The notes beneath the pieces were generated by a model. It saw nothing but the letters and a program-made list of their open reading frames with translations, was not told the origin of the DNA and made no database searches. DNA of 64,000 nucleotides from Pseudoclavibacter sp. AY1H1 (GTDB lineage: Bacteria > Actinomycetota > Actinomycetes > Actinomycetales > Microbacteriaceae): assembly GCF_002931055.1 (NCBI RefSeq), contig NZ_PSXX01000001.1, positions 558,001-622,000 on the forward strand, given 5' to 3'. How positions within the stretch are numbered: the stretch's first letter is position 1; each line of letters starts with the position of its first letter. Of the stretch, positions 1 through 64,000 are shown piece after piece. The position numbers were made by a program, and so were the translations under genes.

Positions 1-32
1 CATGCTCGGCCGGGACCGCTCGCGACATCGTC

Positions 33-38
33 TAGCCT
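33..38 (+). promoter_or_regulatory. putative -10 box for the HAD gene
   Basis: A TAGCCT hexamer fits the TANNNT -10 pattern seen before many genes in this window. It would start the transcript about 75 bases before the TTG start at 120. No clear -35 is visible and the first 119 bases contain no other convincing gene. Confidence 0.3.
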
Positions 39-119
39 GGACGGCGGACCTGACGGCATGCCTCGCTCGCCCGGGACGCAGACGCAGTGACCGCATCCAT
101 CGAGCAGGAGGATCCACAG

Positions 120-989
120 TTGACCAGGCGCATCGTCTTCCTCGACATCGACGGCACGCTCATCGACGAGCGGGAGCACATCCAGCCCTCGACCGTCGAA
201 GCCGTGTCCCGAGCCCGGGACGCGGGACACCTGCTCTTCATCTGCACCGGCCGGTCCCGCGGCGAGATCTACCCGCAGATCCTCGACCTCGGCTTCGATG
301 GGATCGTGAGCGCCGGCGGGAGCTTCGTCTGGCTCGACGGCGAGACCCGCGTCTCGCGGACCATGTCCCTCGAGGACGCCGCGTTCGCCATCGACTTCTT
401 CACGGGCGCCGGCATCGACTTCTACGTGCAGAGCGACGCCGCCGTCGTCGCCAGCCCGGGGTTCCGCGCGCATCTGCGCCAACTCCTCGCGGCCGAGGTC
501 GCCGACTCGAACCGCGTCGAGTCTGACGGCGAGCTGCAGTTCGAGAAGTTCTTCGACGATGGAGGCGAGGTGCTGCGCGACGACATCGGCAAGATGTGCT
601 TCCTGAGCGCGGCCACGTCGATCGCCGAGATCCGCGCCGCTTTCGCGGGGCGCTTCGACGTCATCAACGCCACCGTGCCGGTTCTCGGTCCCCAAAGCGG
701 GGAGCTCCTGCAGCTCGGCGTCAACAAGGGGAGCGCGATTCTCGAGGTCTGCAGGATTCTGGATCTCGACCCGGCTGACACGATCGGCATCGGCGACAGC
801 ATCAACGACGTCGAGATGCTCCAGGTCACGGGCATCGGCATCGCCATGGGCAACGCCCCGGACGCCATCAAGGCCCACGCCGACCAGGTCACGACGGGCG
901 TCGACGACAACGGGGTGTGGAACGCGTTCGTCAGCAACGGCCTGATCACCGCAGACGCCTCGGTGGCGCCGACCGCCGCGTACGCCTGA
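120..989 (+). CDS. HAD-superfamily (Cof-type, IIB) hydrolase
   Basis: Predicted phosphatase of the haloacid dehalogenase superfamily, class IIB (Cof/YidA type), probably acting on a small phosphorylated metabolite in the cytoplasm; the substrate cannot be told. Motif I FLDIDGTL carries the catalytic Asp pair at residues 9 and 11. A conserved Lys lies near residue 203, and the Mg-binding motif GDSINDVEM near residue 225. About 289 residues is normal for the family. An upstream in-frame GTG at 87 is possible, but AGGAGG at 106-111 sits 8 bases before TTG 120, and the HAD fold begins right there, so the TTG start is preferred. It is followed by aroQ, which has its own promoter. Confidence 0.85.
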   Translation: MTRRIVFLDIDGTLIDEREHIQPSTVEAVSRARDAGHLLFICTGRSRGEIYPQILDLGFDGIVSAGGSFVWLDGETRVSRTMSLEDAAFAIDFFTGAGIDFYVQSDAAVVASPGFRAHLRQLLAAEVADSNRVESDGELQFEKFFDDGGEVLRDDIGKMCFLSAATSIAEIRAAFAGRFDVINATVPVLGPQSGELLQLGVNKGSAILEVCRILDLDPADTIGIGDSINDVEMLQVTGIGIAMGNAPDAIKAHADQVTTGVDDNGVWNAFVSNGLITADASVAPTAAYA

Positions 990-999
990 GGCCGATCGC

Positions 1000-1005
1000 T
1001 AGACT
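1000..1005 (+). promoter_or_regulatory. -10 box of a probable leaderless aroQ transcript
   Basis: TAGACT ends 7 bases before the aroQ ATG at 1013, so transcription would start at or next to the start codon. There is no Shine-Dalgarno sequence in between. Confidence 0.5.
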
Positions 1006-1012
1006 GGCCGGC

Positions 1013-1480
1013 ATGCGCATCCTCGTCCTCGGCGGCCCGAACCTCAACCGGCTCGGCACCCGCGAGCCCAAGACCTACGGCACCCAGACCCTGGACGACA
1101 TCATCGAACTCCTCCGCGAGCGAGCGGGGAGCGGCGTCGAGATCGATGCCCGCCAGTCGAACTTCGAAGGGCAGCTCGTCGAGTGGCTGCACGAGGCGGC
1201 CGACGCACGCACCCCGGTCATCCTGAATCCCGCAGCCCTCACGCACTACTCGATCGCGTTGCGCGATGCGGTCTCCATCGTGACGGAGACCGGCACTCCG
1301 CTCATCGAGGTGCACCTCTCGAACCCCCACGCTCGTGAGGTCTTCCGCCACACGAGTGTCATCTCGCCGGTCGCGACCGGCGTCGTCGCAGGGCTCGGCG
1401 CCGGTTCGTACCTCGCCGCGCTCGAGGGCATTCGGGCGATGAGCGAGGCGACGAGGCCCTCTCCAGAGACCCTGCACTAG
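1013..1480 (+). CDS. aroQ: type II 3-dehydroquinate dehydratase
   Basis: Converts 3-dehydroquinate to 3-dehydroshikimate in the shikimate pathway, and in quinate catabolism where that exists. It is a 155-residue type II (flavodoxin-like) enzyme. The N-terminal GPNLNRLGTREP with Arg17 and the following Tyr22 form the catalytic lid. NPAALTHYS has the catalytic His near residue 78, and EVHLSNPHARE is the substrate-phosphate/carboxylate motif. ATG 1013 is chosen because the family fold begins with MRILVLGGPNLN and a -10 box lies directly upstream; a longer in-frame reading back to 917 overlaps the HAD gene and is not needed. Dehydroshikimate-using genes also lie at the far end of this window. Confidence 0.95.
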   Translation: MRILVLGGPNLNRLGTREPKTYGTQTLDDIIELLRERAGSGVEIDARQSNFEGQLVEWLHEAADARTPVILNPAALTHYSIALRDAVSIVTETGTPLIEVHLSNPHAREVFRHTSVISPVATGVVAGLGAGSYLAALEGIRAMSEATRPSPETLH

Positions 1481-1596
1481 ACTTCTCCGGGGCCGCTGGG
1501 GCAAACGCCTCGCGCCGACAGCTCGCGCGTACCTCAACCAGGTGCCAATAACTGAAGAATCCCGCAGCACCGCGGGATGGACACGGAGAAACTTCC
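1478..1596 (+). promoter_or_regulatory. efp leader: -10 box and hairpin
   Basis: TAGACT at 1478-1483 overlaps the aroQ stop codon and could start a leader of about 105 bases for efp. ATCCCGC (1559-1565) pairs with GCGGGAT (1572-1578) in a 7-bp hairpin just before the GGAG ribosome site around 1585. Both are visible, but any function is inferred. Confidence 0.35.
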
Positions 1597-2160
1597 ATGG
1601 CAACTACGGCAGACATCAAGAACGGCGTTGTACTCCTCATCGAGAAACAGCTCTGGCAGGTCATCGACTTCCAGCACGTGAAGCCCGGCAAGGGCGGTGC
1701 GTTCGTGCGCACCAAGCTCAAGCAGGTCGTCAGCGGCAAGACCGTCGACCGCACGTTCAACGCTGGCGCCAAGATCGAGACCGCGACCGTCGACCGGCGC
1801 GACTTCCAGTACCTCTACCGCGACGGAGACGGCTACGTCTTCATGGACCAGAGCGACTACGACCAGATCACGCTCGACGAGAAGATCGTCGGCGACGCCG
1901 CGAAGTACATGCTCGAGCAGCAGAGCGTGCAGATCGCGCTCAACGAGGGCGAGCCTCTCTACATCGAGCTCCCGCCGTCCGTGGTCCTCGAGATCACGTA
2001 CACGGAGCCGGGCCTCCAGGGCGACCGCTCGAACGCCGGCACGAAGCCTGCGACCGTCGAGACGGGTGCCGAGATCCAGGTCCCGCTCTTCCTGAACGCC
2101 GGCACCAAGGTCAAGATCGACACCCGCACGGGCGACTACCTGGGCCGCGTCAACGACTAG
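1597..2160 (+). CDS. efp: translation elongation factor P
   Basis: Binds stalled ribosomes between the P and E sites and promotes peptide-bond formation at polyproline stretches. The 187 residues form the standard three-domain EF-P: a KOW-like N-terminal domain followed by two OB folds. The tip loop KPGKGGAF places the functional Lys at residue 32. The C-terminal signature is seen around [28 protein letters not shown]. The modification genes epmA and epmB are not nearby. The start has a GGAG ribosome site. The stop codon TAG shares one base with the GTG start of nusB, so the two are translated together. Confidence 0.97.
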
Positions 2161-2567
2161 TGAGCGCGCGCACGAAGGCGCGCAAGCGCGCCATGGACAT
2201 CCTGTTCGCGTCGGATGTGCGGGGGACCCCGATTCCGGAGCTCCTCGGACAGGAAGCGGAACGGGCAGCAGATGAGCCCGACCGCGCCGCGAGCTGGCGC
2301 TACGCCAGGGAGATCGTGCTCGGCGTCATCGAGCACGCCGACGAGATCGACGGCTACATCGTCGAGACGGCCCGCGACTGGACGCTCGAGCGCATGCCGG
2401 CCCTCGACAGGTCGATCCTCAGGGTCGCCATCTGGGAGCTCAAGTACAACGACGAGATCCCCGCTGCGGTCGCCATCACCGAGGCGGTCAGCGCAGCTGG
2501 CGAGTACTCGACGGATGCGTCGGGCAAGTTCATCCACGGAGTGCTCGGCCGCATCAGCGAGCAGTAG
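2160..2567 (+). CDS. nusB: transcription antitermination factor NusB
   Basis: RNA-binding helical protein that, with NusE (S10), loads onto boxA in rRNA leaders and prevents premature termination. It has 135 residues. The N-terminal ARTKARKRAMDILFASD and the C-terminal VAITEAVSAAGEYSTDASGKFIHGVLGRI are characteristic of NusB. The GTG start at 2160 uses the last base of the efp stop codon (TAGTG), giving translational coupling. efp followed by nusB and the pyr genes is a common order in actinobacteria. Confidence 0.95.
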   Translation: MSARTKARKRAMDILFASDVRGTPIPELLGQEAERAADEPDRAASWRYAREIVLGVIEHADEIDGYIVETARDWTLERMPALDRSILRVAIWELKYNDEIPAAVAITEAVSAAGEYSTDASGKFIHGVLGRISEQ

Positions 2568-2732
2568 CCCGGTGCTAGGCTGGTGGCCTGGGTCGATGCC
2601 GCGAGAGCGGTGGAGGCCCAGGCCCCAGTCGGGTTCCGGCCGACCGGATCCCCTGCAGCTCGCCTGCAGTTTCGGCGGCTCCAGTCCAGACATCCTTTAA
2701 CACCGTCCAGTGAGGCGGGGAAGGAGGTCGAC
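2568..2732 (+). promoter_or_regulatory. pyr operon promoter and structured 5' leader
   Basis: TAGGCT at 2576-2581 is a likely -10 box, giving a leader of about 145 bases. Three nested or successive structures are visible. GGCCTGGG (2585-2592) pairs with CCCAGGCC (2617-2624) and encloses CCGC-GAGA-GCGG (2599-2610), a stem with a GNRA-type loop. An imperfect GGG/CCGG stem lies at about 2631-2654, and CTGCAG repeats at about 2654-2670. No U-tract terminator is seen, which favours control at translation rather than classical attenuation. Confidence 0.5.
2703..2718 (+). promoter_or_regulatory. PyrR-type RNA binding loop beside the pyrR ribosome site
   Basis: CGTCCAGTGAGGCG (2704-2717) matches 12 of 14 positions of the Bacillus PyrR-binding consensus ARUCCNGNGAGGYU. 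It folds as CCG-U-CC, loop AGUGA, then GG-CGG. AAGGAGG, the ribosome-binding site of pyrR, begins three bases after the hairpin at 2721. PyrR bound here with UMP could block initiation, as reported for mycobacterial pyr operons. Confidence 0.65.
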
Positions 2733-3292
2733 GTGTCCCAGCGAACCGTGCTGAATCACGACGACGTTCACAGAGCCCTCGTGCGCATCGCGCACCAGAT
2801 CCTCGAGCAGAACCGCGGGTCGAAGGACCTGCTCCTGCTCGGCATCCCGAGCCGCGGAGTTCCTCTCGCGAAGCGCCTCGCCAGTCTCATCGCTGGCTTC
2901 GAGGCCTCGAACGGAACCCACGTCGAAGCCGGCGATATCGCCGGTGCGCTCGACGTCACGATGTACCGCGACGACCTGCGGAGGGGCCCGGCGCGCGTCT
3001 CGCAGCCGACGCACATCCCCGTGGGCGGCATCGACGGCAAGACGATCGTGCTCGTCGACGACGTGCTCTTCTCGGGTCGGACCGTGCGCGCTGCGCTCGA
3101 CGCGCTGAGCGATACAGGCCGCCCGCGCGCCGTGCAGCTGGCCGTGCTCGTCGACCGAGGCCACCGGGAGCTGCCCATCCGCGCCGACTACGTGGGCAAG
3201 AACCTGCCCTCGGCACGGAGCGAGCGAATCGGCGTGGAGCTCACCGAGCTCGACGGCGGCGACCGCGTGGTCATCACGGACGGAGCTCGCGC

Positions 3293-3296
<4 letters not shown>
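2733..3296 (+). CDS. pyrR: bifunctional pyr operon regulator / uracil phosphoribosyltransferase
   Basis: PyrR senses UMP/UTP against PRPP, binds the pyr mRNA leader to lower expression, and usually has weak uracil phosphoribosyltransferase activity. It has 187 residues. The type I phosphoribosyltransferase PRPP loop is [19 protein letters not shown] (about residues 102-120). The PSRGVPLA and [17 protein letters not shown] segments are typical of PyrR. GTG 2733 follows AAGGAGG by 5 bases and the family fold starts there; an in-frame extension to 2583 runs through the structured leader and is rejected. It overlaps pyrB by ATGA. Confidence 0.93.
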
Positions 3297-4252
<956 letters not shown>

Positions 4253-4281
4253 ACCAGGGCCAAGGAAACGAGAGAGGCACC

Positions 4282-5625
4282 ATGACCACGCTGTACCGAG
4301 GCGCCCAGCTGCTTGGCGTCGACCCCGTCGACGTCCTCGTCAGCGGGACGACGATCACCGAGGTCGCGCCGGCCGGCACGATCGGCGTCGAGAGCGTGGA
4401 GAGCGTGATCGATGTCGAGGGACTCGTCCTGCTCCCCGGGCTCGTCGACCTCCACACCCACCTGCGCGAGCCGGGCTTCGAGTCGAGCGAGACCGTCCTG
4501 ACCGGCACACGCGCAGCGGCCTTCGGCGGCTACACGACGGTGTTCGCAATGGCGAACACCTCACCGGTGCAGGACACCGCCGGCGTCGTCGAGGCGGTAG
4601 CGGCGCTCGGCCGATCCGCCGGCTACGCCGACGTGCGACCGATCGGCGCCGTCACGGTCGGGCTCGGGGGAGAGCAGCTCTCGGAGATCGGGGCGATGGC
4701 CCAGTCGAACGCCGAGGTCCGGGTGTTCTCGGACGACGGCAAGTGCGTCTTCGACCCCCTGATCATGCGCCGCGCACTCGAATACGTGAAGGCCTTCGGC
4801 GGCGTCGTCGCACAGCACGCGCAGGACCCGCGCCTCACGGCCGGCGCGCAGATGAACGAGGGCGCCCTCTCCGCAGAGCTCGGTCTCGGCGGGTGGCCCG
4901 CCGTCGCCGAATCGTCGATCATCGCGCGCGACGCGCTCCTCGCCGACCACGTCGGGTCGCGCCTCCACGTCTGCCACGTCTCGACCAGGGAGGGCGTCGA
5001 CGTCGTCCGCTGGGCCAAGTCACGAGGCATCGACATCACTGCGGAGGTCACGCCTCACCACCTCCTGCTGACCGAGGAGCTCGTCCGCGGCTACGACGCG
5101 AGGTTCAAGGTCAACCCGCCGCTGCGCACCCAGGATGACGTGATCGCCGTGCGCGAGGCGCTCGCCGACGGCACGATCGACATCGTCGCAACCGACCACG
5201 CACCGCACCCGGTTGACGCCAAGGAGACCGAGTGGGATCAGGCTGCGATGGGCATGGTGGGCCTCGAGTCAGCCCTGCGCGTCGTGCAGCACACCATGGT
5301 CGACACCGGCGCGCTCACGTGGGCGGACGTCGCCCGGATCATGTCGGAGACCCCAGCCCGAATCGGCGGCGATGCCATCTCAGGCCGCCCCGTCGCGGCC
5401 GGCGAGCTCGCCAACCTCGTCTTCTACGACCCCGCTCCCACCGCCGACTTCACGACGGACTCGCTCGGCGGGAAGAGCATCAACTCGCCCTTCCTCGGCA
5501 TGCCGCTGCCCGGCCGGGTCGTGCACACGGTCTACCGGGGCACACGCACCTTGGACGATGGCGCGCTGCTGTCCGCCGAGGGTGCCGCTGACGCCGCCAA
5601 GGCCAGAGCGAAGGACCTCGCCTGA
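4282..5625 (+). CDS. pyrC: dihydroorotase
   Basis: Cyclises carbamoyl-aspartate to dihydroorotate. This is a 447-residue type I/class 1 amidohydrolase TIM barrel. The first zinc motif DLHTHLREPG has His58 and His60. DDGKCVF lies at the position of the metal-bridging region, HVCHVST and ITAEVTPHHLLL hold further metal His residues, and ATDHAPH carries the catalytic Asp. GTG 4249 overlaps the pyrB stop and is in frame, but ATG 4282 has GAGAGG five bases upstream and gives the usual N-terminus, so it is preferred. The stop codon overlaps the next gene (TGATG). Confidence 0.95.
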   Translation: MTTLYRGAQLLGVDPVDVLVSGTTITEVAPAGTIGVESVESVIDVEGLVLLPGLVDLHTHLREPGFESSETVLTGTRAAAFGGYTTVFAMANTSPVQDTAGVVEAVAALGRSAGYADVRPIGAVTVGLGGEQLSEIGAMAQSNAEVRVFSDDGKCVFDPLIMRRALEYVKAFGGVVAQHAQDPRLTAGAQMNEGALSAELGLGGWPAVAESSIIARDALLADHVGSRLHVCHVSTREGVDVVRWAKSRGIDITAEVTPHHLLLTEELVRGYDARFKVNPPLRTQDDVIAVREALADGTIDIVATDHAPHPVDAKETEWDQAAMGMVGLESALRVVQHTMVDTGALTWADVARIMSETPARIGGDAISGRPVAAGELANLVFYDPAPTADFTTDSLGGKSINSPFLGMPLPGRVVHTVYRGTRTLDDGALLSAEGAADAAKARAKDLA

Positions 5626-6167
5626 TGGACGATCGCGTACTCCCCGCGACGCTCACGATCGTCGCCTTCCTCATCATCGTCGTGCTCATGTGGCTCGGCT
5701 GGCGACGCCGCGTGCGAGGGCAGGCCGGAATCTCGTCGCCCCTCGAGGCGCCGCACTCGACCCAGCAGCCGCTCGGACACTGGCACGACGTCCACTACGT
5801 CTCGACAAGCCGCACGGGCGACGCGCTTGACCGGATCGTCGTGCCCCCACTCGGCTTCCGGGGACGAGCGGAGGTCACCGTGCTCCGTGAGGGGCCAGTC
5901 GTCCGGATCGCCGGCGAACGCGCCTTCTTCATCCCAGCGGGAGACATCGAGGCGACGATCGACGGCACCGTCACGATCGACCGCGTAGTCGAGAACGGCG
6001 GCCTGACGATCATCCGCTGGCTCCTGCCCGCCGACGAGCACGCGAACCCGCGCGTGAGCGTCGAGACTTCACTCCGAGTTGTCGACGCCACGGCGCGCGA
6101 ACAGCTCAAGACCGCGCTGCACTCGCTGCAGCTGACACCAGCCCCCACGACCGAGGAGTCCTCATGA
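5625..6167 (+). CDS. PH-like domain membrane protein of the pyr operon
   Basis: Small protein of 180 residues, function unknown. One membrane helix occupies about residues 6-26 ([21 protein letters not shown]), followed by positive charges, so the rest probably faces the cytoplasm. The soluble part from about residue 45 resembles the small beta-rich PH-like proteins found between pyrC and carA in many actinobacteria. No catalytic motif is visible. It overlaps pyrC by one base and carA by four, so it must be co-translated with both pathway enzymes; a role in placing or assembling them at the membrane is only a guess. Confidence 0.75.
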
Positions 6168-7336
6168 CGCCACCAATTCCCGCCGTGCTCGTTCTGGAGG
6201 ACGGCACGCGATACGAGGGCGACGCCTACGGCGCCGTCGGCGAGACGCTTGGCGAGGTCGTCTTCTCGACAGGCATGACCGGCTACCAGGAGACCCTGAC
6301 CGACCCGAGCTACGCGGGCCAGATCGTCGTGCAGACGGCTCCGCACATCGGCAACACCGGCGTCAACGACGAGGACATGGAGTCGCGCCAGATCTGGGTC
6401 GACGGCTACGTCGTGCGCGACCCCTCCCGCGTCGTCTCCAACTGGCGCGCAGAGGACACCCTCGAGAACGCGCTGACGTCGACGAGCATCGTCGGCATCT
6501 CCGGTGTCGACACTCGGGCGCTCACGCGCCGCATCCGCAGCGAAGGCTCGATGCGAGGCGGCATCTTCTCGGGAGACGCGGCCGCGGCCGACGACGTCAC
6601 CCTGCTCGAGAAGGTGCGCTCCCAGCCGACCATGGCGGGACGCAACCTCAGCGACCTCGTCTCCACGCCGGAGGCCGTCGTGCACCCCTCCACGGGAACC
6701 GAGCGCATCGGATCCGTCGCGATCATCGACCTCGGCATCAAGACCGCGACGATCAAGGCGCTCGCCGAACGCGGCTTCGACGTGCACGTGCTCCCGCACG
6801 CCACGACGATCGAGCAGCTCCGCGAGCTCGCACCGACCGCCGTCTTCTACTCGAACGGACCGGGAGACCCTGCCTCGAGCGAGGCCCACGTCGAGCTGCT
6901 CCGCAACGTCCTCCGCGACGGGACTCCCTTCTTCGGCATCTGCTTCGGCAACCAGCTGCTCGGCCGCGCACTCGGGTTCGACACCTACAAGCTCCCCTTC
7001 GGGCACCGCGGCATCAACCAGCCCGTCGTGGACACGTTCTCGGGACGCATCGAGATCACCGCGCAGAACCACGGCTTCGCGGTCCAGGCACCGCTCGACG
7101 GGCCCGTCGAGACGCCAGCAGGCTTCGGGCGCGCCCAGGTGAGCCACATCGGACTGAACGACCAGGTCGTCGAGGGCCTCCGCTGCCTCGACATCCCGGC
7201 GTTCAGCGTGCAGTTCCACCCAGAGGCGGCGGCGGGCCCCCACGACTCCGCGCCGCTCTTCGACCAGTTCAGGGAGATGGTGCTCGAGCACCTCGCCTCC
7301 CCATCCACCCACACCAACGGCCAGGAGAACGCGTAA
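6164..7336 (+). CDS. carA: carbamoyl-phosphate synthase small subunit
   Basis: Glutaminase subunit that hydrolyses glutamine and passes ammonia to CarB for carbamoyl phosphate, which feeds both pyrimidine and arginine synthesis. It has 390 residues. The N-terminal CPSase_sm domain includes [18 protein letters not shown]. The class I amidotransferase domain has the nucleophile in [10 protein letters not shown] (Cys near 260) and the His/Glu pair in VQFHPEA (near 352). It starts within the stop of the PH-like gene and is two bases from carB. Confidence 0.97.
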
Positions 7337-7338
7337 GC

Positions 7339-10638
<3,300 letters not shown>

Positions 10639-11529
10639 TTGACTGCAGCGATGGCGTCGCGTGCTGGAGTGGGCGGGTTCGGCCCGCGACTCCAGCACGC
10701 CGTGGAGGAGCGGGGCCGACTCTGCGTCGGCATCGATCCGCATGAGTTCCTGCTCGCCTCGTGGGGGCTGCCCGACACCGCGACCGGAGCCGAGGAGTTC
10801 GGCCTTCGCGTCGTCGAGGCCGCTGCCGGGCGCGTCGGCGTCGTCAAACCGCAGATCGCCTTCTTCGAGCGCTTCGGCTCTGCGGGGTTCTCGGCGCTCG
10901 AGTCCGTCCTCGCGGCGGCTCGGGACGCGGGCCTGCTCGTGATCGCCGACGTCAAGCGCGGCGACGTCGGCACGACCCTCGAGGCCTACGCGAAGGCCTG
11001 GCTCAAAGCGGGGTCTCCGCTCGAGGCCGACGCGATGACGGTGAACCCCTACCAGGGCTTCGACTCGCTCGCCGCGGCGCTCGAGCTCGCCGAGCGGCTC
11101 GGCAAGGGGCTGTTCGTGCTCGCTGCGACGTCGAACCCAGAGTCGACCTCGATCCAGACGGCTCGCCGTGATCGTGGAACGCAGCGCGGTGAGACCGTCG
11201 CGGGAGGCATCGCCAATCGTGCGGTCGCCTGGAACGCGCAGCACGCGAGCGGTGACCTCGGCTCGGTCGGGGTCGTCCTCGGCGGCACCGTCGACTTCGA
11301 CACCCTCGGCGTCGACCTCCCCGCCCTCGGCGGCGCACCCCGTACCCCGATCCTCGCTCCGGGCTTCGGCCACCAGGGGGCCGAGTTCGCGCAGATCAGA
11401 AGCACGTTCGGTGCAGCCACCGAATCACTCATCGTGAACGTCTCCCGGAGCGTCCTTGCTGCAGGACCCGATGGCATCGCCGGCGCCATCGACCGGCAGA
11501 CCGCAGAGCTGGAGAACGCCCTCTCATGA
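10639..11529 (+). CDS. pyrF: orotidine 5'-phosphate decarboxylase (type 2)
   Basis: Last step of UMP synthesis: OMP to UMP and CO2. It is the 296-residue long type 2 form common in actinobacteria. The early motif CVGIDPHEFLL and the catalytic stretch VIADVKRGDVGTTLEAYAKAW carry the Asp/Lys active-site network. VNPYQGFDSL and ILAPGFGHQGAE complete the phosphate site. TTG 10639 directly follows the carB stop and has AGAGGGGGG 8 bases before it; ATG 10651 is too far from that site. Orotate genes pyrD and pyrE are not in the window. Confidence 0.93.
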   Translation: MTAAMASRAGVGGFGPRLQHAVEERGRLCVGIDPHEFLLASWGLPDTATGAEEFGLRVVEAAAGRVGVVKPQIAFFERFGSAGFSALESVLAAARDAGLLVIADVKRGDVGTTLEAYAKAWLKAGSPLEADAMTVNPYQGFDSLAAALELAERLGKGLFVLAATSNPESTSIQTARRDRGTQRGETVAGGIANRAVAWNAQHASGDLGSVGVVLGGTVDFDTLGVDLPALGGAPRTPILAPGFGHQGAEFAQIRSTFGAATESLIVNVSRSVLAAGPDGIAGAIDRQTAELENALS

Positions 11530-12425
11530 CCCAGGTGCCACCCCCCGTCGACCGCGTCGCCGCTTCCAGGGCCGCGGTCCTCGCCCGCCAGGCCCGGGCC
11601 GAGGTCAAGCGAGCGCTCGCCACCGGAGCTCGCAGCCCCATCTCGGTGCTCGACGCGAGCCAGTCCCCGGAACACGCAGCCGAGCACTCGCTGCGCGTGA
11701 CCCAGTTCCTGCTGAGCATCCCGCACATCGGAGCCACCAAGCAGGCCCGCATCCTCGAGGAGCTGGCCATCTCGCCGTCCAAGCGCCTCGGTGGGCTCGG
11801 CCGCAACCAGCGCATCCGCCTCCGCGCCTTCCTGGAGGAACGACTCGGTGCGCAGAGCACCGGGAATCGCCTCGTGGTCCTGGCTGGCCCCACGGCAGTC
11901 GGCAAGGGCACGGTCGCCAACTACATCCGCGAGCACTACCCAGAAGTGGAGCTCTCCGTCTCCGCCACGACGCGCTCACCCCGGCCCGGCGAGGTCGACG
12001 GCGTCAACTACCACTTCACCGACGACGCCGGCTTCGACCGGCTCGTCGATCAGGAGCAGCTGCTCGAGTACGCGACCGTCCACAACGCCTTCAGGTACGG
12101 CACTCCGCGCGGCCCCATCGACGAAGCCATCTCCTCCGGCCGATCCGTCCTGCTCGAAATCGACATTCAGGGCGCCAGACAGGTCAGATCGCGCATGCCT
12201 GAGGCTAGACTGGTATTTTTGTTGCCTCCGAGCTGGGACGAGCTCGTGCGGCGCCTCGTGGGGCGCGGCACGGAATCACCCGAAGAACAGGCTCGGCGCC
12301 TCAAAACCGCGAAGATCGAACTCGCCGCCCAGGACGAGTTCGATGCACTGGTCGTCAACGACTCCGTGCCTGAGGCTGCGGCACGCGTAGTCGAACATCT
12401 GGGACTGAACAAGGAGCACGCATGA
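11526..12425 (+). CDS. gmk: mIHF-guanylate kinase fusion
   Basis: GMP kinase (GMP + ATP to GDP + ADP) carrying an extra N-terminal DNA-binding domain; 299 residues against about 200 for ordinary Gmk. Residues about 13-108 (RQARAEVKRAL, then SIPHIGATKQARILEELAIS, then RLGGLGRNQR) align with mycobacterial integration host factor mIHF, including the helix-two-turn-helix core. Residues about 113-299 are guanylate kinase with P-loop GPTAVGKGTV, the GMP-binding ATTRSPRPGEVDG and YHF stretch, and the lid. In mycobacteria mihF and gmk are separate neighbours, so this is a natural fusion. It overlaps pyrF and rpoZ by four bases each. Confidence 0.93.
   Translation: MTQVPPPVDRVAASRAAVLARQARAEVKRALATGARSPISVLDASQSPEHAAEHSLRVTQFLLSIPHIGATKQARILEELAISPSKRLGGLGRNQRIRLRAFLEERLGAQSTGNRLVVLAGPTAVGKGTVANYIREHYPEVELSVSATTRSPRPGEVDGVNYHFTDDAGFDRLVDQEQLLEYATVHNAFRYGTPRGPIDEAISSGRSVLLEIDIQGARQVRSRMPEARLVFLLPPSWDELVRRLVGRGTESPEEQARRLKTAKIELAAQDEFDALVVNDSVPEAAARVVEHLGLNKEHA
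12206..12211 (+). promoter_or_regulatory. possible internal promoter for rpoZ inside gmk
   Basis: TAGACT within gmk lies in a short patch of unusually AT-rich codons (AGA, GTA, TTT, TTG, TTG at about 12207-12225) that break the local GC-rich codon use. It could give rpoZ its own transcript with a leader of about 200 bases. No strong -35 is visible. Confidence 0.3.
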
Positions 12426-12748
12426 TTGAGAAGCCCAAGGGCATCATTGACCCGCCCATGGACGAGCTGCTGCAGCGCGTCGACAACAAGTACCAGCTGG
12501 TCATCTTCGCATCGCGTCGCGCGCGTCAGATCAACGACTACTACTCCGACCTGCACGACGGTGCGATCTACCAGAACGTCGGCCCGCTGATCGACTCCTC
12601 GATCGACGACAAGCCGCTCTCGATCGCGCTGCACGAGATCAACGAGCAGAAGATCGTCATGGTCGAGGCGCGTCCGCTCGAGACGCCGGACGACGTCATC
12701 GTCTTCGACGACGAGATCAACTTCGAAGACGACGCACCGCAGGCCTAG
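12422..12748 (+). CDS. rpoZ: RNA polymerase omega subunit
   Basis: Small subunit that helps assemble RNA polymerase by holding the beta-prime C-terminus. It has 108 residues. The family pattern is IDPPMDELLQRVDNKYQLVIFASRRARQIN, with the conserved LSIALHEINEQKI near residues 67-79. An acidic C-terminal tail follows. Its ATG overlaps the gmk stop (ATGA). The gmk-rpoZ-coaBC-metK-priA order is conserved in actinobacteria and is mirrored here. Confidence 0.96.
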   Translation: MIEKPKGIIDPPMDELLQRVDNKYQLVIFASRRARQINDYYSDLHDGAIYQNVGPLIDSSIDDKPLSIALHEINEQKIVMVEARPLETPDDVIVFDDEINFEDDAPQA

Positions 12749-12755
12749 CACGACC

Positions 12756-14039
12756 GTGAGCGAGATCGCTGGCGCGCATCCGGCTGCCGCCCACCAGACC
12801 GATGCGTCTGACGGGCAGCCGATGCGCGTCGTCATCGGCGTGACAGGCGGCATCGCCGCCTACAAGGCGGTGCAGGTCATCCGCGATCTCGTTCTCCTCG
12901 GCCATCACGTCGACGTCGTGCCCACGGAGTCCGCGCTGCGGTTCGTGGGCCGTCCGACGTTCGAGGCCATCTCGCGCAATCCCGTTCGAACCGACGTCTT
13001 CGACGACGTCGCGGAGGTTCGGCACGTCGCGCTCGGCCAGCAGGCTGATGTCATCGCCGTCGTGCCGACGACCGCGAACTCCATGGCGAAGATCGCCGCC
13101 GGTCTCTCCGACGATCTGCTCGGCACGACGATCCTGGCGTCGACGGCCCCGCTCATCCTCGCGCCAGCCATGCACACGGAGATGTGGCTCAACCCGGCGA
13201 CGCAGGCCAACGCGGCCCGTCTCGACGCACGTGGAGTGGTGCTCGTCGGTCCGGCCGACGGACAGCTGACCGGCAACGACTCCGGGCCAGGTCGCCTGGC
13301 GGAGCCCTCCGAGATCGTTGCGACGATCCTGAGCGCCGGACGCGGCGAACGTCGACGCCGCCGCGAGGCGGAACTGGTGAGCGACCTCCGCGGGAGGCGC
13401 GTCCTCATCACTGCAGGAGGTACCCGCGAGCCGCTCGACCCCGTGCGGTTCATCGGCAACCGATCGAGCGGGAGGCAGGGCTTCGCTCTCGCTGAGCGTG
13501 CTCTCGCGCGTGGCGCTGAGGTCACTCTCGTCGCCGCCAACGCGGAGGTCCGGCCACCCGACGGGGTCAAGCTCGTCACCGTCTCGAGCGCGCAGCAGCT
13601 GGCGCAGGCCTGCGCCGAGATCGCCCCACGTCACGATGTCGTCATCATGGCCGCGGCGGTCGCGGACTACCGGCCACTGACCGTCGCCGAGGGCAAGATC
13701 AAGAAGGAGCAGGCGGGCGAGGAGCTGACGCTCACCTTCACCCGCAATCCCGACATCCTGCAGGATCTGTCCGCGTCACGTGGTGCCGATCAGGTCATCA
13801 TCGGCTTCGCGGCCGAGACCGAGACCGACGACGCTGCGCTCCTCGAGCTCGGTCGGGCCAAGATCGCGAGGAAGGGATGCGACTACCTCGTCGTCAACAG
13901 GGTCGGCTGGAGCCTCGGCTTCCAGTCGGACGACAACTCGGTCTTCATCCTCGCAGCGTCTGGCGACGTTGTCTCGCGTCACACTGGCGACAAGATGTCG
14001 GTGGCCGATGTCATCCTGGACCTGCTCGCCAACGTCTAG
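12756..14039 (+). CDS. coaBC: bifunctional phosphopantothenoylcysteine decarboxylase / synthetase
   Basis: Two steps of coenzyme A synthesis: CoaB couples phosphopantothenate to cysteine using CTP, and CoaC decarboxylates the product using FMN. It has up to 427 residues. The CoaC half (about 22-195) starts [16 protein letters not shown] and has the APAMHTEMW loop, where enterobacterial enzymes have PAMN. The CoaB half starts near 208 ([28 protein letters not shown]) and has the nucleotide-binding GKIKKEQ. GTG 12756 lies 8 bases after rpoZ, but ATG 12822 matches the usual N-terminus and neither has a strong ribosome site, so the start is uncertain. Confidence 0.92.
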
Positions 14040-14092
14040 TCACGCCGGCGTCGCCAACCAGCAGCCGCAACACTCACCGCAAGGGGTTCTTC

Positions 14093-15286
14093 TTGTCTTC
14101 TCTTCGCCTGTTCACCTCTGAGTCGGTCACCGAGGGTCACCCCGACAAGATCTGCGACCAGATCTCCGACCGCATCCTCGACGACCTCCTGACCCAGGAC
14201 CCGGCGTCCCGCGTCGCCGTCGAGACGCTCGTGACGACGGGCCAGGTGCACGTCGCCGGCGAGGTCACGACCAAGGCGTACTCCGACATCGCCGGCATCG
14301 TCAGACGCACCATCAGCGAGATCGGCTACACGTCGAGCGACGTCGGCTTCGACGGCTCCTCGTGCGGCGTCTCGATCTCGGTCGGAGAGCAGTCTCCCGA
14401 GATCGGCGAGGGCGTGACGACCTCGTTGGAGCACCGCTCCGAGAGCTCGGAAGACGCGATCGCCAAGCAGGGCGCGGGAGACCAGGGCATCATGTTCGGC
14501 TACGCGACCCGAGAGACCGAAGCCCTCATGCCGTTGCCGATCCACCTCGCGCACCAGCTCGCGCAGCAGCTCGCGGCCGTCCGGAAGTCCGGCGAGGTCG
14601 CCTACCTGCGCCCAGACGGCAAGACGCAGGTCACCGTCGGCTACGAGGGGAGCGTGCCCCGTTCCATCGAGACCGTCGTGGTCTCCACGCAGCACGACCC
14701 TGGTCTCGAGCAGGCGCAGATCCGCGAAGACGTCATCAGGCACGTCGTCCGCCCGGTGCTGGAGCGCAACGGCTTCGCTGACGCCGAGCCCACCTTCCTC
14801 GTCAACCCGTCAGGCAGCTTCATCGACGGAGGGCCCCGCGCCGACGCTGGCCTGACCGGACGCAAGATCATCGTCGACACGTACGGCGGCATGGCGCGCC
14901 ACGGTGGCGGCGCCTTCAGCGGCAAGGACCCCTCGAAGGTCGACCGCTCGGCCGCGTACGCCATGCGATGGGTGGCGAAGAACGCCGTCGCGGCGGGACT
15001 CGCCGATCGCCTCGAAGTGCAGATCGCGTACGCCATCGGCAAGGCTGAGCCGGTCGGCCTCTACGTCGAGAGCTTCGGCACCGGCACGGTGGCGGACGCC
15101 ACGATCATCGAGGCGATCCTCTCGACGTTCGATCTCCGCCCAGGTGCGCTCGTCGAGGACCTCGACCTGCGTCGCCCGATCTACGCCCAGACCTCCGCCT
15201 ACGGCCACTTCGGTCGCGAGCTGCCCGACTTCACGTGGGAGCGCACCGACCGGGCCGAGGAGCTCCGCCGAGCCGCTGGTCTCTGA
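14093..15286 (+). CDS. metK: S-adenosylmethionine synthetase
   Basis: Makes S-adenosylmethionine from methionine and ATP. It has 397 residues. Family signatures are [22 protein letters not shown] at the N-terminus (substrate and Mg sites), [12 protein letters not shown] in the middle, and [16 protein letters not shown] near residue 275, the phosphate loop. A TTG start at 14093 is chosen because AAGGGG at 14081-14086 is placed 6 bases before it and the conserved protein begins there; the open frame extends upstream but overlaps coaBC. SAM supply suits the neighbouring methyltransferase and Met-tRNA genes, though that may be chance. Confidence 0.95.
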
Positions 15287-15300
15287 TCGCAGAGCCAGCT

Positions 15301-17352
15301 GTGGACGACACCCTGCCGAGGGTCGCGCGCGTCGTCGTCGCCTCCCCGCTTCCGCAGCTCGACCGGGAGCTCGAATACGAGATCCCCGTCGAGCTGCGCG
15401 GGAGCATCGGCGTCGGAATGCGGGTTGCGGTTCCGCTTCGCACCTCGAACCGCCAGTTGCAGGGGTTCGTCGTGGCCGTCGAGCGAGTCGCCGAGTACAC
15501 GGGCAAGCTCGCGCCGATCATCGAGCTCGTCTCGACTGCCAGGGTACTCACGCCCGAGATCGCCGGCCTCGCCCGGGCCGTCGCCGACCGGCAGGCCGGA
15601 TGCGCGGCGGACGTGCTGCGCCTCGCCATCCCGGCGAGGTCCGTGCGCGTCGAGCAGCGCTGGCTGGAGGCACGCGCCCAGGCAGCTCCAGCGACGGCGG
15701 GAGCTCCTGGCGGTGAGGACGCGCCGTCGAGCGATGCCGACGAGACCGCGCCCACAGCGGACGAGGTCCACGATGTCCCGGAGGCGACGCTCGCTCCCAT
15801 GTACGGGGCAGAGGCAGCCGACCTGCTCGGACGGGGTCCGGCGGCGAGGTTCGCGGTCGACGCCCCGGTCGGCGTCGACGGGGGAGTTCCCCGCTCGCTC
15901 CTCGCCCTCGCAGCGATCTCAGCGGTTCGCGTCGCCGCCGGGCAGTCCGTCATCCTGGCGGTCCCCGACTACCGCGACGTCGAGCTGGCTCTGCGCGCGC
16001 TCGGCAGGTTCCTCGATGCCGGGCGGGTCCGCCGCCTCGACACCCGCGCCAAGCCCGCCGACCGCTACGCGGCGTTCCTCGCCTGCCTCGACGAGACACC
16101 GGGTGTCGTCGTCGGCACGAGGAGCGTCATCTACGCTCCAGCCTCGAACCTCGGGGCCGTACTCGTCTGGGACGACGGCGACGAGAGCTTCACCGAGCAG
16201 CTCGCGCCATACGCCAGCACCCGCGATGTCGCCCTGCTCCGCGCTGAGCGCGAGTCGCTCACGCTCATCTTCGCGGCGCACACCCCGAGCCTGGAGGTCG
16301 CCCGCCTCGTGGGCATGCGGTGGCTCACTCCGGTGCCGCTCGCGCGACCGGAGGCTCCCAAGGTCATCTCGGGCAGCCAGGCTCTCGCCGAGGAGACGCC
16401 GGCGGCGCACGCGCGCATCCCAGCGCTCGCCTGGCAGGAGGCGAGGCGCGCGCTCGAGCACGGGCCGGTGCTGCTCCAGGTCGTGCGTGCCGGCTACATC
16501 CCGAGCCTCAGCTGCGCCAGGTGTCGCACGCCAGCTCGCTGCACGGTCTGCGGCGGAGCCCTCGAGTACTCGCGTCCGGGAGCGCCCCCTTCCTGCAGGG
16601 TGTGCGACGCCCTGCATCCCGAGTGGCAGTGTCCCGAGTGCGGCGACCGGCGCCTCCGGAACACGTCACTCGGCGCGGAGCGGACCGCAGAGGAGCTCGG
16701 ACGCGCCTTCCCCGGCACTCGTGTCGTCGTGGCCGATGGAGCCTCAGAGACCGTGACGATCGACGACCGCCCCTGTCTCGTCGTGGCAACGCGCGGCGCC
16801 GAGCCGGTTCCGAGCTCCGGCTACGCCGGCATCGTCCTGCTCGACACGGAGCGCTCGCTCGCTCAGGAGCGCCTCGACGCTGGCGTCGACGCGCTCCGCG
16901 GATGGTCGAACGCCGCGGCGCTGGCGTCGGGCGGCGCCAAGGTCGTCATCGTGGGAGCCGACAATCCGGCAGCGCACGCGCTCCGCACCTGGCAGCAGCC
17001 AGCCTTCTCGACGCGCGAGCTCGAGGAGCGGCGCGATCTCCACTTCCCACCGGCGATTCGCGTCGCCGCCATCTCCGGGAGCGACGAGGAAGTCCGCCAC
17101 GCCATTGCGAGCGTCGAGGCCTCCGCCGAGCTCAAGCAGGCTGGGGCCATGCAGATCCTCGGACCGACGCCCCAGGAGGTCGGAAGCCGAGCAGTTCTCA
17201 AGTTCAGCTACTCGCTCGGCGCCCCGCTGGCGAAGCTGCTGAAGAGCGAGCTCGTCCGAGCGGCGACAAGCCGGCGCCCGCGCGTCGCGGGTCGCGGCGG
17301 CGGGCACGCCTCGACCCTGCGCGTACGATTTGACCCGCCGGGCATCTTCTGA
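15301..17352 (+). CDS. priA: PriA-like primosomal protein N', helicase motifs lost
   Basis: Homologue of the replication restart protein PriA, 683 residues. The N-terminal 3'-DNA-binding domain (ARVVVASPLPQLDRELEYEIP) is clear. The zinc region near residues 400-450 keeps four Cys pairs (CARC, CTVC, CRVC, CPEC). The Walker A GxGKT and the DEAH box expected between them are absent: the corresponding stretch reads GVDGGVPRSLLALAAISAV. This is the known state of actinobacterial PriA, which is thought not to be an active helicase. GTG 15301 is 14 bases after metK; an in-frame extension into metK is rejected. Confidence 0.85.
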   Translation: MDDTLPRVARVVVASPLPQLDRELEYEIPVELRGSIGVGMRVAVPLRTSNRQLQGFVVAVERVAEYTGKLAPIIELVSTARVLTPEIAGLARAVADRQAGCAADVLRLAIPARSVRVEQRWLEARAQAAPATAGAPGGEDAPSSDADETAPTADEVHDVPEATLAPMYGAEAADLLGRGPAARFAVDAPVGVDGGVPRSLLALAAISAVRVAAGQSVILAVPDYRDVELALRALGRFLDAGRVRRLDTRAKPADRYAAFLACLDETPGVVVGTRSVIYAPASNLGAVLVWDDGDESFTEQLAPYASTRDVALLRAERESLTLIFAAHTPSLEVARLVGMRWLTPVPLARPEAPKVISGSQALAEETPAAHARIPALAWQEARRALEHGPVLLQVVRAGYIPSLSCARCRTPARCTVCGGALEYSRPGAPPSCRVCDALHPEWQCPECGDRRLRNTSLGAERTAEELGRAFPGTRVVVADGASETVTIDDRPCLVVATRGAEPVPSSGYAGIVLLDTERSLAQERLDAGVDALRGWSNAAALASGGAKVVIVGADNPAAHALRTWQQPAFSTRELEERRDLHFPPAIRVAAISGSDEEVRHAIASVEASAELKQAGAMQILGPTPQEVGSRAVLKFSYSLGAPLAKLLKSELVRAATSRRPRVAGRGGGHASTLRVRFDPPGIF

Positions 17353-17399
17353 CCCGCGCTCCAGCACCACACTCGCACCAACCTCGAGAGGCACCAGCT

Positions 17400-18329
17400 A
17401 TGCGGCTCGTCTTCGCCGGCACCCCACCCACCGCCGTCCCCAGCCTTGAGGCGCTCGTGGACGACGGTCACGAGATCGCGGCGGTCCTCACGCGCGACGA
17501 TGCCAAGGTGGGTCGTGCGAGGGCGCTCACGCCATCCCCCGTGGCGGCCCGCGCGGCGGAGCTCGGCCTTCGGGTGATCAAGAGCAACCGCATGTCCCCG
17601 GACGTGACCGCTGAGCTCGCGAGCCTCGATGCCGAGCTCGGCGTCATCGTCGCCTACGGGGCGCTCATCGATGCCGCGACGCTCGATGTGCCCGGGCGCG
17701 GCTGGATCAACCTGCACTTCTCGCTGCTCCCCGACCTGCGCGGCGCCGCCCCGGCCCAGCGTGCCGTCATGCGTGGCGACTCGTCGACGGGTATGACCAT
17801 CTTCCAGCTGACGGTCGGCCTCGACGAGGGGCCGGTCTTCGCGACCCAAGCTTCGCCGATCGGCGAGACCGAGACCTCGGGGGAGCTCCTCGAGCGCCTC
17901 GCGGGGGAGGGAGCGGCCTTCCTCGCGGAGACGGTGCAGGGGATCAGCGAAGACGCGCTGATCGCCAAACCGCAGGTCGGCGAACCCACCACCGCGGCGA
18001 AGCTGCGGAAGCAGGATTCCGCGGTCGACTGGGCGGCTCCGCTCGTGAGCGTGGACGCGCACATCCGCGGCGTGACTCCAGAGCCGGGCGCGGTGGCGCA
18101 CGTCGACGGACAGCCGTTGCGCATCCTGCGCATCGCACGCCCGAGCGAGGCCATCGACGTGCCGCCGCTTGCACCGGGGCAGCTCGCTGTCGTCGGCCAG
18201 GACGTCTTCGTCGGCACGGGCACGCAGCCCCTCCAGCTCGTCACGGTCCAGCCCGCCGGGAAGAAGCCGATGCCAGCGCGAGACTGGCTCCGCGGCAGGC
18301 GCGATGCCGAGACGCTGGTGCTCGCATGA
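17400..18329 (+). CDS. fmt: methionyl-tRNA formyltransferase
   Basis: Formylates initiator Met-tRNA using 10-formyl-tetrahydrofolate. It has 309 residues. It begins MRLVFAGTPPTAVPSLEAL. The catalytic Asn and His lie in INLHFSLLP, followed by DLRGAAPAQ (folate loop), and the catalytic Asp in VGLDEGPVFA near residue 144. The C-terminal tRNA-binding domain follows from about 205. GAGAGG upstream serves as ribosome site. Its stop overlaps the rsmB start by four bases. No peptide deformylase gene is next to it, although def commonly precedes fmt elsewhere. Confidence 0.96.
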   Translation: MRLVFAGTPPTAVPSLEALVDDGHEIAAVLTRDDAKVGRARALTPSPVAARAAELGLRVIKSNRMSPDVTAELASLDAELGVIVAYGALIDAATLDVPGRGWINLHFSLLPDLRGAAPAQRAVMRGDSSTGMTIFQLTVGLDEGPVFATQASPIGETETSGELLERLAGEGAAFLAETVQGISEDALIAKPQVGEPTTAAKLRKQDSAVDWAAPLVSVDAHIRGVTPEPGAVAHVDGQPLRILRIARPSEAIDVPPLAPGQLAVVGQDVFVGTGTQPLQLVTVQPAGKKPMPARDWLRGRRDAETLVLA

Positions 18330-19819
18330 GCCCGGCCGGTGCAGGGGGACGCCGCGGGAACCGCCCCTCGGAGGGCAGGCGGCGCCCTGATCAGCCGACC
18401 GCCGGTCGCTCGGTCACTCGCTCACGCCAGGTGGCGTTCGAGGTTCTCAGAGCTGTCGACGAGGACGACGCCTACGCCAACCTCCTGCTTCCGCACCGGA
18501 TCTCGGCGGCACGGCTCTCCCCGTCGGATGCGGGCCTTGCGACCGAGCTGACCTACGGCACGCTGCGTCGTCGAGGCACGTACGACGCGATCATCGCCGA
18601 GGCCTCCGGGCGCGACGTCCGCGATATCGACCCGCCGATCCTCGATGTCCTCCGTCTGGGCGCACACCAGCTGCTGAGCATGCGCACGCCGAGTCACGCT
18701 GCGGTCAACGAGTCGGTCGAGCAGGCCGCCCGCATCGCGTCCCGAGGCGCCTCCGGGTTCGTCAACGCGATCCTTCGGAAGATCTCGCGCACCGGACTCG
18801 ACGAGTGGCTCGACGAGATCACGACGGGGCAGAGCGAGGAGCAGGCTCTCGCGGTGCGCCACTCGCATCCGGACTGGATCGTGCGCGCACTGCGCGACTC
18901 GCTCGCGGCGGAAGAGCGCGGCGACGAGCTCGCCGCGACACTCGCCGCCGACAATGTGTCGCCATCCGTCAGCATCGTGTCCCTCCCCGGCTTCGACACG
19001 CCCGACGAGCTCATCGAGACGAACCCCGATCTCCTCGGGCCAGGCCGAGTCTCGCCTCGCGGGCTGACGCTCTCCTCGGGCGACCCGTCCTGGGTCCCTC
19101 AGGTCAAGGCGGGCAGGGCACGCGTCCAGGACGAGGGCTCGCAGCTGGTCACGCTCGCGCTGCTCGAAGCGGCGCCGGTCCTCGCCGGCGAGCGCTGGCT
19201 CGACATGTGCGCCGGCCCCGGGGGCAAGGCTGCGCTGCTCGCTGCCAGCGCTACCGAGCTCGGCTCCAAGCTCACCGCCAACGAGCTCGTGCCGGCTCGC
19301 GCCGGGCTCGTCCGCACGGCGCTCGCCCCGCTCGCGGCTCCCGTCTCCGTCACCAACGAGGACGGACGCTCATTCGCCGAGAGCCACCCTGGGGAGTTTG
19401 ATCGAGTCCTCCTCGACGCCCCCTGCACGGGCCTCGGCGCGCTGCGGCGCAGGCCGGAGGCTCGCTGGCGGAAGCAGAGCAGCGACGTGAGCGAGCTCGT
19501 CCAGCTGCAGGAGCAGCTGCTCGAGGCGGCGCTCGCCACCGTGAAGCCAGGCGGCATCGTGGCCTACGTCACCTGCTCGCCCCACCAGGCCGAGACGACC
19601 GGCGTCGTGCGCCGCGCGGTTCGGCTGTCTGGCGCTGAGGTGCTGGACGCGGCCGCGATCGTGAGCCGTGCATCGACGACCGGTGAACTGGACCTCGGCG
19701 AACGCCCCCTCGGCGACGGCACGCTCGTGCAGCTCTGGCCCCACCGCCACGGCACCGACGCCATGTTCCTCGCTCTCCTCCGCCGAGCACCCGCTCAGCA
19801 GGAGACCCCGACCCCGTAG
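18326..19819 (+). CDS. rsmB: 16S rRNA m5C967 methyltransferase (RsmB/Sun family)
   Basis: Methylates C967 of 16S rRNA using SAM. It has 497 residues. A basic, probably disordered N-terminus of about 30 residues precedes a NusB-like RNA-binding domain (VAFEVLRAVDEDDAYANLLLP, about 35-165). The Rossmann methyltransferase core follows, with the SAM motif DMCAGPGGKAALLA (near 293). The two catalytic cysteines are in DAPCTGLGALRRRPEARWR (near 366) and VTCSPHQAET (near 415). It is translationally coupled to fmt. Its stop codon TAG forms part of the -10 box of rpe. Confidence 0.94.
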   Translation: MSPAGAGGRRGNRPSEGRRRPDQPTAGRSVTRSRQVAFEVLRAVDEDDAYANLLLPHRISAARLSPSDAGLATELTYGTLRRRGTYDAIIAEASGRDVRDIDPPILDVLRLGAHQLLSMRTPSHAAVNESVEQAARIASRGASGFVNAILRKISRTGLDEWLDEITTGQSEEQALAVRHSHPDWIVRALRDSLAAEERGDELAATLAADNVSPSVSIVSLPGFDTPDELIETNPDLLGPGRVSPRGLTLSSGDPSWVPQVKAGRARVQDEGSQLVTLALLEAAPVLAGERWLDMCAGPGGKAALLAASATELGSKLTANELVPARAGLVRTALAPLAAPVSVTNEDGRSFAESHPGEFDRVLLDAPCTGLGALRRRPEARWRKQSSDVSELVQLQEQLLEAALATVKPGGIVAYVTCSPHQAETTGVVRRAVRLSGAEVLDAAAIVSRASTTGELDLGERPLGDGTLVQLWPHRHGTDAMFLALLRRAPAQQETPTP

Positions 19820-19822
19820 GAT
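19817..19822 (+). promoter_or_regulatory. -10 box of a probable leaderless rpe transcript
   Basis: TAGGAT is built on the rsmB stop codon and is followed by exactly 6 bases and the GTG start of rpe at 19829. No ribosome-binding sequence fits in the gap. Confidence 0.5.
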
Positions 19823-19828
19823 CGCCCC

Positions 19829-20494
19829 GTGAACGCGCGCATCAACCCCAGCATCCTGGCCGCCGACTTCGCCAACTTCGAGAGAGATCTCGGACGCATC
19901 GCCTCAGCCGATGCGGCGCACGTCGACGTCATGGACAACCACTTCGTGCCGAACCTCACGTTCGGGCAGCCGATGGTGGAGCGTCTGCAGGAGATCAGCC
20001 CCGTGCCGCTCGACCTGCACCTCATGATCGAGGACCCGGACCGCTGGGCTCCCCAGTTCGCGGAGATGGGCGTGTTCTCGGTGACCTTCCATGCGGAGGC
20101 CGCGACGAGTCCCGTGACCCTCGCCAAGCGGTTGAAGGAGCGAGGCGCGCGCGCTGGCATCGCCATCAACCCGGCGACGCCCCTCAGCGCCGTCGAGGAG
20201 ATCCTGCCCCACTTCGACCAGCTGCTCATCATGACCGTGGAGCCCGGCTTCGGCGGTCAGTCCTTCATGGCGGACATGATGCCGAAGCTGGCGAGGGCCG
20301 ACAGGCTCAGGAAGTCGCACGGCCTCGAGACCTGGCTCCAGGTCGACGGCGGGATCTCGCTCGACACGATCGAGCTCGCGGCAGCGAACGGCGCCGATAC
20401 CTTCGTCGCCGGATCGGCCGTGTTCCGCGGTGATCCCGGTGAGCAGATCGCGGCGCTGCGCGCGGCTGCAGCGGATGCCCGGCACGCGCACTAG
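19829..20494 (+). CDS. rpe: ribulose-phosphate 3-epimerase
   Basis: Interconverts ribulose 5-phosphate and xylulose 5-phosphate in the pentose phosphate pathway. It is a 221-residue TIM barrel. Visible signatures are [33 protein letters not shown] (catalytic Asp and metal His), [21 protein letters not shown] and LQVDGGIS with the second catalytic Asp. GTG 19829 is preferred as a leaderless start because a TANNNT box ends 6 bases before it. Ribose phosphate made through this route feeds PRPP for the his, trp and pyr pathways also encoded here. Confidence 0.96.
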
Positions 20495-20506
20495 GCGCCA
20501 AGCGAC

Positions 20507-20512
20507 TACGCT
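20507..20512 (+). promoter_or_regulatory. -10 box of a probable leaderless hisE transcript
   Basis: TACGCT is followed by 6 bases and GTG 20519. The alternative GTG at 20513 would lie directly against the box, so the spacing helps choose the later start. Confidence 0.45.
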
Positions 20513-20518
20513 GTGCCT

Positions 20519-20782
20519 GTGAAATCCTTCGACACGCTGTTCGCAGAGCTCTCCGAGAAGATCGCCTCCCGACCAGAGGGTTCAGGCACGGTCCGAGAGT
20601 TCGACGCGGGCGTGCATACGATCGGGAAGAAGATCGTCGAGGAGGCCGCTGAGGTCTGGATGGCCGCCGAATACGAGAGCGACGAGGAGACGGCTGAGGA
20701 GATCTCGCAGCTGCTCTACCATCTGCAGGTCCTCATGCTCGCCAAGGGCCTCACGCTCGACGACGTCTACCGCAACCTCTAG
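20519..20782 (+). CDS. hisE: phosphoribosyl-ATP pyrophosphatase
   Basis: Hydrolyses phosphoribosyl-ATP to phosphoribosyl-AMP, the second step of histidine synthesis. It has 87 residues and an all-alpha MazG-like fold; the metal-binding acidic motif is [16 protein letters not shown] followed by [18 protein letters not shown] 20519 fits the leaderless spacing; GTG 20513 would add two residues. It is a separate gene from hisI, which lies 1.8 kb downstream; in many bacteria the two are fused. hisG follows after 120 bases holding a perfect palindrome. Confidence 0.93.
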
Positions 20783-20833
20783 CAGGCACGAGCTCTCCGC
20801 TCTCGACCGACCCGCGCGAGACGTGCGCAGACG

Positions 20834-20849
20834 CCGGTGACGTCACCGG
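20834..20849. promoter_or_regulatory. perfect 16-bp palindrome before hisG
   Basis: CCGGTGACGTCACCGG is a perfect two-fold symmetric sequence, centred about 61 bases before the hisG ATG. It has no T-run and so is more likely a protein-binding site than a terminator. The binding protein is unknown. Confidence 0.45.
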
Positions 20850-20902
20850 TCAGCGCGCACCCACCCCGATTCATGACTCCCAGAACCAAGGACGTTCCAA
20901 CA

Positions 20903-21742
20903 ATGCTTCGCATCGCCGTGCCAAACAAGGGCATGCTCGCCGAGACGGCCAACGAAATGCTGCAGGAGGCCGGCTACCGCGGCCGCGGCGACAGCCGTGA
21001 GCTCGTCGCCATCGACCCGATCAACGATGTCGAGTTCTTCTACCTCCGGCCTCGTGACATCGCGACCTACGTGGGCTCGGGTGTCCTCGACGCTGGCATC
21101 ACGGGCCGCGACTTTCTCTTGAACACCGAGTCGGCCGCCAAGGAGGTCCGTGCGCTGGACTTCGGCGACTCCACCTTCCGATTCGCGGGCCCCGCCGGCG
21201 AGTTCACCGATGTCAGCCAGTTGCAGGGCAAGCGCGTGGCGACGAGCTACACGGGCCTGCTCGGCTCCTGGTTCGCCCGGGCGGGCATCGAAGCTGAGCT
21301 GGTGCCCCTGGAGGGGGCGGTCGAGTCGGCCATCAGGCTCGGCGTCGCGGATGCCGTGGCCGACGTCGTCTCCACGGGTGGCACGCTGCGCAAGGCGGGC
21401 CTCGAGGTCTTCGGGCCGGTCATCCTCGAATCCACGGCGGTCCTCATCTCGACGCCGGAGAAGGAGCACGCTGCGCGTCGCCTCCTCGGCCGCCTCGACG
21501 GTGTGCTCGTCGCGCGACGCTACGCGATCATGGACTACGACATCGAGTCGTCGAAGCTCGACGCGGCTCTGGCGATCACACCCGGCTTCCAGTCGCCGAC
21601 GATCTCCCCGTTGCGCGATTCGGACTGGGTCGCGGTGCGCTCCATGGTGCCGCAGAACGAGCTCAACCAGGTCATGGACCAGCTCCAGGATGCTGGTGCC
21701 AAGGCCATCATCGTGACGGCGCTGCAAGCCGTCCGGGTGTGA
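20903..21742 (+). CDS. hisG: ATP phosphoribosyltransferase, long form
   Basis: Condenses ATP and PRPP in the first committed step of histidine synthesis and is feedback-inhibited by histidine. Its 279 residues make it the long hexameric form with a C-terminal ACT-like regulatory domain (from about 205), so no HisZ is needed. Motifs include [12 protein letters not shown] at the N-terminus and the PRPP loop [18 protein letters not shown] near residue 155. ATG 20903 follows AAGGA by 10 bases and matches the family start. An in-frame extension to 20837 would run across the palindrome and is rejected. Confidence 0.94.
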
Positions 21743-22548
21743 TGATGACCGTCTCCGCATCCGCCCAGAAGTCCACGGGGCTCGCAACGCGCGTCATCCC
21801 CTGCCTCGATGTGGCCGAGGGGCGTGTCGTCAAGGGCGTCAACTTCCTGGATCTGCAGGATGCGGGCGACCCCGTCGAGCTCGCGGCGCTCTACGCCGAG
21901 CAGGGTGCGGACGAGCTCACCTTCCTCGATGTGACCGCCTCGAGCGAGGGACGGGGGACCACCTACGACCTCGTCACGCGGACGGCGGAGCAGGTCTTCA
22001 TCCCGCTCACCGTCGGCGGTGGGGTGCGCAGCGTCGAGGACGTTCGCGTGCTGCTCGCGTGCGGCGCCGACAAGGTCGGCGTGAACTCTGCGGCGATCGC
22101 ACGGCCGGCGCTGCTCGATGAGATCTCGTCGACGTTCGGCAACCAGGTCCTCGTCCTCTCGCTGGATGTGAAGCGCTCGGCATCGACCGAGTCCGGGTTC
22201 GTCGTGACGTCCCACGGTGGGCGAACAGACACTGGGATCGACGCGCTCAGCTGGGCCCGCGAGGCCATCGAGCGCGGCGCGGGGGAGCTCCTCGTCAACT
22301 CCATGGACGCTGATGGCACGAAGGCCGGCTTCGATCTGGAGCTGACCCGCCTCGTCCGCGAGCTGGCGACGGTCCCCGTCATCGCGTCCGGCGGAGCGGG
22401 TGCGCTCGAGCACTTCGCTCCCGCCGTCGAGGCCGGCGCGGACGCCGTGCTGGCCGCGAGCGTCTTCCACCACCGGCAGTTCACGATCGGCCAGGTGAAG
22501 GACTCCCTGGCCGAAGCAGGAGTCACCGTCAGGCGGAGCGTCCGATGA
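21742..22548 (+). CDS. hisF: imidazole glycerol phosphate synthase cyclase subunit
   Basis: Uses ammonia from HisH to close the imidazole ring and release AICAR. It is a (beta/alpha)8 barrel of about 268 residues. The N-terminal catalytic Asp is in [19 protein letters not shown] and the second in [16 protein letters not shown]. Phosphate sites are [10 protein letters not shown] and [13 protein letters not shown]. Starts GTG 21739, ATG 21742 and ATG 21745 are all in frame at the hisG stop; the TGATG overlap at 21742 is chosen. The partner hisH is not in the window, so the his genes are split between loci. Confidence 0.94.
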
Positions 22549-22934
22549 CGGCATCCACGTTCCCCGTTGCCGCTCGGCAGATCGACGAGATCCTCTCGCG
22601 CGTCTCGTTCGACGACCGCGGCCTGGTTCCGGCAGTCGTGACCCGGCACGACACCCGCGAGGTGCTCATGCTCGCCTGGTTGAACGCGGAGTCGCTGCGC
22701 ATGACCCTGACCGAGGGGCGGGTCGTCTACTGGTCGCGCTCTCGTTCGGAGCTGTGGCGCAAGGGCGACACCTCCGGCAATACGCAGCGCCTCGTGAGCT
22801 TCGCGCTCGACTGCGATGCCGACACGATCCTCCTGGGCGTCGACCAGCACGGCCCTGCCTGCCACACCGGTACCAGAACCTGCTTCGACGGCGACGACCT
22901 CGCGCTCGAGTTCCCGGCCCATGACGTCGCCTGA
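22545..22934 (+). CDS. hisI: phosphoribosyl-AMP cyclohydrolase
   Basis: Opens the purine ring of phosphoribosyl-AMP in the third step of histidine synthesis. It has 129 residues, a single-domain HisI. The signature [20 protein letters not shown] is complete. [27 protein letters not shown] supplies Mg-binding Asp residues and zinc-binding Cys/His residues. It overlaps hisF by four bases, and its last 14 bases overlap the start of the membrane protein gene downstream, linking the his and trp parts. Confidence 0.95.
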
Positions 22935-23613
22935 CGCTGCGGGCAAGCGCGGCAAGCGCGGTAAGCGCGGCACGCTCCTCGCGATCGTCGTCGGCGCGGG
23001 TCTGGCGATCCTCGCCTGGTCGCAGGTGTGGTTCTCGTTCGAGGTGTCCCTCGGGGCGCAGACGTTCGCGGGCGAGGTCCGCGGAGACGTCGCAGCCCCG
23101 GCCGTCATGGCGCTCGCTCTGGCTGCCCTCGCCGTCCTCGCGGCGCTGGCCCTGGCGGGAGTCGTGTTCAGATACGTGCTCGGCGGGCTGCTCACGCTCG
23201 TCGGCGCGGTCCTGGTGCTGCAGTCCTTCGTCGCGGTCGGCAACCCGGCCCCGGCCATCGCACCGGAGGTGACGGCAGCATCGGGACTCGCGGGCGAGCA
23301 GACGATCGCGGATGCGGTCGCCGCCGGAGCGGTCTCCGTCGGATTCTGGCCATGGCTGGCCGTCGTCGCCGGCGCCGTCCTCGCCTTCGCCGGCGTGCTC
23401 GCGATCGTCACGGCCCGCCGGTGGCCGACGAGTGGACGGCGCTTCTCGACGACTTCACTGGAAGCGGCCGACGAGATGCCCGAGAATGGACAGCCGTCGG
23501 GTGACGTTCGCGCGGACGCCCCGGCGGGCAGCGATCAGCGTGTCGAGCAATGGGATGCGCTGAGCCACGGCGACGACCCCACCGACGCGGGTGGCTCCCG
23601 AGCATCCAGCTAG
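22921..23613 (+). CDS. Trp-biosynthesis-associated membrane protein
   Basis: Protein of 230 residues of the actinobacterial family found at the start of trp clusters (Trp_oprn_chp type); the molecular function is unknown. Four hydrophobic segments are visible: about 17-35, 60-82, 87-106 and 142-165. The N-terminal cytoplasmic stretch contains three GKR repeats made by a 9-base tandem repeat at about 22945-22972. The C-terminal 60 residues are acidic and probably disordered. ATG 22921 overlaps hisI by 14 bases, so it is co-transcribed with the his genes. Its stop codon TAG begins the next gene's -10 box. Confidence 0.8.
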   Translation: MTSPDAAGKRGKRGKRGTLLAIVVGAGLAILAWSQVWFSFEVSLGAQTFAGEVRGDVAAPAVMALALAALAVLAALALAGVVFRYVLGGLLTLVGAVLVLQSFVAVGNPAPAIAPEVTAASGLAGEQTIADAVAAGAVSVGFWPWLAVVAGAVLAFAGVLAIVTARRWPTSGRRFSTTSLEAADEMPENGQPSGDVRADAPAGSDQRVEQWDALSHGDDPTDAGGSRASS

Positions 23614-23616
23614 ACT
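23611..23616 (+). promoter_or_regulatory. -10 box for the trpCBA-lgt segment
   Basis: TAGACT overlaps the stop codon of the membrane protein gene. A start near 23623 would leave a leader of about 25 bases carrying AAGGAG (23635-23640) before ATG 23648. Confidence 0.4.
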
Positions 23617-23647
23617 TATCCCAGCGCACGTGACAAGGAGCACCCTC

Positions 23648-23926
23648 ATGACTGAACTGGCCGCGAAGACGTCCCACGAACCCACGAGCATCGAAGAGGC
23701 CGAAGAGGTCCAGGAGGCGCCGCTGCAGGAGCCTCACGAGAGCCACGGCCACTCGGTTGCCGCGTGGACCGGAGTCCTCATCATGCTCGTCGGCTTCACC
23801 GTCGGCACGCTCGGCATCTGGTTCGACCAGAACATCGTCACCTGGGTCGGCGTCGTCGCGATCGTGATCGGGGCCATCGCGTGGCCGCTGCTCGCTCGTC
23901 TCGGCTTCGGTCCGAAGGCGCACTAG
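23648..23926 (+). CDS. HGxxPAAW-type small membrane protein
   Basis: Protein of 92 residues, function unknown, from a family that sits next to trpC in many actinobacteria. The diagnostic stretch here reads HESHGHSVAAWTGV (near residue 31) with Val-Ala-Ala in place of Pro-Ala-Ala. Two hydrophobic helices follow (about 43-62 and 67-85), giving a hairpin in the membrane. The first 30 residues are acidic. AAGGAG lies 7 bases before ATG 23648. trpC begins one base after its stop. Confidence 0.8.
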   Translation: MTELAAKTSHEPTSIEEAEEVQEAPLQEPHESHGHSVAAWTGVLIMLVGFTVGTLGIWFDQNIVTWVGVVAIVIGAIAWPLLARLGFGPKAH

Positions 23927-23927
23927 C

Positions 23928-24701
23928 TTGCTCGAGTCGCTGTACCACGGCGCTCTCGAGGACGCGGCTGAACGGCGGGAGCGCACTCCCTCGGGCGTCC
24001 TCGAGGCTCGAATCTACGACGTCGCCCCTGCGCTCGATGCGTACGGGGCGCTCGCCCGCTCGGAGCGCGTCAACATCATCGCGGAGGTCAAGCGAGCCAG
24101 CCCCTCTCGGGGTCGCCTCGCCGACATCCCCGACCCCGCTGTGCTGGCGGCGTCTTACGAACGTGGGGGAGCAGCCGCGATCTCCGTGCTCACCGAGCAG
24201 CGCAAGTTCCTCGGCTCGCTCGACGACCTCCGCGCGGTGCGCGACACGGTCGCCGTCCCCGTGCTCCGCAAGGAGTTCATCGCAGAGGAGTACCAGCTGC
24301 TGGAGGCCCGCGCGTGCGGGGCCGACCTGGCCCTGCTCATCGTCGCGGGGCTCGACCAGTCGACGCTCGTCCGCCTCGCCGAGTTCACGGAGCAGCTCGG
24401 CATGACGGCGCTCATCGAAGCGCATTCGAAGGACGAGCTGCTGCGCGGTCTCGACGCCGGCGCAAGGATCCTCGGCGTCAACGCTCGCAACCTCGCGACC
24501 TTCGAGCTCCACCCGGAGCTCTTCGGGGAGCTTGCTCCCCTCTACCCGAACGATGTCGTCAAGGTCGCCGAATCGGCGGTCCTCGAGCCAGCTCACGTGC
24601 GTCGCTACCGCGACGCCGGCGCAGACGCCGTTCTCATCGGGGAGGCGCTCGTGACGGGCGGCAACCCGGAAACTACTTTGGAGACCTTCCACCTCGCATG
24701 A
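23928..24701 (+). CDS. trpC: indole-3-glycerol-phosphate synthase
   Basis: Forms indole-3-glycerol phosphate from CdRP in tryptophan synthesis. It is a 257-residue TIM barrel. [16 protein letters not shown] carries the catalytic Lys and Glu, [15 protein letters not shown] follows, [17 protein letters not shown] contains the second catalytic Lys, and [11 protein letters not shown] the conserved Asn. TTG 23928 begins two bases after the preceding TAG and the family sequence starts there. trpE, trpD and trpF are not in the window. Overlaps trpB by four bases. Confidence 0.95.
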
Positions 24702-25942
24702 GCACCTTGCCCCCAGACACCACATCGCTGCGGAACGCCTCCGGCCCCTACTACGGGGAGTTCGGCGGCCGCTTCGTCCCGGAGAGCCTCATGGCGGCTC
24801 TCGACGAGCTGTCGAGCGCCTGGGAGGCGGCGAAAGCCGATGATGAATTCTGGGCTGAGCTCTCCCGGCTGCACCGCGACTACTCCGGTCGCCCCTCGAT
24901 CATCACCGAGGCGCCGCGGTTTGCAGCGCACGCCGGCGGCGCCCGCATCATCCTCAAGCGCGAAGACCTCAACCACACGGGTTCGCACAAGATCAACAAC
25001 GTGCTCGGTCAGGCCCTGCTGACGAAGCGCATCGGAAAGACGCGAGTCATCGCCGAGACCGGCGCAGGCCAGCACGGCGTCGCGACCGCGACTGCTGCGG
25101 CGCTCTTCGGGCTCGACTGCACGATCTACATGGGTGCCGTCGACACGGCTCGCCAGGCACTCAACGTCGCGCGGATGCGACTCCTGGGCGCAGAGGTCGT
25201 GGCCGTCGAGTCCGGCTCGGCGACGCTCAAGGATGCGATCAACGACGCCATGCGCGACTGGGTCGCGTCCGTCGACACGACGAACTACGTGTTCGGCACT
25301 GCGGCGGGCCCGCACCCGTTCCCCGCGCTGGTGCGCGACCTCCAGGCCATCATCGGCGAGGAGGCGCGCCAGCAGGTGCTCGACCTGACCGGTGCTCTGC
25401 CCGACGCCGTCGTCGCGTGCGTCGGCGGCGGCTCCAACGCGATCGGCATCTTCAGCGCGTTCCTCGATGACCCCTCGGTGGCGCTCTACGGCTACGAAGC
25501 CGCTGGCGACGGCGTCGACACGCCACGTCACGCCGCGACGATCGGCGCCGGTCGCCCTGGTGTGCTCCACGGCGCTCGCACCCTGCTCCTGCAGGACGTC
25601 GACGGGCAGACCATCGAGTCGCACTCAATCTCGGCGGGCCTCGACTATCCGGGCGTCGGACCAGAGCACGCCCACCTCGCCGCCATCGGCCGCGCAACGT
25701 ACCTCCCGGTGACGGATGCGGCGGCGATGGAGGCCTTCCGGCTGCTCTCGCGCACCGAGGGCATCATCCCGGCCATCGAGTCCAGCCACGGCCTCGCCGG
25801 CGCGCTCGAGCTCGGCAAGGAGCTCGGTCCGGACGCGACGATCCTCGTCTCGCTCTCGGGGCGCGGCGACAAGGACATGGAGACCGCAGCCGAGTACTTC
25901 GGCCTCGGCAACCCGGACCGCACCGAGGGAGAAGTCAAGTGA
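24698..25942 (+). CDS. trpB: tryptophan synthase beta subunit
   Basis: PLP enzyme joining indole and serine to make tryptophan. It has 414 residues and is of the TrpB1 type. It starts with a typical [20 protein letters not shown]. The PLP lysine lies in [15 protein letters not shown] (near 100), with [12 protein letters not shown] after it, and the phosphate loop is [12 protein letters not shown] (near 247). [12 protein letters not shown] closes the active site. ATG 24698 lies within the trpC stop, and the gene ends in a GTGA overlap with trpA, giving one translational unit. Confidence 0.97.
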
Positions 25943-26793
25943 CCTCAGCATCGACCACCGCGGCTTCCCCGATCCCGTCCGCGACATCCGCCCTCGAGCA
26001 GGTCATCGACACGGCGAATCGGGACCGCAGGGGCGCGCTCGTCGCCTACCTGCCTGTCGGATTCCCCGACTTCGACACGTCAGTGGCCGCGGCTATCGCG
26101 GTCGTCAAGGCGGGCGTCGACGTCATCGAGCTCGGCATGCCGTACTCGGACCCGGTCATGGACGGCCCCGTCATCCAGGCCGCAGCTGTTCAGGCGCTCG
26201 AGGGCGGCTTCCGCACGGAGCACGTCTTCGAGGCCATCCGCCAGATCCGCGCCGAGGTGGATGCGCCGATCGTCGTCATGACCTACTGGAACCTCGTCAT
26301 GCAGTACGGCGTCGACGCGTTCGCCCGCGACCTCGCGGCAGCGGGTGGCAACGGACTCATCACCCCCGACCTCGTCCCCGACGAGGGTGGGGAGTGGATT
26401 GCCGCCTCGCAGGCGCACGAGCTCGACCGCGTCTTCCTCGCGGCCCCCAGCTCGAGCGACGCGCGCCTCGACCTGGTCATCAACTCCAGCAGCGGCTTCG
26501 TGTACACGGTCTCGACCATGGGCATCACGGGAGCCCGGGCGGACGTCGACCAGGCCGCTCGCTCGCTCGCGGACCGACTCCACGCGCACGGCTGCACACG
26601 AGCCTGCGTCGGCCTCGGCATCTCGACCGCAGAGCAGGTCCGAGAGGTGCTCGCGTATGCGGAGGGCGCCATCGTCGGATCCGCGCTGGTCAAGGCCCTC
26701 GCCTCCGGCGGCGTGCCCGCTGTCGCCGAGGTCGCCGCCCAGCTCGCGACCGGAACCGCTCTCGACGCTTCATCTTCGAAGGAACAGGCATGA
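25939..26793 (+). CDS. trpA: tryptophan synthase alpha subunit
   Basis: Cleaves indole-3-glycerol phosphate to indole, which tunnels to TrpB. It is a 284-residue TIM barrel. The catalytic Glu and Asp are in [16 protein letters not shown] (near residues 64 and 75 here, because the N-terminus is longer than in E. coli). YWNLVMQYG and [12 protein letters not shown] follow, and [11 protein letters not shown] forms the phosphate site. GTG 25939 overlaps trpB, and the stop overlaps lgt by four bases. Confidence 0.96.
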
Positions 26794-27848
26794 CGCCACT
26801 GACCGGAATCCCCAGCCCGCCCCTCGAGTGGGCGAGCTTCGAGGTCGGGCCGCTCACGGTGCACCTCTATGCGCTCTTCATCGTGGCGGGCATGATCCTC
26901 GCCGTGCTGTGGACGGACCGACGGCTCACCGCGCGTGGCGGTGAGAAGTGGATCACGGTCGACTTCGCCATCTGGGCCGTGCTGCTCGGGCTGCTTGGCG
27001 CGCGTCTGTACCACGTCTTCACGCATCCCGCCGACTACTTCTTCGAGGGCGCCAACTTCTGGCGCATCTTCTTCATCTGGGAGGGTGGCAACGCCATCAT
27101 CGGCTCCCTCATCGGCGGAGCGATCGGCATCTTCATCGCGAGCCGGATGACGGGCATCCGCATGCTCGCGTTCTCGGACGCGCTCATCCCCGGCCTCCTC
27201 CTGGCACAGGCCGTCGGGCGCCTCGGCAACTACTTCAACCATGAGCTCTACGGCTGGCCCACCGACCTGCCGTGGGGCCTGCAGATCGAGGCGAGCAATC
27301 CAGCCTTCCCCGTCGGCTTGCCTGAGGGCACGCTCTTCCACCCGACGTTCCTGTACGAGATGCTCTGGAACCTCGCGGGCATCGCCCTCATCGTGCTCAT
27401 CGAGCGCATGTTCCGGTGGCGCACGGGCAAGACGCTCGCCGCCTACCTCATCTGGTACGGAACGGGACGCATCTGGATCGAGTCCATTCGCGTCGACTAC
27501 TCCGAGGTGATCCTCGGGATGCGCTCGAACGTCTTCGGGGCCCTGTGCCTCGTCATCGTCGGCATCGCGCTCTTCGTCTACGTCTCACGCCTGCCGGTCT
27601 CGCAGCTGAGCACGAGCGTCTACCTTCCCGGGCGCGATCCGGAGTCCGAGGCAGCCAGGGCCGCTGAGGGCGCTGATGGTTCTGAGGCCGACGAACTCGA
27701 CGGCGACGACGACCTCGACGCCGAGGAGGAAACCTCCACGCAATCTTCGGTTCACGACGAGGAAACTTCCGAAGCCAAGCCTAACTCGGGCGACGTGGAA
27801 AATACCCCTGATGAGAGCGAAGAAATCTCCACGTCCTCGAAGAGCTGA
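26790..27848 (+). CDS. lgt: prolipoprotein diacylglyceryl transferase
   Basis: Membrane enzyme that adds diacylglycerol to the lipobox Cys of prolipoproteins. It has 352 residues. About seven hydrophobic helices fill residues 20-275. The Lgt signature GRLGNYFNHELYG is near residue 145, and ARLYHVFTH and the EGG loop also match. After the last helix a strongly acidic tail of about 70 residues (DELDGDDDLDAEEE and onward) extends into the cytoplasm; such tails are common in actinobacterial Lgt. Coupled to trpA by ATGA. The trp-lgt association is conserved in actinobacteria without an obvious metabolic reason. Confidence 0.95.
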   Translation: MTPLTGIPSPPLEWASFEVGPLTVHLYALFIVAGMILAVLWTDRRLTARGGEKWITVDFAIWAVLLGLLGARLYHVFTHPADYFFEGANFWRIFFIWEGGNAIIGSLIGGAIGIFIASRMTGIRMLAFSDALIPGLLLAQAVGRLGNYFNHELYGWPTDLPWGLQIEASNPAFPVGLPEGTLFHPTFLYEMLWNLAGIALIVLIERMFRWRTGKTLAAYLIWYGTGRIWIESIRVDYSEVILGMRSNVFGALCLVIVGIALFVYVSRLPVSQLSTSVYLPGRDPESEAARAAEGADGSEADELDGDDDLDAEEETSTQSSVHDEETSEAKPNSGDVENTPDESEEISTSSKS

Positions 27849-28036
27849 GGCGAAACAGCCCACCCCTCTCGGGGCTTGCTCGTGCACCTCGAAACACAGA
27901 AGTAACACAGCGGTCGTAATCTGCTGAATGGACCGACGGACGCCTGTAGGCACCCGCCCCGAACGGGCTCCGTCAACATCAGTCTTCTGTCGAGTCCGCC
28001 AAGCGACCCATGGCACCACCGACGAGGGGACGAGTT
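27849..28036 (+). promoter_or_regulatory. lgt-gltB intergenic region
   Basis: This stretch of 188 bases holds a weak hairpin after lgt (AGCCC at 27856 pairing with GGGCT around 27871-27876, or CCCC-TCTC-GGGG inside it) that may end the trp-lgt transcript. A TAATCT hexamer at 27917-27922 is a candidate gltB -10 box. No gene is seen. Confidence 0.35.
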
Positions 28037-31000
28037 ATGACCTCCGCCGCCTTTCCAACGAATGGCTACCCAGCAGCAGCCGGTCTGTACGACCCTGCCA
28101 ACGAACGCGATGCCTGTGGGCTCGCGATGGTCGCCACCCTGCGTGGCACGCCGGGTCACGACATCATCGACCACGCGCTCGACGCGCTCCGCCACATGGA
28201 GCACCGCGGCGCTGTCGGCTCGGATGCGGGCACCGGAGACGGCGCTGGCATCCTGACGGCGATCCCGGACGACTTCTTCCGCGCGGTCAGTGGCTTCGAC
28301 CTGCCTGCCGATGGCCGCTACGCGGTCGGCAACGCCTACCTTCCCGTGGACGCCGACGAGCGGGCCAGGGTCAAGGCTGGCATCGCCAAGCTCGCGGCAG
28401 AAGAGGACCTCCGCGTCATCGGCTGGCGCGAGGTTCCCGTGCAGCCCGACGAGCTCGGCAAGCTGGCTCGGGCCGCGATGCCCGTCATCGAGCAGCTCTT
28501 CGTGCGCAGCGAGCGCCAGAACTTCCGAGGGAACCCACGCAAGGGCGCGTCCCTCGACCGGCAGTGCTACCGGATGCGCAAGCGCGCCGAGCATTCGCTC
28601 GGCGTGTACTTCATGTCGCTCTCGTGCCGCTCGATCACCTACAAGGGCATGGTCACGACCCTGCAGCTGGAGCCGTTCTACCCGGACCTGAGCGATGAGC
28701 GCTTCGCCTCCAAGCTCGCGATCGTGCACTCGCGCTACTCGACGAACACGTTCCCGTCGTGGCAGCTCGCGCAGCCGATGCGCATGATGGCGCACAACGG
28801 CGAGATCAACACGGTTCGCGGCAACCGCAACTGGATGCGCGCCCGGCAGTCGCAGCTGCGCTCCGAGATCCTCGGCGACGTCGCAGACCTGTTCCCGATC
28901 GTGACGGAAGGCGCCAGCGACTCGGCATCCTTCGACGAGGTGCTGGAGCTGCTCACCCTCTCGGGCCGCTCCCTCGCGCACGCCGTGCACATGATGGTGC
29001 CGGCAGCGTGGGAGACCGCAGAGGACCTGAGCGCCGAGGTGCGTGACTTCTACGAGTACCACTCGCTCATCATGGAGCCGTGGGACGGGCCCGCGGCGAT
29101 GGCCTTCACCGACGGCCGCTACGTGTGCGCGACGCTCGACCGGAACGGACTTCGCCCCGGCCGCTTCGTGCAGACAGCCGACGGCCTCATCGTGCTGGGC
29201 TCCGAGGTCGGGGTCGCCAGCCTCGACCCCGCGACCGTCATCCGCAAGGGGCGTCTGCGCCCAGGACAGGTGCTCCTCGTGGACACCGAGGTCGGCCGCC
29301 TCATCGAAGACGATGAGGTCAAGCACGACCTCGCGGAGCTGCAGCCGTGGGGGGACTGGCTCGACGAGGGTCGCATCAACCTCGCCGAGCTCCCGGAGCG
29401 CGAGCACGTCACGCACACTCCGGCCTCCGTCGAGCGCCGCCAGCGCACCTTCGGCTACACCGAGGAGGAGCTGCGCATCCTGCTCGCTCCGATGGCGAAG
29501 AACGGTGCTGAGCCGATCGGAGCCATGGGCACGGACACGCCCATCGCGATCCTCACGGACCGACCGCGGCTCGTCTTCGACTACTTCACGCAGAACTTCG
29601 CGCAGGTGACGAACCCGCCGCTCGACTCGATCCGCGAGGAGGTCGTGACGAGCCTCACGACGAGCATCGGGCCGCAGGAGAACCTCCTCAGCGCCGGCCC
29701 TGAGCACGCGCGTCAGGTCGTGCTGGACTTCCCGGTCATCGACAACGACCAGCTCGCGAAGATCCAGCACATCGAGCAGCGCCCCGGTATCGACGCGGCG
29801 GAGACGCTCCGCGGCTGCTACCGGGTCGACGACGGCGTCGAGGGGCTGCGCAAGCGCCTCGAGGAGCTGTGCGAGGAGGCCGACCGCGCGATCGACGCCG
29901 GCGCTGGCTTCATCGTGCTCTCCGACCGCGACTCGAACCGCGACTACGCGCCCATCCCCTCGCTGCTCATGACGAGTGCCGTGCACCACCACCTGATCCG
30001 CACGGAGCGCAGGATGCGCGTCGGCCTGGTCATCGAGGCGGGCGATGTCCGCGAGGTGCACCACGTCGCAGTGCTGCTCGGCTACGGCGCTTCCGCCGTC
30101 AACCCGTACCTGGCGATGGAGTCCTGCGAGGACATGGTCCGTCAGGGCAAGCTCACCGGTGTCTCCGAGGAGAAGGCAGTCGCCAACCTCATCAAGGCGC
30201 TCGGCAAGGGCGTCCTGAAGATCATGTCGAAGATGGGCATCTCCGCGGTCTCCTCCTACGCGGGCGCGCAGTGCTTCGAGGCCGTCGGCCTCTCGAACGA
30301 GCTCGTCAGCGAGTACTTCACGGGCACGGCGAGCAAGATCTCCGGAATGGGGCTCGAGGGCATCGCCCGCGAGAACCAGCTCCGCCACCGCCACGCGTAC
30401 CCGGCCCAGGCTGCTCCCGCGTCGCACCGCCCCCTCGACATCGGCGGCGAGTACCAGTGGCGCCGTGAGGGGCCACCGCACCTCTTCAACCCGAACACGA
30501 TCTTCCGTCTGCAGCACTCGACGCGCGAGGGCCGCTACGACATCTTCAAGGAGTACACGAAGCTCGTCGACGACCAGGCCGCAGAGACCATGACGCTGCG
30601 CGGGCTCTTCAAGCTCAAGGTGGGCGACCGGACTCCAGTCCCGATCGACGAGGTCGAGCCGGCTTCCGAGATCCTCAAGCGCTTCCAGACCGGTGCCATG
30701 AGCTACGGCTCCATCTCGAAGGAAGCGCACGAGACGCTCGCCATCGCGATGAACCGCATCGGCGGCAAGTCGAACACGGGTGAGGGTGGCGAGGACGTCG
30801 AGCGCCTCCTCGACCCCGAGCGACGCAGCGCCATCAAGCAGGTCGCCTCGGGCCGGTTCGGCGTCACGAGCATGTACCTGACCCACGCGGATGACATCCA
30901 GATCAAGCTGGCGCAGGGCGCGAAGCCGGGCGAAGGCGGGCAGCTGCCTCCGACGAAGGTCTACCCCTGGGTGGCTCGGACGCGCCACGCGACACCTGGC

Positions 31001-32605
31001 GTGGGTCTGATCTCCCCGCCTCCTCACCACGACATCTACTCCATCGAGGATCTCAAGCAGCTGATCTTCGACCTCAAGCGCGCGAACCCGTCGGCGCGCA
31101 TCCACGTGAAGCTCGTGAGCGAGAACGGCATCGGCGCGGTTGCCGCCGGTGTGACGAAGGCGCTTGCCGACGTCGTCCTGGTCTCAGGCCACGACGGCGG
31201 CACGGGCGCCTCGCCCCTCAACTCCCTGAAGCACGCGGGAACCCCGTGGGAGCTCGGCCTTGCCGAGACGCAGCAAACGCTCATGCTCAACGGGCTGCGC
31301 GACCGCGTGGTCGTGCAGGTGGACGGTCAGCTCAAGACGGGCCGCGACGTCATCGTCGGCGCCCTGCTCGGCGCCGAGGAGTTCGGCTTCGCGACCGCGG
31401 CGCTCGTCGTCTCCGGCTGCATCATGATGCGCGTCTGCCACCTCGACACGTGCCCGGTCGGCGTCGCCACGCAGAACCCTGAGCTGCGCGCCCGCTACAC
31501 GGGCCAGGCCGACCACGTCGTGAACTTCTTCGAGTTCGTCGCGCAGGAGGTCCGCGAGTACCTCGCGGAGCTCGGCGTGCGCTCACTGGACGAGATCATC
31601 GGGAAGCGCGAGCTCCTCGAAGTCGACGAGGCGATGCATCACTGGAAGACCGAGGGGCTCGACCTCTCGCGCGTGCTCACCGGCCACGAGTTCGGCGATG
31701 CGCCGACTCGGAGCCTTGTCACCCAGGAGCACGAGCTCGACCAGCACTTCGACCAGAAGCTGCTCACGCTCGCCGAGCAGGCGCTCGAGCGCGGCGAGTC
31801 CGTCAAGGTGTCGATGGACGTCATCAACACCGATCGCGCCGTCGGCACGATGCTCGGGCACCACGTGACCCTCAAGCATGGTGAGCACGGCCTGCCAGCA
31901 GGCACGATCGACATCGAACTGCGGGGGACCGCAGGGCAGTCGCTTGGCGCGTTCCTGCCGAACGGCATCCGCATCCGGCTCGTCGGCGACTCGAACGACT
32001 ACGTCGGCAAGGGGCTCAGCGGTGGCGAGATCATCCTCAGGCCCGACGAGCGTGCGCCGTTCAAGTCGCACGAGAACGTCATCGCGGGCAACGTCATCGG
32101 CTACGGCGCGACGAGCGGAACCATGTTCCTGAGCGGCGTCGTCGGCGAGCGCTTCCTCGTCCGCAACTCCGGCGCCACCGCAGTGGCTGAGGCCGTCGGC
32201 GACCACGCGCTCGAGTACATGACCGGCGGACTCGCCGTGATCCTGGGGGAGACGGGCAAGAACTTCGGTGCGGGCATGTCCGGCGGCATCGCCTACGTGC
32301 ACAAGCTCGACCCGAAGCTCGTCAACCCCGACATGGTCTCGACGGGGGAGCTCGGCCTGACGACGCTGACCAGCGCCGATGCCGACATCCTGCGCGACAT
32401 CCTCGAACGCCACTACGCGGAGACCGACTCGCAGCTCGCTCGCGAGATGCTCGAGGACTTCGACGCGGTGTCGAAGGAGTTCACGAAGGTGCTCCCGCGT
32501 GACTACGCCAAGGTCACCGAGATCCGCAACGCCGCCATCGAACGTGGTGGCGACCCCGATGACAGCACGACCTGGCACGAGATTCTGGAGGCAACCCGTG
32601 GCTGA
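28037..32605 (+). CDS. gltB: glutamate synthase large (alpha) subunit
   Basis: Alpha subunit of NADPH-GOGAT: glutamine plus 2-oxoglutarate to two glutamates. It has 1522 residues. The Ntn glutaminase nucleophile is Cys27 (DACGLAMVATL) after a 26-residue propeptide. VHSRYSTNTFPSWQLAQPMRMMAHNGEIN completes that site. The FMN synthase domain has FQTGAMSYGSISKEAHETL and GGKSNTGEGGED. The 3Fe-4S cysteines are codons 31418, 31436 and 31451 (CIMMRVCHLDTC, spacing C-x5-C-x4-C, canonical). The GXGXG domain follows. ATG 28037 has GAGGGG 7 bases upstream; ATG 28010 lacks one. Overlaps gltD by 8 bases. Confidence 0.97.
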   Translation: MTSAAFPTNGYPAAAGLYDPANERDACGLAMVATLRGTPGHDIIDHALDALRHMEHRGAVGSDAGTGDGAGILTAIPDDFFRAVSGFDLPADGRYAVGNAYLPVDADERARVKAGIAKLAAEEDLRVIGWREVPVQPDELGKLARAAMPVIEQLFVRSERQNFRGNPRKGASLDRQCYRMRKRAEHSLGVYFMSLSCRSITYKGMVTTLQLEPFYPDLSDERFASKLAIVHSRYSTNTFPSWQLAQPMRMMAHNGEINTVRGNRNWMRARQSQLRSEILGDVADLFPIVTEGASDSASFDEVLELLTLSGRSLAHAVHMMVPAAWETAEDLSAEVRDFYEYHSLIMEPWDGPAAMAFTDGRYVCATLDRNGLRPGRFVQTADGLIVLGSEVGVASLDPATVIRKGRLRPGQVLLVDTEVGRLIEDDEVKHDLAELQPWGDWLDEGRINLAELPEREHVTHTPASVERRQRTFGYTEEELRILLAPMAKNGAEPIGAMGTDTPIAILTDRPRLVFDYFTQNFAQVTNPPLDSIREEVVTSLTTSIGPQENLLSAGPEHARQVVLDFPVIDNDQLAKIQHIEQRPGIDAAETLRGCYRVDDGVEGLRKRLEELCEEADRAIDAGAGFIVLSDRDSNRDYAPIPSLLMTSAVHHHLIRTERRMRVGLVIEAGDVREVHHVAVLLGYGASAVNPYLAMESCEDMVRQGKLTGVSEEKAVANLIKALGKGVLKIMSKMGISAVSSYAGAQCFEAVGLSNELVSEYFTGTASKISGMGLEGIARENQLRHRHAYPAQAAPASHRPLDIGGEYQWRREGPPHLFNPNTIFRLQHSTREGRYDIFKEYTKLVDDQAAETMTLRGLFKLKVGDRTPVPIDEVEPASEILKRFQTGAMSYGSISKEAHETLAIAMNRIGGKSNTGEGGEDVERLLDPERRSAIKQVASGRFGVTSMYLTHADDIQIKLAQGAKPGEGGQLPPTKVYPWVARTRHATPGVGLISPPPHHDIYSIEDLKQLIFDLKRANPSARIHVKLVSENGIGAVAAGVTKALADVVLVSGHDGGTGASPLNSLKHAGTPWELGLAETQQTLMLNGLRDRVVVQVDGQLKTGRDVIVGALLGAEEFGFATAALVVSGCIMMRVCHLDTCPVGVATQNPELRARYTGQADHVVNFFEFVAQEVREYLAELGVRSLDEIIGKRELLEVDEAMHHWKTEGLDLSRVLTGHEFGDAPTRSLVTQEHELDQHFDQKLLTLAEQALERGESVKVSMDVINTDRAVGTMLGHHVTLKHGEHGLPAGTIDIELRGTAGQSLGAFLPNGIRIRLVGDSNDYVGKGLSGGEIILRPDERAPFKSHENVIAGNVIGYGATSGTMFLSGVVGERFLVRNSGATAVAEAVGDHALEYMTGGLAVILGETGKNFGAGMSGGIAYVHKLDPKLVNPDMVSTGELGLTTLTSADADILRDILERHYAETDSQLAREMLEDFDAVSKEFTKVLPRDYAKVTEIRNAAIERGGDPDDSTTWHEILEATRG

Positions 32606-34058
32606 CCCGAGAGGATTCCTCACCAATCGCGAACGCGAGCTCCCCAAGCGTCGACCCGTTCCCGTGCGCATCATGGACTTCAGCGAGGTCTACGACCCGC
32701 AGGAGCCCACCCAGCTGCGCCGGCAGGCCGGACGCTGCATGGACTGCGGCGTTCCGTTCTGCCACCAGGGCTGCCCGCTCGGCAACATCATCCCCGAGTG
32801 GAACGACCTGACGTTCCGCGGTGACATGGCGGGCGCGAGCGAGCGCCTGCACGCCACGAACAACTTCCCGGAGTTCACGGGACGCCTGTGCCCGGCCCCG
32901 TGCGAGTCGTCGTGCGTGCTCGGCATCAACCAGCCGGCCGTCACGATCAAGCGCGTCGAGCAGTCCATCGCGGACACCGCCTTCGCCGAGGGCAACGTCC
33001 GTCCGCACCCGCCCGAGCGCCTCACGGGCAAGACGGTCGCCGTCGTCGGATCGGGGCCAGCGGGCCTCGCCGCCGCCCAGCAGCTGACCCGCGCCGGCCA
33101 CACGGTCGCGGTGTTCGAGCGTGACGACCGCATCGGCGGGCTGCTGCGCTACGGCATCCCGGACTTCAAGATGGAGAAGTCCGTACTCGATGCTCGTCTC
33201 TCGCAGATGCGCGCCGAGGGCACTCGCTTCCGCACCGGCATCGAGATCGGTCGCGACATCACGTGGGACAACCTCCGCCAGCGCTACGACGCCGTCGTGG
33301 TCGCCACCGGAGCGCTGGTCCCGCGCGATCTCCCCGTGCCGGGCCGCGAGCTCAAGGGCGTCCACTACGCGATGGACTTCCTGACGCAGTCGAACCGCGT
33401 GGTCGCTGGCGACGACCTCGCCTCGCAGATCCACGCCGAGGACAAGCACGTCATCGTCATCGGCGGTGGAGACACCGGTGCAGACTGCATCGGCACGTCG
33501 CACCGCCAGGGCGCGGCCTCGGTCACGAACCTCGCCATCGGCAAGGAGCCGCCGACCGAGCGTCCCGCGCATCAGCCGTGGCCGACGACGCCGACCCTCT
33601 TCGAGGTCTCGACCTCGCACGAGGAGGGCGGCGAGCGCGCCTTCCAGGCGTCCACGGTCGAGTTCATCGGCGACGAGTCCGGTCGGGTCCGCGCGATCCG
33701 GCTCGCCGAGACCGAGTTCCGCGCCGACGGCTCGCGCGGCCCGAAGGCGGGCACGGAGCGCGAGCTTCCCGCCGACCTGGTGCTGCTGGCCATGGGCTTC
33801 ACGGGCCCGGAGCGGCACACGATCGAACCGCAGCTGCAGCTCCCGTTCACCTCACGGGGTGCCCTCGACCGCACTGCCGAGTACGAGACGGAGCTCCCTG
33901 GAGTGTTCGTCGCGGGCGACGCGGGCCGCGGCCAGTCGCTCATCGTCTGGGCGATCGCCGAGGGACGTGCGGCAGCCGCCTCCGTCGACCGGTATCTTGA
34001 ACAGTCGACGGAGCTTCCGGAGCCGATCCTCGCCACCGAGCGCGCGATCTCCCTCTGA
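32598..34058 (+). CDS. gltD: glutamate synthase small (beta) subunit
   Basis: Takes electrons from NADPH through FAD and two 4Fe-4S clusters to GltB. It has 486 residues. The N-terminal cysteine-rich region includes RCMDCGVPFCHQGCPLGN and GRLCPAPCESSCVLGI, which bind the clusters. The FAD Rossmann motif is VAVVGSGPAGLAAAQQL (near 150), the NADPH motif VIVIGGGDTGADC (near 293), and GVFVAGDAGRGQSLIVWAI closes the flavin site. GTG 32598 overlaps the gltB stop. This is the only gltD in the window and belongs with the plus-strand gltB. Confidence 0.97.
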   Translation: MADPRGFLTNRERELPKRRPVPVRIMDFSEVYDPQEPTQLRRQAGRCMDCGVPFCHQGCPLGNIIPEWNDLTFRGDMAGASERLHATNNFPEFTGRLCPAPCESSCVLGINQPAVTIKRVEQSIADTAFAEGNVRPHPPERLTGKTVAVVGSGPAGLAAAQQLTRAGHTVAVFERDDRIGGLLRYGIPDFKMEKSVLDARLSQMRAEGTRFRTGIEIGRDITWDNLRQRYDAVVVATGALVPRDLPVPGRELKGVHYAMDFLTQSNRVVAGDDLASQIHAEDKHVIVIGGGDTGADCIGTSHRQGAASVTNLAIGKEPPTERPAHQPWPTTPTLFEVSTSHEEGGERAFQASTVEFIGDESGRVRAIRLAETEFRADGSRGPKAGTERELPADLVLLAMGFTGPERHTIEPQLQLPFTSRGALDRTAEYETELPGVFVAGDAGRGQSLIVWAIAEGRAAAASVDRYLEQSTELPEPILATERAISL

Positions 34059-34114
34059 ATCCGCCACCACGCGCCTCTCGGCGCACCACAGTTTCGACGA
34101 ACCGGAGTTAATGC

Positions 34115-35572
<1,458 letters not shown>

Positions 35573-35585
35573 CCGCACGCCGCCG

Positions 35586-35623
35586 AGAGGCCGGTGAGGA
35601 CCCAACGGTTCTCACCGGCCTCT
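35586..35623 (+). terminator. pyk terminator
   Basis: AGAGGCCGGTGAG (35586-35598) pairs perfectly over 13 bp with CTCACCGGCCTCT (35611-35623); the loop is 12 bases and TTGT follows. It ends the gltBD-pyk region. Confidence 0.8.
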
Positions 35624-35660
35624 TGTCGTCGCTGAGAACCCGCGGCGGCCCCACGTTGGG

Positions 35661-35666
35661 TATCGT
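35661..35666 (+). promoter_or_regulatory. -10 box before a short leaderless reading frame
   Basis: TATCGT is followed by 6 bases and ATG 35673, the same geometry as the leaderless genes elsewhere in the window. Confidence 0.4.
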
Positions 35667-35672
35667 TTCACC

Positions 35673-35705
35673 ATGTCGATCGTCGAGGCGCGGAGCGAGT
35701 CGTGA
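35673..35705 (+). CDS. putative leaderless 10-codon upstream reading frame
   Basis: ATG 35673 opens MSIVEARSES followed by TGA at 35703-35705. The stop overlaps the GTG of the hydrolase gene (GTGA, 35702-35705). GGAG at 35692-35695 within this frame would serve as the ribosome site of the hydrolase. If expressed, its translation would be coupled to the hydrolase. It is too short to judge as a protein; only position and spacing support it. Confidence 0.35.
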   Translation: MSIVEARSES

Positions 35706-36736
35706 GTCCGGTGCAGGGGTCCACCGCGCTGGACGTCAGAGATGCGCTTGTCGCCGCCACGGAATGGCGACCGGATATCCTCGGTTCCGGCTTCTCGGCC
35801 CTCGACCTGCCGCTCAAGCCCGACCATGAGGGCCAGGTCGTCGCGACGCTCGTTCGCGGGCCGCGGGCGGACCGCTTCGCGCGGGGCCCAGCACGTGGAG
35901 CTGACATCCTCTACGTGCACGGCTGGTCCGACTACTTCTTCCAGAAGCACCACGCGCACTACTGGGCGAGCGAGGGCGCACGCTTCTTCGCGCTCGACCT
36001 GCGCAAGTACGGGCGCAGCCTCCGCGACTACCAGACACCCGGGTTCGTCACCGACCTCGCGACCTACGACGAGGAGCTGGAACGCGCCCTCGAGGTCATG
36101 GGGCATGGGCCAGGTGGGCACCGCCGGGGCAGGCATCCGCTCATCCTGATCGGCCACTCCACGGGTGGCCTCACGCTGAGTCTCTGGGCGGACCGGAACC
36201 CCGGTCGCGTGGATGCGCTCATCCTGAACAGCCCGTGGCTCGAGCTGCAGACCAGGGCCGCAGTGCGCACGGCGCTGACTCCGCTCATGACGCTCGCGGC
36301 CCAGCTGCGCCCCACGGACACGTTCAACAACATCGACTTCGGCTTCTACACGCGGGCGGTGAAGAAGGAGCTGGGTGGCGAGTGGGAGTTCGACGACCGC
36401 TGGCGGCCGACGCCGAGCTTCACCGTGCGAGCTGGCTGGCTCCACGCGATCCTCGCCGGCCACGCGGCAGTCGCCGTGGGGCTCGACATCCGGGCACCCG
36501 TCCTGACGCTCCTGTCATCGCGGAGCACACTGTCGCCGATCTGGCATGAGTCGATGCGCACCTCCGATTCCGTGCTGCGCGTCGACGACATCGCGCGGCG
36601 CTCGCTCAATCTCGGCGACACGGTCACGGTTCGTCGCCTGGACGGCGCGCTGCACGACGTGCTGCTCTCCGCCCCGCCGGTGCGGGCTGAGGCGTTCGCG
36701 GCCATGACTCGGTGGCTCAAGGCGTACCTCCACTGA
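35702..36736 (+). CDS. alpha/beta hydrolase (serine aminopeptidase S33 / monoacylglycerol lipase-like)
   Basis: Predicted cytoplasmic serine hydrolase, 344 residues. After DILYVHGWSDYFFQ (oxyanion region, about 68-81), the nucleophile elbow is IGHSTGGLTLSLW (Ser near 151). A cap region with NNIDFGFYTRAVKKE follows, and the catalytic His is probably in RLDGALHDVLLSAP near residue 320. The arrangement matches the hydrolase_4 family that includes lysophospholipases; the substrate is unknown. GTG 35702 overlaps the stop of a 10-codon upstream frame. The downstream inverted repeat may end the transcript. Confidence 0.8.
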   Translation: MSPVQGSTALDVRDALVAATEWRPDILGSGFSALDLPLKPDHEGQVVATLVRGPRADRFARGPARGADILYVHGWSDYFFQKHHAHYWASEGARFFALDLRKYGRSLRDYQTPGFVTDLATYDEELERALEVMGHGPGGHRRGRHPLILIGHSTGGLTLSLWADRNPGRVDALILNSPWLELQTRAAVRTALTPLMTLAAQLRPTDTFNNIDFGFYTRAVKKELGGEWEFDDRWRPTPSFTVRAGWLHAILAGHAAVAVGLDIRAPVLTLLSSRSTLSPIWHESMRTSDSVLRVDDIARRSLNLGDTVTVRRLDGALHDVLLSAPPVRAEAFAAMTRWLKAYLH

Positions 36737-36749
36737 TCCGCAGCGGGAA

Positions 36750-36772
36750 CAACAGCGGCCGAATCGCTGTTG
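36750..36772. promoter_or_regulatory. inverted repeat between hydrolase and old yellow enzyme
   Basis: CAACAGCG (36750-36757) and CGCTGTTG (36765-36772) form a perfect 8-bp inverted repeat with 7 bases between. It could be a terminator stem for the hydrolase or an operator for the next gene; no T-run follows. Confidence 0.35.
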
Positions 36773-36804
36773 GACCGCGTGTGCCCCAACGTCGAAAGGT
36801 CAGC

Positions 36805-37908
36805 ATGAGCCGTCTTCTGTCACCCGTCACCCTGCCGAGCATGGAAGGTGGCGGCCTGCCGTTGCGCAACGCCACGTTCCTCGCACCGATGTGCCAGTAC
36901 TCGGTGACGCGCCGGGACGGTCTTCCCACGTCCTGGCAGCTCGTGCACCTGGGTGCGCGCGCGAGCGGCGGGTTCGGGCTGGTCTGGACGGAGGCGACAG
37001 CGATCGTCCCCGAGGGCCGCATCTCGCCGGAGGACACGGGAATCTGGAGCGACGAGCACACGGAGGCGTGGCGCCCCATCGTCGACTTCCTGCATGAGCA
37101 GGGCGCTGCTGCCGGCATCCAGCTCGGCCATGCCGGCGGCAAGGCATCCGCCTACCCGGCTCTGCCGGAGACGGCACGAGGCACCGTTCCCGCGGACGAG
37201 GGCGGTTGGAGTGCGCAGGCCCCGTCGAGCACCGATGTCTTCGGGCTCGCGGTCCCTGCCGAACTCACCGTCGCGCAGATCGCAGATCTCGTGACCGACT
37301 GGGGCAGGGCGGCCCGCCGCGCCGACGACGCGGGCTTCGACGCGCTGCAGATCCACGCGGCTCACGGCTACCTGCTGCACGAGTTCCTCTCGCCGCTCTC
37401 GAACGAGCGGAGCGACGAGTACGGCGGCTCGTTCGAGAACCGCACTCGCTTCGTCCTCGAGGTCGTCGCCGAGGTGCGGCGCAACTGGCCAGCCGAGAAG
37501 CCCCTCGCGATTCGCTTCTCCGGCGAGGACTGGGTGGAAGGCGGCTGGACGATCGCCGAGACCGTCGAGCTCGCCAAGCTCGTGCACGAGCTGGGCGTCA
37601 CCGTGTTCGACCTCTCCAGCGGCGGCATCGGCGCCTTCACCGGCCCGGTCGGCCCCGGCTACCAGGTGTCGCTCGCCCGGGCGGTCCGCGAGGCGCTCCC
37701 CGCGGAGACCGCATTTGTGACGGCTGTCGGCCAGATCACGGAAGCGCGCCACGCCGAGGCGATCCTGGTGGGCGGCGATGCCGACGGGATCACGATCGGC
37801 CGAGCCGCGCTCGCCAACCCGAACTGGCCGGTGCACGCCGCTGTGCAGCTGGGAGACGGCCAGGTCGGCCTCGTCGCACCCCAGTACTGGCGCGCGACCA
37901 TGGGCTAG
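36805..37908 (+). CDS. NADH:flavin oxidoreductase, old yellow enzyme (YqjM class)
   Basis: FMN ene-reductase that uses NAD(P)H to reduce activated C=C bonds, often in electrophile detoxification. It is a 367-residue TIM barrel. It shows the thermophilic-like/YqjM features: Cys and Tyr in APMCQYSVT (Cys near 29), the substrate His pair in QIHAAHGYLLHEFLSPLSN, the RSDEYGGSFENRTRF signature, and ITIGRAALANP. ATG 36805 has AAAGG five bases upstream. It converges with a MarR gene of the OhrR type, suggesting a response to peroxides or electrophiles. Confidence 0.93.
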   Translation: MSRLLSPVTLPSMEGGGLPLRNATFLAPMCQYSVTRRDGLPTSWQLVHLGARASGGFGLVWTEATAIVPEGRISPEDTGIWSDEHTEAWRPIVDFLHEQGAAAGIQLGHAGGKASAYPALPETARGTVPADEGGWSAQAPSSTDVFGLAVPAELTVAQIADLVTDWGRAARRADDAGFDALQIHAAHGYLLHEFLSPLSNERSDEYGGSFENRTRFVLEVVAEVRRNWPAEKPLAIRFSGEDWVEGGWTIAETVELAKLVHELGVTVFDLSSGGIGAFTGPVGPGYQVSLARAVREALPAETAFVTAVGQITEARHAEAILVGGDADGITIGRAALANPNWPVHAAVQLGDGQVGLVAPQYWRATMG

Positions 37909-37909
37909 C

Positions 37910-37957
37910 GCCCCGGTAGCTCCCCGGTAGCTGGCATGTAGAGCTAGCTGCGGGGCT
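37910..37957. terminator. putative terminator between convergent genes
   Basis: The 11-mer CCCCGGTAGCT occurs twice in perfect tandem (37911-37921 and 37922-37932). Either copy can pair with AGCTAGCTGCGGGG just downstream. It lies between the old yellow enzyme stop and the MarR gene and overlaps the MarR 3' end. Confidence 0.45.
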
Positions 37958-38402
37958 CGCGCGCCCCCTCGGCCCTGGCCGTCGTCGAGTCGTCGAGAAG
38001 CCGGGTGAGCGTGTCTTTGAGCGCCTCGAGTTCGGGGAGGGTCCACCCGAGCTCCGCGACGACCTTGACCGGCACCTCCTCGGCCTTGGCCCGCAGCTCG
38101 AGGCCCGGGGGAGTGAGACGAATCTCGACGGCTCTCTCGTCGTCTGGTCGCCGACTGCGGGTGACCAGGCCAGAGGTCTCGAGTCGTTTCACGAGCGGGC
38201 TGAGCGTGGCAGGCTCCAGATGCAGGGCCCTCGCCAGCTGACCGAGTGTCTGCCCGTCGTTCTCCCAGAGCCCGAGCATCACCAGGTACTGCGGATGCGT
38301 GAGACCGAGCGGCTCGAGGATGGGTCGGTAGAGCGAGATGACGCTCCGGCTGGCCGCGGCCAGGGCGAAGCAGAGCTGCTTGTCGAGCGCGAGGAGATCC
38401 AC
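37944..38402 (-). CDS. MarR-family regulator, OhrR-like
   Basis: Winged-helix repressor of 152 residues. The N-terminal LDKQLCFALAAASRSV matches the OhrR pattern, with a redox-sensing Cys at residue 11, so it may release DNA when oxidised by organic peroxides. The recognition helix is in LARALHLEPATLSPLVKRLETSGLVTRSR and the wing in DDERAVEIRLT. No ohr gene is adjacent; neighbours are an old yellow enzyme (convergent) and a small Cys protein (divergent). GTG 38402 lies 6 bases after TAGTCT on the minus strand, so the mRNA is probably leaderless. Confidence 0.88.
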   Translation of the reverse strand: MDLLALDKQLCFALAAASRSVISLYRPILEPLGLTHPQYLVMLGLWENDGQTLGQLARALHLEPATLSPLVKRLETSGLVTRSRRPDDERAVEIRLTPPGLELRAKAEEVPVKVVAELGWTLPELEALKDTLTRLLDDSTTARAEGAREPRS

Positions 38403-38408
38403 GGGTCC

Positions 38409-38451
38409 AGACTAGTCGCGCACACAGACCACGAATAGTTAGTACACTAAC
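38409..38451. promoter_or_regulatory. divergent promoter region with MarR operator
   Basis: On the minus strand TAGTCT (38414-38409) is 6 bases from the MarR GTG. On the plus strand TACACT (38443-38448) is 7 bases from ATG 38456. GTTAGT-AC-ACTAAC (38438-38451) is a perfect 6-2-6 inverted repeat that covers the plus -10 box, the expected place for autoregulation by the MarR protein. Confidence 0.5.
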
Positions 38452-38455
38452 GATC

Positions 38456-38731
38456 ATGGCCAGCGACAGACTCCCGAACCCCTACAAGGGTCAGCCCGGA
38501 TGGTGGAATCGGCTCAACCAGCTGCTGTTCCCGTTCATGGGGCCAGCACAGGTGGGCACCGGGGGAGTCGCGCGAACGGATCCCGTCCGAGCACCCGCGT
38601 CCTGCCGGGACTGCGGACACCCGTACTCCGATCACGAGATCAGGCGAGGCATCGGCGCCAATCAGCCGAGCAGCATCCTCTGCCCGAGCGACGAGCGACG
38701 AGAGCCTGGCTCGACGCGGACCTCCGCCTAG
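38456..38731 (+). CDS. hypothetical small protein with cysteine motif
   Basis: Protein of 91 residues not assigned to a family. It opens with RLPNPYKGQPGWWNRLNQLL, rich in Trp and Tyr. A possible metal-binding segment follows: CRDCGHPYSDHE (near 50-61), with another Cys in SILCPSDE near 76. There is no signal peptide or clear membrane helix. It is divergent from the OhrR-like gene and shares its operator, so it may be redox-regulated. Its stop abuts the stop of the convergent TetR gene with no gap. Codon use looks normal, which favours a real gene. Confidence 0.6.
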   Translation: MASDRLPNPYKGQPGWWNRLNQLLFPFMGPAQVGTGGVARTDPVRAPASCRDCGHPYSDHEIRRGIGANQPSSILCPSDERREPGSTRTSA

Positions 38732-39370
38732 TCACTCCGGGCAGGCGCAGATCGCGCCGAAGGCACCTCGGACGTCGGCGGAGAGCGCTTCGGGGTCGGA
38801 GGTGCCACCCGCGGCCGCCGTGAAGAGCAGCCCGACGAACGCGAAGTACAGCGCCCCCGCTCGCGCGGCGGCGTCTTCCTCGGCGGTGCACCCGCGCTCG
38901 GTGATCACGGTGCGGAACCTCTCGGTGAGGCCGGTCGCCAGATCCGAGAAGAGCCCCGCTTCACGCCCGCCCGAGATGAGGATGGACGCGTAGGCGCGCG
39001 CAAGCTCGTCGTGGCGCGTGAACAGCGCGACGAGCGGTGCCGTGAGACCCACGAGCCTGTCCGGGCAATTGCCCCCAGCGTCCGTCCCGGCGATATCGGC
39101 GAACGCGGGGCGCTGAGTTCCTGCGGGGCGAGCCTGATCGACGACAGCAGACCGCTCGGCAACTTCCGCCTCGACGAGGAGGTCGAAGACCCGCACCAGC
39201 AGCGCGCTCTTGTCGCCCACGGACATGACCGTGCCGACGCTCACGCCCGCCGCCTGCGCGATTCCGCGGATGCTCGTACCAGCGAACCCCTCCTCGACGA
39301 AAAGGTGCGCCGCGGCGTCGACCACGCGGGAGTGCGTGAGCCGCTTGACCTCTGCGCGTGAGTTCGACAT
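38732..39370 (-). CDS. TetR-family transcriptional regulator
   Basis: Repressor of about 212 residues. The N-terminal helix-turn-helix reads AAAHLFVEEGFAGTSIRGIAQAAGVSVGTVMSVGDKSALL; the usual Tyr-x-Tyr-Phe segment is replaced by MSVGDK. The C-terminal ligand domain is variable. A GTG at 39412 would extend the protein by 14 residues but lies inside a symmetric operator, so ATG 39370 is preferred. It shares no operon with a target gene; the small gene downstream converges with it. The ligand is unknown. Confidence 0.85.
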   Translation of the reverse strand: MSNSRAEVKRLTHSRVVDAAAHLFVEEGFAGTSIRGIAQAAGVSVGTVMSVGDKSALLVRVFDLLVEAEVAERSAVVDQARPAGTQRPAFADIAGTDAGGNCPDRLVGLTAPLVALFTRHDELARAYASILISGGREAGLFSDLATGLTERFRTVITERGCTAEEDAAARAGALYFAFVGLLFTAAAGGTSDPEALSADVRGAFGAICACPE

Positions 39371-39387
39371 GTCCGAAAGGCTACCTC

Positions 39388-39412
39388 GAACAAGTTCAGT
39401 GAACGCGTTCAC
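39388..39412. promoter_or_regulatory. double TetR operator
   Basis: GAACaaGTTC (39388-39397) and GAACgcGTTC (39401-39410) repeat at 13-base intervals. The second lies in the perfect palindrome GTGAACGCGTTCAC (39399-39412). They sit 18-42 bases before the TetR ATG, as expected for autoregulation by two dimers. Confidence 0.6.
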
Positions 39413-39475
39413 ACACGCCGACGCACCGGCTGGAGAGAATACTGCTGACGCGACATGGCGACTCTGGGGACGGGA

Positions 39476-40051
39476 CTACCGGAGAATGCGGTCGACGAAC
39501 TCGTCTATGGCGGCATCGACGGACAATCCAGTATCGATCGGTGCGGTGAGGTGGTCGAGCATCAATCCGTCGATGGCGTAGTGGAACAGGGCGATCTCCG
39601 TCTGCCCTCCTGGCAGGCCAGAGTCTTCGTTGAACGCGACATCCTCCCGGAAGGCTCCCTGCCGCCACGCTCCGAGCGCCTTGGCCACAGCAGGACGTCG
39701 TCCGGCTTCTAGCCGCAGCTCGAAGAGGGCGAGCGACACATGTGGGTCAATGCCGAGGCGCCTGACGACGTCACGCAGGTAGTCGGCGAAGAGCTCCCGG
39801 TCGGGTGGCCGAGCGGTACGCGAAGAAACAGCCTCGGGCTCGGGTGTCAGCCTCTCTCCGATGCGGTCGACGAGCGCGGAGATGAGATCGTCCCGGGTCG
39901 GGAAGTAGTTCGAGGCTGTACCGCGGGGAGTGCCTGCGGCGGCGTCCACGGCGCGGTGGGTGAGACCACGGGCGCCTTCTTCGGCCAGCACGCGAATCCC
40001 GGCGTCGGCAAGTGCTGTGCGTCGTTCTTCGTTGCGGGCCATGCCGCCCAT
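39476..40051 (-). CDS. TetR-family transcriptional regulator
   Basis: Repressor of 191 residues. The helix-turn-helix is AGIRVLAEEGARGLTHRAVDAAAGTPRGTASNYFPTRDDLI. The C-terminal part resembles the TetR_C family of small-molecule-binding domains, with RLEAGRRPAVAKALGAW. ATG 40051 and ATG 40042 are both possible; the second gives the common MARNEERR start. It is divergent from the reductase gene at 40114, and two inverted repeats lie between them, so it probably represses that reductase and itself. Confidence 0.87.
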   Translation of the reverse strand: MGGMARNEERRTALADAGIRVLAEEGARGLTHRAVDAAAGTPRGTASNYFPTRDDLISALVDRIGERLTPEPEAVSSRTARPPDRELFADYLRDVVRRLGIDPHVSLALFELRLEAGRRPAVAKALGAWRQGAFREDVAFNEDSGLPGGQTEIALFHYAIDGLMLDHLTAPIDTGLSVDAAIDEFVDRILR

Positions 40052-40063
40052 GGTAGCTAGACC

Positions 40064-40100
40064 ACAACTCCTGTTGTACTTTAACTACGACACTTGTCGT
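40064..40100. promoter_or_regulatory. paired operators between TetR and reductase
   Basis: ACAAC-TCCT-GTTGT (40064-40077) and ACGAC-ACTT-GTCGT (40087-40100) share the pattern ACRAC-N4-GTYGT, with centres 23 bases apart (about two helical turns). They fill the 62-base gap between the divergent genes. Confidence 0.6.
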
Positions 40101-40113
40101 GATTGGAGATGCT

Positions 40114-40689
40114 ATGAGGAACCTCGTCTACTACGTCGCCGTCAGCATCGACGGGTACATTGCTGATCCAACCGGCGGGTTCGATGCGTTCCTCGTCGAT
40201 GGCGACCACGCATCCGTGGTGTTCGGTGAGTATGCGGACGCGCTGCCCGCGCACGTGCAGGCCGCACTGGGAATCGAACCGCCCAAGACGCGATTCGACA
40301 CGGTGATCATGGGGTGGAACACGCTGGCCCCCGCGCTCGATATCGGAATCGACAGTCCCTACCCCCATCTGCGTCAGATCGTTGCGAGCCGCCGGGCACA
40401 CGACCTCGACCCGGAGATCACCGTCACTCACGATCCGCTCGCCACGATCCGCGGCCTGAAACGGGAAGACGGTTTGGACGTCTGGCTCTGCGGTGGTGGG
40501 GAGCTCGCCGGCGCACTCCTGCCGGAGATCGACCGCCTCGTCTTGAAGCGCAGTCCCGTCATCTTCGGCTCCGGCATCCCCATCTTCGGGAGTGCCCCCT
40601 ACGAGCCGCGTGCGTTCACCTTGACCGGAACCCGCTCCTTCGAGTCGGGTGTCGTGGTCGAGGAATACGTCTCCAGCGGCAGAGCGTGA
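40114..40689 (+). CDS. RibD_C/dihydrofolate reductase-like protein
   Basis: Protein of 191 residues with the fold shared by DHFR and the RibD reductase domain (YwjB/YyaP group); probably NADPH-dependent, substrate unknown. Visible features are the first strand NLVYYVAVSIDGYIADPTG, FDTVIMGWNTL (the RibD_C-type MGxxT region) and the nucleotide loop LCGGGELAGALL near residue 132. ATG 40114 has GGAG 5 bases upstream; an in-frame GTG at 40099 lies inside the operator and is rejected. Divergent from and probably repressed by the adjacent TetR protein. The following 105 bases to 40794 hold no gene. Confidence 0.85.
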   Translation: MRNLVYYVAVSIDGYIADPTGGFDAFLVDGDHASVVFGEYADALPAHVQAALGIEPPKTRFDTVIMGWNTLAPALDIGIDSPYPHLRQIVASRRAHDLDPEITVTHDPLATIRGLKREDGLDVWLCGGGELAGALLPEIDRLVLKRSPVIFGSGIPIFGSAPYEPRAFTLTGTRSFESGVVVEEYVSSGRA

Positions 40690-40794
40690 GCATCGTGATC
40701 GCGCGGACGTCGCCCCCACCGCTGTGTCAACGACGTCCTGGCGTCAGACCCCCAGCGCGACCGGGCCAAGTCTCCCGAGTCCCTGTCGACGACC

Positions 40795-41874
40795 TCACGC
40801 AGCCGGCAACGACTCCAGCATGTGCTCCCAGGCGCGATGCACATCGGCCGAGACCAGCCCGAGCTGCGTCACCACGGCGACGCAGCGGGCGCGCTGATCG
40901 TAGAGCTCCAGCGTCGACGTGCGCCCCCGCGGCCCGCAGGCCGCCACGAGCAGACACGAGCGCACCGCGCCGAGATCGACCTCGATGACGCCATCGCCAA
41001 GCGAGACGACCAGGAGCGCGCCGACGCGTTCCACGAGGTGCACCAGCCCCGCGCCCAGCTGCAGCACCGCACTCGACGGAACACCCACGCAGACCGGCAA
41101 CCCGACCGAACTCAGGTGCTCGAACACCGCGGGGAGCAGCGAGGGATCCACGAGGCGGCTGTTGCCGACGCCACCGACACCCCAGCCAGAGCGAGCAGCG
41201 TTCCCGCGCACCAGCGCGGCGTGTCGATCGGACCCACCCGCATCGAGGATCGCATCCAGCTGCGCGAGCTGATCGCCGTCACGCCAGTCCACCTCAGCCT
41301 CCCTGGGCAGCTGCAGGTTGCGCAGCTGCGCGTCGCTCGGTGGCCGAGAACGTCCGAGGCTCGCGAGCAGCCCGGCGTCCTGGGCCGAGTGGACAAGCAC
41401 CCGATGCACGAGGCGCCCGTCGCTCGAATAGACATACAGACTGGGGAGCGCGCCCTGCACGCCCTCCTCGTGGGCGACCACCGCGACGCCGAGCGACGCC
41501 GGACGAACCCGCAACGTGATCCAGGCGGACGGCGCGCGCAGCGCCCGACCACACGCCGTCGGCAGGTCGTAGCTGCCGAACTGGTGGATCGTGCACGCGC
41601 CATTGCTGGTGGTCGCCGTCGCCGTGCCGAACCCGACAAGACCGTAGGCGAGGGCCTCCGGCGACAGCTTCACCTTGCGGAGCATTGTGTGCGGCGACGA
41701 CAGCAGCCGATCGAGCGTCCCAGCGTTGAGCGCGCTCACCTGCCGGGAGTGGGCCGCGCCGACTGCGCCATCCCGCCCGAGACCTCGGAGCCCACCGCCG
41801 CGACGCCGCGCGCACGGGCAGTTCCCGCTCGCCCCGCAGACCTCATCTCGGCCCGCGGTGTCCTCCGGCAGCAT
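40795..41874 (-). CDS. divergent HemS/HmuS-like heme-protein homologue
   Basis: Protein of up to 359 residues with two repeats resembling HemS/HmuS/ChuS heme-handling proteins. First repeat: ATATTSNGACTIHQFGSYD and SLYVYSSDGRLVHRVLV (compare RNEYAVHE and FFDxxGDAVxKVY). Second: LPVCVGVPSSAVLQLGAG, then RTSTLELYDQRARCVAVV (compare MVFVGNRGCVQI and SLELFD). The segment DWRDGDQLAQLDAIL aligns by eye with WRAMTDVHQFFTLL, so the heme-iron His of HemS is Ala here. The N-terminal 45 residues have three Cys and may not be translated; a GTG near residue 46 is an alternative start. It starts 3 bases after the diflavin reductase stop. Confidence 0.6.
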   Translation of the reverse strand: MLPEDTAGRDEVCGASGNCPCARRRGGGLRGLGRDGAVGAAHSRQVSALNAGTLDRLLSSPHTMLRKVKLSPEALAYGLVGFGTATATTSNGACTIHQFGSYDLPTACGRALRAPSAWITLRVRPASLGVAVVAHEEGVQGALPSLYVYSSDGRLVHRVLVHSAQDAGLLASLGRSRPPSDAQLRNLQLPREAEVDWRDGDQLAQLDAILDAGGSDRHAALVRGNAARSGWGVGGVGNSRLVDPSLLPAVFEHLSSVGLPVCVGVPSSAVLQLGAGLVHLVERVGALLVVSLGDGVIEVDLGAVRSCLLVAACGPRGRTSTLELYDQRARCVAVVTQLGLVSADVHRAWEHMLESLPAA

Positions 41875-41877
41875 GGC

Positions 41878-43614
41878 TCAGTACACGTCCCTCACGTAGC
41901 GCTTCTGGCGCTTCAACGCGGCAACGTACTCTGCCGCGCCTTCAGCCGTCACTCCTCGCTCCTGCGCGACCACCGCGTGGAGGGCGTCGTCGACGTCTCT
42001 CGCCATGCGCGATGCGTCACCGCAGACGTAGAAGTGCCCACCCTCCTCGAGCCAGGCGTAGAGCTCGGCGCTGTGCTCGAGCATCCGCGTCTGCACATAG
42101 ATTTTCTCCGCCTGGTCGCGCGAGAACGCCAGGTCGAGGCGGTCGAGGACACCGCGCTCGGTGAGCCCCGCGAGTTCCTCCTCGTAGATGAAGTCGCTGT
42201 CGCGGTGCTGGTCGCCGAAGAGCAGCCAGTTGCGTCCGGATGCGCCGCGCGCCTCACGCTCGTGCAGGAAGCCGCGGAACGGGGCGATCCCCGTGCCTGG
42301 GCCGACCATGATCATGGGGGCGTCGTCATCCTCAGGCACGCGGAACGCCGCGTTCGGCTGCAGGAACAGGTGCACGGGGTCGAGGTCGCCGACACGGTCC
42401 GCGAGGAACGTTGAGCACACGCCGCCGTACCGGCGGGCCTCGGTTCCGTACCGCACCGAGGCGACGGTGAGGTGGATGCGGTCCGGGCTGGCGAGCGGGC
42501 TCGACGAGATCGAGTAGGCGCGGTGCTGCATGGGCCGCAGCAGCGACGCGAACTCATCTGCGGTGAAGCTCACTCCCTGCGCAGCCCGGAGCACGTCGAG
42601 CGTGTCCCGGCCCCACAGCCAGCTGTCCAGCTGAGCCTTGTCGCCGCGCTGCACGAGCTCCGCGACGGCTCCGCTCGGCTCCCGAGCGGAGAGCTCCGCG
42701 AGCAGGTCCTTCGAGGGGGCCGTGATGTCGAGCTCTCGCTCGAACGCCGTGCGCAGCATCGAGCCGCTCTCGAGCGCTTCGTCACCGGAGAAGCCGAGGT
42801 GGCCGAGCAGCTCGTCGACGAGACCGGGCTCGTTGACCGGCACGACCGCGAGGGCGTCGCCCGCCGCGTACGTGATGCCGCTGTCGCCGAGATCGAACTC
42901 GTAGTGGCGGATCTCCTTCGAGCTTCGTGGCCCGGAGAGGATGCGGTTGACGGCGAGGCGCGACGGGTACGGCGTCTTTTTGTTCCACGGCGAGCGCACT
43001 CGGGCCGGCGCGGCGGCAGCGGCTGGCGCTGGAGCGGCGGTGTTCGGCTGGAGGGCCGCGAAGTGCTCGACCACCTCCGCGATCCACTCGGCGGCCGCAT
43101 CCTCGTAGTCGACGTCGCAGTCCACGCGCGGCACGACACGCGTCGCCCCGAGCTGCTCGAGGCGCGTGTCGATGAGCTTCCCGGCCTGGCAGTAGTCGTC
43201 GTAGCTGCTGTCTCCGAGCGCGAGGACCGCGAACTTCGTCGACTCGAGGCGCGGAGCACCGTCAGCGTTCAGCTCTTCCCAGAAGAGCTCGGCGTTGTCC
43301 GGCATCTCACCCTCGCCGTAGGTGGACGTGACGACGACGATGTTGCGTTCGCCGTTCAACGCCTCGGGGGAGACCGAGTCGAGCGGGGCGAGCGTCGCCG
43401 CGAGGCCTGCAGCTCGGGCCGCAGCCGCGAGGTCCTCAGCCACGAACTCGCAGTTCCCGGTCTGCGTGCCGATGAGGATCTCGAGCGTCAGCGTCGCGGC
43501 CTGAACCTCCTTGTCGGCGGTGGGGATCGCGGCGAGTCCCGCCATGAACCCGGAGAGCCATGCCTGCTGCTCCCTGGTGAAGGGGGCGTCGACGGGGATG
43601 AACGGCGCGCTCAT
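41878..43614 (-). CDS. CysJ-like diflavin reductase
   Basis: NADPH-FAD-FMN electron transfer protein of 578 residues, like the alpha subunit of sulfite reductase. A flavodoxin domain (about 38-185) has [20 protein letters not shown] and [13 protein letters not shown]. An Ala/Pro linker leads to the FAD domain, with [17 protein letters not shown] and [11 protein letters not shown]. The NADPH domain has [33 protein letters not shown] and the aromatic C-terminus KRYVRDVY. No cysI or nirA hemoprotein is nearby. Its ATG overlaps the stop of the second gltB by four bases, so the two are translationally coupled, and it probably supplies electrons to GltB2, to the HemS-like protein, or to both. Confidence 0.88.
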
Positions 43615-46600
43615 GCGAGGCCACCCGCCGTCGCGGCCGTCGGCTGCTGACGCTTCTCGGTGACGACGAGCTCGCGGGCGATGTCGACCATCGCCGCGGT
43701 CGCGAGGATCTCGTCCGTGCCCACCGACTGGAGGAGCCGGCGGTTCTTCACGTTCTGGTGCATGATCCACCCCGTCGTTCCTGGCGCGTCGATGCTGCGC
43801 ACGTTGCGCAGGCGGAGGGCGTCCTTGTAGTCCTCGAGGCGCTTCGCGGCGATGAGAGCAGCGAGCTCGGCGTCCTCGAACCGGTCGAGTTCACCGCGCA
43901 GGTACTTGTTGACGCGCTGCATGACGAAGAAGTCCTCGGTGAGGATGAGCTTCCGGACCGCGTCGACCACCCTGGGGTCGTCTGGTCCGCTGGCGTCTGG
44001 CACTCGGGTGAGCGCGATGTCCTGCGAGATGTTGAGCACCGCGTAGGAGGCGAGCAGGGCGAACCTGTCGTCACGGTCGGACTCCGAGCCGCCGGGGGTG
44101 CGCCCGCCGATCACCGGGTGACCGCCACGGTAGGCCTCCTTGAAGAGGCGGATGCGCTGGGTTGCGATGGAGGTGGAGAGCTCGTCCAGCAGCTCCTTGC
44201 GTCCCTTCGCGGCGAGGATCTTGTCGGCGTCCTGGTAGAGCAGGAGCGCCCGCGGCATACCGCAGAAGAACCTGCTGCGCTCGGACTCCCAGTCGCGGAG
44301 GATCTGCGCCGCGAGGGGCGAACCGGTCGCGTCGAGGTGCCACTGCAGGAGGAGCTTGACCGCGGCCTCGTGGAAGTCGCCGTGGCTGGTGTCGGTGATG
44401 GGGAACACGAGCAGGGAGTCGGCGCTCACGTTCTCGCGCGTCGAGCCGTCGGCGTCGTACTGGTAGACGAACCCGCCGCTCATGCCGTTGCCGAGGCCCT
44501 TGCCCGCGCTGCCGAGATTGAGGACGGCCCCGTTGGTCATGTACTCGCAGCCGAAGTCGCCGATGCCCTCGACGACCGCTGTTGCGCCGGAGTTGCGCAC
44601 CGCGAAGCGGTCGCCCGCCTCGCCCTGCACGAACGTGCGTCCGCCCGTCGCACCGAAGAGCGCGAAGTTGCCGATGAGCACGTTCTCGCCGGGCTCCGAG
44701 CCGCCGCCGCCGGGGGAGAGCACGACGATGGTTCCGCCGCCCTGGCTCTTGCCGACGCCGTCGTTCGCGGTTCCCGTGTGCACGAGGCGCATGCCGTCGT
44801 TGCTGAAGGCGCCGTAGGACTGTCCGGCGGATCCCTGCGTCGTGACGATGATGCTGCCGTCCACGAGCGAGCGCCTGCCTCGCTCGTCCTCGACGACTGC
44901 GGGGAGCCCTGCGACCGTCTCGGCATCGAGCTCGTAGTTGAGCATCCGCTCGATGTCGATCGACAGCTGACCGCCGACCGACTTGAAGCGGTTGCCCATC
45001 TCGACGCCTTCGATGAGGATCGACGGCTCTGCTCGGTCGACGAGGGCGGCCCGGATCTGCTCGACGAGGGAGTCGTCGATGCTGTAGTCCTTCTCGAGGT
45101 AGATGGGGTTGGCGACGATCTTCTCGGGAACCTTCGCGAGCATGTCGCGAACGTCGAGGTCGCCGACGCTCGCGGGGTGCGCGAGGAGCTGCAGCAGGTC
45201 GCCGCGCCCTCGTGCCTCCCCGAGCGAGCGCAGCCCCAGCGAGGCGAGGATCTCCCGCACCTCGTGCGAGATGTTGAGGAGGTACTGGGCGAGGGCGCGC
45301 GGGTCGCCGTCGAACACCTCGGGGTTGGTCGTGAGTCCGGCGGGGCACTTGATGTTGCAGTTCTTCGCCATGACGCAGCCGAGCATCATGAGCGCTGTCG
45401 TGCCGAATTCGAAGCTGTCCCCGCCGAGGAGCGCGGAGGTCACGACGTCGCTTGCCATCTGGTGGGCACCGGAGCAGCGCAGGACGACCTTCTGCCTGAG
45501 TCCGTTCGCGAGGAGCGCCTGGTGGACTTCAGCGACGCCGATCTCCGCCGAGCGTCCCGCGTACTTGAGGCTCGTGACGGCGGCCGCCCCCGTACCTCCC
45601 GTGTTGCCGGCGACGTTGATCACGTCGGCGCCCGCCTTGGCGACGCCGACGGCGATCGTGCCGATGCCCTCCGACGAGACGAGCTTCACGACGACCCGCA
45701 CCCGGGCTGCCTTGCAGTCGTGGATGAGCTGCGCGAGGTCCTCGATGGAGTAGGTGTCGTGGTGCGGCGGCGGCGAGACGAGCTCGACGCCTGGCGTCCC
45801 GCCGCGGGCCGCGGCGATGTCGACCGTGACCTTCGGCGCCGGCAGCTGGCCGCCTTCGCCGGGCTTCGCGCCCTGCCCGATCTTGATCTCGAGCTCCTGC
45901 AGCATCGGGTCGGCGAGGTAGCCGGCCCAGATGCCGAAGCGGCCGGACGCGAACTGCTTGATGCGCGAGCCCCGGATCGTGTTGTAGCGGGTGATGTGCT
46001 CGCCGCCCTCGCCGCAGTTCGACATGCCGCCGACCATGTTCGTGCCGTGCGCGACGGACTCGTGGGCGGTCGCGACGAGCGCACCGTGGCTCATGGCGCC
46101 GGATGCGAGGGTGCGAGCGATCTCGTGCGCGGGCTGCACCTCGTCGAGCGAGATGCTGTCCGGCGCCGTCCTGAGCAGGCTCAGGATGCTCGGTGCGCCC
46201 GGGGCGACGCGCACCTGGAGCTTCGAATCCGTCGCGGTCGTCTCGGTGATGGCGTTGCCGTCGAGGGCCGTGAGGACCTGCGCGAGCGCGTCGTAGCGGG
46301 TCGCTTCGCCGCCGAGGGGGCCGGTGAGCTTCAGCTCGTAGGTGGAGTTCTCCGTGTGCTCGATCTCGAGGCCGCGGACGCGGACGTCGCTGTTGCCCTC
46401 GAGCGAGAAGCGGCTGAGCTCCCGCGCGAACTCGGAGGGCGTCGAGGCGAGGCGGACGTCTGCGGGCAGCGAGAGCACGTCGCGGAGCGCCGAGGGGCGC
46501 CGCGTGCGCTCCTGGATGGTGTTCGTGACGAAGTCCCGGTAGCCGGGGGTGATCTCGAACGCGTCGATCTGCGCCGGCGTGAGCGCGCCGTATCCGCTGT

Positions 46601-49190
46601 AGGTGTACGCCTTGTCGTCGAGCCCGAACGCGTCGCCGAGCTGGCCGAGGGTGAGGAGTCGCAGCGAGTCGTGCCCTGGGTGCGGTTCGTCGCTCGCGGC
46701 GGGCGCTTCCGGCGCCTTCGTGGTCTCGAGGATGCGCGGCTCCTCGGTCATGTCGATGAACCCGCGCACCGCGGTGGTGCCGAACGAGTGGCCGGCGCCT
46801 TCCTGGCGCTCCTTGAAGAGGCCGAGGAGGGGGATCTGCTTCTCGTCGGCGACCGCGACGGCCCGCTCGTGCCACTCGGCGACCGCGAGGGCGATGCGCT
46901 CGAAGCGCACGCCACCGACTGGGGCGGCGAGGTGGGGGAAGTAGTCGGCGAGGACCGGGTCCTTCGTGTCGAGGTAGTTGGGCTCGAAGAACTCGCCGCC
47001 GATGTAGCTCTCGACGGTGCACAGGCCGACACGGCCCATGGTCTTCATGAGCGACTTCTCGGCGGCCTTCGCGAAGCGGGCCACGGCGAGGTCCGTGTCC
47101 GTGATCGTGTCGATCGAGGCGGCGCCGCTCGGGTAGCGCTCCTCGGCGCGCAGGCGCACGCAGAGCGGGTAGACCGCGGCGGCGCCGAAGCCGAGCGCGG
47201 CGGCGATGTGGTGCGAGGAGGGCAGCTGGCCGCTCTCCGCGATGATCGACACCCGCAGGCGCAGGCCCTCGCGGATGAGCCGCTGGTTGACGGCCGCGAT
47301 GACCAGGATGAGGGGGATCGCGGCCAGCTCGCGCGACACGTTGCGGTCGGTGAGCACGGCGATGCCGCCCTGGGCGCGCGCGAACGTGGTCACGGCGTCG
47401 CACACGCGCTCGACGGCGTCGCGCAGCGAGGCGGCGTTGGCGGGGGCGTCGCCCTGCACGGGCGTGTAGAGGATCTCGAAGCGCTCGAGCGGCGCGAGGC
47501 GCTGCTCGCGGAGCGCGACCATGTTGAGGTGGCTGAGGATGGGCGAGGGCACGACGATCTGCCGCGTCTGGTTGCCGCCGTCGGGCTTGGCGCCGAGTGC
47601 GACGCGCAGCGTCATGCCGTCGGCCTCCCGGATGCTGTCGAGCGGCGGGTTCGTGACCTGCGCGAAGCGCTGCGAGAAGTACTTCGCGAGACCGCCCTCC
47701 TGGTCGGAGAGCGCGTTGATGGCGTTGCCGTAGCCCATGGCGGAGATGCGCTCGGTGCCGTTGGCGAGCATCGGGTCCATCATGAACTTGAAGCTCTCCT
47801 GGTTCAGCGAGTACGCGACGTACCTGCCGGCGGGGGAGAGGTCCCCGTCGTAGCCGAGCGTGTTGCTTCCCCGGTCGATCTCGGGCAGCTCGATGTCCTC
47901 GATGTTGACGCGCGCGGCTTCGAGGTCCGCGCTGTAGTCGCGCCGGAGCGCGAGCTGCTCGAGCGCCTCCCACGTGCGGAAGCTGCGCCCCTGCGTGTGG
48001 TCGAAGTAGAGCATCCCGCCCGCTTCGATGCGCCCGCGGCGCACGATGCTGCCCGGTGCGAACTGGATCTGCCCGGCCTCGGAGCTCACCACGAGGTACT
48101 CGTCGGTCTCGACGGTGCGCAACGGGCGCAGCCCGAGGCGGTCGAGCCGCGCGCCGATGATGTCGCCGTTGCTGAAGACGAGTGCTGCCGGTCCGTCGTT
48201 CTTCTCCTCGTAGAGGGAGAAGAACTCGAGCATGTCCCGGACCTCCGGGGTGAGCGTGCGGTCGTTCTCCCACGCCGGCGGCATGGTCGAGACGACGGCC
48301 TCGACGAGCTCGAGCCCGTCGTCGAAGACGCGGCTCTGCAGGGTCTGGTCGAAGCGGCTGCTGTCCGACTGCCCAGGTGGATGCACGATGACGCGTCCCC
48401 GCGCGGTCGCGAGCGCGTTCTCGGAGAGGCGGTTCTTGCGGTCGGTGTTGAGCTCACCGTTGTGCGCGAGCATGCGGAACGGCTGCGCCATGCTCGGGTG
48501 CGGCTCCGTGTTGGTCGAGAAGCGCGTGTGGAAGAAGAGCGTGCGAACCGACTGGCGCTCGTCGAGCAGGTCGGTGAAGTACGGGATGACCTCGTTCGAG
48601 TTGAGGCGGCCCTTGAGCGTCTGCGTGCGGGCGCTCAGCGACAGGGGGTAGAGGCCCTGGAGCGCGGCGTTGGAGTAGGCGATGCCCTCGATGTCGAGGA
48701 GCGCGGCGTTGGCCGCGGCGTCCATCTCGGCGCGGCTCCAGCCCTCGGCCGCGACGAAGATCCACTGGACGATCGGCAGCTGGTAGTGCGCCGCGGCGGG
48801 GCGCGCGACGGTGGCGTCGACGGGCACGTCGCGGACGAGGATCGGCTCGATGCCGTGCGCGCGCAGCGTGCTGGAGATGAGCTCATGCGCCACGTCGAGC
48901 TGCTCGACGTCGCTCGGCATGAAGAAGTTGCCCACGCCGAAGAGGCCCGACTCGAGCTCGCGCCCGACGAGCGAGCTGAAGAACTCGACCGACAGGTCGA
49001 CGTTGATGCCGGCGCCGTCGCCGACGCCTTCGGCGGACATGCCTCCGCGGTGGGGAATCGCGCAGAGCGCCTCGTTTCCGAGCCGGATCACATCATGGTG
49101 CTGCACGCCGTCCTTGCGCGTGATGAAGCCGACGCCGCAGTCGCTCTTCTCGAGCTCGGGACGGTACAGACCAACGGTTTTTTGCGACAC
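43611..49190 (-). CDS. second, enlarged glutamate synthase large subunit-like protein
   Basis: GltB paralogue of 1859 residues, against 1522 for the gltB at 28037. The glutaminase nucleophile is Cys18 (KSDCGVGFI), and [29 protein letters not shown] is intact. FMN domain: [17 protein letters not shown] and [12 protein letters not shown]. The Fe-S cysteine codons at 45375, 45357 and 45345 read [11 protein letters not shown], spacing C-x5-C-x3-C, one residue shorter than usual. An insert of more than 100 residues precedes the FMN domain, and about 185 residues follow the GXGXG domain. GTG 49190 has GGAGG 7 bases upstream. No gltD follows; a diflavin reductase is coupled by ATGA instead. Confidence 0.88.
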
Positions 49191-49314
49191 GAAGATGCCT
49201 CCAAGGGACAGCAGCGAGGGGAAAGGCGACGCGAACACTGCAACATTGGAGGTTTCGTCTGCGGGAGTCGTCACTTGGTGCGGTGCGGGGTTCCCAGCGG
49301 CATAGCGGTATACG

Positions 49315-49333
49315 TACGGTAAGGGTTGCCTAA
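49315..49333 (-). promoter_or_regulatory. DtxR/IdeR-type iron box upstream of the gltB2 operon
   Basis: Read on the minus strand, TTAGGCAACCCTTACCGTA matches 16 of 19 positions of the DtxR/IdeR consensus TWAGGTWAGSCTWACCTWA. It lies about 125 bases before the gltB2 GTG. TATACC at 49312-49307 just after it is a possible -10 box, so a bound iron regulator would cover the promoter. The rest of the gap 49191-49464 holds no gene. Confidence 0.55.
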
Positions 49334-49464
49334 AGCTGGCGCAAGGCCACGCGCCGATGATCGATCGACGGATTTCGCGGTCACGGCACTTGGACAGGTG
49401 GTTCCGACTGCCCACGTCCTCCCCTGCATCCGCGTCCTCGTTCTCCGGCTGAGATGATGGAGGC

Positions 49465-49725
49465 ATGAGCGACGTCAAGACATACATGCGAACTGCCTCC
49501 GCGGAGGCCGACGCCGGCGAGGACACCCTCGCGGAGGTCACCGACAGGCTCGTGCAGCGCCTCGTGGAGGCCGCTGCCGCCGACGGCATCACGATCCCGG
49601 AGGGCGAAGTCGAGGTCGACGTGCTCGTCGACGACACGCTGAACCTGTGGGACGCGACCGCGACCTGGTCCGGATCCGGTGCAAGCGCCGCGGATGCTGA
49701 GGCGACGGTCACCGACATCGGCTAG
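49465..49725 (+). CDS. hypothetical small acidic protein
   Basis: Protein of 86 residues with no recognised family, very acidic (about 20 Asp/Glu). A helical N-terminal half (SAEADAGEDTLAEVTDRLVQRLVEAAAADG) is followed by a beta-like stretch VEVDVLVDDTLNLWDATATWSG. No signal peptide or membrane helix. GGAGG is one base before ATG 49465, too close for normal use, so the start or the expression mode is uncertain. It is divergent from the gltB2 operon, and the iron box lies about 130 bases upstream of it. A strong terminator follows, which supports a real transcript. Confidence 0.5.
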   Translation: MSDVKTYMRTASAEADAGEDTLAEVTDRLVQRLVEAAAADGITIPEGEVEVDVLVDDTLNLWDATATWSGSGASAADAEATVTDIG

Positions 49726-49746
49726 CGCCGAACACGACACACGCGC

Positions 49747-49791
49747 GAAGCCCCGGTTCGGCCAGTGAATCACTGGCCGAACCGGGGCTTC
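49747..49791. terminator. bidirectional terminator, 22-bp stem
   Basis: GAAGCCCCGGTTCGGCCAG and the rest of the arm (49747-49768) pair perfectly with 49770-49791, around a single central base. It lies between the convergent small acidic gene and the surface protein gene. The core GCCAGTGAATCACTGG (49761-49776) recurs in the tRNA terminator at 51923-51938. The rest of 49792-49921 holds no gene. Confidence 0.75.
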
Positions 49792-49921
49792 CCTCTGTGC
49801 ACGGACTGCGGACTTCGGACTCCCGTCGAGGGACGGTTGCCGGCTCGTCTCAGCGACGCGCCGTCACCGAGACTCGATCACCGGCCGGATACGGCCCGGG
49901 AATCGAGCACGGACGACGCGA

Positions 49922-51766
49922 TCACTCGCCGTGACTGCGCCTCCGCCTGAGGAGCAGCATGGCTCCCAGCCCGAGGAGTGCCGTCGCGCCGAGAAGCCCC
50001 GGCCCGAGGGTGTCAGATCCCGTCGACGCCAAGGTTCCCTGTTCTCCTGCCTCGGGCGTCGTGCCGTCTTCGACGGTGACCATAGTCGGCGTTCCGGGCG
50101 GCGTCTGCGATGGCGCGTCTGTAGCGCCTGGAGAGGACATCGGCGGTGTGGCTGAGGGCGCCGGCGATGTCGTGGACGTTGGAGTCGGTGTTGGGTGCTG
50201 CGTGGAAGGTGCGACGGACTGCGTGGGGACAGGCAGCCCAGTCGAAGGATCGGTGGGTCCGGCCGTGGACGAGGCTGTCGGCGCAGGTGTCGGTGCGACG
50301 GTCTCCGTCGGCGACGGGCTCGCCGTCGGAGAAGGCGCCGCGCTCTCCGTCGGTGAGGGCGTCGCGGTCGCGGTCGGCGGGGTCGCAGTCGGGATCGCGG
50401 TCGCGGTCGCAGTGGGGGTCTCGCTCGCAGTCGGCGTCGCGGTCGCAGTCGGCGTCGCGGTCGGCGACGGGGGCGCGGTCACCGTCGGCGAGGGTGACCG
50501 CGTTGGAATGGGTGCGCTCTGGTCGAGGACGATCATCGGTGGCAGCCCGGCAATGATGGGATGGTCTGATGACAGCGTCGTGACGTTGCCGGACTCGTCC
50601 GTGAACGAAGCTCCGACAACTCGGTACTCGCCTGTCGACCACGCAGGAGACCCGGGACTGAGGGGAGGCATAGGCTGATACACCTTCGCACCGGCGGACC
50701 CGTAGATGATGTCGCCCAGCCGGTCGCGGTCGTTGCCAGCGATCTCATAGCGCTTTCCCCACTCGGCGTCCAGGTAGAACGTGGCGTCCACGAGCGCGCT
50801 CTCATCGCGGATCGTCCAGTTGATGAGCTCGACCTCGTCGCCCATTCGGATTGTTGACTGCTCGAATCCAGCCGAGAGCAGCTCCGGTGCGGTGACGTCT
50901 GGTCCGCCAGCGTCGACAACCGTGAAACTCGCCGCAGAAGCCAGTGCGTCGCTGTTGGCCGCCGTGGCGACAGGGCTGGCGCTCCCATGCTCGTCTTCCG
51001 AGAACACGCTGAGCACGCGGTACTCCCCAAGCGCCCAGGTGGAGTTGTTGACGGTGAGTCGCAGCGACCCGGAGACGAGGTCTCCGTCCCTGGAAGTGGT
51101 GTTTCGGTCGAAACCTCGAGCCTCGTATTCGCGCCCGTCGGGGCCGACGATGGTCATTATCAGCCTGACGACTCGGCTCGATTCACGCATCGTCCAGTTG
51201 AACCAGATGACGTCGCTCTGGCGGACTTCGTCCGGCGCGACCACCTCGAGGGCGACGAGCTCGGGGTATTCCTGGTCCCCGTCCGTGCCGACGTCGATCT
51301 GGAGCCTGGGCAGGGCCTGAATGATGGGACTGAAGTCCTCGGACGCGTATCCGAATACGCCCAGCACATCAAAGAAATAGAGTTCGCTTACCCGCCATTC
51401 GCCTGCCGCCCACTCTGAACCGCCAGTCGTGCACGTTGTCGTGCCGCTGACGATGTCTCCGTCTCGCACCGCGACGACAGCATCGAACTGTCCACATGAC
51501 TTACTTTCCCGAGACGAAGTCCCCTCCCCGGTCTCAAGAGCGATGCCGCCTATTCCGATGTCGTGGGGATGGCGCACGCTCCAGTTGATCCGGATCTCGT
51601 CCCCGCCTCCGACAGTCGTGGGCGTGACGAGCTCGGCGGATATGAGTTCGGGCCTGATGTCGAACTCGTTGCCTTGGTCCGCAGCCGCCGGAAGGGCTGG
51701 CAGCAAGACCACAGAGAACAGCAGCGCGGCGAGGCAGGCGCAGAGGAGGGCAGAGAGCTTCTTCAT
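49922..51766 (-). CDS. cell-surface protein with three Ig-like repeats, Pro/Thr/Ser stalk and LAxTG anchor
   Basis: Secreted wall-anchored protein of 614 residues. Signal peptide: MKKLSALLCACLAALLFSVV and onward, cleavage near AAADQ. Three repeats of about 110 residues each (PELISAELVTP, PELVALEVVAP, APELLSAGFEQ) end with W-x-x-GEWRV or GEYRV motifs and look like beta-sandwich domains. A stalk of about 160 residues is rich in Thr-Ala-Pro-Ser. The C-terminus has LASTG, a class E type sortase motif, then a hydrophobic helix and RRRRSHGE. ATG 51766 has GGAG upstream; 11 extra N-terminal residues are rejected because they precede the signal peptide. No sortase gene is nearby. The ligand is unknown. 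Confidence 0.8.
   Translation of the reverse strand: MKKLSALLCACLAALLFSVVLLPALPAAADQGNEFDIRPELISAELVTPTTVGGGDEIRINWSVRHPHDIGIGGIALETGEGTSSRESKSCGQFDAVVAVRDGDIVSGTTTCTTGGSEWAAGEWRVSELYFFDVLGVFGYASEDFSPIIQALPRLQIDVGTDGDQEYPELVALEVVAPDEVRQSDVIWFNWTMRESSRVVRLIMTIVGPDGREYEARGFDRNTTSRDGDLVSGSLRLTVNNSTWALGEYRVLSVFSEDEHGSASPVATAANSDALASAASFTVVDAGGPDVTAPELLSAGFEQSTIRMGDEVELINWTIRDESALVDATFYLDAEWGKRYEIAGNDRDRLGDIIYGSAGAKVYQPMPPLSPGSPAWSTGEYRVVGASFTDESGNVTTLSSDHPIIAGLPPMIVLDQSAPIPTRSPSPTVTAPPSPTATPTATATPTASETPTATATAIPTATPPTATATPSPTESAAPSPTASPSPTETVAPTPAPTASSTAGPTDPSTGLPVPTQSVAPSTQHPTPTPTSTTSPAPSATPPMSSPGATDAPSQTPPGTPTMVTVEDGTTPEAGEQGTLASTGSDTLGPGLLGATALLGLGAMLLLRRRRSHGE
50370..50470. repeat. tandem repeats encoding the Pro/Thr stalk
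   Basis: The stalk coding sequence contains low-complexity tandem repeats. The 18-mer CGCAGTCGGCGTCGCGGT occurs twice without a mismatch at 50426-50443 and 50444-50461, with partial copies to the left. In the minus-strand reading it encodes repeats of alternating Thr, Ala and Pro. Copy number may vary between strains. Confidence 0.6.
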
Positions 51767-51792
51767 GTGTCTCCGTCGACAGAGGGCGGGGG

Positions 51793-51812
51793 TCCGCAAA
51801 GACTAGTGCGGA
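51793..51812 (-). promoter_or_regulatory. promoter of the surface protein flanked by an inverted repeat
   Basis: On the minus strand TAGTCT (51805-51800) is a good -10 box about 33 bases before the ATG. It lies between TCCGCA (51793-51798) and TGCGGA (51807-51812), a perfect 6-8-6 inverted repeat that could be an operator. The remaining bases to 51908 hold no gene. Confidence 0.4.
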
Positions 51813-51908
51813 TGTGCAAACGCTCGGGGCCGCGCTCTCCGCTGAACCTCGCTCACATCTCTGCGACTGTGGGCAAAGTGTGGGCAGAGCACGCATCCGG
51901 GGAATGAC

Positions 51909-51953
51909 GAAGGCCCCCAGTTGCCAGTGAATCACTGGGAAGTGGGGGCCTTC
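51909..51953 (-). terminator. terminator of tRNA-Leu
   Basis: GAAGGCCCCCA (51909-51919) pairs over 11 bp with TGGGGGCCTTC (51943-51953), and an inner stem CCAGTGA/TCACTGG continues it. It starts 8 bases downstream of the tRNA 3' end. It shares a 16-base core with the terminator at 49747-49791. Confidence 0.7.
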
Positions 51954-51960
51954 AGAACCG

Positions 51961-52043
51961 TGCCGGCTGTGGGATTCGAACCCACACGCCCTCTCGGACA
52001 GAGCATTTTGAGTGCACCGCGTCTGCCATTCCGCCAAGCCGGC
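51961..52043 (-). tRNA. tRNA-Leu (anticodon CAA)
   Basis: The 83-base class II tRNA is read on the minus strand. The 7-bp acceptor stem GCCGGCT pairs with AGCCGGC, the discriminator base is A, and no CCA is encoded. The anticodon loop CTCAAAA gives anticodon CAA, reading the UUG codon. A long variable arm (TGCTCTGTCCGAGAGGGC region) is typical of tRNA-Leu, and the T loop GTGGGTTCGAATCCCAC is standard. UUG also serves as a start codon of several genes here (metK, trpC, pyrF), though initiation uses the initiator tRNA. Confidence 0.96.
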
Positions 52044-52066
52044 GCTTCACCTCGGACACAGTATCG

Positions 52067-52072
52067 TAAGCT
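52067..52072 (+). promoter_or_regulatory. -10 box of a probable leaderless pdtaR transcript
   Basis: TAAGCT is followed by 6 bases and GTG 52079. The divergent tRNA-Leu begins 24 bases upstream. Confidence 0.5.
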
Positions 52073-52078
52073 CACTAC

Positions 52079-52681
52079 GTGACTGAACAGGAAACCTCTC
52101 AAGCCCCGCGACGTGTTGTCGTCGCCGAAGACGAGTCGCTCATCCGGCTCGACATCGTGGAGATCCTTCGCGACAACGGCTTCGACGTTGTCGGAGAGGC
52201 CGGCGACGGTGAGACCGCGGTCGCCCTCGCGAAGGAGCTTCGCCCCGACCTCGTCATCATGGACGTCAAGATGCCGCAGCTCGACGGCATCTCTGCCGCC
52301 GAGCAGCTGTCGAAGGACAGCATCGCCCCGGTTGTGCTCCTCACCGCGTTCAGCCAGAAGGAACTGGTCGAGCGCGCGACGGAGGCGGGCGCCCTCGCCT
52401 ACGTCGTGAAGCCGTTCACGCAGAACGATCTGCTCCCGGCCATCGAGATCGCACTGGCTCGCCACGCGCAGCTCATCGCGCTCGAAGCCGAGATCTCCGA
52501 CCTCAACGAGCGCTTCGAGACGCGCAAGCAGGTCGACCGCGCCAAGGGCCTCCTCACGCAGAAGATGGGCCTCAGCGAGCCAGAGGCGTTCCGCTGGATC
52601 CAGAAGGCATCCATGGACCGTCGCCTCACGATGCAGGAGGTCGCGCAGGCGGTCATCCAGCAGCTCTCGGCCAAGAAGTAG
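52079..52681 (+). CDS. pdtaR: response regulator with ANTAR RNA-binding domain
   Basis: Two-component regulator of 200 residues resembling mycobacterial PdtaR (Rv1626), which binds RNA hairpins to prevent termination. The receiver domain (about 10-125) has the acidic pair in VVVAEDES, the phospho-acceptor Asp in LVIMDVKMPQLDG near residue 62, and Lys in YVVKPFTQND. The ANTAR domain (about 135-197) reads RKQVDRAKGLLTQKMGLSEPEAFRWIQKASMDRRLTMQEVAQAVI. The kinase PdtaS is not in the window. GTG 52079 fits a leaderless start. pdtaR beside polA is a common actinobacterial order. Confidence 0.92.
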   Translation: MTEQETSQAPRRVVVAEDESLIRLDIVEILRDNGFDVVGEAGDGETAVALAKELRPDLVIMDVKMPQLDGISAAEQLSKDSIAPVVLLTAFSQKELVERATEAGALAYVVKPFTQNDLLPAIEIALARHAQLIALEAEISDLNERFETRKQVDRAKGLLTQKMGLSEPEAFRWIQKASMDRRLTMQEVAQAVIQQLSAKK

Positions 52682-52697
52682 CCGAGGCCCGATCAGC

Positions 52698-52733
52698 AGA
52701 AGCCCTCACCGCGTTGACGCGGTGAGGGCTTCT
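52698..52733. terminator. bidirectional terminator between pdtaR and thioesterase
   Basis: AGAAGCCCTCACCGCGT (52698-52714) pairs over 17 bp with ACGCGGTGAGGGCTTCT (52717-52733), followed by TTCG. The loop is formally two bases, in practice four to six. It separates two convergent genes. Confidence 0.8.
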
Positions 52734-52749
52734 TCGCATTCGCCTGACG

Positions 52750-53196
52750 CTATTTGGCGGTGCGGATGAGGTTCGTGATGCGGACCGTCGAGCAGCGCTT
52801 GCCCGCCTCGTCGGTGATGACGATCTCGTGCACCGTCATCGACCCGCCGAGGTGCACCGCCGTGCACTCGCCCGTGACCCAGCCGCTCACGGCGGAGCCC
52901 GTGTGGGTCGCGTTGATGTCGATGCCGACCGCGAACCTTCCCGGACCGGCGTGCACGTTCGCGGCCATGGACCCGAGCGACTCGCCGAGCACGCAGTAGG
53001 CGCCACCGTGCAGGAGGCCGATCGGCTGCGTGTTCCCCTCGACCGGCATGACGGCCACGGCACGCTCGGGGCTCAGCTCGACGCAGAGGATGCCCATGCG
53101 CTTGGCGAGCGCCCCGAAGCCTCGGCCGTAGGTCACCTCGTGCTGGTCGGGGATGCTGAGCCCGTTGACCGTCGTCGGCGTTTCCAGGTGCGTCAT
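52750..53196 (-). CDS. hotdog-fold thioesterase (PaaI/MenI-like)
   Basis: Predicted acyl-CoA thioesterase of 148 residues. The hotdog motif IGLLHGGAYCVLGESLGSMAA (about 66-86) carries the HGG turn and the catalytic Glu, and GIDINATHTGSAVSGWVTGECTAVHLG forms the central strands. This pattern fits PaaI or 1,4-dihydroxy-2-naphthoyl-CoA hydrolase relatives; the substrate is not decided by sequence. ATG 53196 is preceded by GGAGG with 7 bases between; an 11-residue extension to 53229 is rejected. It is divergent from polA and convergent with pdtaR, so probably transcribed alone. Confidence 0.87.
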   Translation of the reverse strand: MTHLETPTTVNGLSIPDQHEVTYGRGFGALAKRMGILCVELSPERAVAVMPVEGNTQPIGLLHGGAYCVLGESLGSMAANVHAGPGRFAVGIDINATHTGSAVSGWVTGECTAVHLGGSMTVHEIVITDEAGKRCSTVRITNLIRTAK

Positions 53197-53261
53197 CAGG
53201 CTTCCTCCTCGAAGAACGCCCCACAACACGCGCGCATCGGCGCAGTGTCTGGGGCGGCAAG

Positions 53262-53267
53262 TAGGCT
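53262..53267 (+). promoter_or_regulatory. -10 box of a probable leaderless polA transcript
   Basis: TAGGCT is followed by 6 bases and GTG 53274. Confidence 0.5.
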
Positions 53268-53273
53268 GACCGT

Positions 53274-55931
53274 GTGTCAGCGCAAAATCAGCCTACCCTC
53301 ATGGTCATCGACGGCCACTCGCTTGCCTTCAGGGCGTTCTTCGCCCTGCCGGTCGACAGCTTCGTGAACGCCGAGGGGCAGCACACGAATGCCATCCACG
53401 GCTTCGTCTCGATGCTCCTCAACCTGCTGCAGAACGAGAATCCGAGCCACATTGCCGTGGCGTTCGACATCTCCCGCAGCTCGTTCCGCACCCGCGAGTA
53501 CCCGGAGTACAAGGCGGGTCGGGAAGCGACTCCCGTCGAGTTCAAGGGTCAGGTCCCGCTGCTCCGCGACGCACTGCACGCCATGGGCATCACGACGATC
53601 GTGAAGGAGGACTTCGAGGCCGACGACATCCTCGCGACCCTCGCCAGGCAGGGGCGCGAGCAGGGCTTCAAGGTCCTCGTCGTCTCTGGCGACCGCGACT
53701 CGATCCAGCTCGTCACCGACGACGTCACGCTGCTCTACCCGTCCACGCAGGGCGTGACCAAGCTCACGCGCTACGACCCGGCCAAGGTCGAGGAGCGCTA
53801 CAGCGTCCGCCCGGAGCAGTATCCAGACGTGGCGGCCCTCGTCGGCGAGAAGAGCGACAACCTGCCCGGCGTGCCGAAGGTCGGCGAGAAGACCGCGGCC
53901 AAATGGCTCGCCCAGTACGGCTCCCTTCAGGGCATCCTCGACCATGCGGACGAGATCGGCGGCAAGGTCGGCGAGTCCTTCCGCGAGCACCGGGAGAACG
54001 CGGTGCGCAACCGCAAGCTCAACCGCCTCGTCGACGACGTCGAGCTGCCCGTCGCCCCCGAGCAGCTGTCCCGCGGGGCGATCGACGCGGATGCGGTTCG
54101 CGAGATCTTCACGAAGCTCCAGTTCCGCACGCTCCAAGACCGCGTCCTGAAGCTCGCCGACGAAGCTGGCGACGACATCACGCCAGCGGAGGCCGTCGCG
54201 GCGCCCGTGCGCCCCGAGCTCCTCGATGAGGAACTCGAGCAGTGGCTCGCGAAGGCGGTCGAGGCGACTCCGGAGGGTCTCGGCCTCACGGTCTCCCACG
54301 GCGCAGACGGCACCGTCGTCGCGGTCGGCATCTCCACCGCCGCCGAGGCGACCGAGCTGCACTGGATTCCGGAGCGCGTCGACTACGCCCCGTTCGAGGC
54401 ATGGCTCGCAAGCGACGCCCCCAAGCTGATGTTCGACGCCAAGCCGCAGCTGAAGGCGCTCACCATCGCGGGGCTCGACGTCGGCGGCCAGGTCAAGGAC
54501 GGCCAGCTCGCCGCCTGGCTCTACCGCCCGCAGAACGCGCCAAAGCGTCTCGCCGAGCTCGTGCAGATGCGTCTCGACGAGCAGCTGCCCGAGTCCGACC
54601 CGAACCAGCTTCAGCTCGAGGACGAGTCCTCGCTGGTCGCCAGCGATGCCTGGTACACGCAGCGCGCGACGACCGCGGCGCTCGAGATGCTCGAACCGGG
54701 CACCCTCGACGTCTTCTCGAGCATCGAGACGCCGCTGCTCGCGACCCTCTCCAGCATGGAGCTGCAGGGTGTCGCCATCGACCGGGAGTTCCTCCAGGGT
54801 CTCGCCGACGACCTGTCCGAGCGCATCCGCACGTACGAGCAGGAGGCGTTCGACGCCATCGGCGGCACCGAGATCAACCTCGGATCGCCCAAGCAGCTGC
54901 AGGTCGTGCTGTTCGAGACCCTCGAGATGCCGAAGACGCGCAAGACGAAGACCGGCTTCTCCACCGACGCAGAGTCGCTCGCAGACCTCGAGCGGAACAG
55001 CCCGCACCCCTTCCTCGGCGCGCTCCGCAAGCACCGCGACTCGGTCAAGCTGCGGCAGATCATGGAGTCGCTGCTCAAGGCGGTCGACGACAGCTCGCGC
55101 ATCCACACGAGCTACCACCAGATCGGCTCGGCGACCGGCCGTCTCTCGTCGAACGACCCCAACCTGCAGAACATCCCGATCCGGTCCGACGAGGGACGCC
55201 GCATCCGTCGCGCGTTCGTGCACGGGCCCGAGTTCGAGTCGCTCCTCACCGCCGACTACTCGCAGATCGAGATGCGCATCATGGCGCACCTCTCCGGCGA
55301 CGCCGCGCTCATCGAGGCGTTCAACGCGGGGGAGGACCTCCACCGCTTCGTCGGCTCTCGCGTGTTCGGCGTGGAGCCGGCCGACGTCACGCCGGCCATG
55401 CGCTCCAAGGTGAAGGCGATGTCGTACGGCCTCGCCTACGGACTGTCGGCGTTCGGCCTCTCGAAGCAGCTCCAGATCGAGGTCGCCGAGGCCAAGAAGC
55501 TGATGATCGACTACTTCGAGCGCTTCGGCAAGGTGCGCGATTACCTCCGCAACGTCGTCGTGCAGGCGAAGGAGGACGGCTACACCGAGACGATCTTCGG
55601 CCGCAGGCGCCCGTTCCCCGACCTGCACTCGACGAACCGCATCGCCCGCGAGAACGCCGAGCGTCAGGCGCTCAACTCGCCCATCCAGGGGTCGGCAGCA
55701 GACATCATCAAGCGGGCGATGAACTCCATCGAGGAGCGCATCGGCGCCGAGAGGCTCTCATCGCGGATGCTCCTCCAGGTGCATGACGAGCTCGTGTTCG
55801 AGGTTGCCGCTGGTGAGGGGGAGACGTTGGAGGCGATCGTGCGCGAGGAGATGGCCGGCGCAGCCGACCTCACCGTGCCGCTCGAGGTGCAGATCGGCCG
55901 GGGACCGAACTGGGACGAGGCCGGCCACTAG
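53274..55931 (+). CDS. polA: DNA polymerase I
   Basis: Repair and Okazaki-fragment-processing polymerase of 885 residues. The 5'-3' exonuclease spans about 1-300 (MVIDGHSLAFRAFFALP, DDILATLARQG, SGDRDSIQLV). The 3'-5' exonuclease domain (about 320-500) is degenerate: the DEDD acidic residues cannot be picked out, so proofreading is unlikely. The polymerase domain has motif A TADYSQIEMRIMAHLSGD, motif B KVKAMSYGLAYGLSAFGL and motif C LQVHDELVFEV. Motif B has Tyr where E. coli has Phe762, a change linked with easier dideoxynucleotide incorporation, also present in mycobacterial PolA. Confidence 0.97.
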   Translation: MSAQNQPTLMVIDGHSLAFRAFFALPVDSFVNAEGQHTNAIHGFVSMLLNLLQNENPSHIAVAFDISRSSFRTREYPEYKAGREATPVEFKGQVPLLRDALHAMGITTIVKEDFEADDILATLARQGREQGFKVLVVSGDRDSIQLVTDDVTLLYPSTQGVTKLTRYDPAKVEERYSVRPEQYPDVAALVGEKSDNLPGVPKVGEKTAAKWLAQYGSLQGILDHADEIGGKVGESFREHRENAVRNRKLNRLVDDVELPVAPEQLSRGAIDADAVREIFTKLQFRTLQDRVLKLADEAGDDITPAEAVAAPVRPELLDEELEQWLAKAVEATPEGLGLTVSHGADGTVVAVGISTAAEATELHWIPERVDYAPFEAWLASDAPKLMFDAKPQLKALTIAGLDVGGQVKDGQLAAWLYRPQNAPKRLAELVQMRLDEQLPESDPNQLQLEDESSLVASDAWYTQRATTAALEMLEPGTLDVFSSIETPLLATLSSMELQGVAIDREFLQGLADDLSERIRTYEQEAFDAIGGTEINLGSPKQLQVVLFETLEMPKTRKTKTGFSTDAESLADLERNSPHPFLGALRKHRDSVKLRQIMESLLKAVDDSSRIHTSYHQIGSATGRLSSNDPNLQNIPIRSDEGRRIRRAFVHGPEFESLLTADYSQIEMRIMAHLSGDAALIEAFNAGEDLHRFVGSRVFGVEPADVTPAMRSKVKAMSYGLAYGLSAFGLSKQLQIEVAEAKKLMIDYFERFGKVRDYLRNVVVQAKEDGYTETIFGRRRPFPDLHSTNRIARENAERQALNSPIQGSAADIIKRAMNSIEERIGAERLSSRMLLQVHDELVFEVAAGEGETLEAIVREEMAGAADLTVPLEVQIGRGPNWDEAGH

Positions 55932-55978
55932 CCGTCACCGTCCGCCCCATCCGCGGCTCCCTGTAGCAGGCACACGGG

Positions 55979-56012
55979 GCTCGCCTCTCGGTGATTCTTC
56001 CGAGGGGCGAGC
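55979..56012 (+). terminator. polA terminator
   Basis: GCTCGCCTCTCGG (55979-55991) pairs with CCGAGGGGCGAGC (56000-56012) over 13 bp with one G-U pair and an 8-base loop. It ends directly before the next gene's -10 box. Confidence 0.7.
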
Positions 56013-56013
56013 T

Positions 56014-56019
56014 TAGGCT
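56014..56019 (+). promoter_or_regulatory. -10 box of a probable leaderless DUF885 transcript
   Basis: TAGGCT is followed by 6 bases (TGGGGG) and ATG 56026. Confidence 0.5.
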
Positions 56020-56025
56020 TGGGGG

Positions 56026-57723
56026 ATGACGACTTCCGCTCAGCACCACCAGAACACCAGTCAGACACGACCGCAGACCGACATCGACCGGCTCGCGGAG
56101 GCCTGGGTCGCCACAGAGATCGAGCTCTCTCCCGAGCGTCGCGTGGAACTCGGCGCAGACGGCGACAAGGCCGAGTACGGCGACTACTCCTCGGCCGCGG
56201 CGCCCCGCAAGCGCGCCGCGATCGTCGATGTGCTCAGCAAGCTCGACACGCTTACCGAAGCCGACGAGGTCGACCGGGTCACCGCGCTCGAGCTCCGCCG
56301 CAGCCTTGGCCTCGAGATCGAGATGATCGATGCCAAACTCCACCTGCGCGAGCTCTCGAACATCGCGTCTCCGGCACAGGACATCCGCATGGTGTTCGAC
56401 CTCATGCCGCGCGAGACCGTGAGCGACTTCGAGGACATCGCGCGGCGCTTCGAGAACCTCCCCGCCGCGATCGAGGGCTACACGGAGCGTCTCAGCGCGG
56501 GCATCGACGCCGGCGTCGTGCCAGCGAAGCGCCAGGTCCGCGAAGTAGCGATCCAGACAGGCGAGTACGCGGCCAGCGGCAACTTCTTCGAGCAGCTCGC
56601 GGCATCGAGCCCGGCGACCGGCGAGGTCTCGGACGAGCTCCGCCAGCAGCTCCGTCACGGTGCGCAGCTCGCTTCCGCGGCGTACGGCACGTTCACGACG
56701 TTCCTCCACGAGGAGCTCCTCCCCGCTGCGAGCAACACGGACGCCGTCGGACGCGAGCACTACGCGCTCGCCTCGCGGGGCTTCCTCGGCGCGGCAGTCG
56801 ACCTCGACGAGACCTACGAGTGGGGTCTCGCCGAGCTGGCGCGCATGAAGGCCGAGCAGGAGGCCATCGCCAACGAGATCCTCCCCGGTGCGACGGTCGC
56901 GGAGGCCATCGCCCACCTCGAGCTCGACCCCGCCCGCAAGCTGCACGGCACGCCCGCCCTGCAGGCGTGGATGCAGGAGACGAGCGACCGCGCGGTCGCC
57001 GAGCTGGCCGAGAGCCACTTCGACATCCCCGAGCCGATGCGTCGACTCGAGTGCATGATCGCCCCGACCGAAGAGGGCGGCATCTACTACACGGGCCCAT
57101 CCGAGGACTTCACGCGTCCGGGACGCATGTGGTGGTCGGTCACCCCCGGCGTGACGGAGTTCGACACGTGGCGCGAGCTCACGACGGTCTACCACGAGGG
57201 CGTCCCGGGTCACCACCTGCAGATCGCCCGCGCGACCCTCAACCGCGACCAGCTCAACACCTGGCGTCGCAACAACTGGACCTCCGGGCACGGCGAGGGC
57301 TGGGCGCTCTACGCCGAGCGCCTCATGGAGCAGCTCGGGTACCTCGACGAGCCGGCAGACCGCCTCGGCATGCTCGACGGGCAGCGGATGCGCGCGGCTC
57401 GTGTTGTCCTCGACATCGGCGTGCACCTCGGCAAGACGGTGCCGGAGGGCGACAAGGTCTGGGACTACGAGTACGCGCTCGATTTCATGCGTCAGCACGT
57501 GAACATGCCTGACGGCTTCGTGAAGTTCGAGGTGAACCGCTACTTCGGCTGGCCGGGCCAGGCGCCGTCGTACAAGATCGGGCAGCGGATCTGGGAGGAG
57601 CTCCGTGCAGATGCCGAGGCTCGTGCCGGTGACGACTTCGACCTTAAGGCGTGGCATTCGCGTGCCCTCGACCTCGGTGGACTCGGCCTCGACACGCTTC
57701 GCGAGGTGCTGAGCACCGACTGA
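56026..57723 (+). CDS. DUF885 family zinc-dependent hydrolase
   Basis: Protein of 565 residues from the DUF885 family, which looks like a zinc metallopeptidase. The zinc motif is VYHEGVPGHHLQIA (HExxxHH type, near residue 388), followed by SGHGEGWALYAERLM, which supplies further acidic ligands near residue 424. The fold is mostly helical, with no signal peptide, so it probably acts in the cytoplasm. The substrate is unknown; peptides are the usual guess. It stands alone between polA and a regulator. Codon use matches its neighbours. Confidence 0.85.
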   Translation: MTTSAQHHQNTSQTRPQTDIDRLAEAWVATEIELSPERRVELGADGDKAEYGDYSSAAAPRKRAAIVDVLSKLDTLTEADEVDRVTALELRRSLGLEIEMIDAKLHLRELSNIASPAQDIRMVFDLMPRETVSDFEDIARRFENLPAAIEGYTERLSAGIDAGVVPAKRQVREVAIQTGEYAASGNFFEQLAASSPATGEVSDELRQQLRHGAQLASAAYGTFTTFLHEELLPAASNTDAVGREHYALASRGFLGAAVDLDETYEWGLAELARMKAEQEAIANEILPGATVAEAIAHLELDPARKLHGTPALQAWMQETSDRAVAELAESHFDIPEPMRRLECMIAPTEEGGIYYTGPSEDFTRPGRMWWSVTPGVTEFDTWRELTTVYHEGVPGHHLQIARATLNRDQLNTWRRNNWTSGHGEGWALYAERLMEQLGYLDEPADRLGMLDGQRMRAARVVLDIGVHLGKTVPEGDKVWDYEYALDFMRQHVNMPDGFVKFEVNRYFGWPGQAPSYKIGQRIWEELRADAEARAGDDFDLKAWHSRALDLGGLGLDTLREVLSTD

Positions 57724-57780
57724 TCGGAGCTCCCGTCGGCCGGCCGCTGCTTGCCACGGGAGAACTCAGGCGGAGTCGCC

Positions 57781-57841
57781 TAGGCTCGCGGCAGCGGGTG
57801 CATCGACGCACTCGCTGCCGCGAATCCGAGGAGGCTGCGAG
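57781..57841 (+). promoter_or_regulatory. promoter and leader hairpin of the GAF regulator
   Basis: TAGGCT at 57781-57786 is a likely -10 box. The segments 57787-57801 (CGCGGCAGCGGGTGC) and 57808-57822 (GCACTCGCTGCCGCG) form a 15-bp inverted repeat with one G-T pair and a 6-base loop. Then GAGGAGG at 57829-57835 is the ribosome site for GTG 57842. The repeat could be an RNA hairpin or an operator. Confidence 0.5.
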
Positions 57842-59161
57842 GTGCATCCGCAGAGTGGCGAGATAGCTGGCCTTGACCAGGCTGCCGCAGCATCCGCACA
57901 CACCCTGATCGACGCGCATGGCAGTCTGGGCGCCTCCGCTGAGCTCCGCTCGGCGGTCGCCGGACTCCGCAGCGTGGTCCGCGACTCCTGGCTGAGATCG
58001 CTGCAGCTGCTCGGCAGCCCTGCGAACGCACGGGCCCGGGATCTCGACCAGTTCGAGCCGCTTGCGGCGGCGCGGGAGCGCAGCCCCCTGCAGCGTGTCC
58101 TTCCCGTGCTCGATCGTCTCCTCGTGGAGCCGGCGCGAGACACTGGCTTGATCGTCGCGATCACGAACGAACAGGGGCGACTGCTCTGGGTGCGGGGTGA
58201 CAGCGCCACACTCCGTCGGGCCGAGCGCATGGACTTCGTCGAGGGCGCCGACTGGTCGGAGGCCGCCGTCGGGACGAGCGCCCCAGGGACAGCGCTCGCC
58301 TCGGGTCGGGACGTCCAGATCGCAGGCGCTGAGCACTTCGCGCCAGCCGTGCAGCTGCTCAGCTGCACCGCAGTGCCCATCCGCGACCCGTTCTCCGGCA
58401 TCGCGGTCGGTGCCATCGACCTCACCGGTGATGAACGAGCCGTCGGCCCGCACTCGCTTGCCCTCATGCGCGCCGCCGTCGCGGCCGCGGAGGCGGAGAT
58501 GCGGCTCGCCGTGCTGCTCTCGCGCCACTCGACGCAGCCGGGAGTTCGCCCAGAGACACCCGCGACGGCGAGCACCGTCGCGGCGGGCAGGATCAGCACG
58601 CTCGGCGTCCACCGCGCCAGGCTCACCACCGTCGATGGTGCACCGGTCGAACTGAGCGGTCGGCACGCTGAGATCCTGACGCTCCTCGCCGCACGGCCCT
58701 CGGGTCTCACCTCGGGCGAGCTCGCGCTCCGAATCTACGGCGAGAGCGCCAAGGAGGTCACGCTCAGGGCGGAGATCGCGCGGCTGCGGCCGGTGCTCGC
58801 TGAGCGCGGTCTCGACCTCGTGCCCCGCCCCTACCGGGTGGCGCAGGGCCTCGCGAGCGATGCCGTCGACGTGCTCGACCTGCTGGAGGCAGGTGACGTG
58901 GCCGCGGCCGTCGAGTCCTACCGCGGGGAGCTGCTGCCCACGTCGGAGGCCCCCGGTATCCGCGAGCTGCGCGCGGAGCTCTCGGCGACCCTCCGAGATC
59001 AGGTCCTCAGCTCCGCGGAGCCGGCCACGCTCCTCAGGTATCTCGAGCTGCCGGAAGTCGCGCAGGACGCGCAGGCCTTCCGCACGGCGCTCACGGTCCT
59101 CCCACCCCACGCGCCCGCCCGGTCGAGGCTCGTGGCGAAGATCGAGGCCCTCGAGTCCTGA
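57842..59161 (+). CDS. AcoR-like GAF-domain transcriptional regulator
   Basis: Regulator of 439 residues. The N-terminal part ([16 protein letters not shown]) resembles the first region of AcoR-type activators, and a GAF sensor domain spans about 75-215 ([41 protein letters not shown]). There is no sigma-54 AAA+ module. A winged-helix-like DNA-binding region follows near 260-330 ([32 protein letters not shown]). It is followed after 100 bases by an ExaC/AcoD-type aldehyde dehydrogenase on the same strand, its probable target. GTG 57842 has GAGGAGG 7 bases upstream. Confidence 0.85.
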
Positions 59162-59192
59162 GTGCCCTGCGCGGAATCGCGGCCGCCTCGAG

Positions 59193-59244
59193 TGCAACCC
59201 GATTGCAACGTCGGGGCTCCTACGCTTCCAGGGAAGAGTTCCCT
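59193..59244 (+). promoter_or_regulatory. aldehyde dehydrogenase promoter with operators
   Basis: TGCAA-CCCGA-TTGCA (59193-59207) is a perfect 5-5-5 inverted repeat upstream of a TACGCT -10 box (59221-59226), a suitable place for an activator. AGGGAA-GAG-TTCCCT (59230-59244) is a second perfect repeat just after the -10 box. Confidence 0.5.
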
Positions 59245-59261
59245 CGGACAAAGGAGTCCTC

Positions 59262-60785
59262 ATGACTGTTTACGCGAAGCCGGGCACAGACGGGTCCCTC
59301 GTCTCGTTCAAGCCCCGCTACGAGCACTACATCGGCGGAGAGTGGGTGCCGCCTGTCAAGGGCGAGTACTTCGAGAACATCACACCGGTCACGGGTCAGC
59401 CGTTCACCGAAGTGGCGCGGGGAACCGCCGAGGACATCGAGGCTGCACTGGATGCGGCCCACGCGGCGGCCCCTGGCTGGGGCAAGACCAGCCCTGCGGA
59501 ACGTGCCATCATCCTGAACAAGATCGCCGACCGCATCGAGGAGAACCTCGAGTACATCGCCGTCGCCGAGACCTGGGACAACGGGAAGCCGATCCGCGAA
59601 TGCCTGGCGGCCGACATCCCGCTCGCCATCGACCACTTCCGGTACTTCGCCGGCGCCATCCGGGCCCAGGAGGGCACGCTGAGCCAGCTCGACGAGAACA
59701 CCACGTCCTACCATTTCCACGAGCCGCTCGGCGTCGTCGGCCAGATCATCCCGTGGAACTTCCCGATCCTCATGGCGGTCTGGAAGCTGGCCCCCGCGCT
59801 CGCCGCCGGCAACGCGATCGTCCTCAAGCCCGCTGAGCAGACGCCGACCTCGATCCTCGTGCTCTTCGAGCTCATCGGAGACCTCCTGCCCCCCGGAGTC
59901 GTCAACATCGTCAACGGCTTCGGCGCGGAGGCGGGCAAGCCGCTCGCCTCGAGCTCCCGCATCCGCAAGATCGCGTTCACGGGGGAGACCACGACTGGGC
60001 GCCTCATCATGCAGTACGCCTCGCAGAACATCATCCCCGTCACGCTCGAGCTGGGCGGCAAGAGCCCGAACATCTTCTTCGAGGACATCGCGCTCCGCGA
60101 CGATGCCTACTACGACAAGGCGCAGGAGGGCTTCACGCTGTTCGCCCTCAACCAGGGTGAGGTCTGCACCTGCCCCTCGCGTGCCCTCATCCAGGACTCC
60201 ATCTACGACCGCTTCCTCGAGGACGTGACGGAGCGCACGCGCAAGATCGTCCAGGGCAACCCGCTCGACACCGATACCCAGGTCGGGGCTCAGGCGTCGA
60301 ACGACCAGCTCGAGAAGATCCTCAGCTACCTCGAGATCGGCCGCCAGGAAGGTGCGAAGGTGCGCATCGGCGGCGCTCGGGCCGAACTCGAGGGCGACCT
60401 GGCCGGCGGCTACTACGTGCAGCCCACGATCTTCGAGGGCCAGAACAGCATGCGCATCTTCCAGGAGGAGATCTTCGGCCCGGTTGTGGCCGTCACCAAG
60501 TTCTCCGACTACGACGATGCGATCTCGATCGCCAACGACACCCTCTACGGGCTCGGCGCCGGCGTCTGGTCGCGCATGGGGAACACCGCCTACCGCGCCG
60601 GCCGCGACATCCAGGCCGGACGAGTCTGGGTGAACCAGTACCACGCCTACCCGGCGCACTCCGCGTTCGGCGGGTACAAGTCCTCCGGCATCGGCCGCGA
60701 GAACCACCTCATGATGCTCGATCACTACCAGCAGACGAAGAACCTGCTGGTGAGCTACAGCGAGGACAAGCTGGGCTTCTTCTGA
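59262..60785 (+). CDS. aldehyde dehydrogenase, ExaC/AcoD type
   Basis: NAD-dependent oxidation of an aldehyde, most likely acetaldehyde, to the acid; 507 residues. The N-terminus ([23 protein letters not shown]) is that of the ExaC/AcoD group. The cofactor site is [19 protein letters not shown]. The catalytic Glu is in [10 protein letters not shown] (near 269) and the Cys in [12 protein letters not shown] (near 303). [11 protein letters not shown] and the C-terminal [25 protein letters not shown] are standard. AAAGGAG serves ATG 59262. The upstream GAF regulator and operators suggest induction by alcohol or aldehyde. Confidence 0.95.
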
Positions 60786-60835
60786 TTCGCCGCGCGCTGA
60801 TGCCGCGCGCCTGACTCAGGCTGCACGCGCAGAGC

Positions 60836-60869
60836 GCTGACCCGCGGGGATCACTCCTCGCGGGTCAGC
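60836..60869. terminator. terminator between aldehyde dehydrogenase and TetR
   Basis: GCTGACCCGCG (60836-60846) pairs perfectly with CGCGGGTCAGC (60859-60869). The convergent TetR stop codon (60851-60853) lies in the loop. Confidence 0.65.
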
Positions 60870-61489
60870 CATGCGACGATGACGTCGCCGATCAGGCCCC
60901 GCTGGTGGTCCTGACGCGACGGGTCCTGCAGCTGCACGTCGAAGAGGTACCCGAACGTGTACTGGTTCGCGAGCAGGAAGACGCAGTACGAGCTGATGAG
61001 CAGGTGCACGTCGAGCGCGTCGACGTCTGCCCGGAACACCTGCGCCTCCCGCCCCCGTTCCAGCAGCCCGTCCAGGAGCGTGAGGGCGGGGGTGCCGAGC
61101 TCTCGCAGCGAGTCGAGCTGCCGGATGAACCGACCCCGGTGGATGTTCTCGATCGCGACGAGGCGGATGAAGTCCGCGTGCTCTCGGTGGTGGTCGTAGG
61201 TGATCTCTGCGAGCTTCCGCACCGCTTCCACTGGGGCGAGTCCGTCGACCTGTAGCTTCTGCTCGGCCACGCGGATGCCACGGTAGGCCTCCTCGAGCAC
61301 CGCAAGGTAGAGCTGCTCCTTGCTGCCGAAGTAGTAGTAGATCATCCGCTTGGTCGTGCTGCTGCGCTTCGCGATCTCGTCGACGCTCGTGCCCGAGTAC
61401 CCCGTCTCCGCGAACGCCGATGTCGCTTCAGCGAGCAGCTCGGCCCGGGTTCGCTCAGCGTCTCGCTGCTTCACCCTGTTCTCGGTCAT
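60851..61489 (-). CDS. TetR-family regulator of the quinate/shikimate locus
   Basis: Repressor of 212 residues. The helix-turn-helix is ATSAFAETGYSGTSVDEIAKRSSTTKRMIYYYFGSKEQLYLAV, with the standard YYYF segment. The C-terminal domain (about 85-205) resembles TetR_C regulators of aromatic catabolism. ATG 61489 overlaps the end of the dehydratase gene by 35 bases and has GGGAAG upstream, so the two form an operon. Palindromes in the divergent gap at 63293-63388 are its likely targets, and shikimate or a relative its likely ligand. Confidence 0.87.
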   Translation of the reverse strand: MTENRVKQRDAERTRAELLAEATSAFAETGYSGTSVDEIAKRSSTTKRMIYYYFGSKEQLYLAVLEEAYRGIRVAEQKLQVDGLAPVEAVRKLAEITYDHHREHADFIRLVAIENIHRGRFIRQLDSLRELGTPALTLLDGLLERGREAQVFRADVDALDVHLLISSYCVFLLANQYTFGYLFDVQLQDPSRQDHQRGLIGDVIVAWLTREE

Positions 61490-63287
61490 CTGTGTATCTT
61501 CCCGCGTGGTGCAGCTGAGCCGCAAACCGGACCGGGGTACTGGCTGCGCCGTATCCGTCGTAGGCGCCGCGGCGCTCAACGATCTCGAAGAAGAGCCCGT
61601 CGATGGTGGGGGTGTAGAAGTGGACGAACGCGCCCTGCTCATCGCGGTCGTAGAGGAGGTCGAGTGATCGCAGCTCGTCGAGGGCCACGTGCTCGAGGCC
61701 GAAGCGCGCCTGGAGGTCGTCGTAGTAGTTGCTGGGTATGGGCAGGAAGGGCAGGCCGCGCCCCCGCGCAGCTCTGGCAGCGGCGACGGCGTCGTCGACG
61801 CGGATCGCGATGTGTCGGGGCTGGAGGGGCGCAGTAGGCGGGGCCAGGTTCATGGCGAGGCGAACTGCCCCGTCCGGTGTGCGCATGACCTGGCTGCGCA
61901 CGAGACCCCGTGGGCCAGGAAGCTCCGCGACGGGCTCCGCGTCGAGCGCGAGGACGCTCCGGAAGAAGAGCACTGCCTCGTCGAACTCCTGCCACGGGTA
62001 GGCGATGTTGAGATGGTCGACGACCCCGTGCAGGGACGAGGCCGTGCTGTCGTCTTCGGCGCCGCCCACGAATTCGGGCAGCCAGGAGTCGCCTGCCGAC
62101 CGTGAGTTCCAGGCGACCTCGGTCCCGTCGGGGGCCTCCACACCGCGCAGCTCGTACTCGCCGGCGGAGCTGCGTCGGAAGACGGCGGGCGCGCCGATGG
62201 CGTGGGCGCGCCCGGCTGCCGCACCGGCGTCTGCGACCTCGACGCCGAGCCCCGAGAGCCGCGCGTCCTTCGTCCGCCGCTGCTCGTTGAGGATGATGCG
62301 CGCGGCACCTGCCTGCCAGAGTCGCACGGGCTTGGTGCGGTGTCTGCCACCGAAGGCGAAGCCCAGCTGCTGGAGGGTCGCCTCGACCGCGGAGAGGTCC
62401 TCACCGGCGATCTCGACGAAGTCGATGGCCCGTGGAGGCTGGGGTGGGGCGAGCTGCTGGTCGTCCCAGCCGTTGAGCGCCGCCGAGCGGTCGAACAGCC
62501 ACCGGAGCGACCTGAGCGCATGAGCGGCGGTGCGCTTGGCATCCGTCTGGCGGAACGTGTCGTTGAAGACCTCGAGGGAGAGGGGGCCGCGGTACCCGGC
62601 GCGGAGCATGTGCGAGAGGAACCGGGTGAGGTCGAAGTCGCCCTCGCCAGGGAAGAGCCGGTGGTGGCGGCTCCAGGACAGGACGTCGAGGTCCATGTCC
62701 GGTGCATCGGCGAGCTGCAGGAAGAAGAGCTTGTCTGCATCGATGCGCTCGATAGCGGCCGGATCGTGTCCTCGCGACAGTACGTGGAAGCTGTCAAGGC
62801 AGACGCCGAGGTTCGGTCGATCCGCGAGGCGCACGAGTTCCCACGCGTCTCGGTAGTCGTCGACGTAGCGGCCCCAGGCAAGCGCCTCATAGGCGATGTC
62901 GATGCTGTACTCGGCGGCGAGATCTGCGAGCATTCCGAGCTGGTTGGCGGTGGTGGTGCGGTCCGAGATGGTCGCGGTGCCGACGTTGCTGCAGAGCAGA
63001 ATCATGGAAGCTCCGAGGCGTCGCATGACCTCGAACTTGGCCTTCGCGCGCCGGAGGTTGTCCGCGAGGGTCGCATCGTCGACGCCCTCGAAGTCGCGCA
63101 GTGGTTGGAACAGATCGATGGTCAGGCCGAGGCGGTCGCAGAGCGCGCGGATCTCCTCGGGCGATTCGTAGGCGGCGGTGAGGTCTGCATCCATGATCTC
63201 GATGCCGTCGAAGCCTGCTTCGGCGCAGGCGTGCAGCTTCTCGACGAGAGTTCCGGCCAGACAGACGGTGGCTATGGAAGTACGCAT
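61455..63287 (-). CDS. 3-dehydroshikimate dehydratase fused to HPPD-like VOC domain
   Basis: Converts 3-dehydroshikimate to protocatechuate in quinate/shikimate breakdown. This 610-residue protein is of the QuiC1/QsuB two-domain type. Residues about 1-270 form a xylose isomerase-like TIM barrel; likely metal ligands are Glu in YEALAWGR, Asp in CLDSFHVLSR, Gln in FFLQLADAP and Glu in LSLEVFND. Residues about 285-600 resemble 4-hydroxyphenylpyruvate dioxygenase (VDHLNIAYPWQEFDEAVLFF, RHIAIRVDDAV, FFEIVERRGAYDGYG), whose role here is unclear. ATG 63287 lies 5 bases after TACATT, so the mRNA may be leaderless. A long extension to 63716 is rejected because it crosses the divergent gene. Confidence 0.88.
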   Translation of the reverse strand: MRTSIATVCLAGTLVEKLHACAEAGFDGIEIMDADLTAAYESPEEIRALCDRLGLTIDLFQPLRDFEGVDDATLADNLRRAKAKFEVMRRLGASMILLCSNVGTATISDRTTTANQLGMLADLAAEYSIDIAYEALAWGRYVDDYRDAWELVRLADRPNLGVCLDSFHVLSRGHDPAAIERIDADKLFFLQLADAPDMDLDVLSWSRHHRLFPGEGDFDLTRFLSHMLRAGYRGPLSLEVFNDTFRQTDAKRTAAHALRSLRWLFDRSAALNGWDDQQLAPPQPPRAIDFVEIAGEDLSAVEATLQQLGFAFGGRHRTKPVRLWQAGAARIILNEQRRTKDARLSGLGVEVADAGAAAGRAHAIGAPAVFRRSSAGEYELRGVEAPDGTEVAWNSRSAGDSWLPEFVGGAEDDSTASSLHGVVDHLNIAYPWQEFDEAVLFFRSVLALDAEPVAELPGPRGLVRSQVMRTPDGAVRLAMNLAPPTAPLQPRHIAIRVDDAVAAARAARGRGLPFLPIPSNYYDDLQARFGLEHVALDELRSLDLLYDRDEQGAFVHFYTPTIDGLFFEIVERRGAYDGYGAASTPVRFAAQLHHAGRYTDDREQGEAARR

Positions 63288-63292
63288 ACCGC

Positions 63293-63388
63293 AATGTACC
63301 AAATGGTTAATTAAGTCACCAGACACTCTGCAGCGCACTTGACAGGCGTGTGCGACAACGTAAACGATGTACTCACCGTTTAGTACAT
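63293..63388. promoter_or_regulatory. divergent promoter and operators of the quinate/shikimate locus
   Basis: ATGTACT-N8-AGTACAT (63367-63388) is a perfect inverted repeat, and TAAACG-N10-CGTTTA (63361-63382) overlaps it. A consensus TTGACA -35 at 63339-63344, with a -10 near 63361-63368, serves the plus-strand dehydrogenase, so the repeat covers its start point. On the minus side TACATT (63298-63293) and a related ATGTACC half-site overlap the dehydratase promoter. Confidence 0.65.
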
Positions 63389-63414
63389 TAGGCGGTCTGG
63401 GACAAAGGAGTACC

Positions 63415-64000
63415 TTGATCAACCATCGCGCCACCCTCATGGGACTCGTCGGGACGGGAGTGACCCCGTCGCTGACGCCGCCCATGCACATGGCGGAGGC
63501 ACGCGCGCAGGGCATGGACCTGCTCTTCCGCCCGCTCGACCTGACGACCCTCGACCTCGAGCCCGAGCGACTCCCCGAGATCCTCGACTGGGCCGAGCGC
63601 CTCGGCTTCGACGCGCTCAACATCACCCACCCGTGCAAGCAGAGCGTCATCCCGCTGCTCGACCGGATCGACCCGCTCGCGCGAGCGCTGGGCGCGGTCA
63701 ACACCGTCCTCCTCACCCCGAACGGACGCGTGGGCTACAACACCGACACGACAGGCTTCGAGGGCGCCTTCCGCGGCGGCCTCGGGGGAGTGCAGACGAA
63801 CTCGGTTGTCCTCCTGGGCGCGGGCGGAGCGGGCTCGGCAGTCGCCGATGCGCTCATCCGAGTCGGCACACGCCTGCTCACGATCGTCGACCTCGATGAG
63901 CAGCGCGCTGAGCAGCTCGCGCAGGACCTCGCCGAACGGCACGCGACTGCAGCAGGCGGACCCCGCATCCGAGGCGGGAGCGTGGGCGCACTGCCAGAGC
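63415..64000 (+). CDS. shikimate/quinate dehydrogenase (partial, runs off window)
   Basis: NAD(P)-dependent dehydrogenase; 195 codons are visible before the window ends. The N-terminal substrate domain has GVTPSLTPPMHMAEARAQG and the catalytic Lys in NITHPCKQSVIPLLD. The Asp is in GYNTDTTGFEGAF, and the Rossmann loop is VVLLGAGGAGSAVADAL. The acidic end of the second strand (IVDLDEQRAEQL) suggests a preference for NAD over NADP, typical of catabolic QsuD-like enzymes rather than biosynthetic AroE. TTG 63415 follows AAAGGAG by 4 bases. Divergent from the dehydratase-TetR pair and sharing its operator. Confidence 0.88.
   Translation, partial: MINHRATLMGLVGTGVTPSLTPPMHMAEARAQGMDLLFRPLDLTTLDLEPERLPEILDWAERLGFDALNITHPCKQSVIPLLDRIDPLARALGAVNTVLLTPNGRVGYNTDTTGFEGAFRGGLGGVQTNSVVLLGAGGAGSAVADALIRVGTRLLTIVDLDEQRAEQLAQDLAERHATAAGGPRIRGGSVGALPE

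Follow-up and report, generated by a model that had tools for sequence, protein, structure and literature searches.

Which electron donor would serve a glutamate synthase large subunit whose gene adjoins a diflavin reductase gene instead of gltD? The question is raised by a locus in Pseudoclavibacter sp. AY1H1, found within a stretch of 64,000 nucleotides (contig NZ_PSXX01000001.1, positions 558,001 to 622,000) that is referred to here as the window. Glutamate synthase is an iron-rich enzyme and a main gate of nitrogen assimilation. The paralogue considered here, GltB2, and its neighbouring diflavin reductase, DFR, probably form a variant NADPH-dependent glutamate synthase in which DFR replaces GltD, and which in many lineages would act as an iron-starvation isozyme. 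Searches of a collection of open-access papers turned up no description of such a system.

The gltB2 locus and the GltB2 protein

The features of the locus, with the canonical genes of the same genome for comparison, are as follows (window positions).
49315-49333, minus strand: palindrome TTAGGCAACCCTTACCGTA, resembling a DtxR/IdeR-type iron box in degenerate form (13/19 matches to the consensus).
43611-49190, minus strand: gltB2, encoding a glutamate synthase large subunit paralogue of 1859 aa; likely GTG start at 49190, with GGAGG at 49202-49198.
49137-49139, minus strand: Cys18 of GltB2, the expected class II glutaminase nucleophile, aligning with Cys1 of 1ea0.
46191-46775, minus strand: clade-specific GltB2 insert of about aa 806-1000, separating the central from the FMN domain; it matches nothing in Pfam and aligns with a gap in canonical GltB.
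45345-45377, minus strand: GltB2 3Fe-4S motif C-x5-C-x3-C (aa 1272, 1278, and 1282); the canonical GltB motif is one residue longer.
43614-44228, minus strand: clade-specific GltB2 C-terminal extension, predicted helical (about aa 1655-1859); no Pfam match.
41878-43614, minus strand: dfr, encoding a CysJ-like NADPH diflavin reductase of 578 aa with FMN flavodoxin, FAD, and NADPH domains.
40795-41874, minus strand: gene for a HemS-fold protein of 359 aa in which the heme-ligand His position is replaced.
41812-41838, minus strand: cysteines C13, C19, and C21, clustered near the N-terminus of the HemS-like protein.
28010-32605, plus strand: canonical gltB1.
32598-34058, plus strand: canonical gltD, with its start placed approximately, by eye.

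An initial sequence-only reading described three tightly joined minus-strand genes that lack their usual partners. The arrangement is confirmed, with a 4-base overlap between gltB2 and dfr (43611-43614) and a 3-base gap between dfr and the HemS-like gene (41875-41877). The missing partners are a different matter: no gltD gene lies beside gltB2, but a full gltBD is present at 28010-34058 in the same window, and the genome thus does encode a GltD, only at a distance from GltB2. The canonical gltD product has a Cys-rich N-terminal region, as expected for two 4Fe-4S clusters.

GltB2 contains the Pfam domains GATase_2, Glu_syn_central, Glu_synthase, and GXGXG, in the order found in the bacterial NADPH-dependent GltBD enzymes (1ea0, 6s6s, and 7mfm), and scores 761-785 bits against four solved GltB sequences. 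By alignment it retains what we take to be the residues for glutaminase activity (the Cys and the N-G and D residues), the three cluster cysteines, and the FMN and 2-oxoglutarate motifs; the motifs of the substrate region are identical with, or close to, those of GltB. At 80 loci collected by scanning with two GltB2 peptide patterns, CGVGF is present in 72 of the 80 picked ORFs, and the cluster motif C-x5-C-x3-C in all 80, whereas GltB1 of the same genome and five solved sequences have C-x5-C-x4-C. GltB2 is also longer than its GltBD counterparts (1859 against about 1500 aa), with some 150 extra residues in the insert and 200 in the helical extension. A predicted model of the catalytic half was too poor to interpret (pLDDT 63.6); the 50 Foldseek matches listed for it comprise glutamate synthases and weaker hits, mostly to other enzymes with an FMN barrel, and offer nothing informative for the C-terminal extension.

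Ferredoxin-dependent glutamate synthases work without GltD, and those of known structure (1llw and 1ofe) share the GltB2 core (714 bits). GltB2 could accordingly be a ferredoxin- or flavodoxin-dependent enzyme with DFR serving only as a general reductase; no GltD is encoded beside it, and a ferredoxin site could accommodate the flavodoxin-like domain of DFR. GltB2 nevertheless lacks an insert where, presumably, the ferredoxin loop would lie in the alignment, the region being even shorter than in NADPH-dependent GltB, and it has a dedicated NADPH reductase in its operon, adjacent at every one of the 80 loci. This reading is therefore disfavoured and appears extremely improbable.

A diflavin reductase as the probable replacement for GltD

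The position next to GltB2 is taken not by GltD but by DFR, in 80/80 loci from 17 named actinobacterial genera (genome contigs), and the HemS-like gene directly follows dfr in 39 of these; this neighbourhood, which the sequence-only reading had put forward for comparison among related genomes, recurs far beyond chance. The dfr start codon overlaps the gltB2 stop by four bases at 69 of 78 testable loci, so that the two genes are apparently a dedicated, translationally coupled pair. Within the order the system is patchy: a close GltB2 occurs in only 4 of 396 genomes, with DFR adjoining it in all four, and the three GltB2 proteins from outside the window are 70-72% identical to the window's GltB2. 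A larger conserved cluster around the pair was considered and rejected. When neighbouring ORFs of the 80 loci were clustered, the largest clusters outside the three genes reached 16/80; many of these ORFs are spurious, being GC-rich frames, and they were annotated by eye alone; on this basis no conserved siderophore or heme-uptake context is seen.

DFR (Pfam Flavodoxin_1, FAD_binding_1, and NAD_binding_1) retains motifs that we take to bind FMN (TQTGN and STYGEG), FAD (RAYSISS), and NADPH; they are compatible with electron transfer from NADPH through FAD to FMN. The same architecture is found in CysJ and in the reductase part of actinobacterial nitrate reductase fusions. The likeness to CysJ, which is partly our assumption and partly based on the CysJ equivalog TIGR01931, extends to an N-terminal PFT..QQ.WL.G and a C-terminal YVRDVY motif. 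DFR differs from CysJ in scoring below the TIGR01931 cut-off (586.3 against 668.15 bits), in occurring without CysI in its own genome, and in forming its own clade with GltB2. A NIR_SIR search of the Pseudoclavibacter genome found no CysI, the single matching protein being NirB by eye, and gave no match in Mycetocola reblochoni; a role of DFR in sulfite reduction is rejected on these grounds. Streptomyces sp. GQFP does carry a NIR_SIR protein, of 565 aa.

The sequence-only reading proposed that NADPH electrons reach GltB2 through DFR, in place of GltD. This stands as the best reading, because the DFR motifs fit such a transfer, CysI was not found, and M. reblochoni keeps gltB2-dfr in a genome from which GltD is absent and where GltB2 is the only full-length GltB. 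In M. reblochoni trpB-trpA-lgt-pyk form an unbroken run with no gltBD and no N bases in it, at the place where the window has trpB-trpA-lgt-gltB1-gltD-pyk; this is one clean loss of gltBD. The organism also has glutamate dehydrogenase homologues. Streptomyces sp. GQFP was set aside as a second case: GltD is missing there, but so are the VIT-type gene next to it and one pyruvate kinase, which indicates that a larger block is missing and proves little.

A competing account of DFR is that GltB2 is an ordinary paralogue borrowing the canonical GltD, while DFR passes its electrons to a different acceptor, for example nitrate reductase. GltD is retained in 48 of 50 sampled genomes, so its pairing with GltB2 in vivo is conceivable there, and the nearest DFR relative found in the order is the fused reductase domain of a nitrate reductase. 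Among 23 other actinobacterial diflavin reductases (from 26 such loci fetched), 17 sit within frames of 1318-1466 aa, and in several of these the upstream sequence resembles nitrate reductase (by eye). These 23, however, separate from 82 GltB2-linked DFRs with a support of 1.0 (FastTree), and the strict adjacency and overlap of gltB2 and dfr, like their retention in M. reblochoni, also speak against a borrowed GltD, which is unlikely.

In the proposed mechanism, the class II amidotransferase domain of GltB2 would release ammonia from glutamine, and the ammonia would be channelled to the FMN domain, where reductive amination of 2-oxoglutarate would yield glutamate. Electrons would pass from NADPH through the FAD and FMN of DFR to the 3Fe-4S cluster of GltB2, DFR taking the place of GltD as donor. 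If true, this would show that a diflavin reductase is able to drive GltB chemistry, and two genes that are probably annotated one by one, the first as glutamate synthase and the second as sulfite reductase, would gain a joint function open to testing.

The iron box and a proposed iron economy

The palindrome upstream of gltB2 is the only site on either strand of the window with at least 13/19 matches to what we take to be the DtxR/IdeR consensus. Boxes of at least 14/19 lie upstream in 32 of 72 scored loci, compared with 3 of 3600 sequences resampled under a first-order Markov model, and the reversed consensus reaches that score in 0/72; a further count gave 33/78 loci against 5/1560 simple shuffles. 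Neighbouring loci are related, so these counts are not independent. Such boxes occur in Streptomyces, mycobacteria, Nocardia, Corynebacterium, Microbacterium, Herbiconiux, and others. None was found in Curtobacterium (0/14 scored), Plantibacter (0/4), Pseudactinotalea (0/2), two further Microbacteriaceae (0/2), Mycobacteroides (0/1 scored), Mycetocola (0/1), or Tessaracoccus (0/1), and iron control is thus not universal. The link to iron that had been read from the window is supported statistically across genera but less so in Pseudoclavibacter itself, where the two loci score 13/19 and 12/19. Upstream of canonical gltB1, scores in two genomes are at chance level (11/19 and 10/19).

The Pseudoclavibacter genome has two sites with three or fewer mismatches to a stricter consensus, both just upstream of iron-siderophore-binding-protein-like genes (by eye); the window's box is not among them. 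A looser pattern recovers the window's box and one site near an oxidoreductase gene.

The frequent placement of GltB2-DFR behind an iron-control sequence hints at a means of sparing iron when it is scarce. Each protomer of canonical GltBD holds about 11 iron atoms (in one 3Fe-4S and two 4Fe-4S clusters), and GltD is the 8-iron subunit; GltB2-DFR would need about three. With a DtxR/IdeR-type box the operon would be turned on when cells run short of iron, giving many lineages an iron-sparing isozyme switch. If true, exchanging GltD for an iron-free flavoprotein would parallel, at the level of an enzyme, the switch between ferredoxin and flavodoxin, and would tie iron economy to nitrogen economy in actinobacteria.

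The iron box, the two GltB2 regions without a Pfam match, and the patchy distribution would also suit an enzyme, acting perhaps in siderophore or in specialised metabolism, that uses a different keto acid in place of 2-oxoglutarate. The GltB-like substrate region and the unconserved neighbourhood outside the unit argue against this, and make it very unlikely.

The HemS-like protein

The third protein matches Pfam HemS (PF05171; 32.3 bits, cut-off 24), although a profile search of its own genome with PF05171 misses the gene. No HemS-like gene was detected at 41 of the 80 loci (two cut by contig ends), nor at the three neighbour loci of the order, and Pseudoclavibacter RFBB5 has only a 45-residue C-terminal HemS stretch. 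Its presence is associated with the iron box (Fisher p 9e-5 over 70 loci, uncorrected for phylogeny).

These data bear on an account in which the operon is a heme-iron release unit: DFR would feed the HemS-like protein, heme would be degraded in iron starvation, and GltB2 would be a bystander or have another role. The fold, the association with the box, and the homology of DFR to cytochrome P450 reductase (CPR), a donor to heme oxygenase, favour it. Against it stand the constancy of DFR-GltB2 in loci where the HemS-like gene was not found, the remnant in RFBB5, and the heme site itself: the position of the axial His196 of HemS holds A, T, D, G, S, or Q in 40/40 aligned sequences, though a His follows one residue later in 11 of the 40 (the window's protein not among them). 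Heme release is on balance unlikely as the function of the operon.

Within the preferred reading of GltB2-DFR as a glutamate synthase, the HemS-like protein would be an optional addition; its likeliest role would be that of a regulator linked to heme or redox state, or else of a second user of DFR electrons. The sequence-only reading had cast it as a sensor, assembly factor, or further electron acceptor, and none of these is established, given its patchy occurrence and the replaced iron-ligand position. More tentatively, the three proteins may represent a further glutamate synthase class of actinobacteria, an iron-starvation isozyme of GltBD with DFR as dedicated iron-free donor, in which a HemS-fold subunit within the same complex would tie nitrogen assimilation to heme or redox state; this is possible rather than probable.

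The protein shares with HemS, PhuS, and ChuS the two-repeat fold (Foldseek matches 4mf9, 2j0r, and 1u9t) and Arg at the positions of R102, where it is invariant, and R209, where it is conserved in at least 90%. It differs from them in the replaced axial His position, in a gene neighbourhood where no conserved heme-uptake genes were seen, and in its N-terminal cysteine cluster; 38 of 40 homologues carry three or four Cys among their first 45 aa.

Operon layout and the three proteins

Three genes lie on the minus strand of the window in the order GltB2 (an unusual glutamate synthase large subunit), DFR (a CysJ-like NADPH diflavin reductase) and a HemS-like protein; their arrangement, with a four-base GltB2/DFR overlap and a three-base DFR/HemS-like gap, is as the sequence-only reading described it. 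A complete canonical glutamate synthase locus lies in the same window.

49190 (GTG) to 43611, minus strand: GltB2 gene, 1859 aa
43614-41878, minus strand: DFR gene, 578 aa
41874-40795, minus strand: HemS-like gene, 359 aa
28010-34058: canonical gltBD, complete

Pfam and NCBIfam concur with the labels of that reading, although DFR falls under the CysJ equivalog cut-off and the HemS match is just modest. The same reading held that the usual partners are missing: CysI was indeed not found in the AY1H1 genome (4.2 Mb), where DFR appears to be without CysI because the sole NIR_SIR protein found looks by eye like NirB, but canonical gltBD is present.

Both halves of GltB2 align (714-785 bits) to five glutamate synthase sequences of known structure and share with them the glutaminase nucleophile, N-G and D residues, and FMN/2-oxoglutarate segments. 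It differs in its cluster motif, which is C-x5-C-x3-C in 80/80 GltB2 sequences and C-x5-C-x4-C both in GltB1 of the same organism and in these five sequences; unlike ferredoxin-dependent glutamate synthase, it has no ferredoxin loop. Two regions specific to GltB2 have no Pfam match, an insert at about aa 806-1000 and an extension covering about aa 1655-1859 at the C-terminus; the extension is predicted to be helical with fair confidence, and the model of the catalytic half is poor (mean pLDDT 63.6). In DFR the FMN, FAD and NADPH motifs are all present. A tree places DFR and its orthologues (82 sequences) apart, with support of 1.0, from the other diflavin reductases of the order, for which 23 of the 26 loci fetched were used; 17/23 of the latter sit in frames of 1318-1466 aa, and several carry nitrate-reductase-like sequence upstream (by eye).

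For the HemS-like protein, the predicted structure shows the full two-repeat fold of HemS/PhuS/ChuS (pLDDT 88.3, Foldseek E 2e-18). As in HemS, the arginine at the R102 position is invariant and that at the R209 position is found in at least 90%; unlike HemS, the axial His196 position is A, T, D, G, S or Q in 40/40 aligned sequences (in HemS these three positions have heme roles). A histidine one residue further on, in 11/40 sequences (the mycobacterial and Nocardia forms), may provide a shifted heme ligand there, not in the window's protein. Three or four cysteines lie within the first 45 residues in 38/40.

Upstream of the operon, positions 49922-51799 (minus strand) encode a protein rich in Pro, Thr and Ser whose end is made up of LASTG, then a hydrophobic stretch and RRRR; it resembles by eye a sortase-anchored surface protein and has no match in a Pfam search. 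ARAGORN predicts tRNA-Val (34162-34234) and tRNA-Leu (51960-52043), both on the minus strand; the former lies inside pyk (34115-35572), on the opposite strand, and is doubtful.

Distribution and gene linkage

Among 396 genomes of the order searched for close GltB2 (E = 0), four contain it: AY1H1 and three others at 70-72% identity. The closest DFRs are in the same four genomes (60-64% in the other three), adjoining GltB2; a HemS profile search of the fetched neighbourhoods of the three relatives found no HemS-like gene. A scan of genome_contigs with the GltB2 C-terminal extension confirmed 84 relatives, of which 80 were kept; resting on two short peptide patterns, it may miss more distant forms. 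The 80 loci are all actinobacterial by title and represent 17 named genera: Streptomyces, Curtobacterium, Mycolicibacterium, Mycobacterium, Mycobacteroides, Corynebacterium, Plantibacter, Nocardia, Pseudoclavibacter, Microbacterium, Tsukamurella, Herbiconiux, Mycetocola, Tessaracoccus, Micropruina, Arenivirga and Pseudactinotalea. Among named relatives, Pseudoclavibacter sp. AY1F1 is nearest to the window's genome (96% over the C-terminus of GltB2).

The three-gene co-occurrence that the sequence-only reading proposed to check holds for GltB2 and DFR, which are together in 80/80 loci, but for the HemS-like gene in just 39/80. DFR directly follows GltB2 throughout (cut by the contig end in L096 and L129), and in 69/78 testable loci there is a start codon with a four-base overlap with the stop of GltB2. 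Where present, the HemS-like gene follows DFR, overlapping it by up to 8 bases or lying up to 6 bases away when the first possible start is taken; it was not found in 41/80 loci, both contig-end cases among them. The HemS-like protein is accessory; it may sense heme, turn heme over with electrons from DFR, or tune GltB2. Pseudoclavibacter sp. RFBB5 has no full HemS-like gene in its locus, and a 45-residue C-terminal HemS-like stretch (L053:12635-12769; 73% identity) directly after DFR makes it look as if this near relative lost the gene recently. When surrounding ORFs were clustered, all other clusters occurred in 16/80 loci or fewer, which gives the unit the look of a movable module of two or three genes. 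Tsukamurella sp. 8F encodes a 399 aa DFR-like protein without the flavodoxin domain (L108:3715-4914), two genes from a canonical gltB; the GltB2 operon lies a few hundred bases downstream of it.

The putative iron box

The DtxR/IdeR-type iron-box-like palindrome of the operon matches 13/19 positions of the consensus, a score found nowhere else in the 64 kb. Upstream regions were scored for 72 of the 80 loci: in 32/72 the best site reaches 14/19 or more, versus 3/3600 first-order Markov resamplings and 0/72 with the reversed consensus. These sites are spread over several families, and the counts include related loci and so are not independent. No box of at least 14/19 is found in Curtobacterium (14 scored), Plantibacter (4), Pseudactinotalea (2), Mycetocola (1), Tessaracoccus (1), two further Microbacteriaceae, the one scored Mycobacteroides, or the two Pseudoclavibacter loci (13 and 12). 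The HemS-like gene and box are associated (23 both, 29 neither, 10 HemS only, 8 box only; Fisher p 9e-5, uncorrected for phylogeny).

Two places in the AY1H1 genome have three mismatches or fewer to the consensus, and both lie just upstream of genes that by eye are iron-siderophore-binding-like; the consensus is therefore probably the organism's iron box. The box of the operon itself falls short of this threshold and was recovered by a looser pattern, which also matched L143:3479-3494; a gene for a thioredoxin-reductase-like FAD oxidoreductase lies about 25 bases downstream of that match. Upstream of canonical gltB1, scores are 11 and 10/19 (two genomes).

Loss of gltBD and a putative glutamate synthase

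The simplest account is that GltB2-DFR is a putative glutamate synthase in which an iron-free DFR replaces the iron-sulfur electron-input subunit, iron-controlled in many lineages. An open-access literature search found no description of such a system, and the main text of a DmdR1 regulon paper (PMC12161575) does not contain the words glutamate, sulfite or HemS.

GltD is above the curated cut-off in 48/50 genomes sampled from the 80 loci, the other two being Mycetocola reblochoni and Streptomyces sp. GQFP. In the window, trpB, trpA and lgt (24722-27536) are followed by gltB1-gltD and then pyk (34121); in M. reblochoni, trpB-trpA-lgt-pyk are contiguous on one contig with no N bases, GltB2 is the sole full-length GltB, and no NIR_SIR match was found in the genome. 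This natural loss of gltBD argues that GltB2-DFR works without GltD; glutamate dehydrogenase homologues are present in M. reblochoni. The absence of a box there would be expected if GltB2-DFR became the sole enzyme, an intriguing single case; box-less lineages such as Curtobacterium still have GltD. Streptomyces sp. GQFP is a weak case of loss because a larger block is absent; it has a sulfite/nitrite reductase-family protein of 565 aa.
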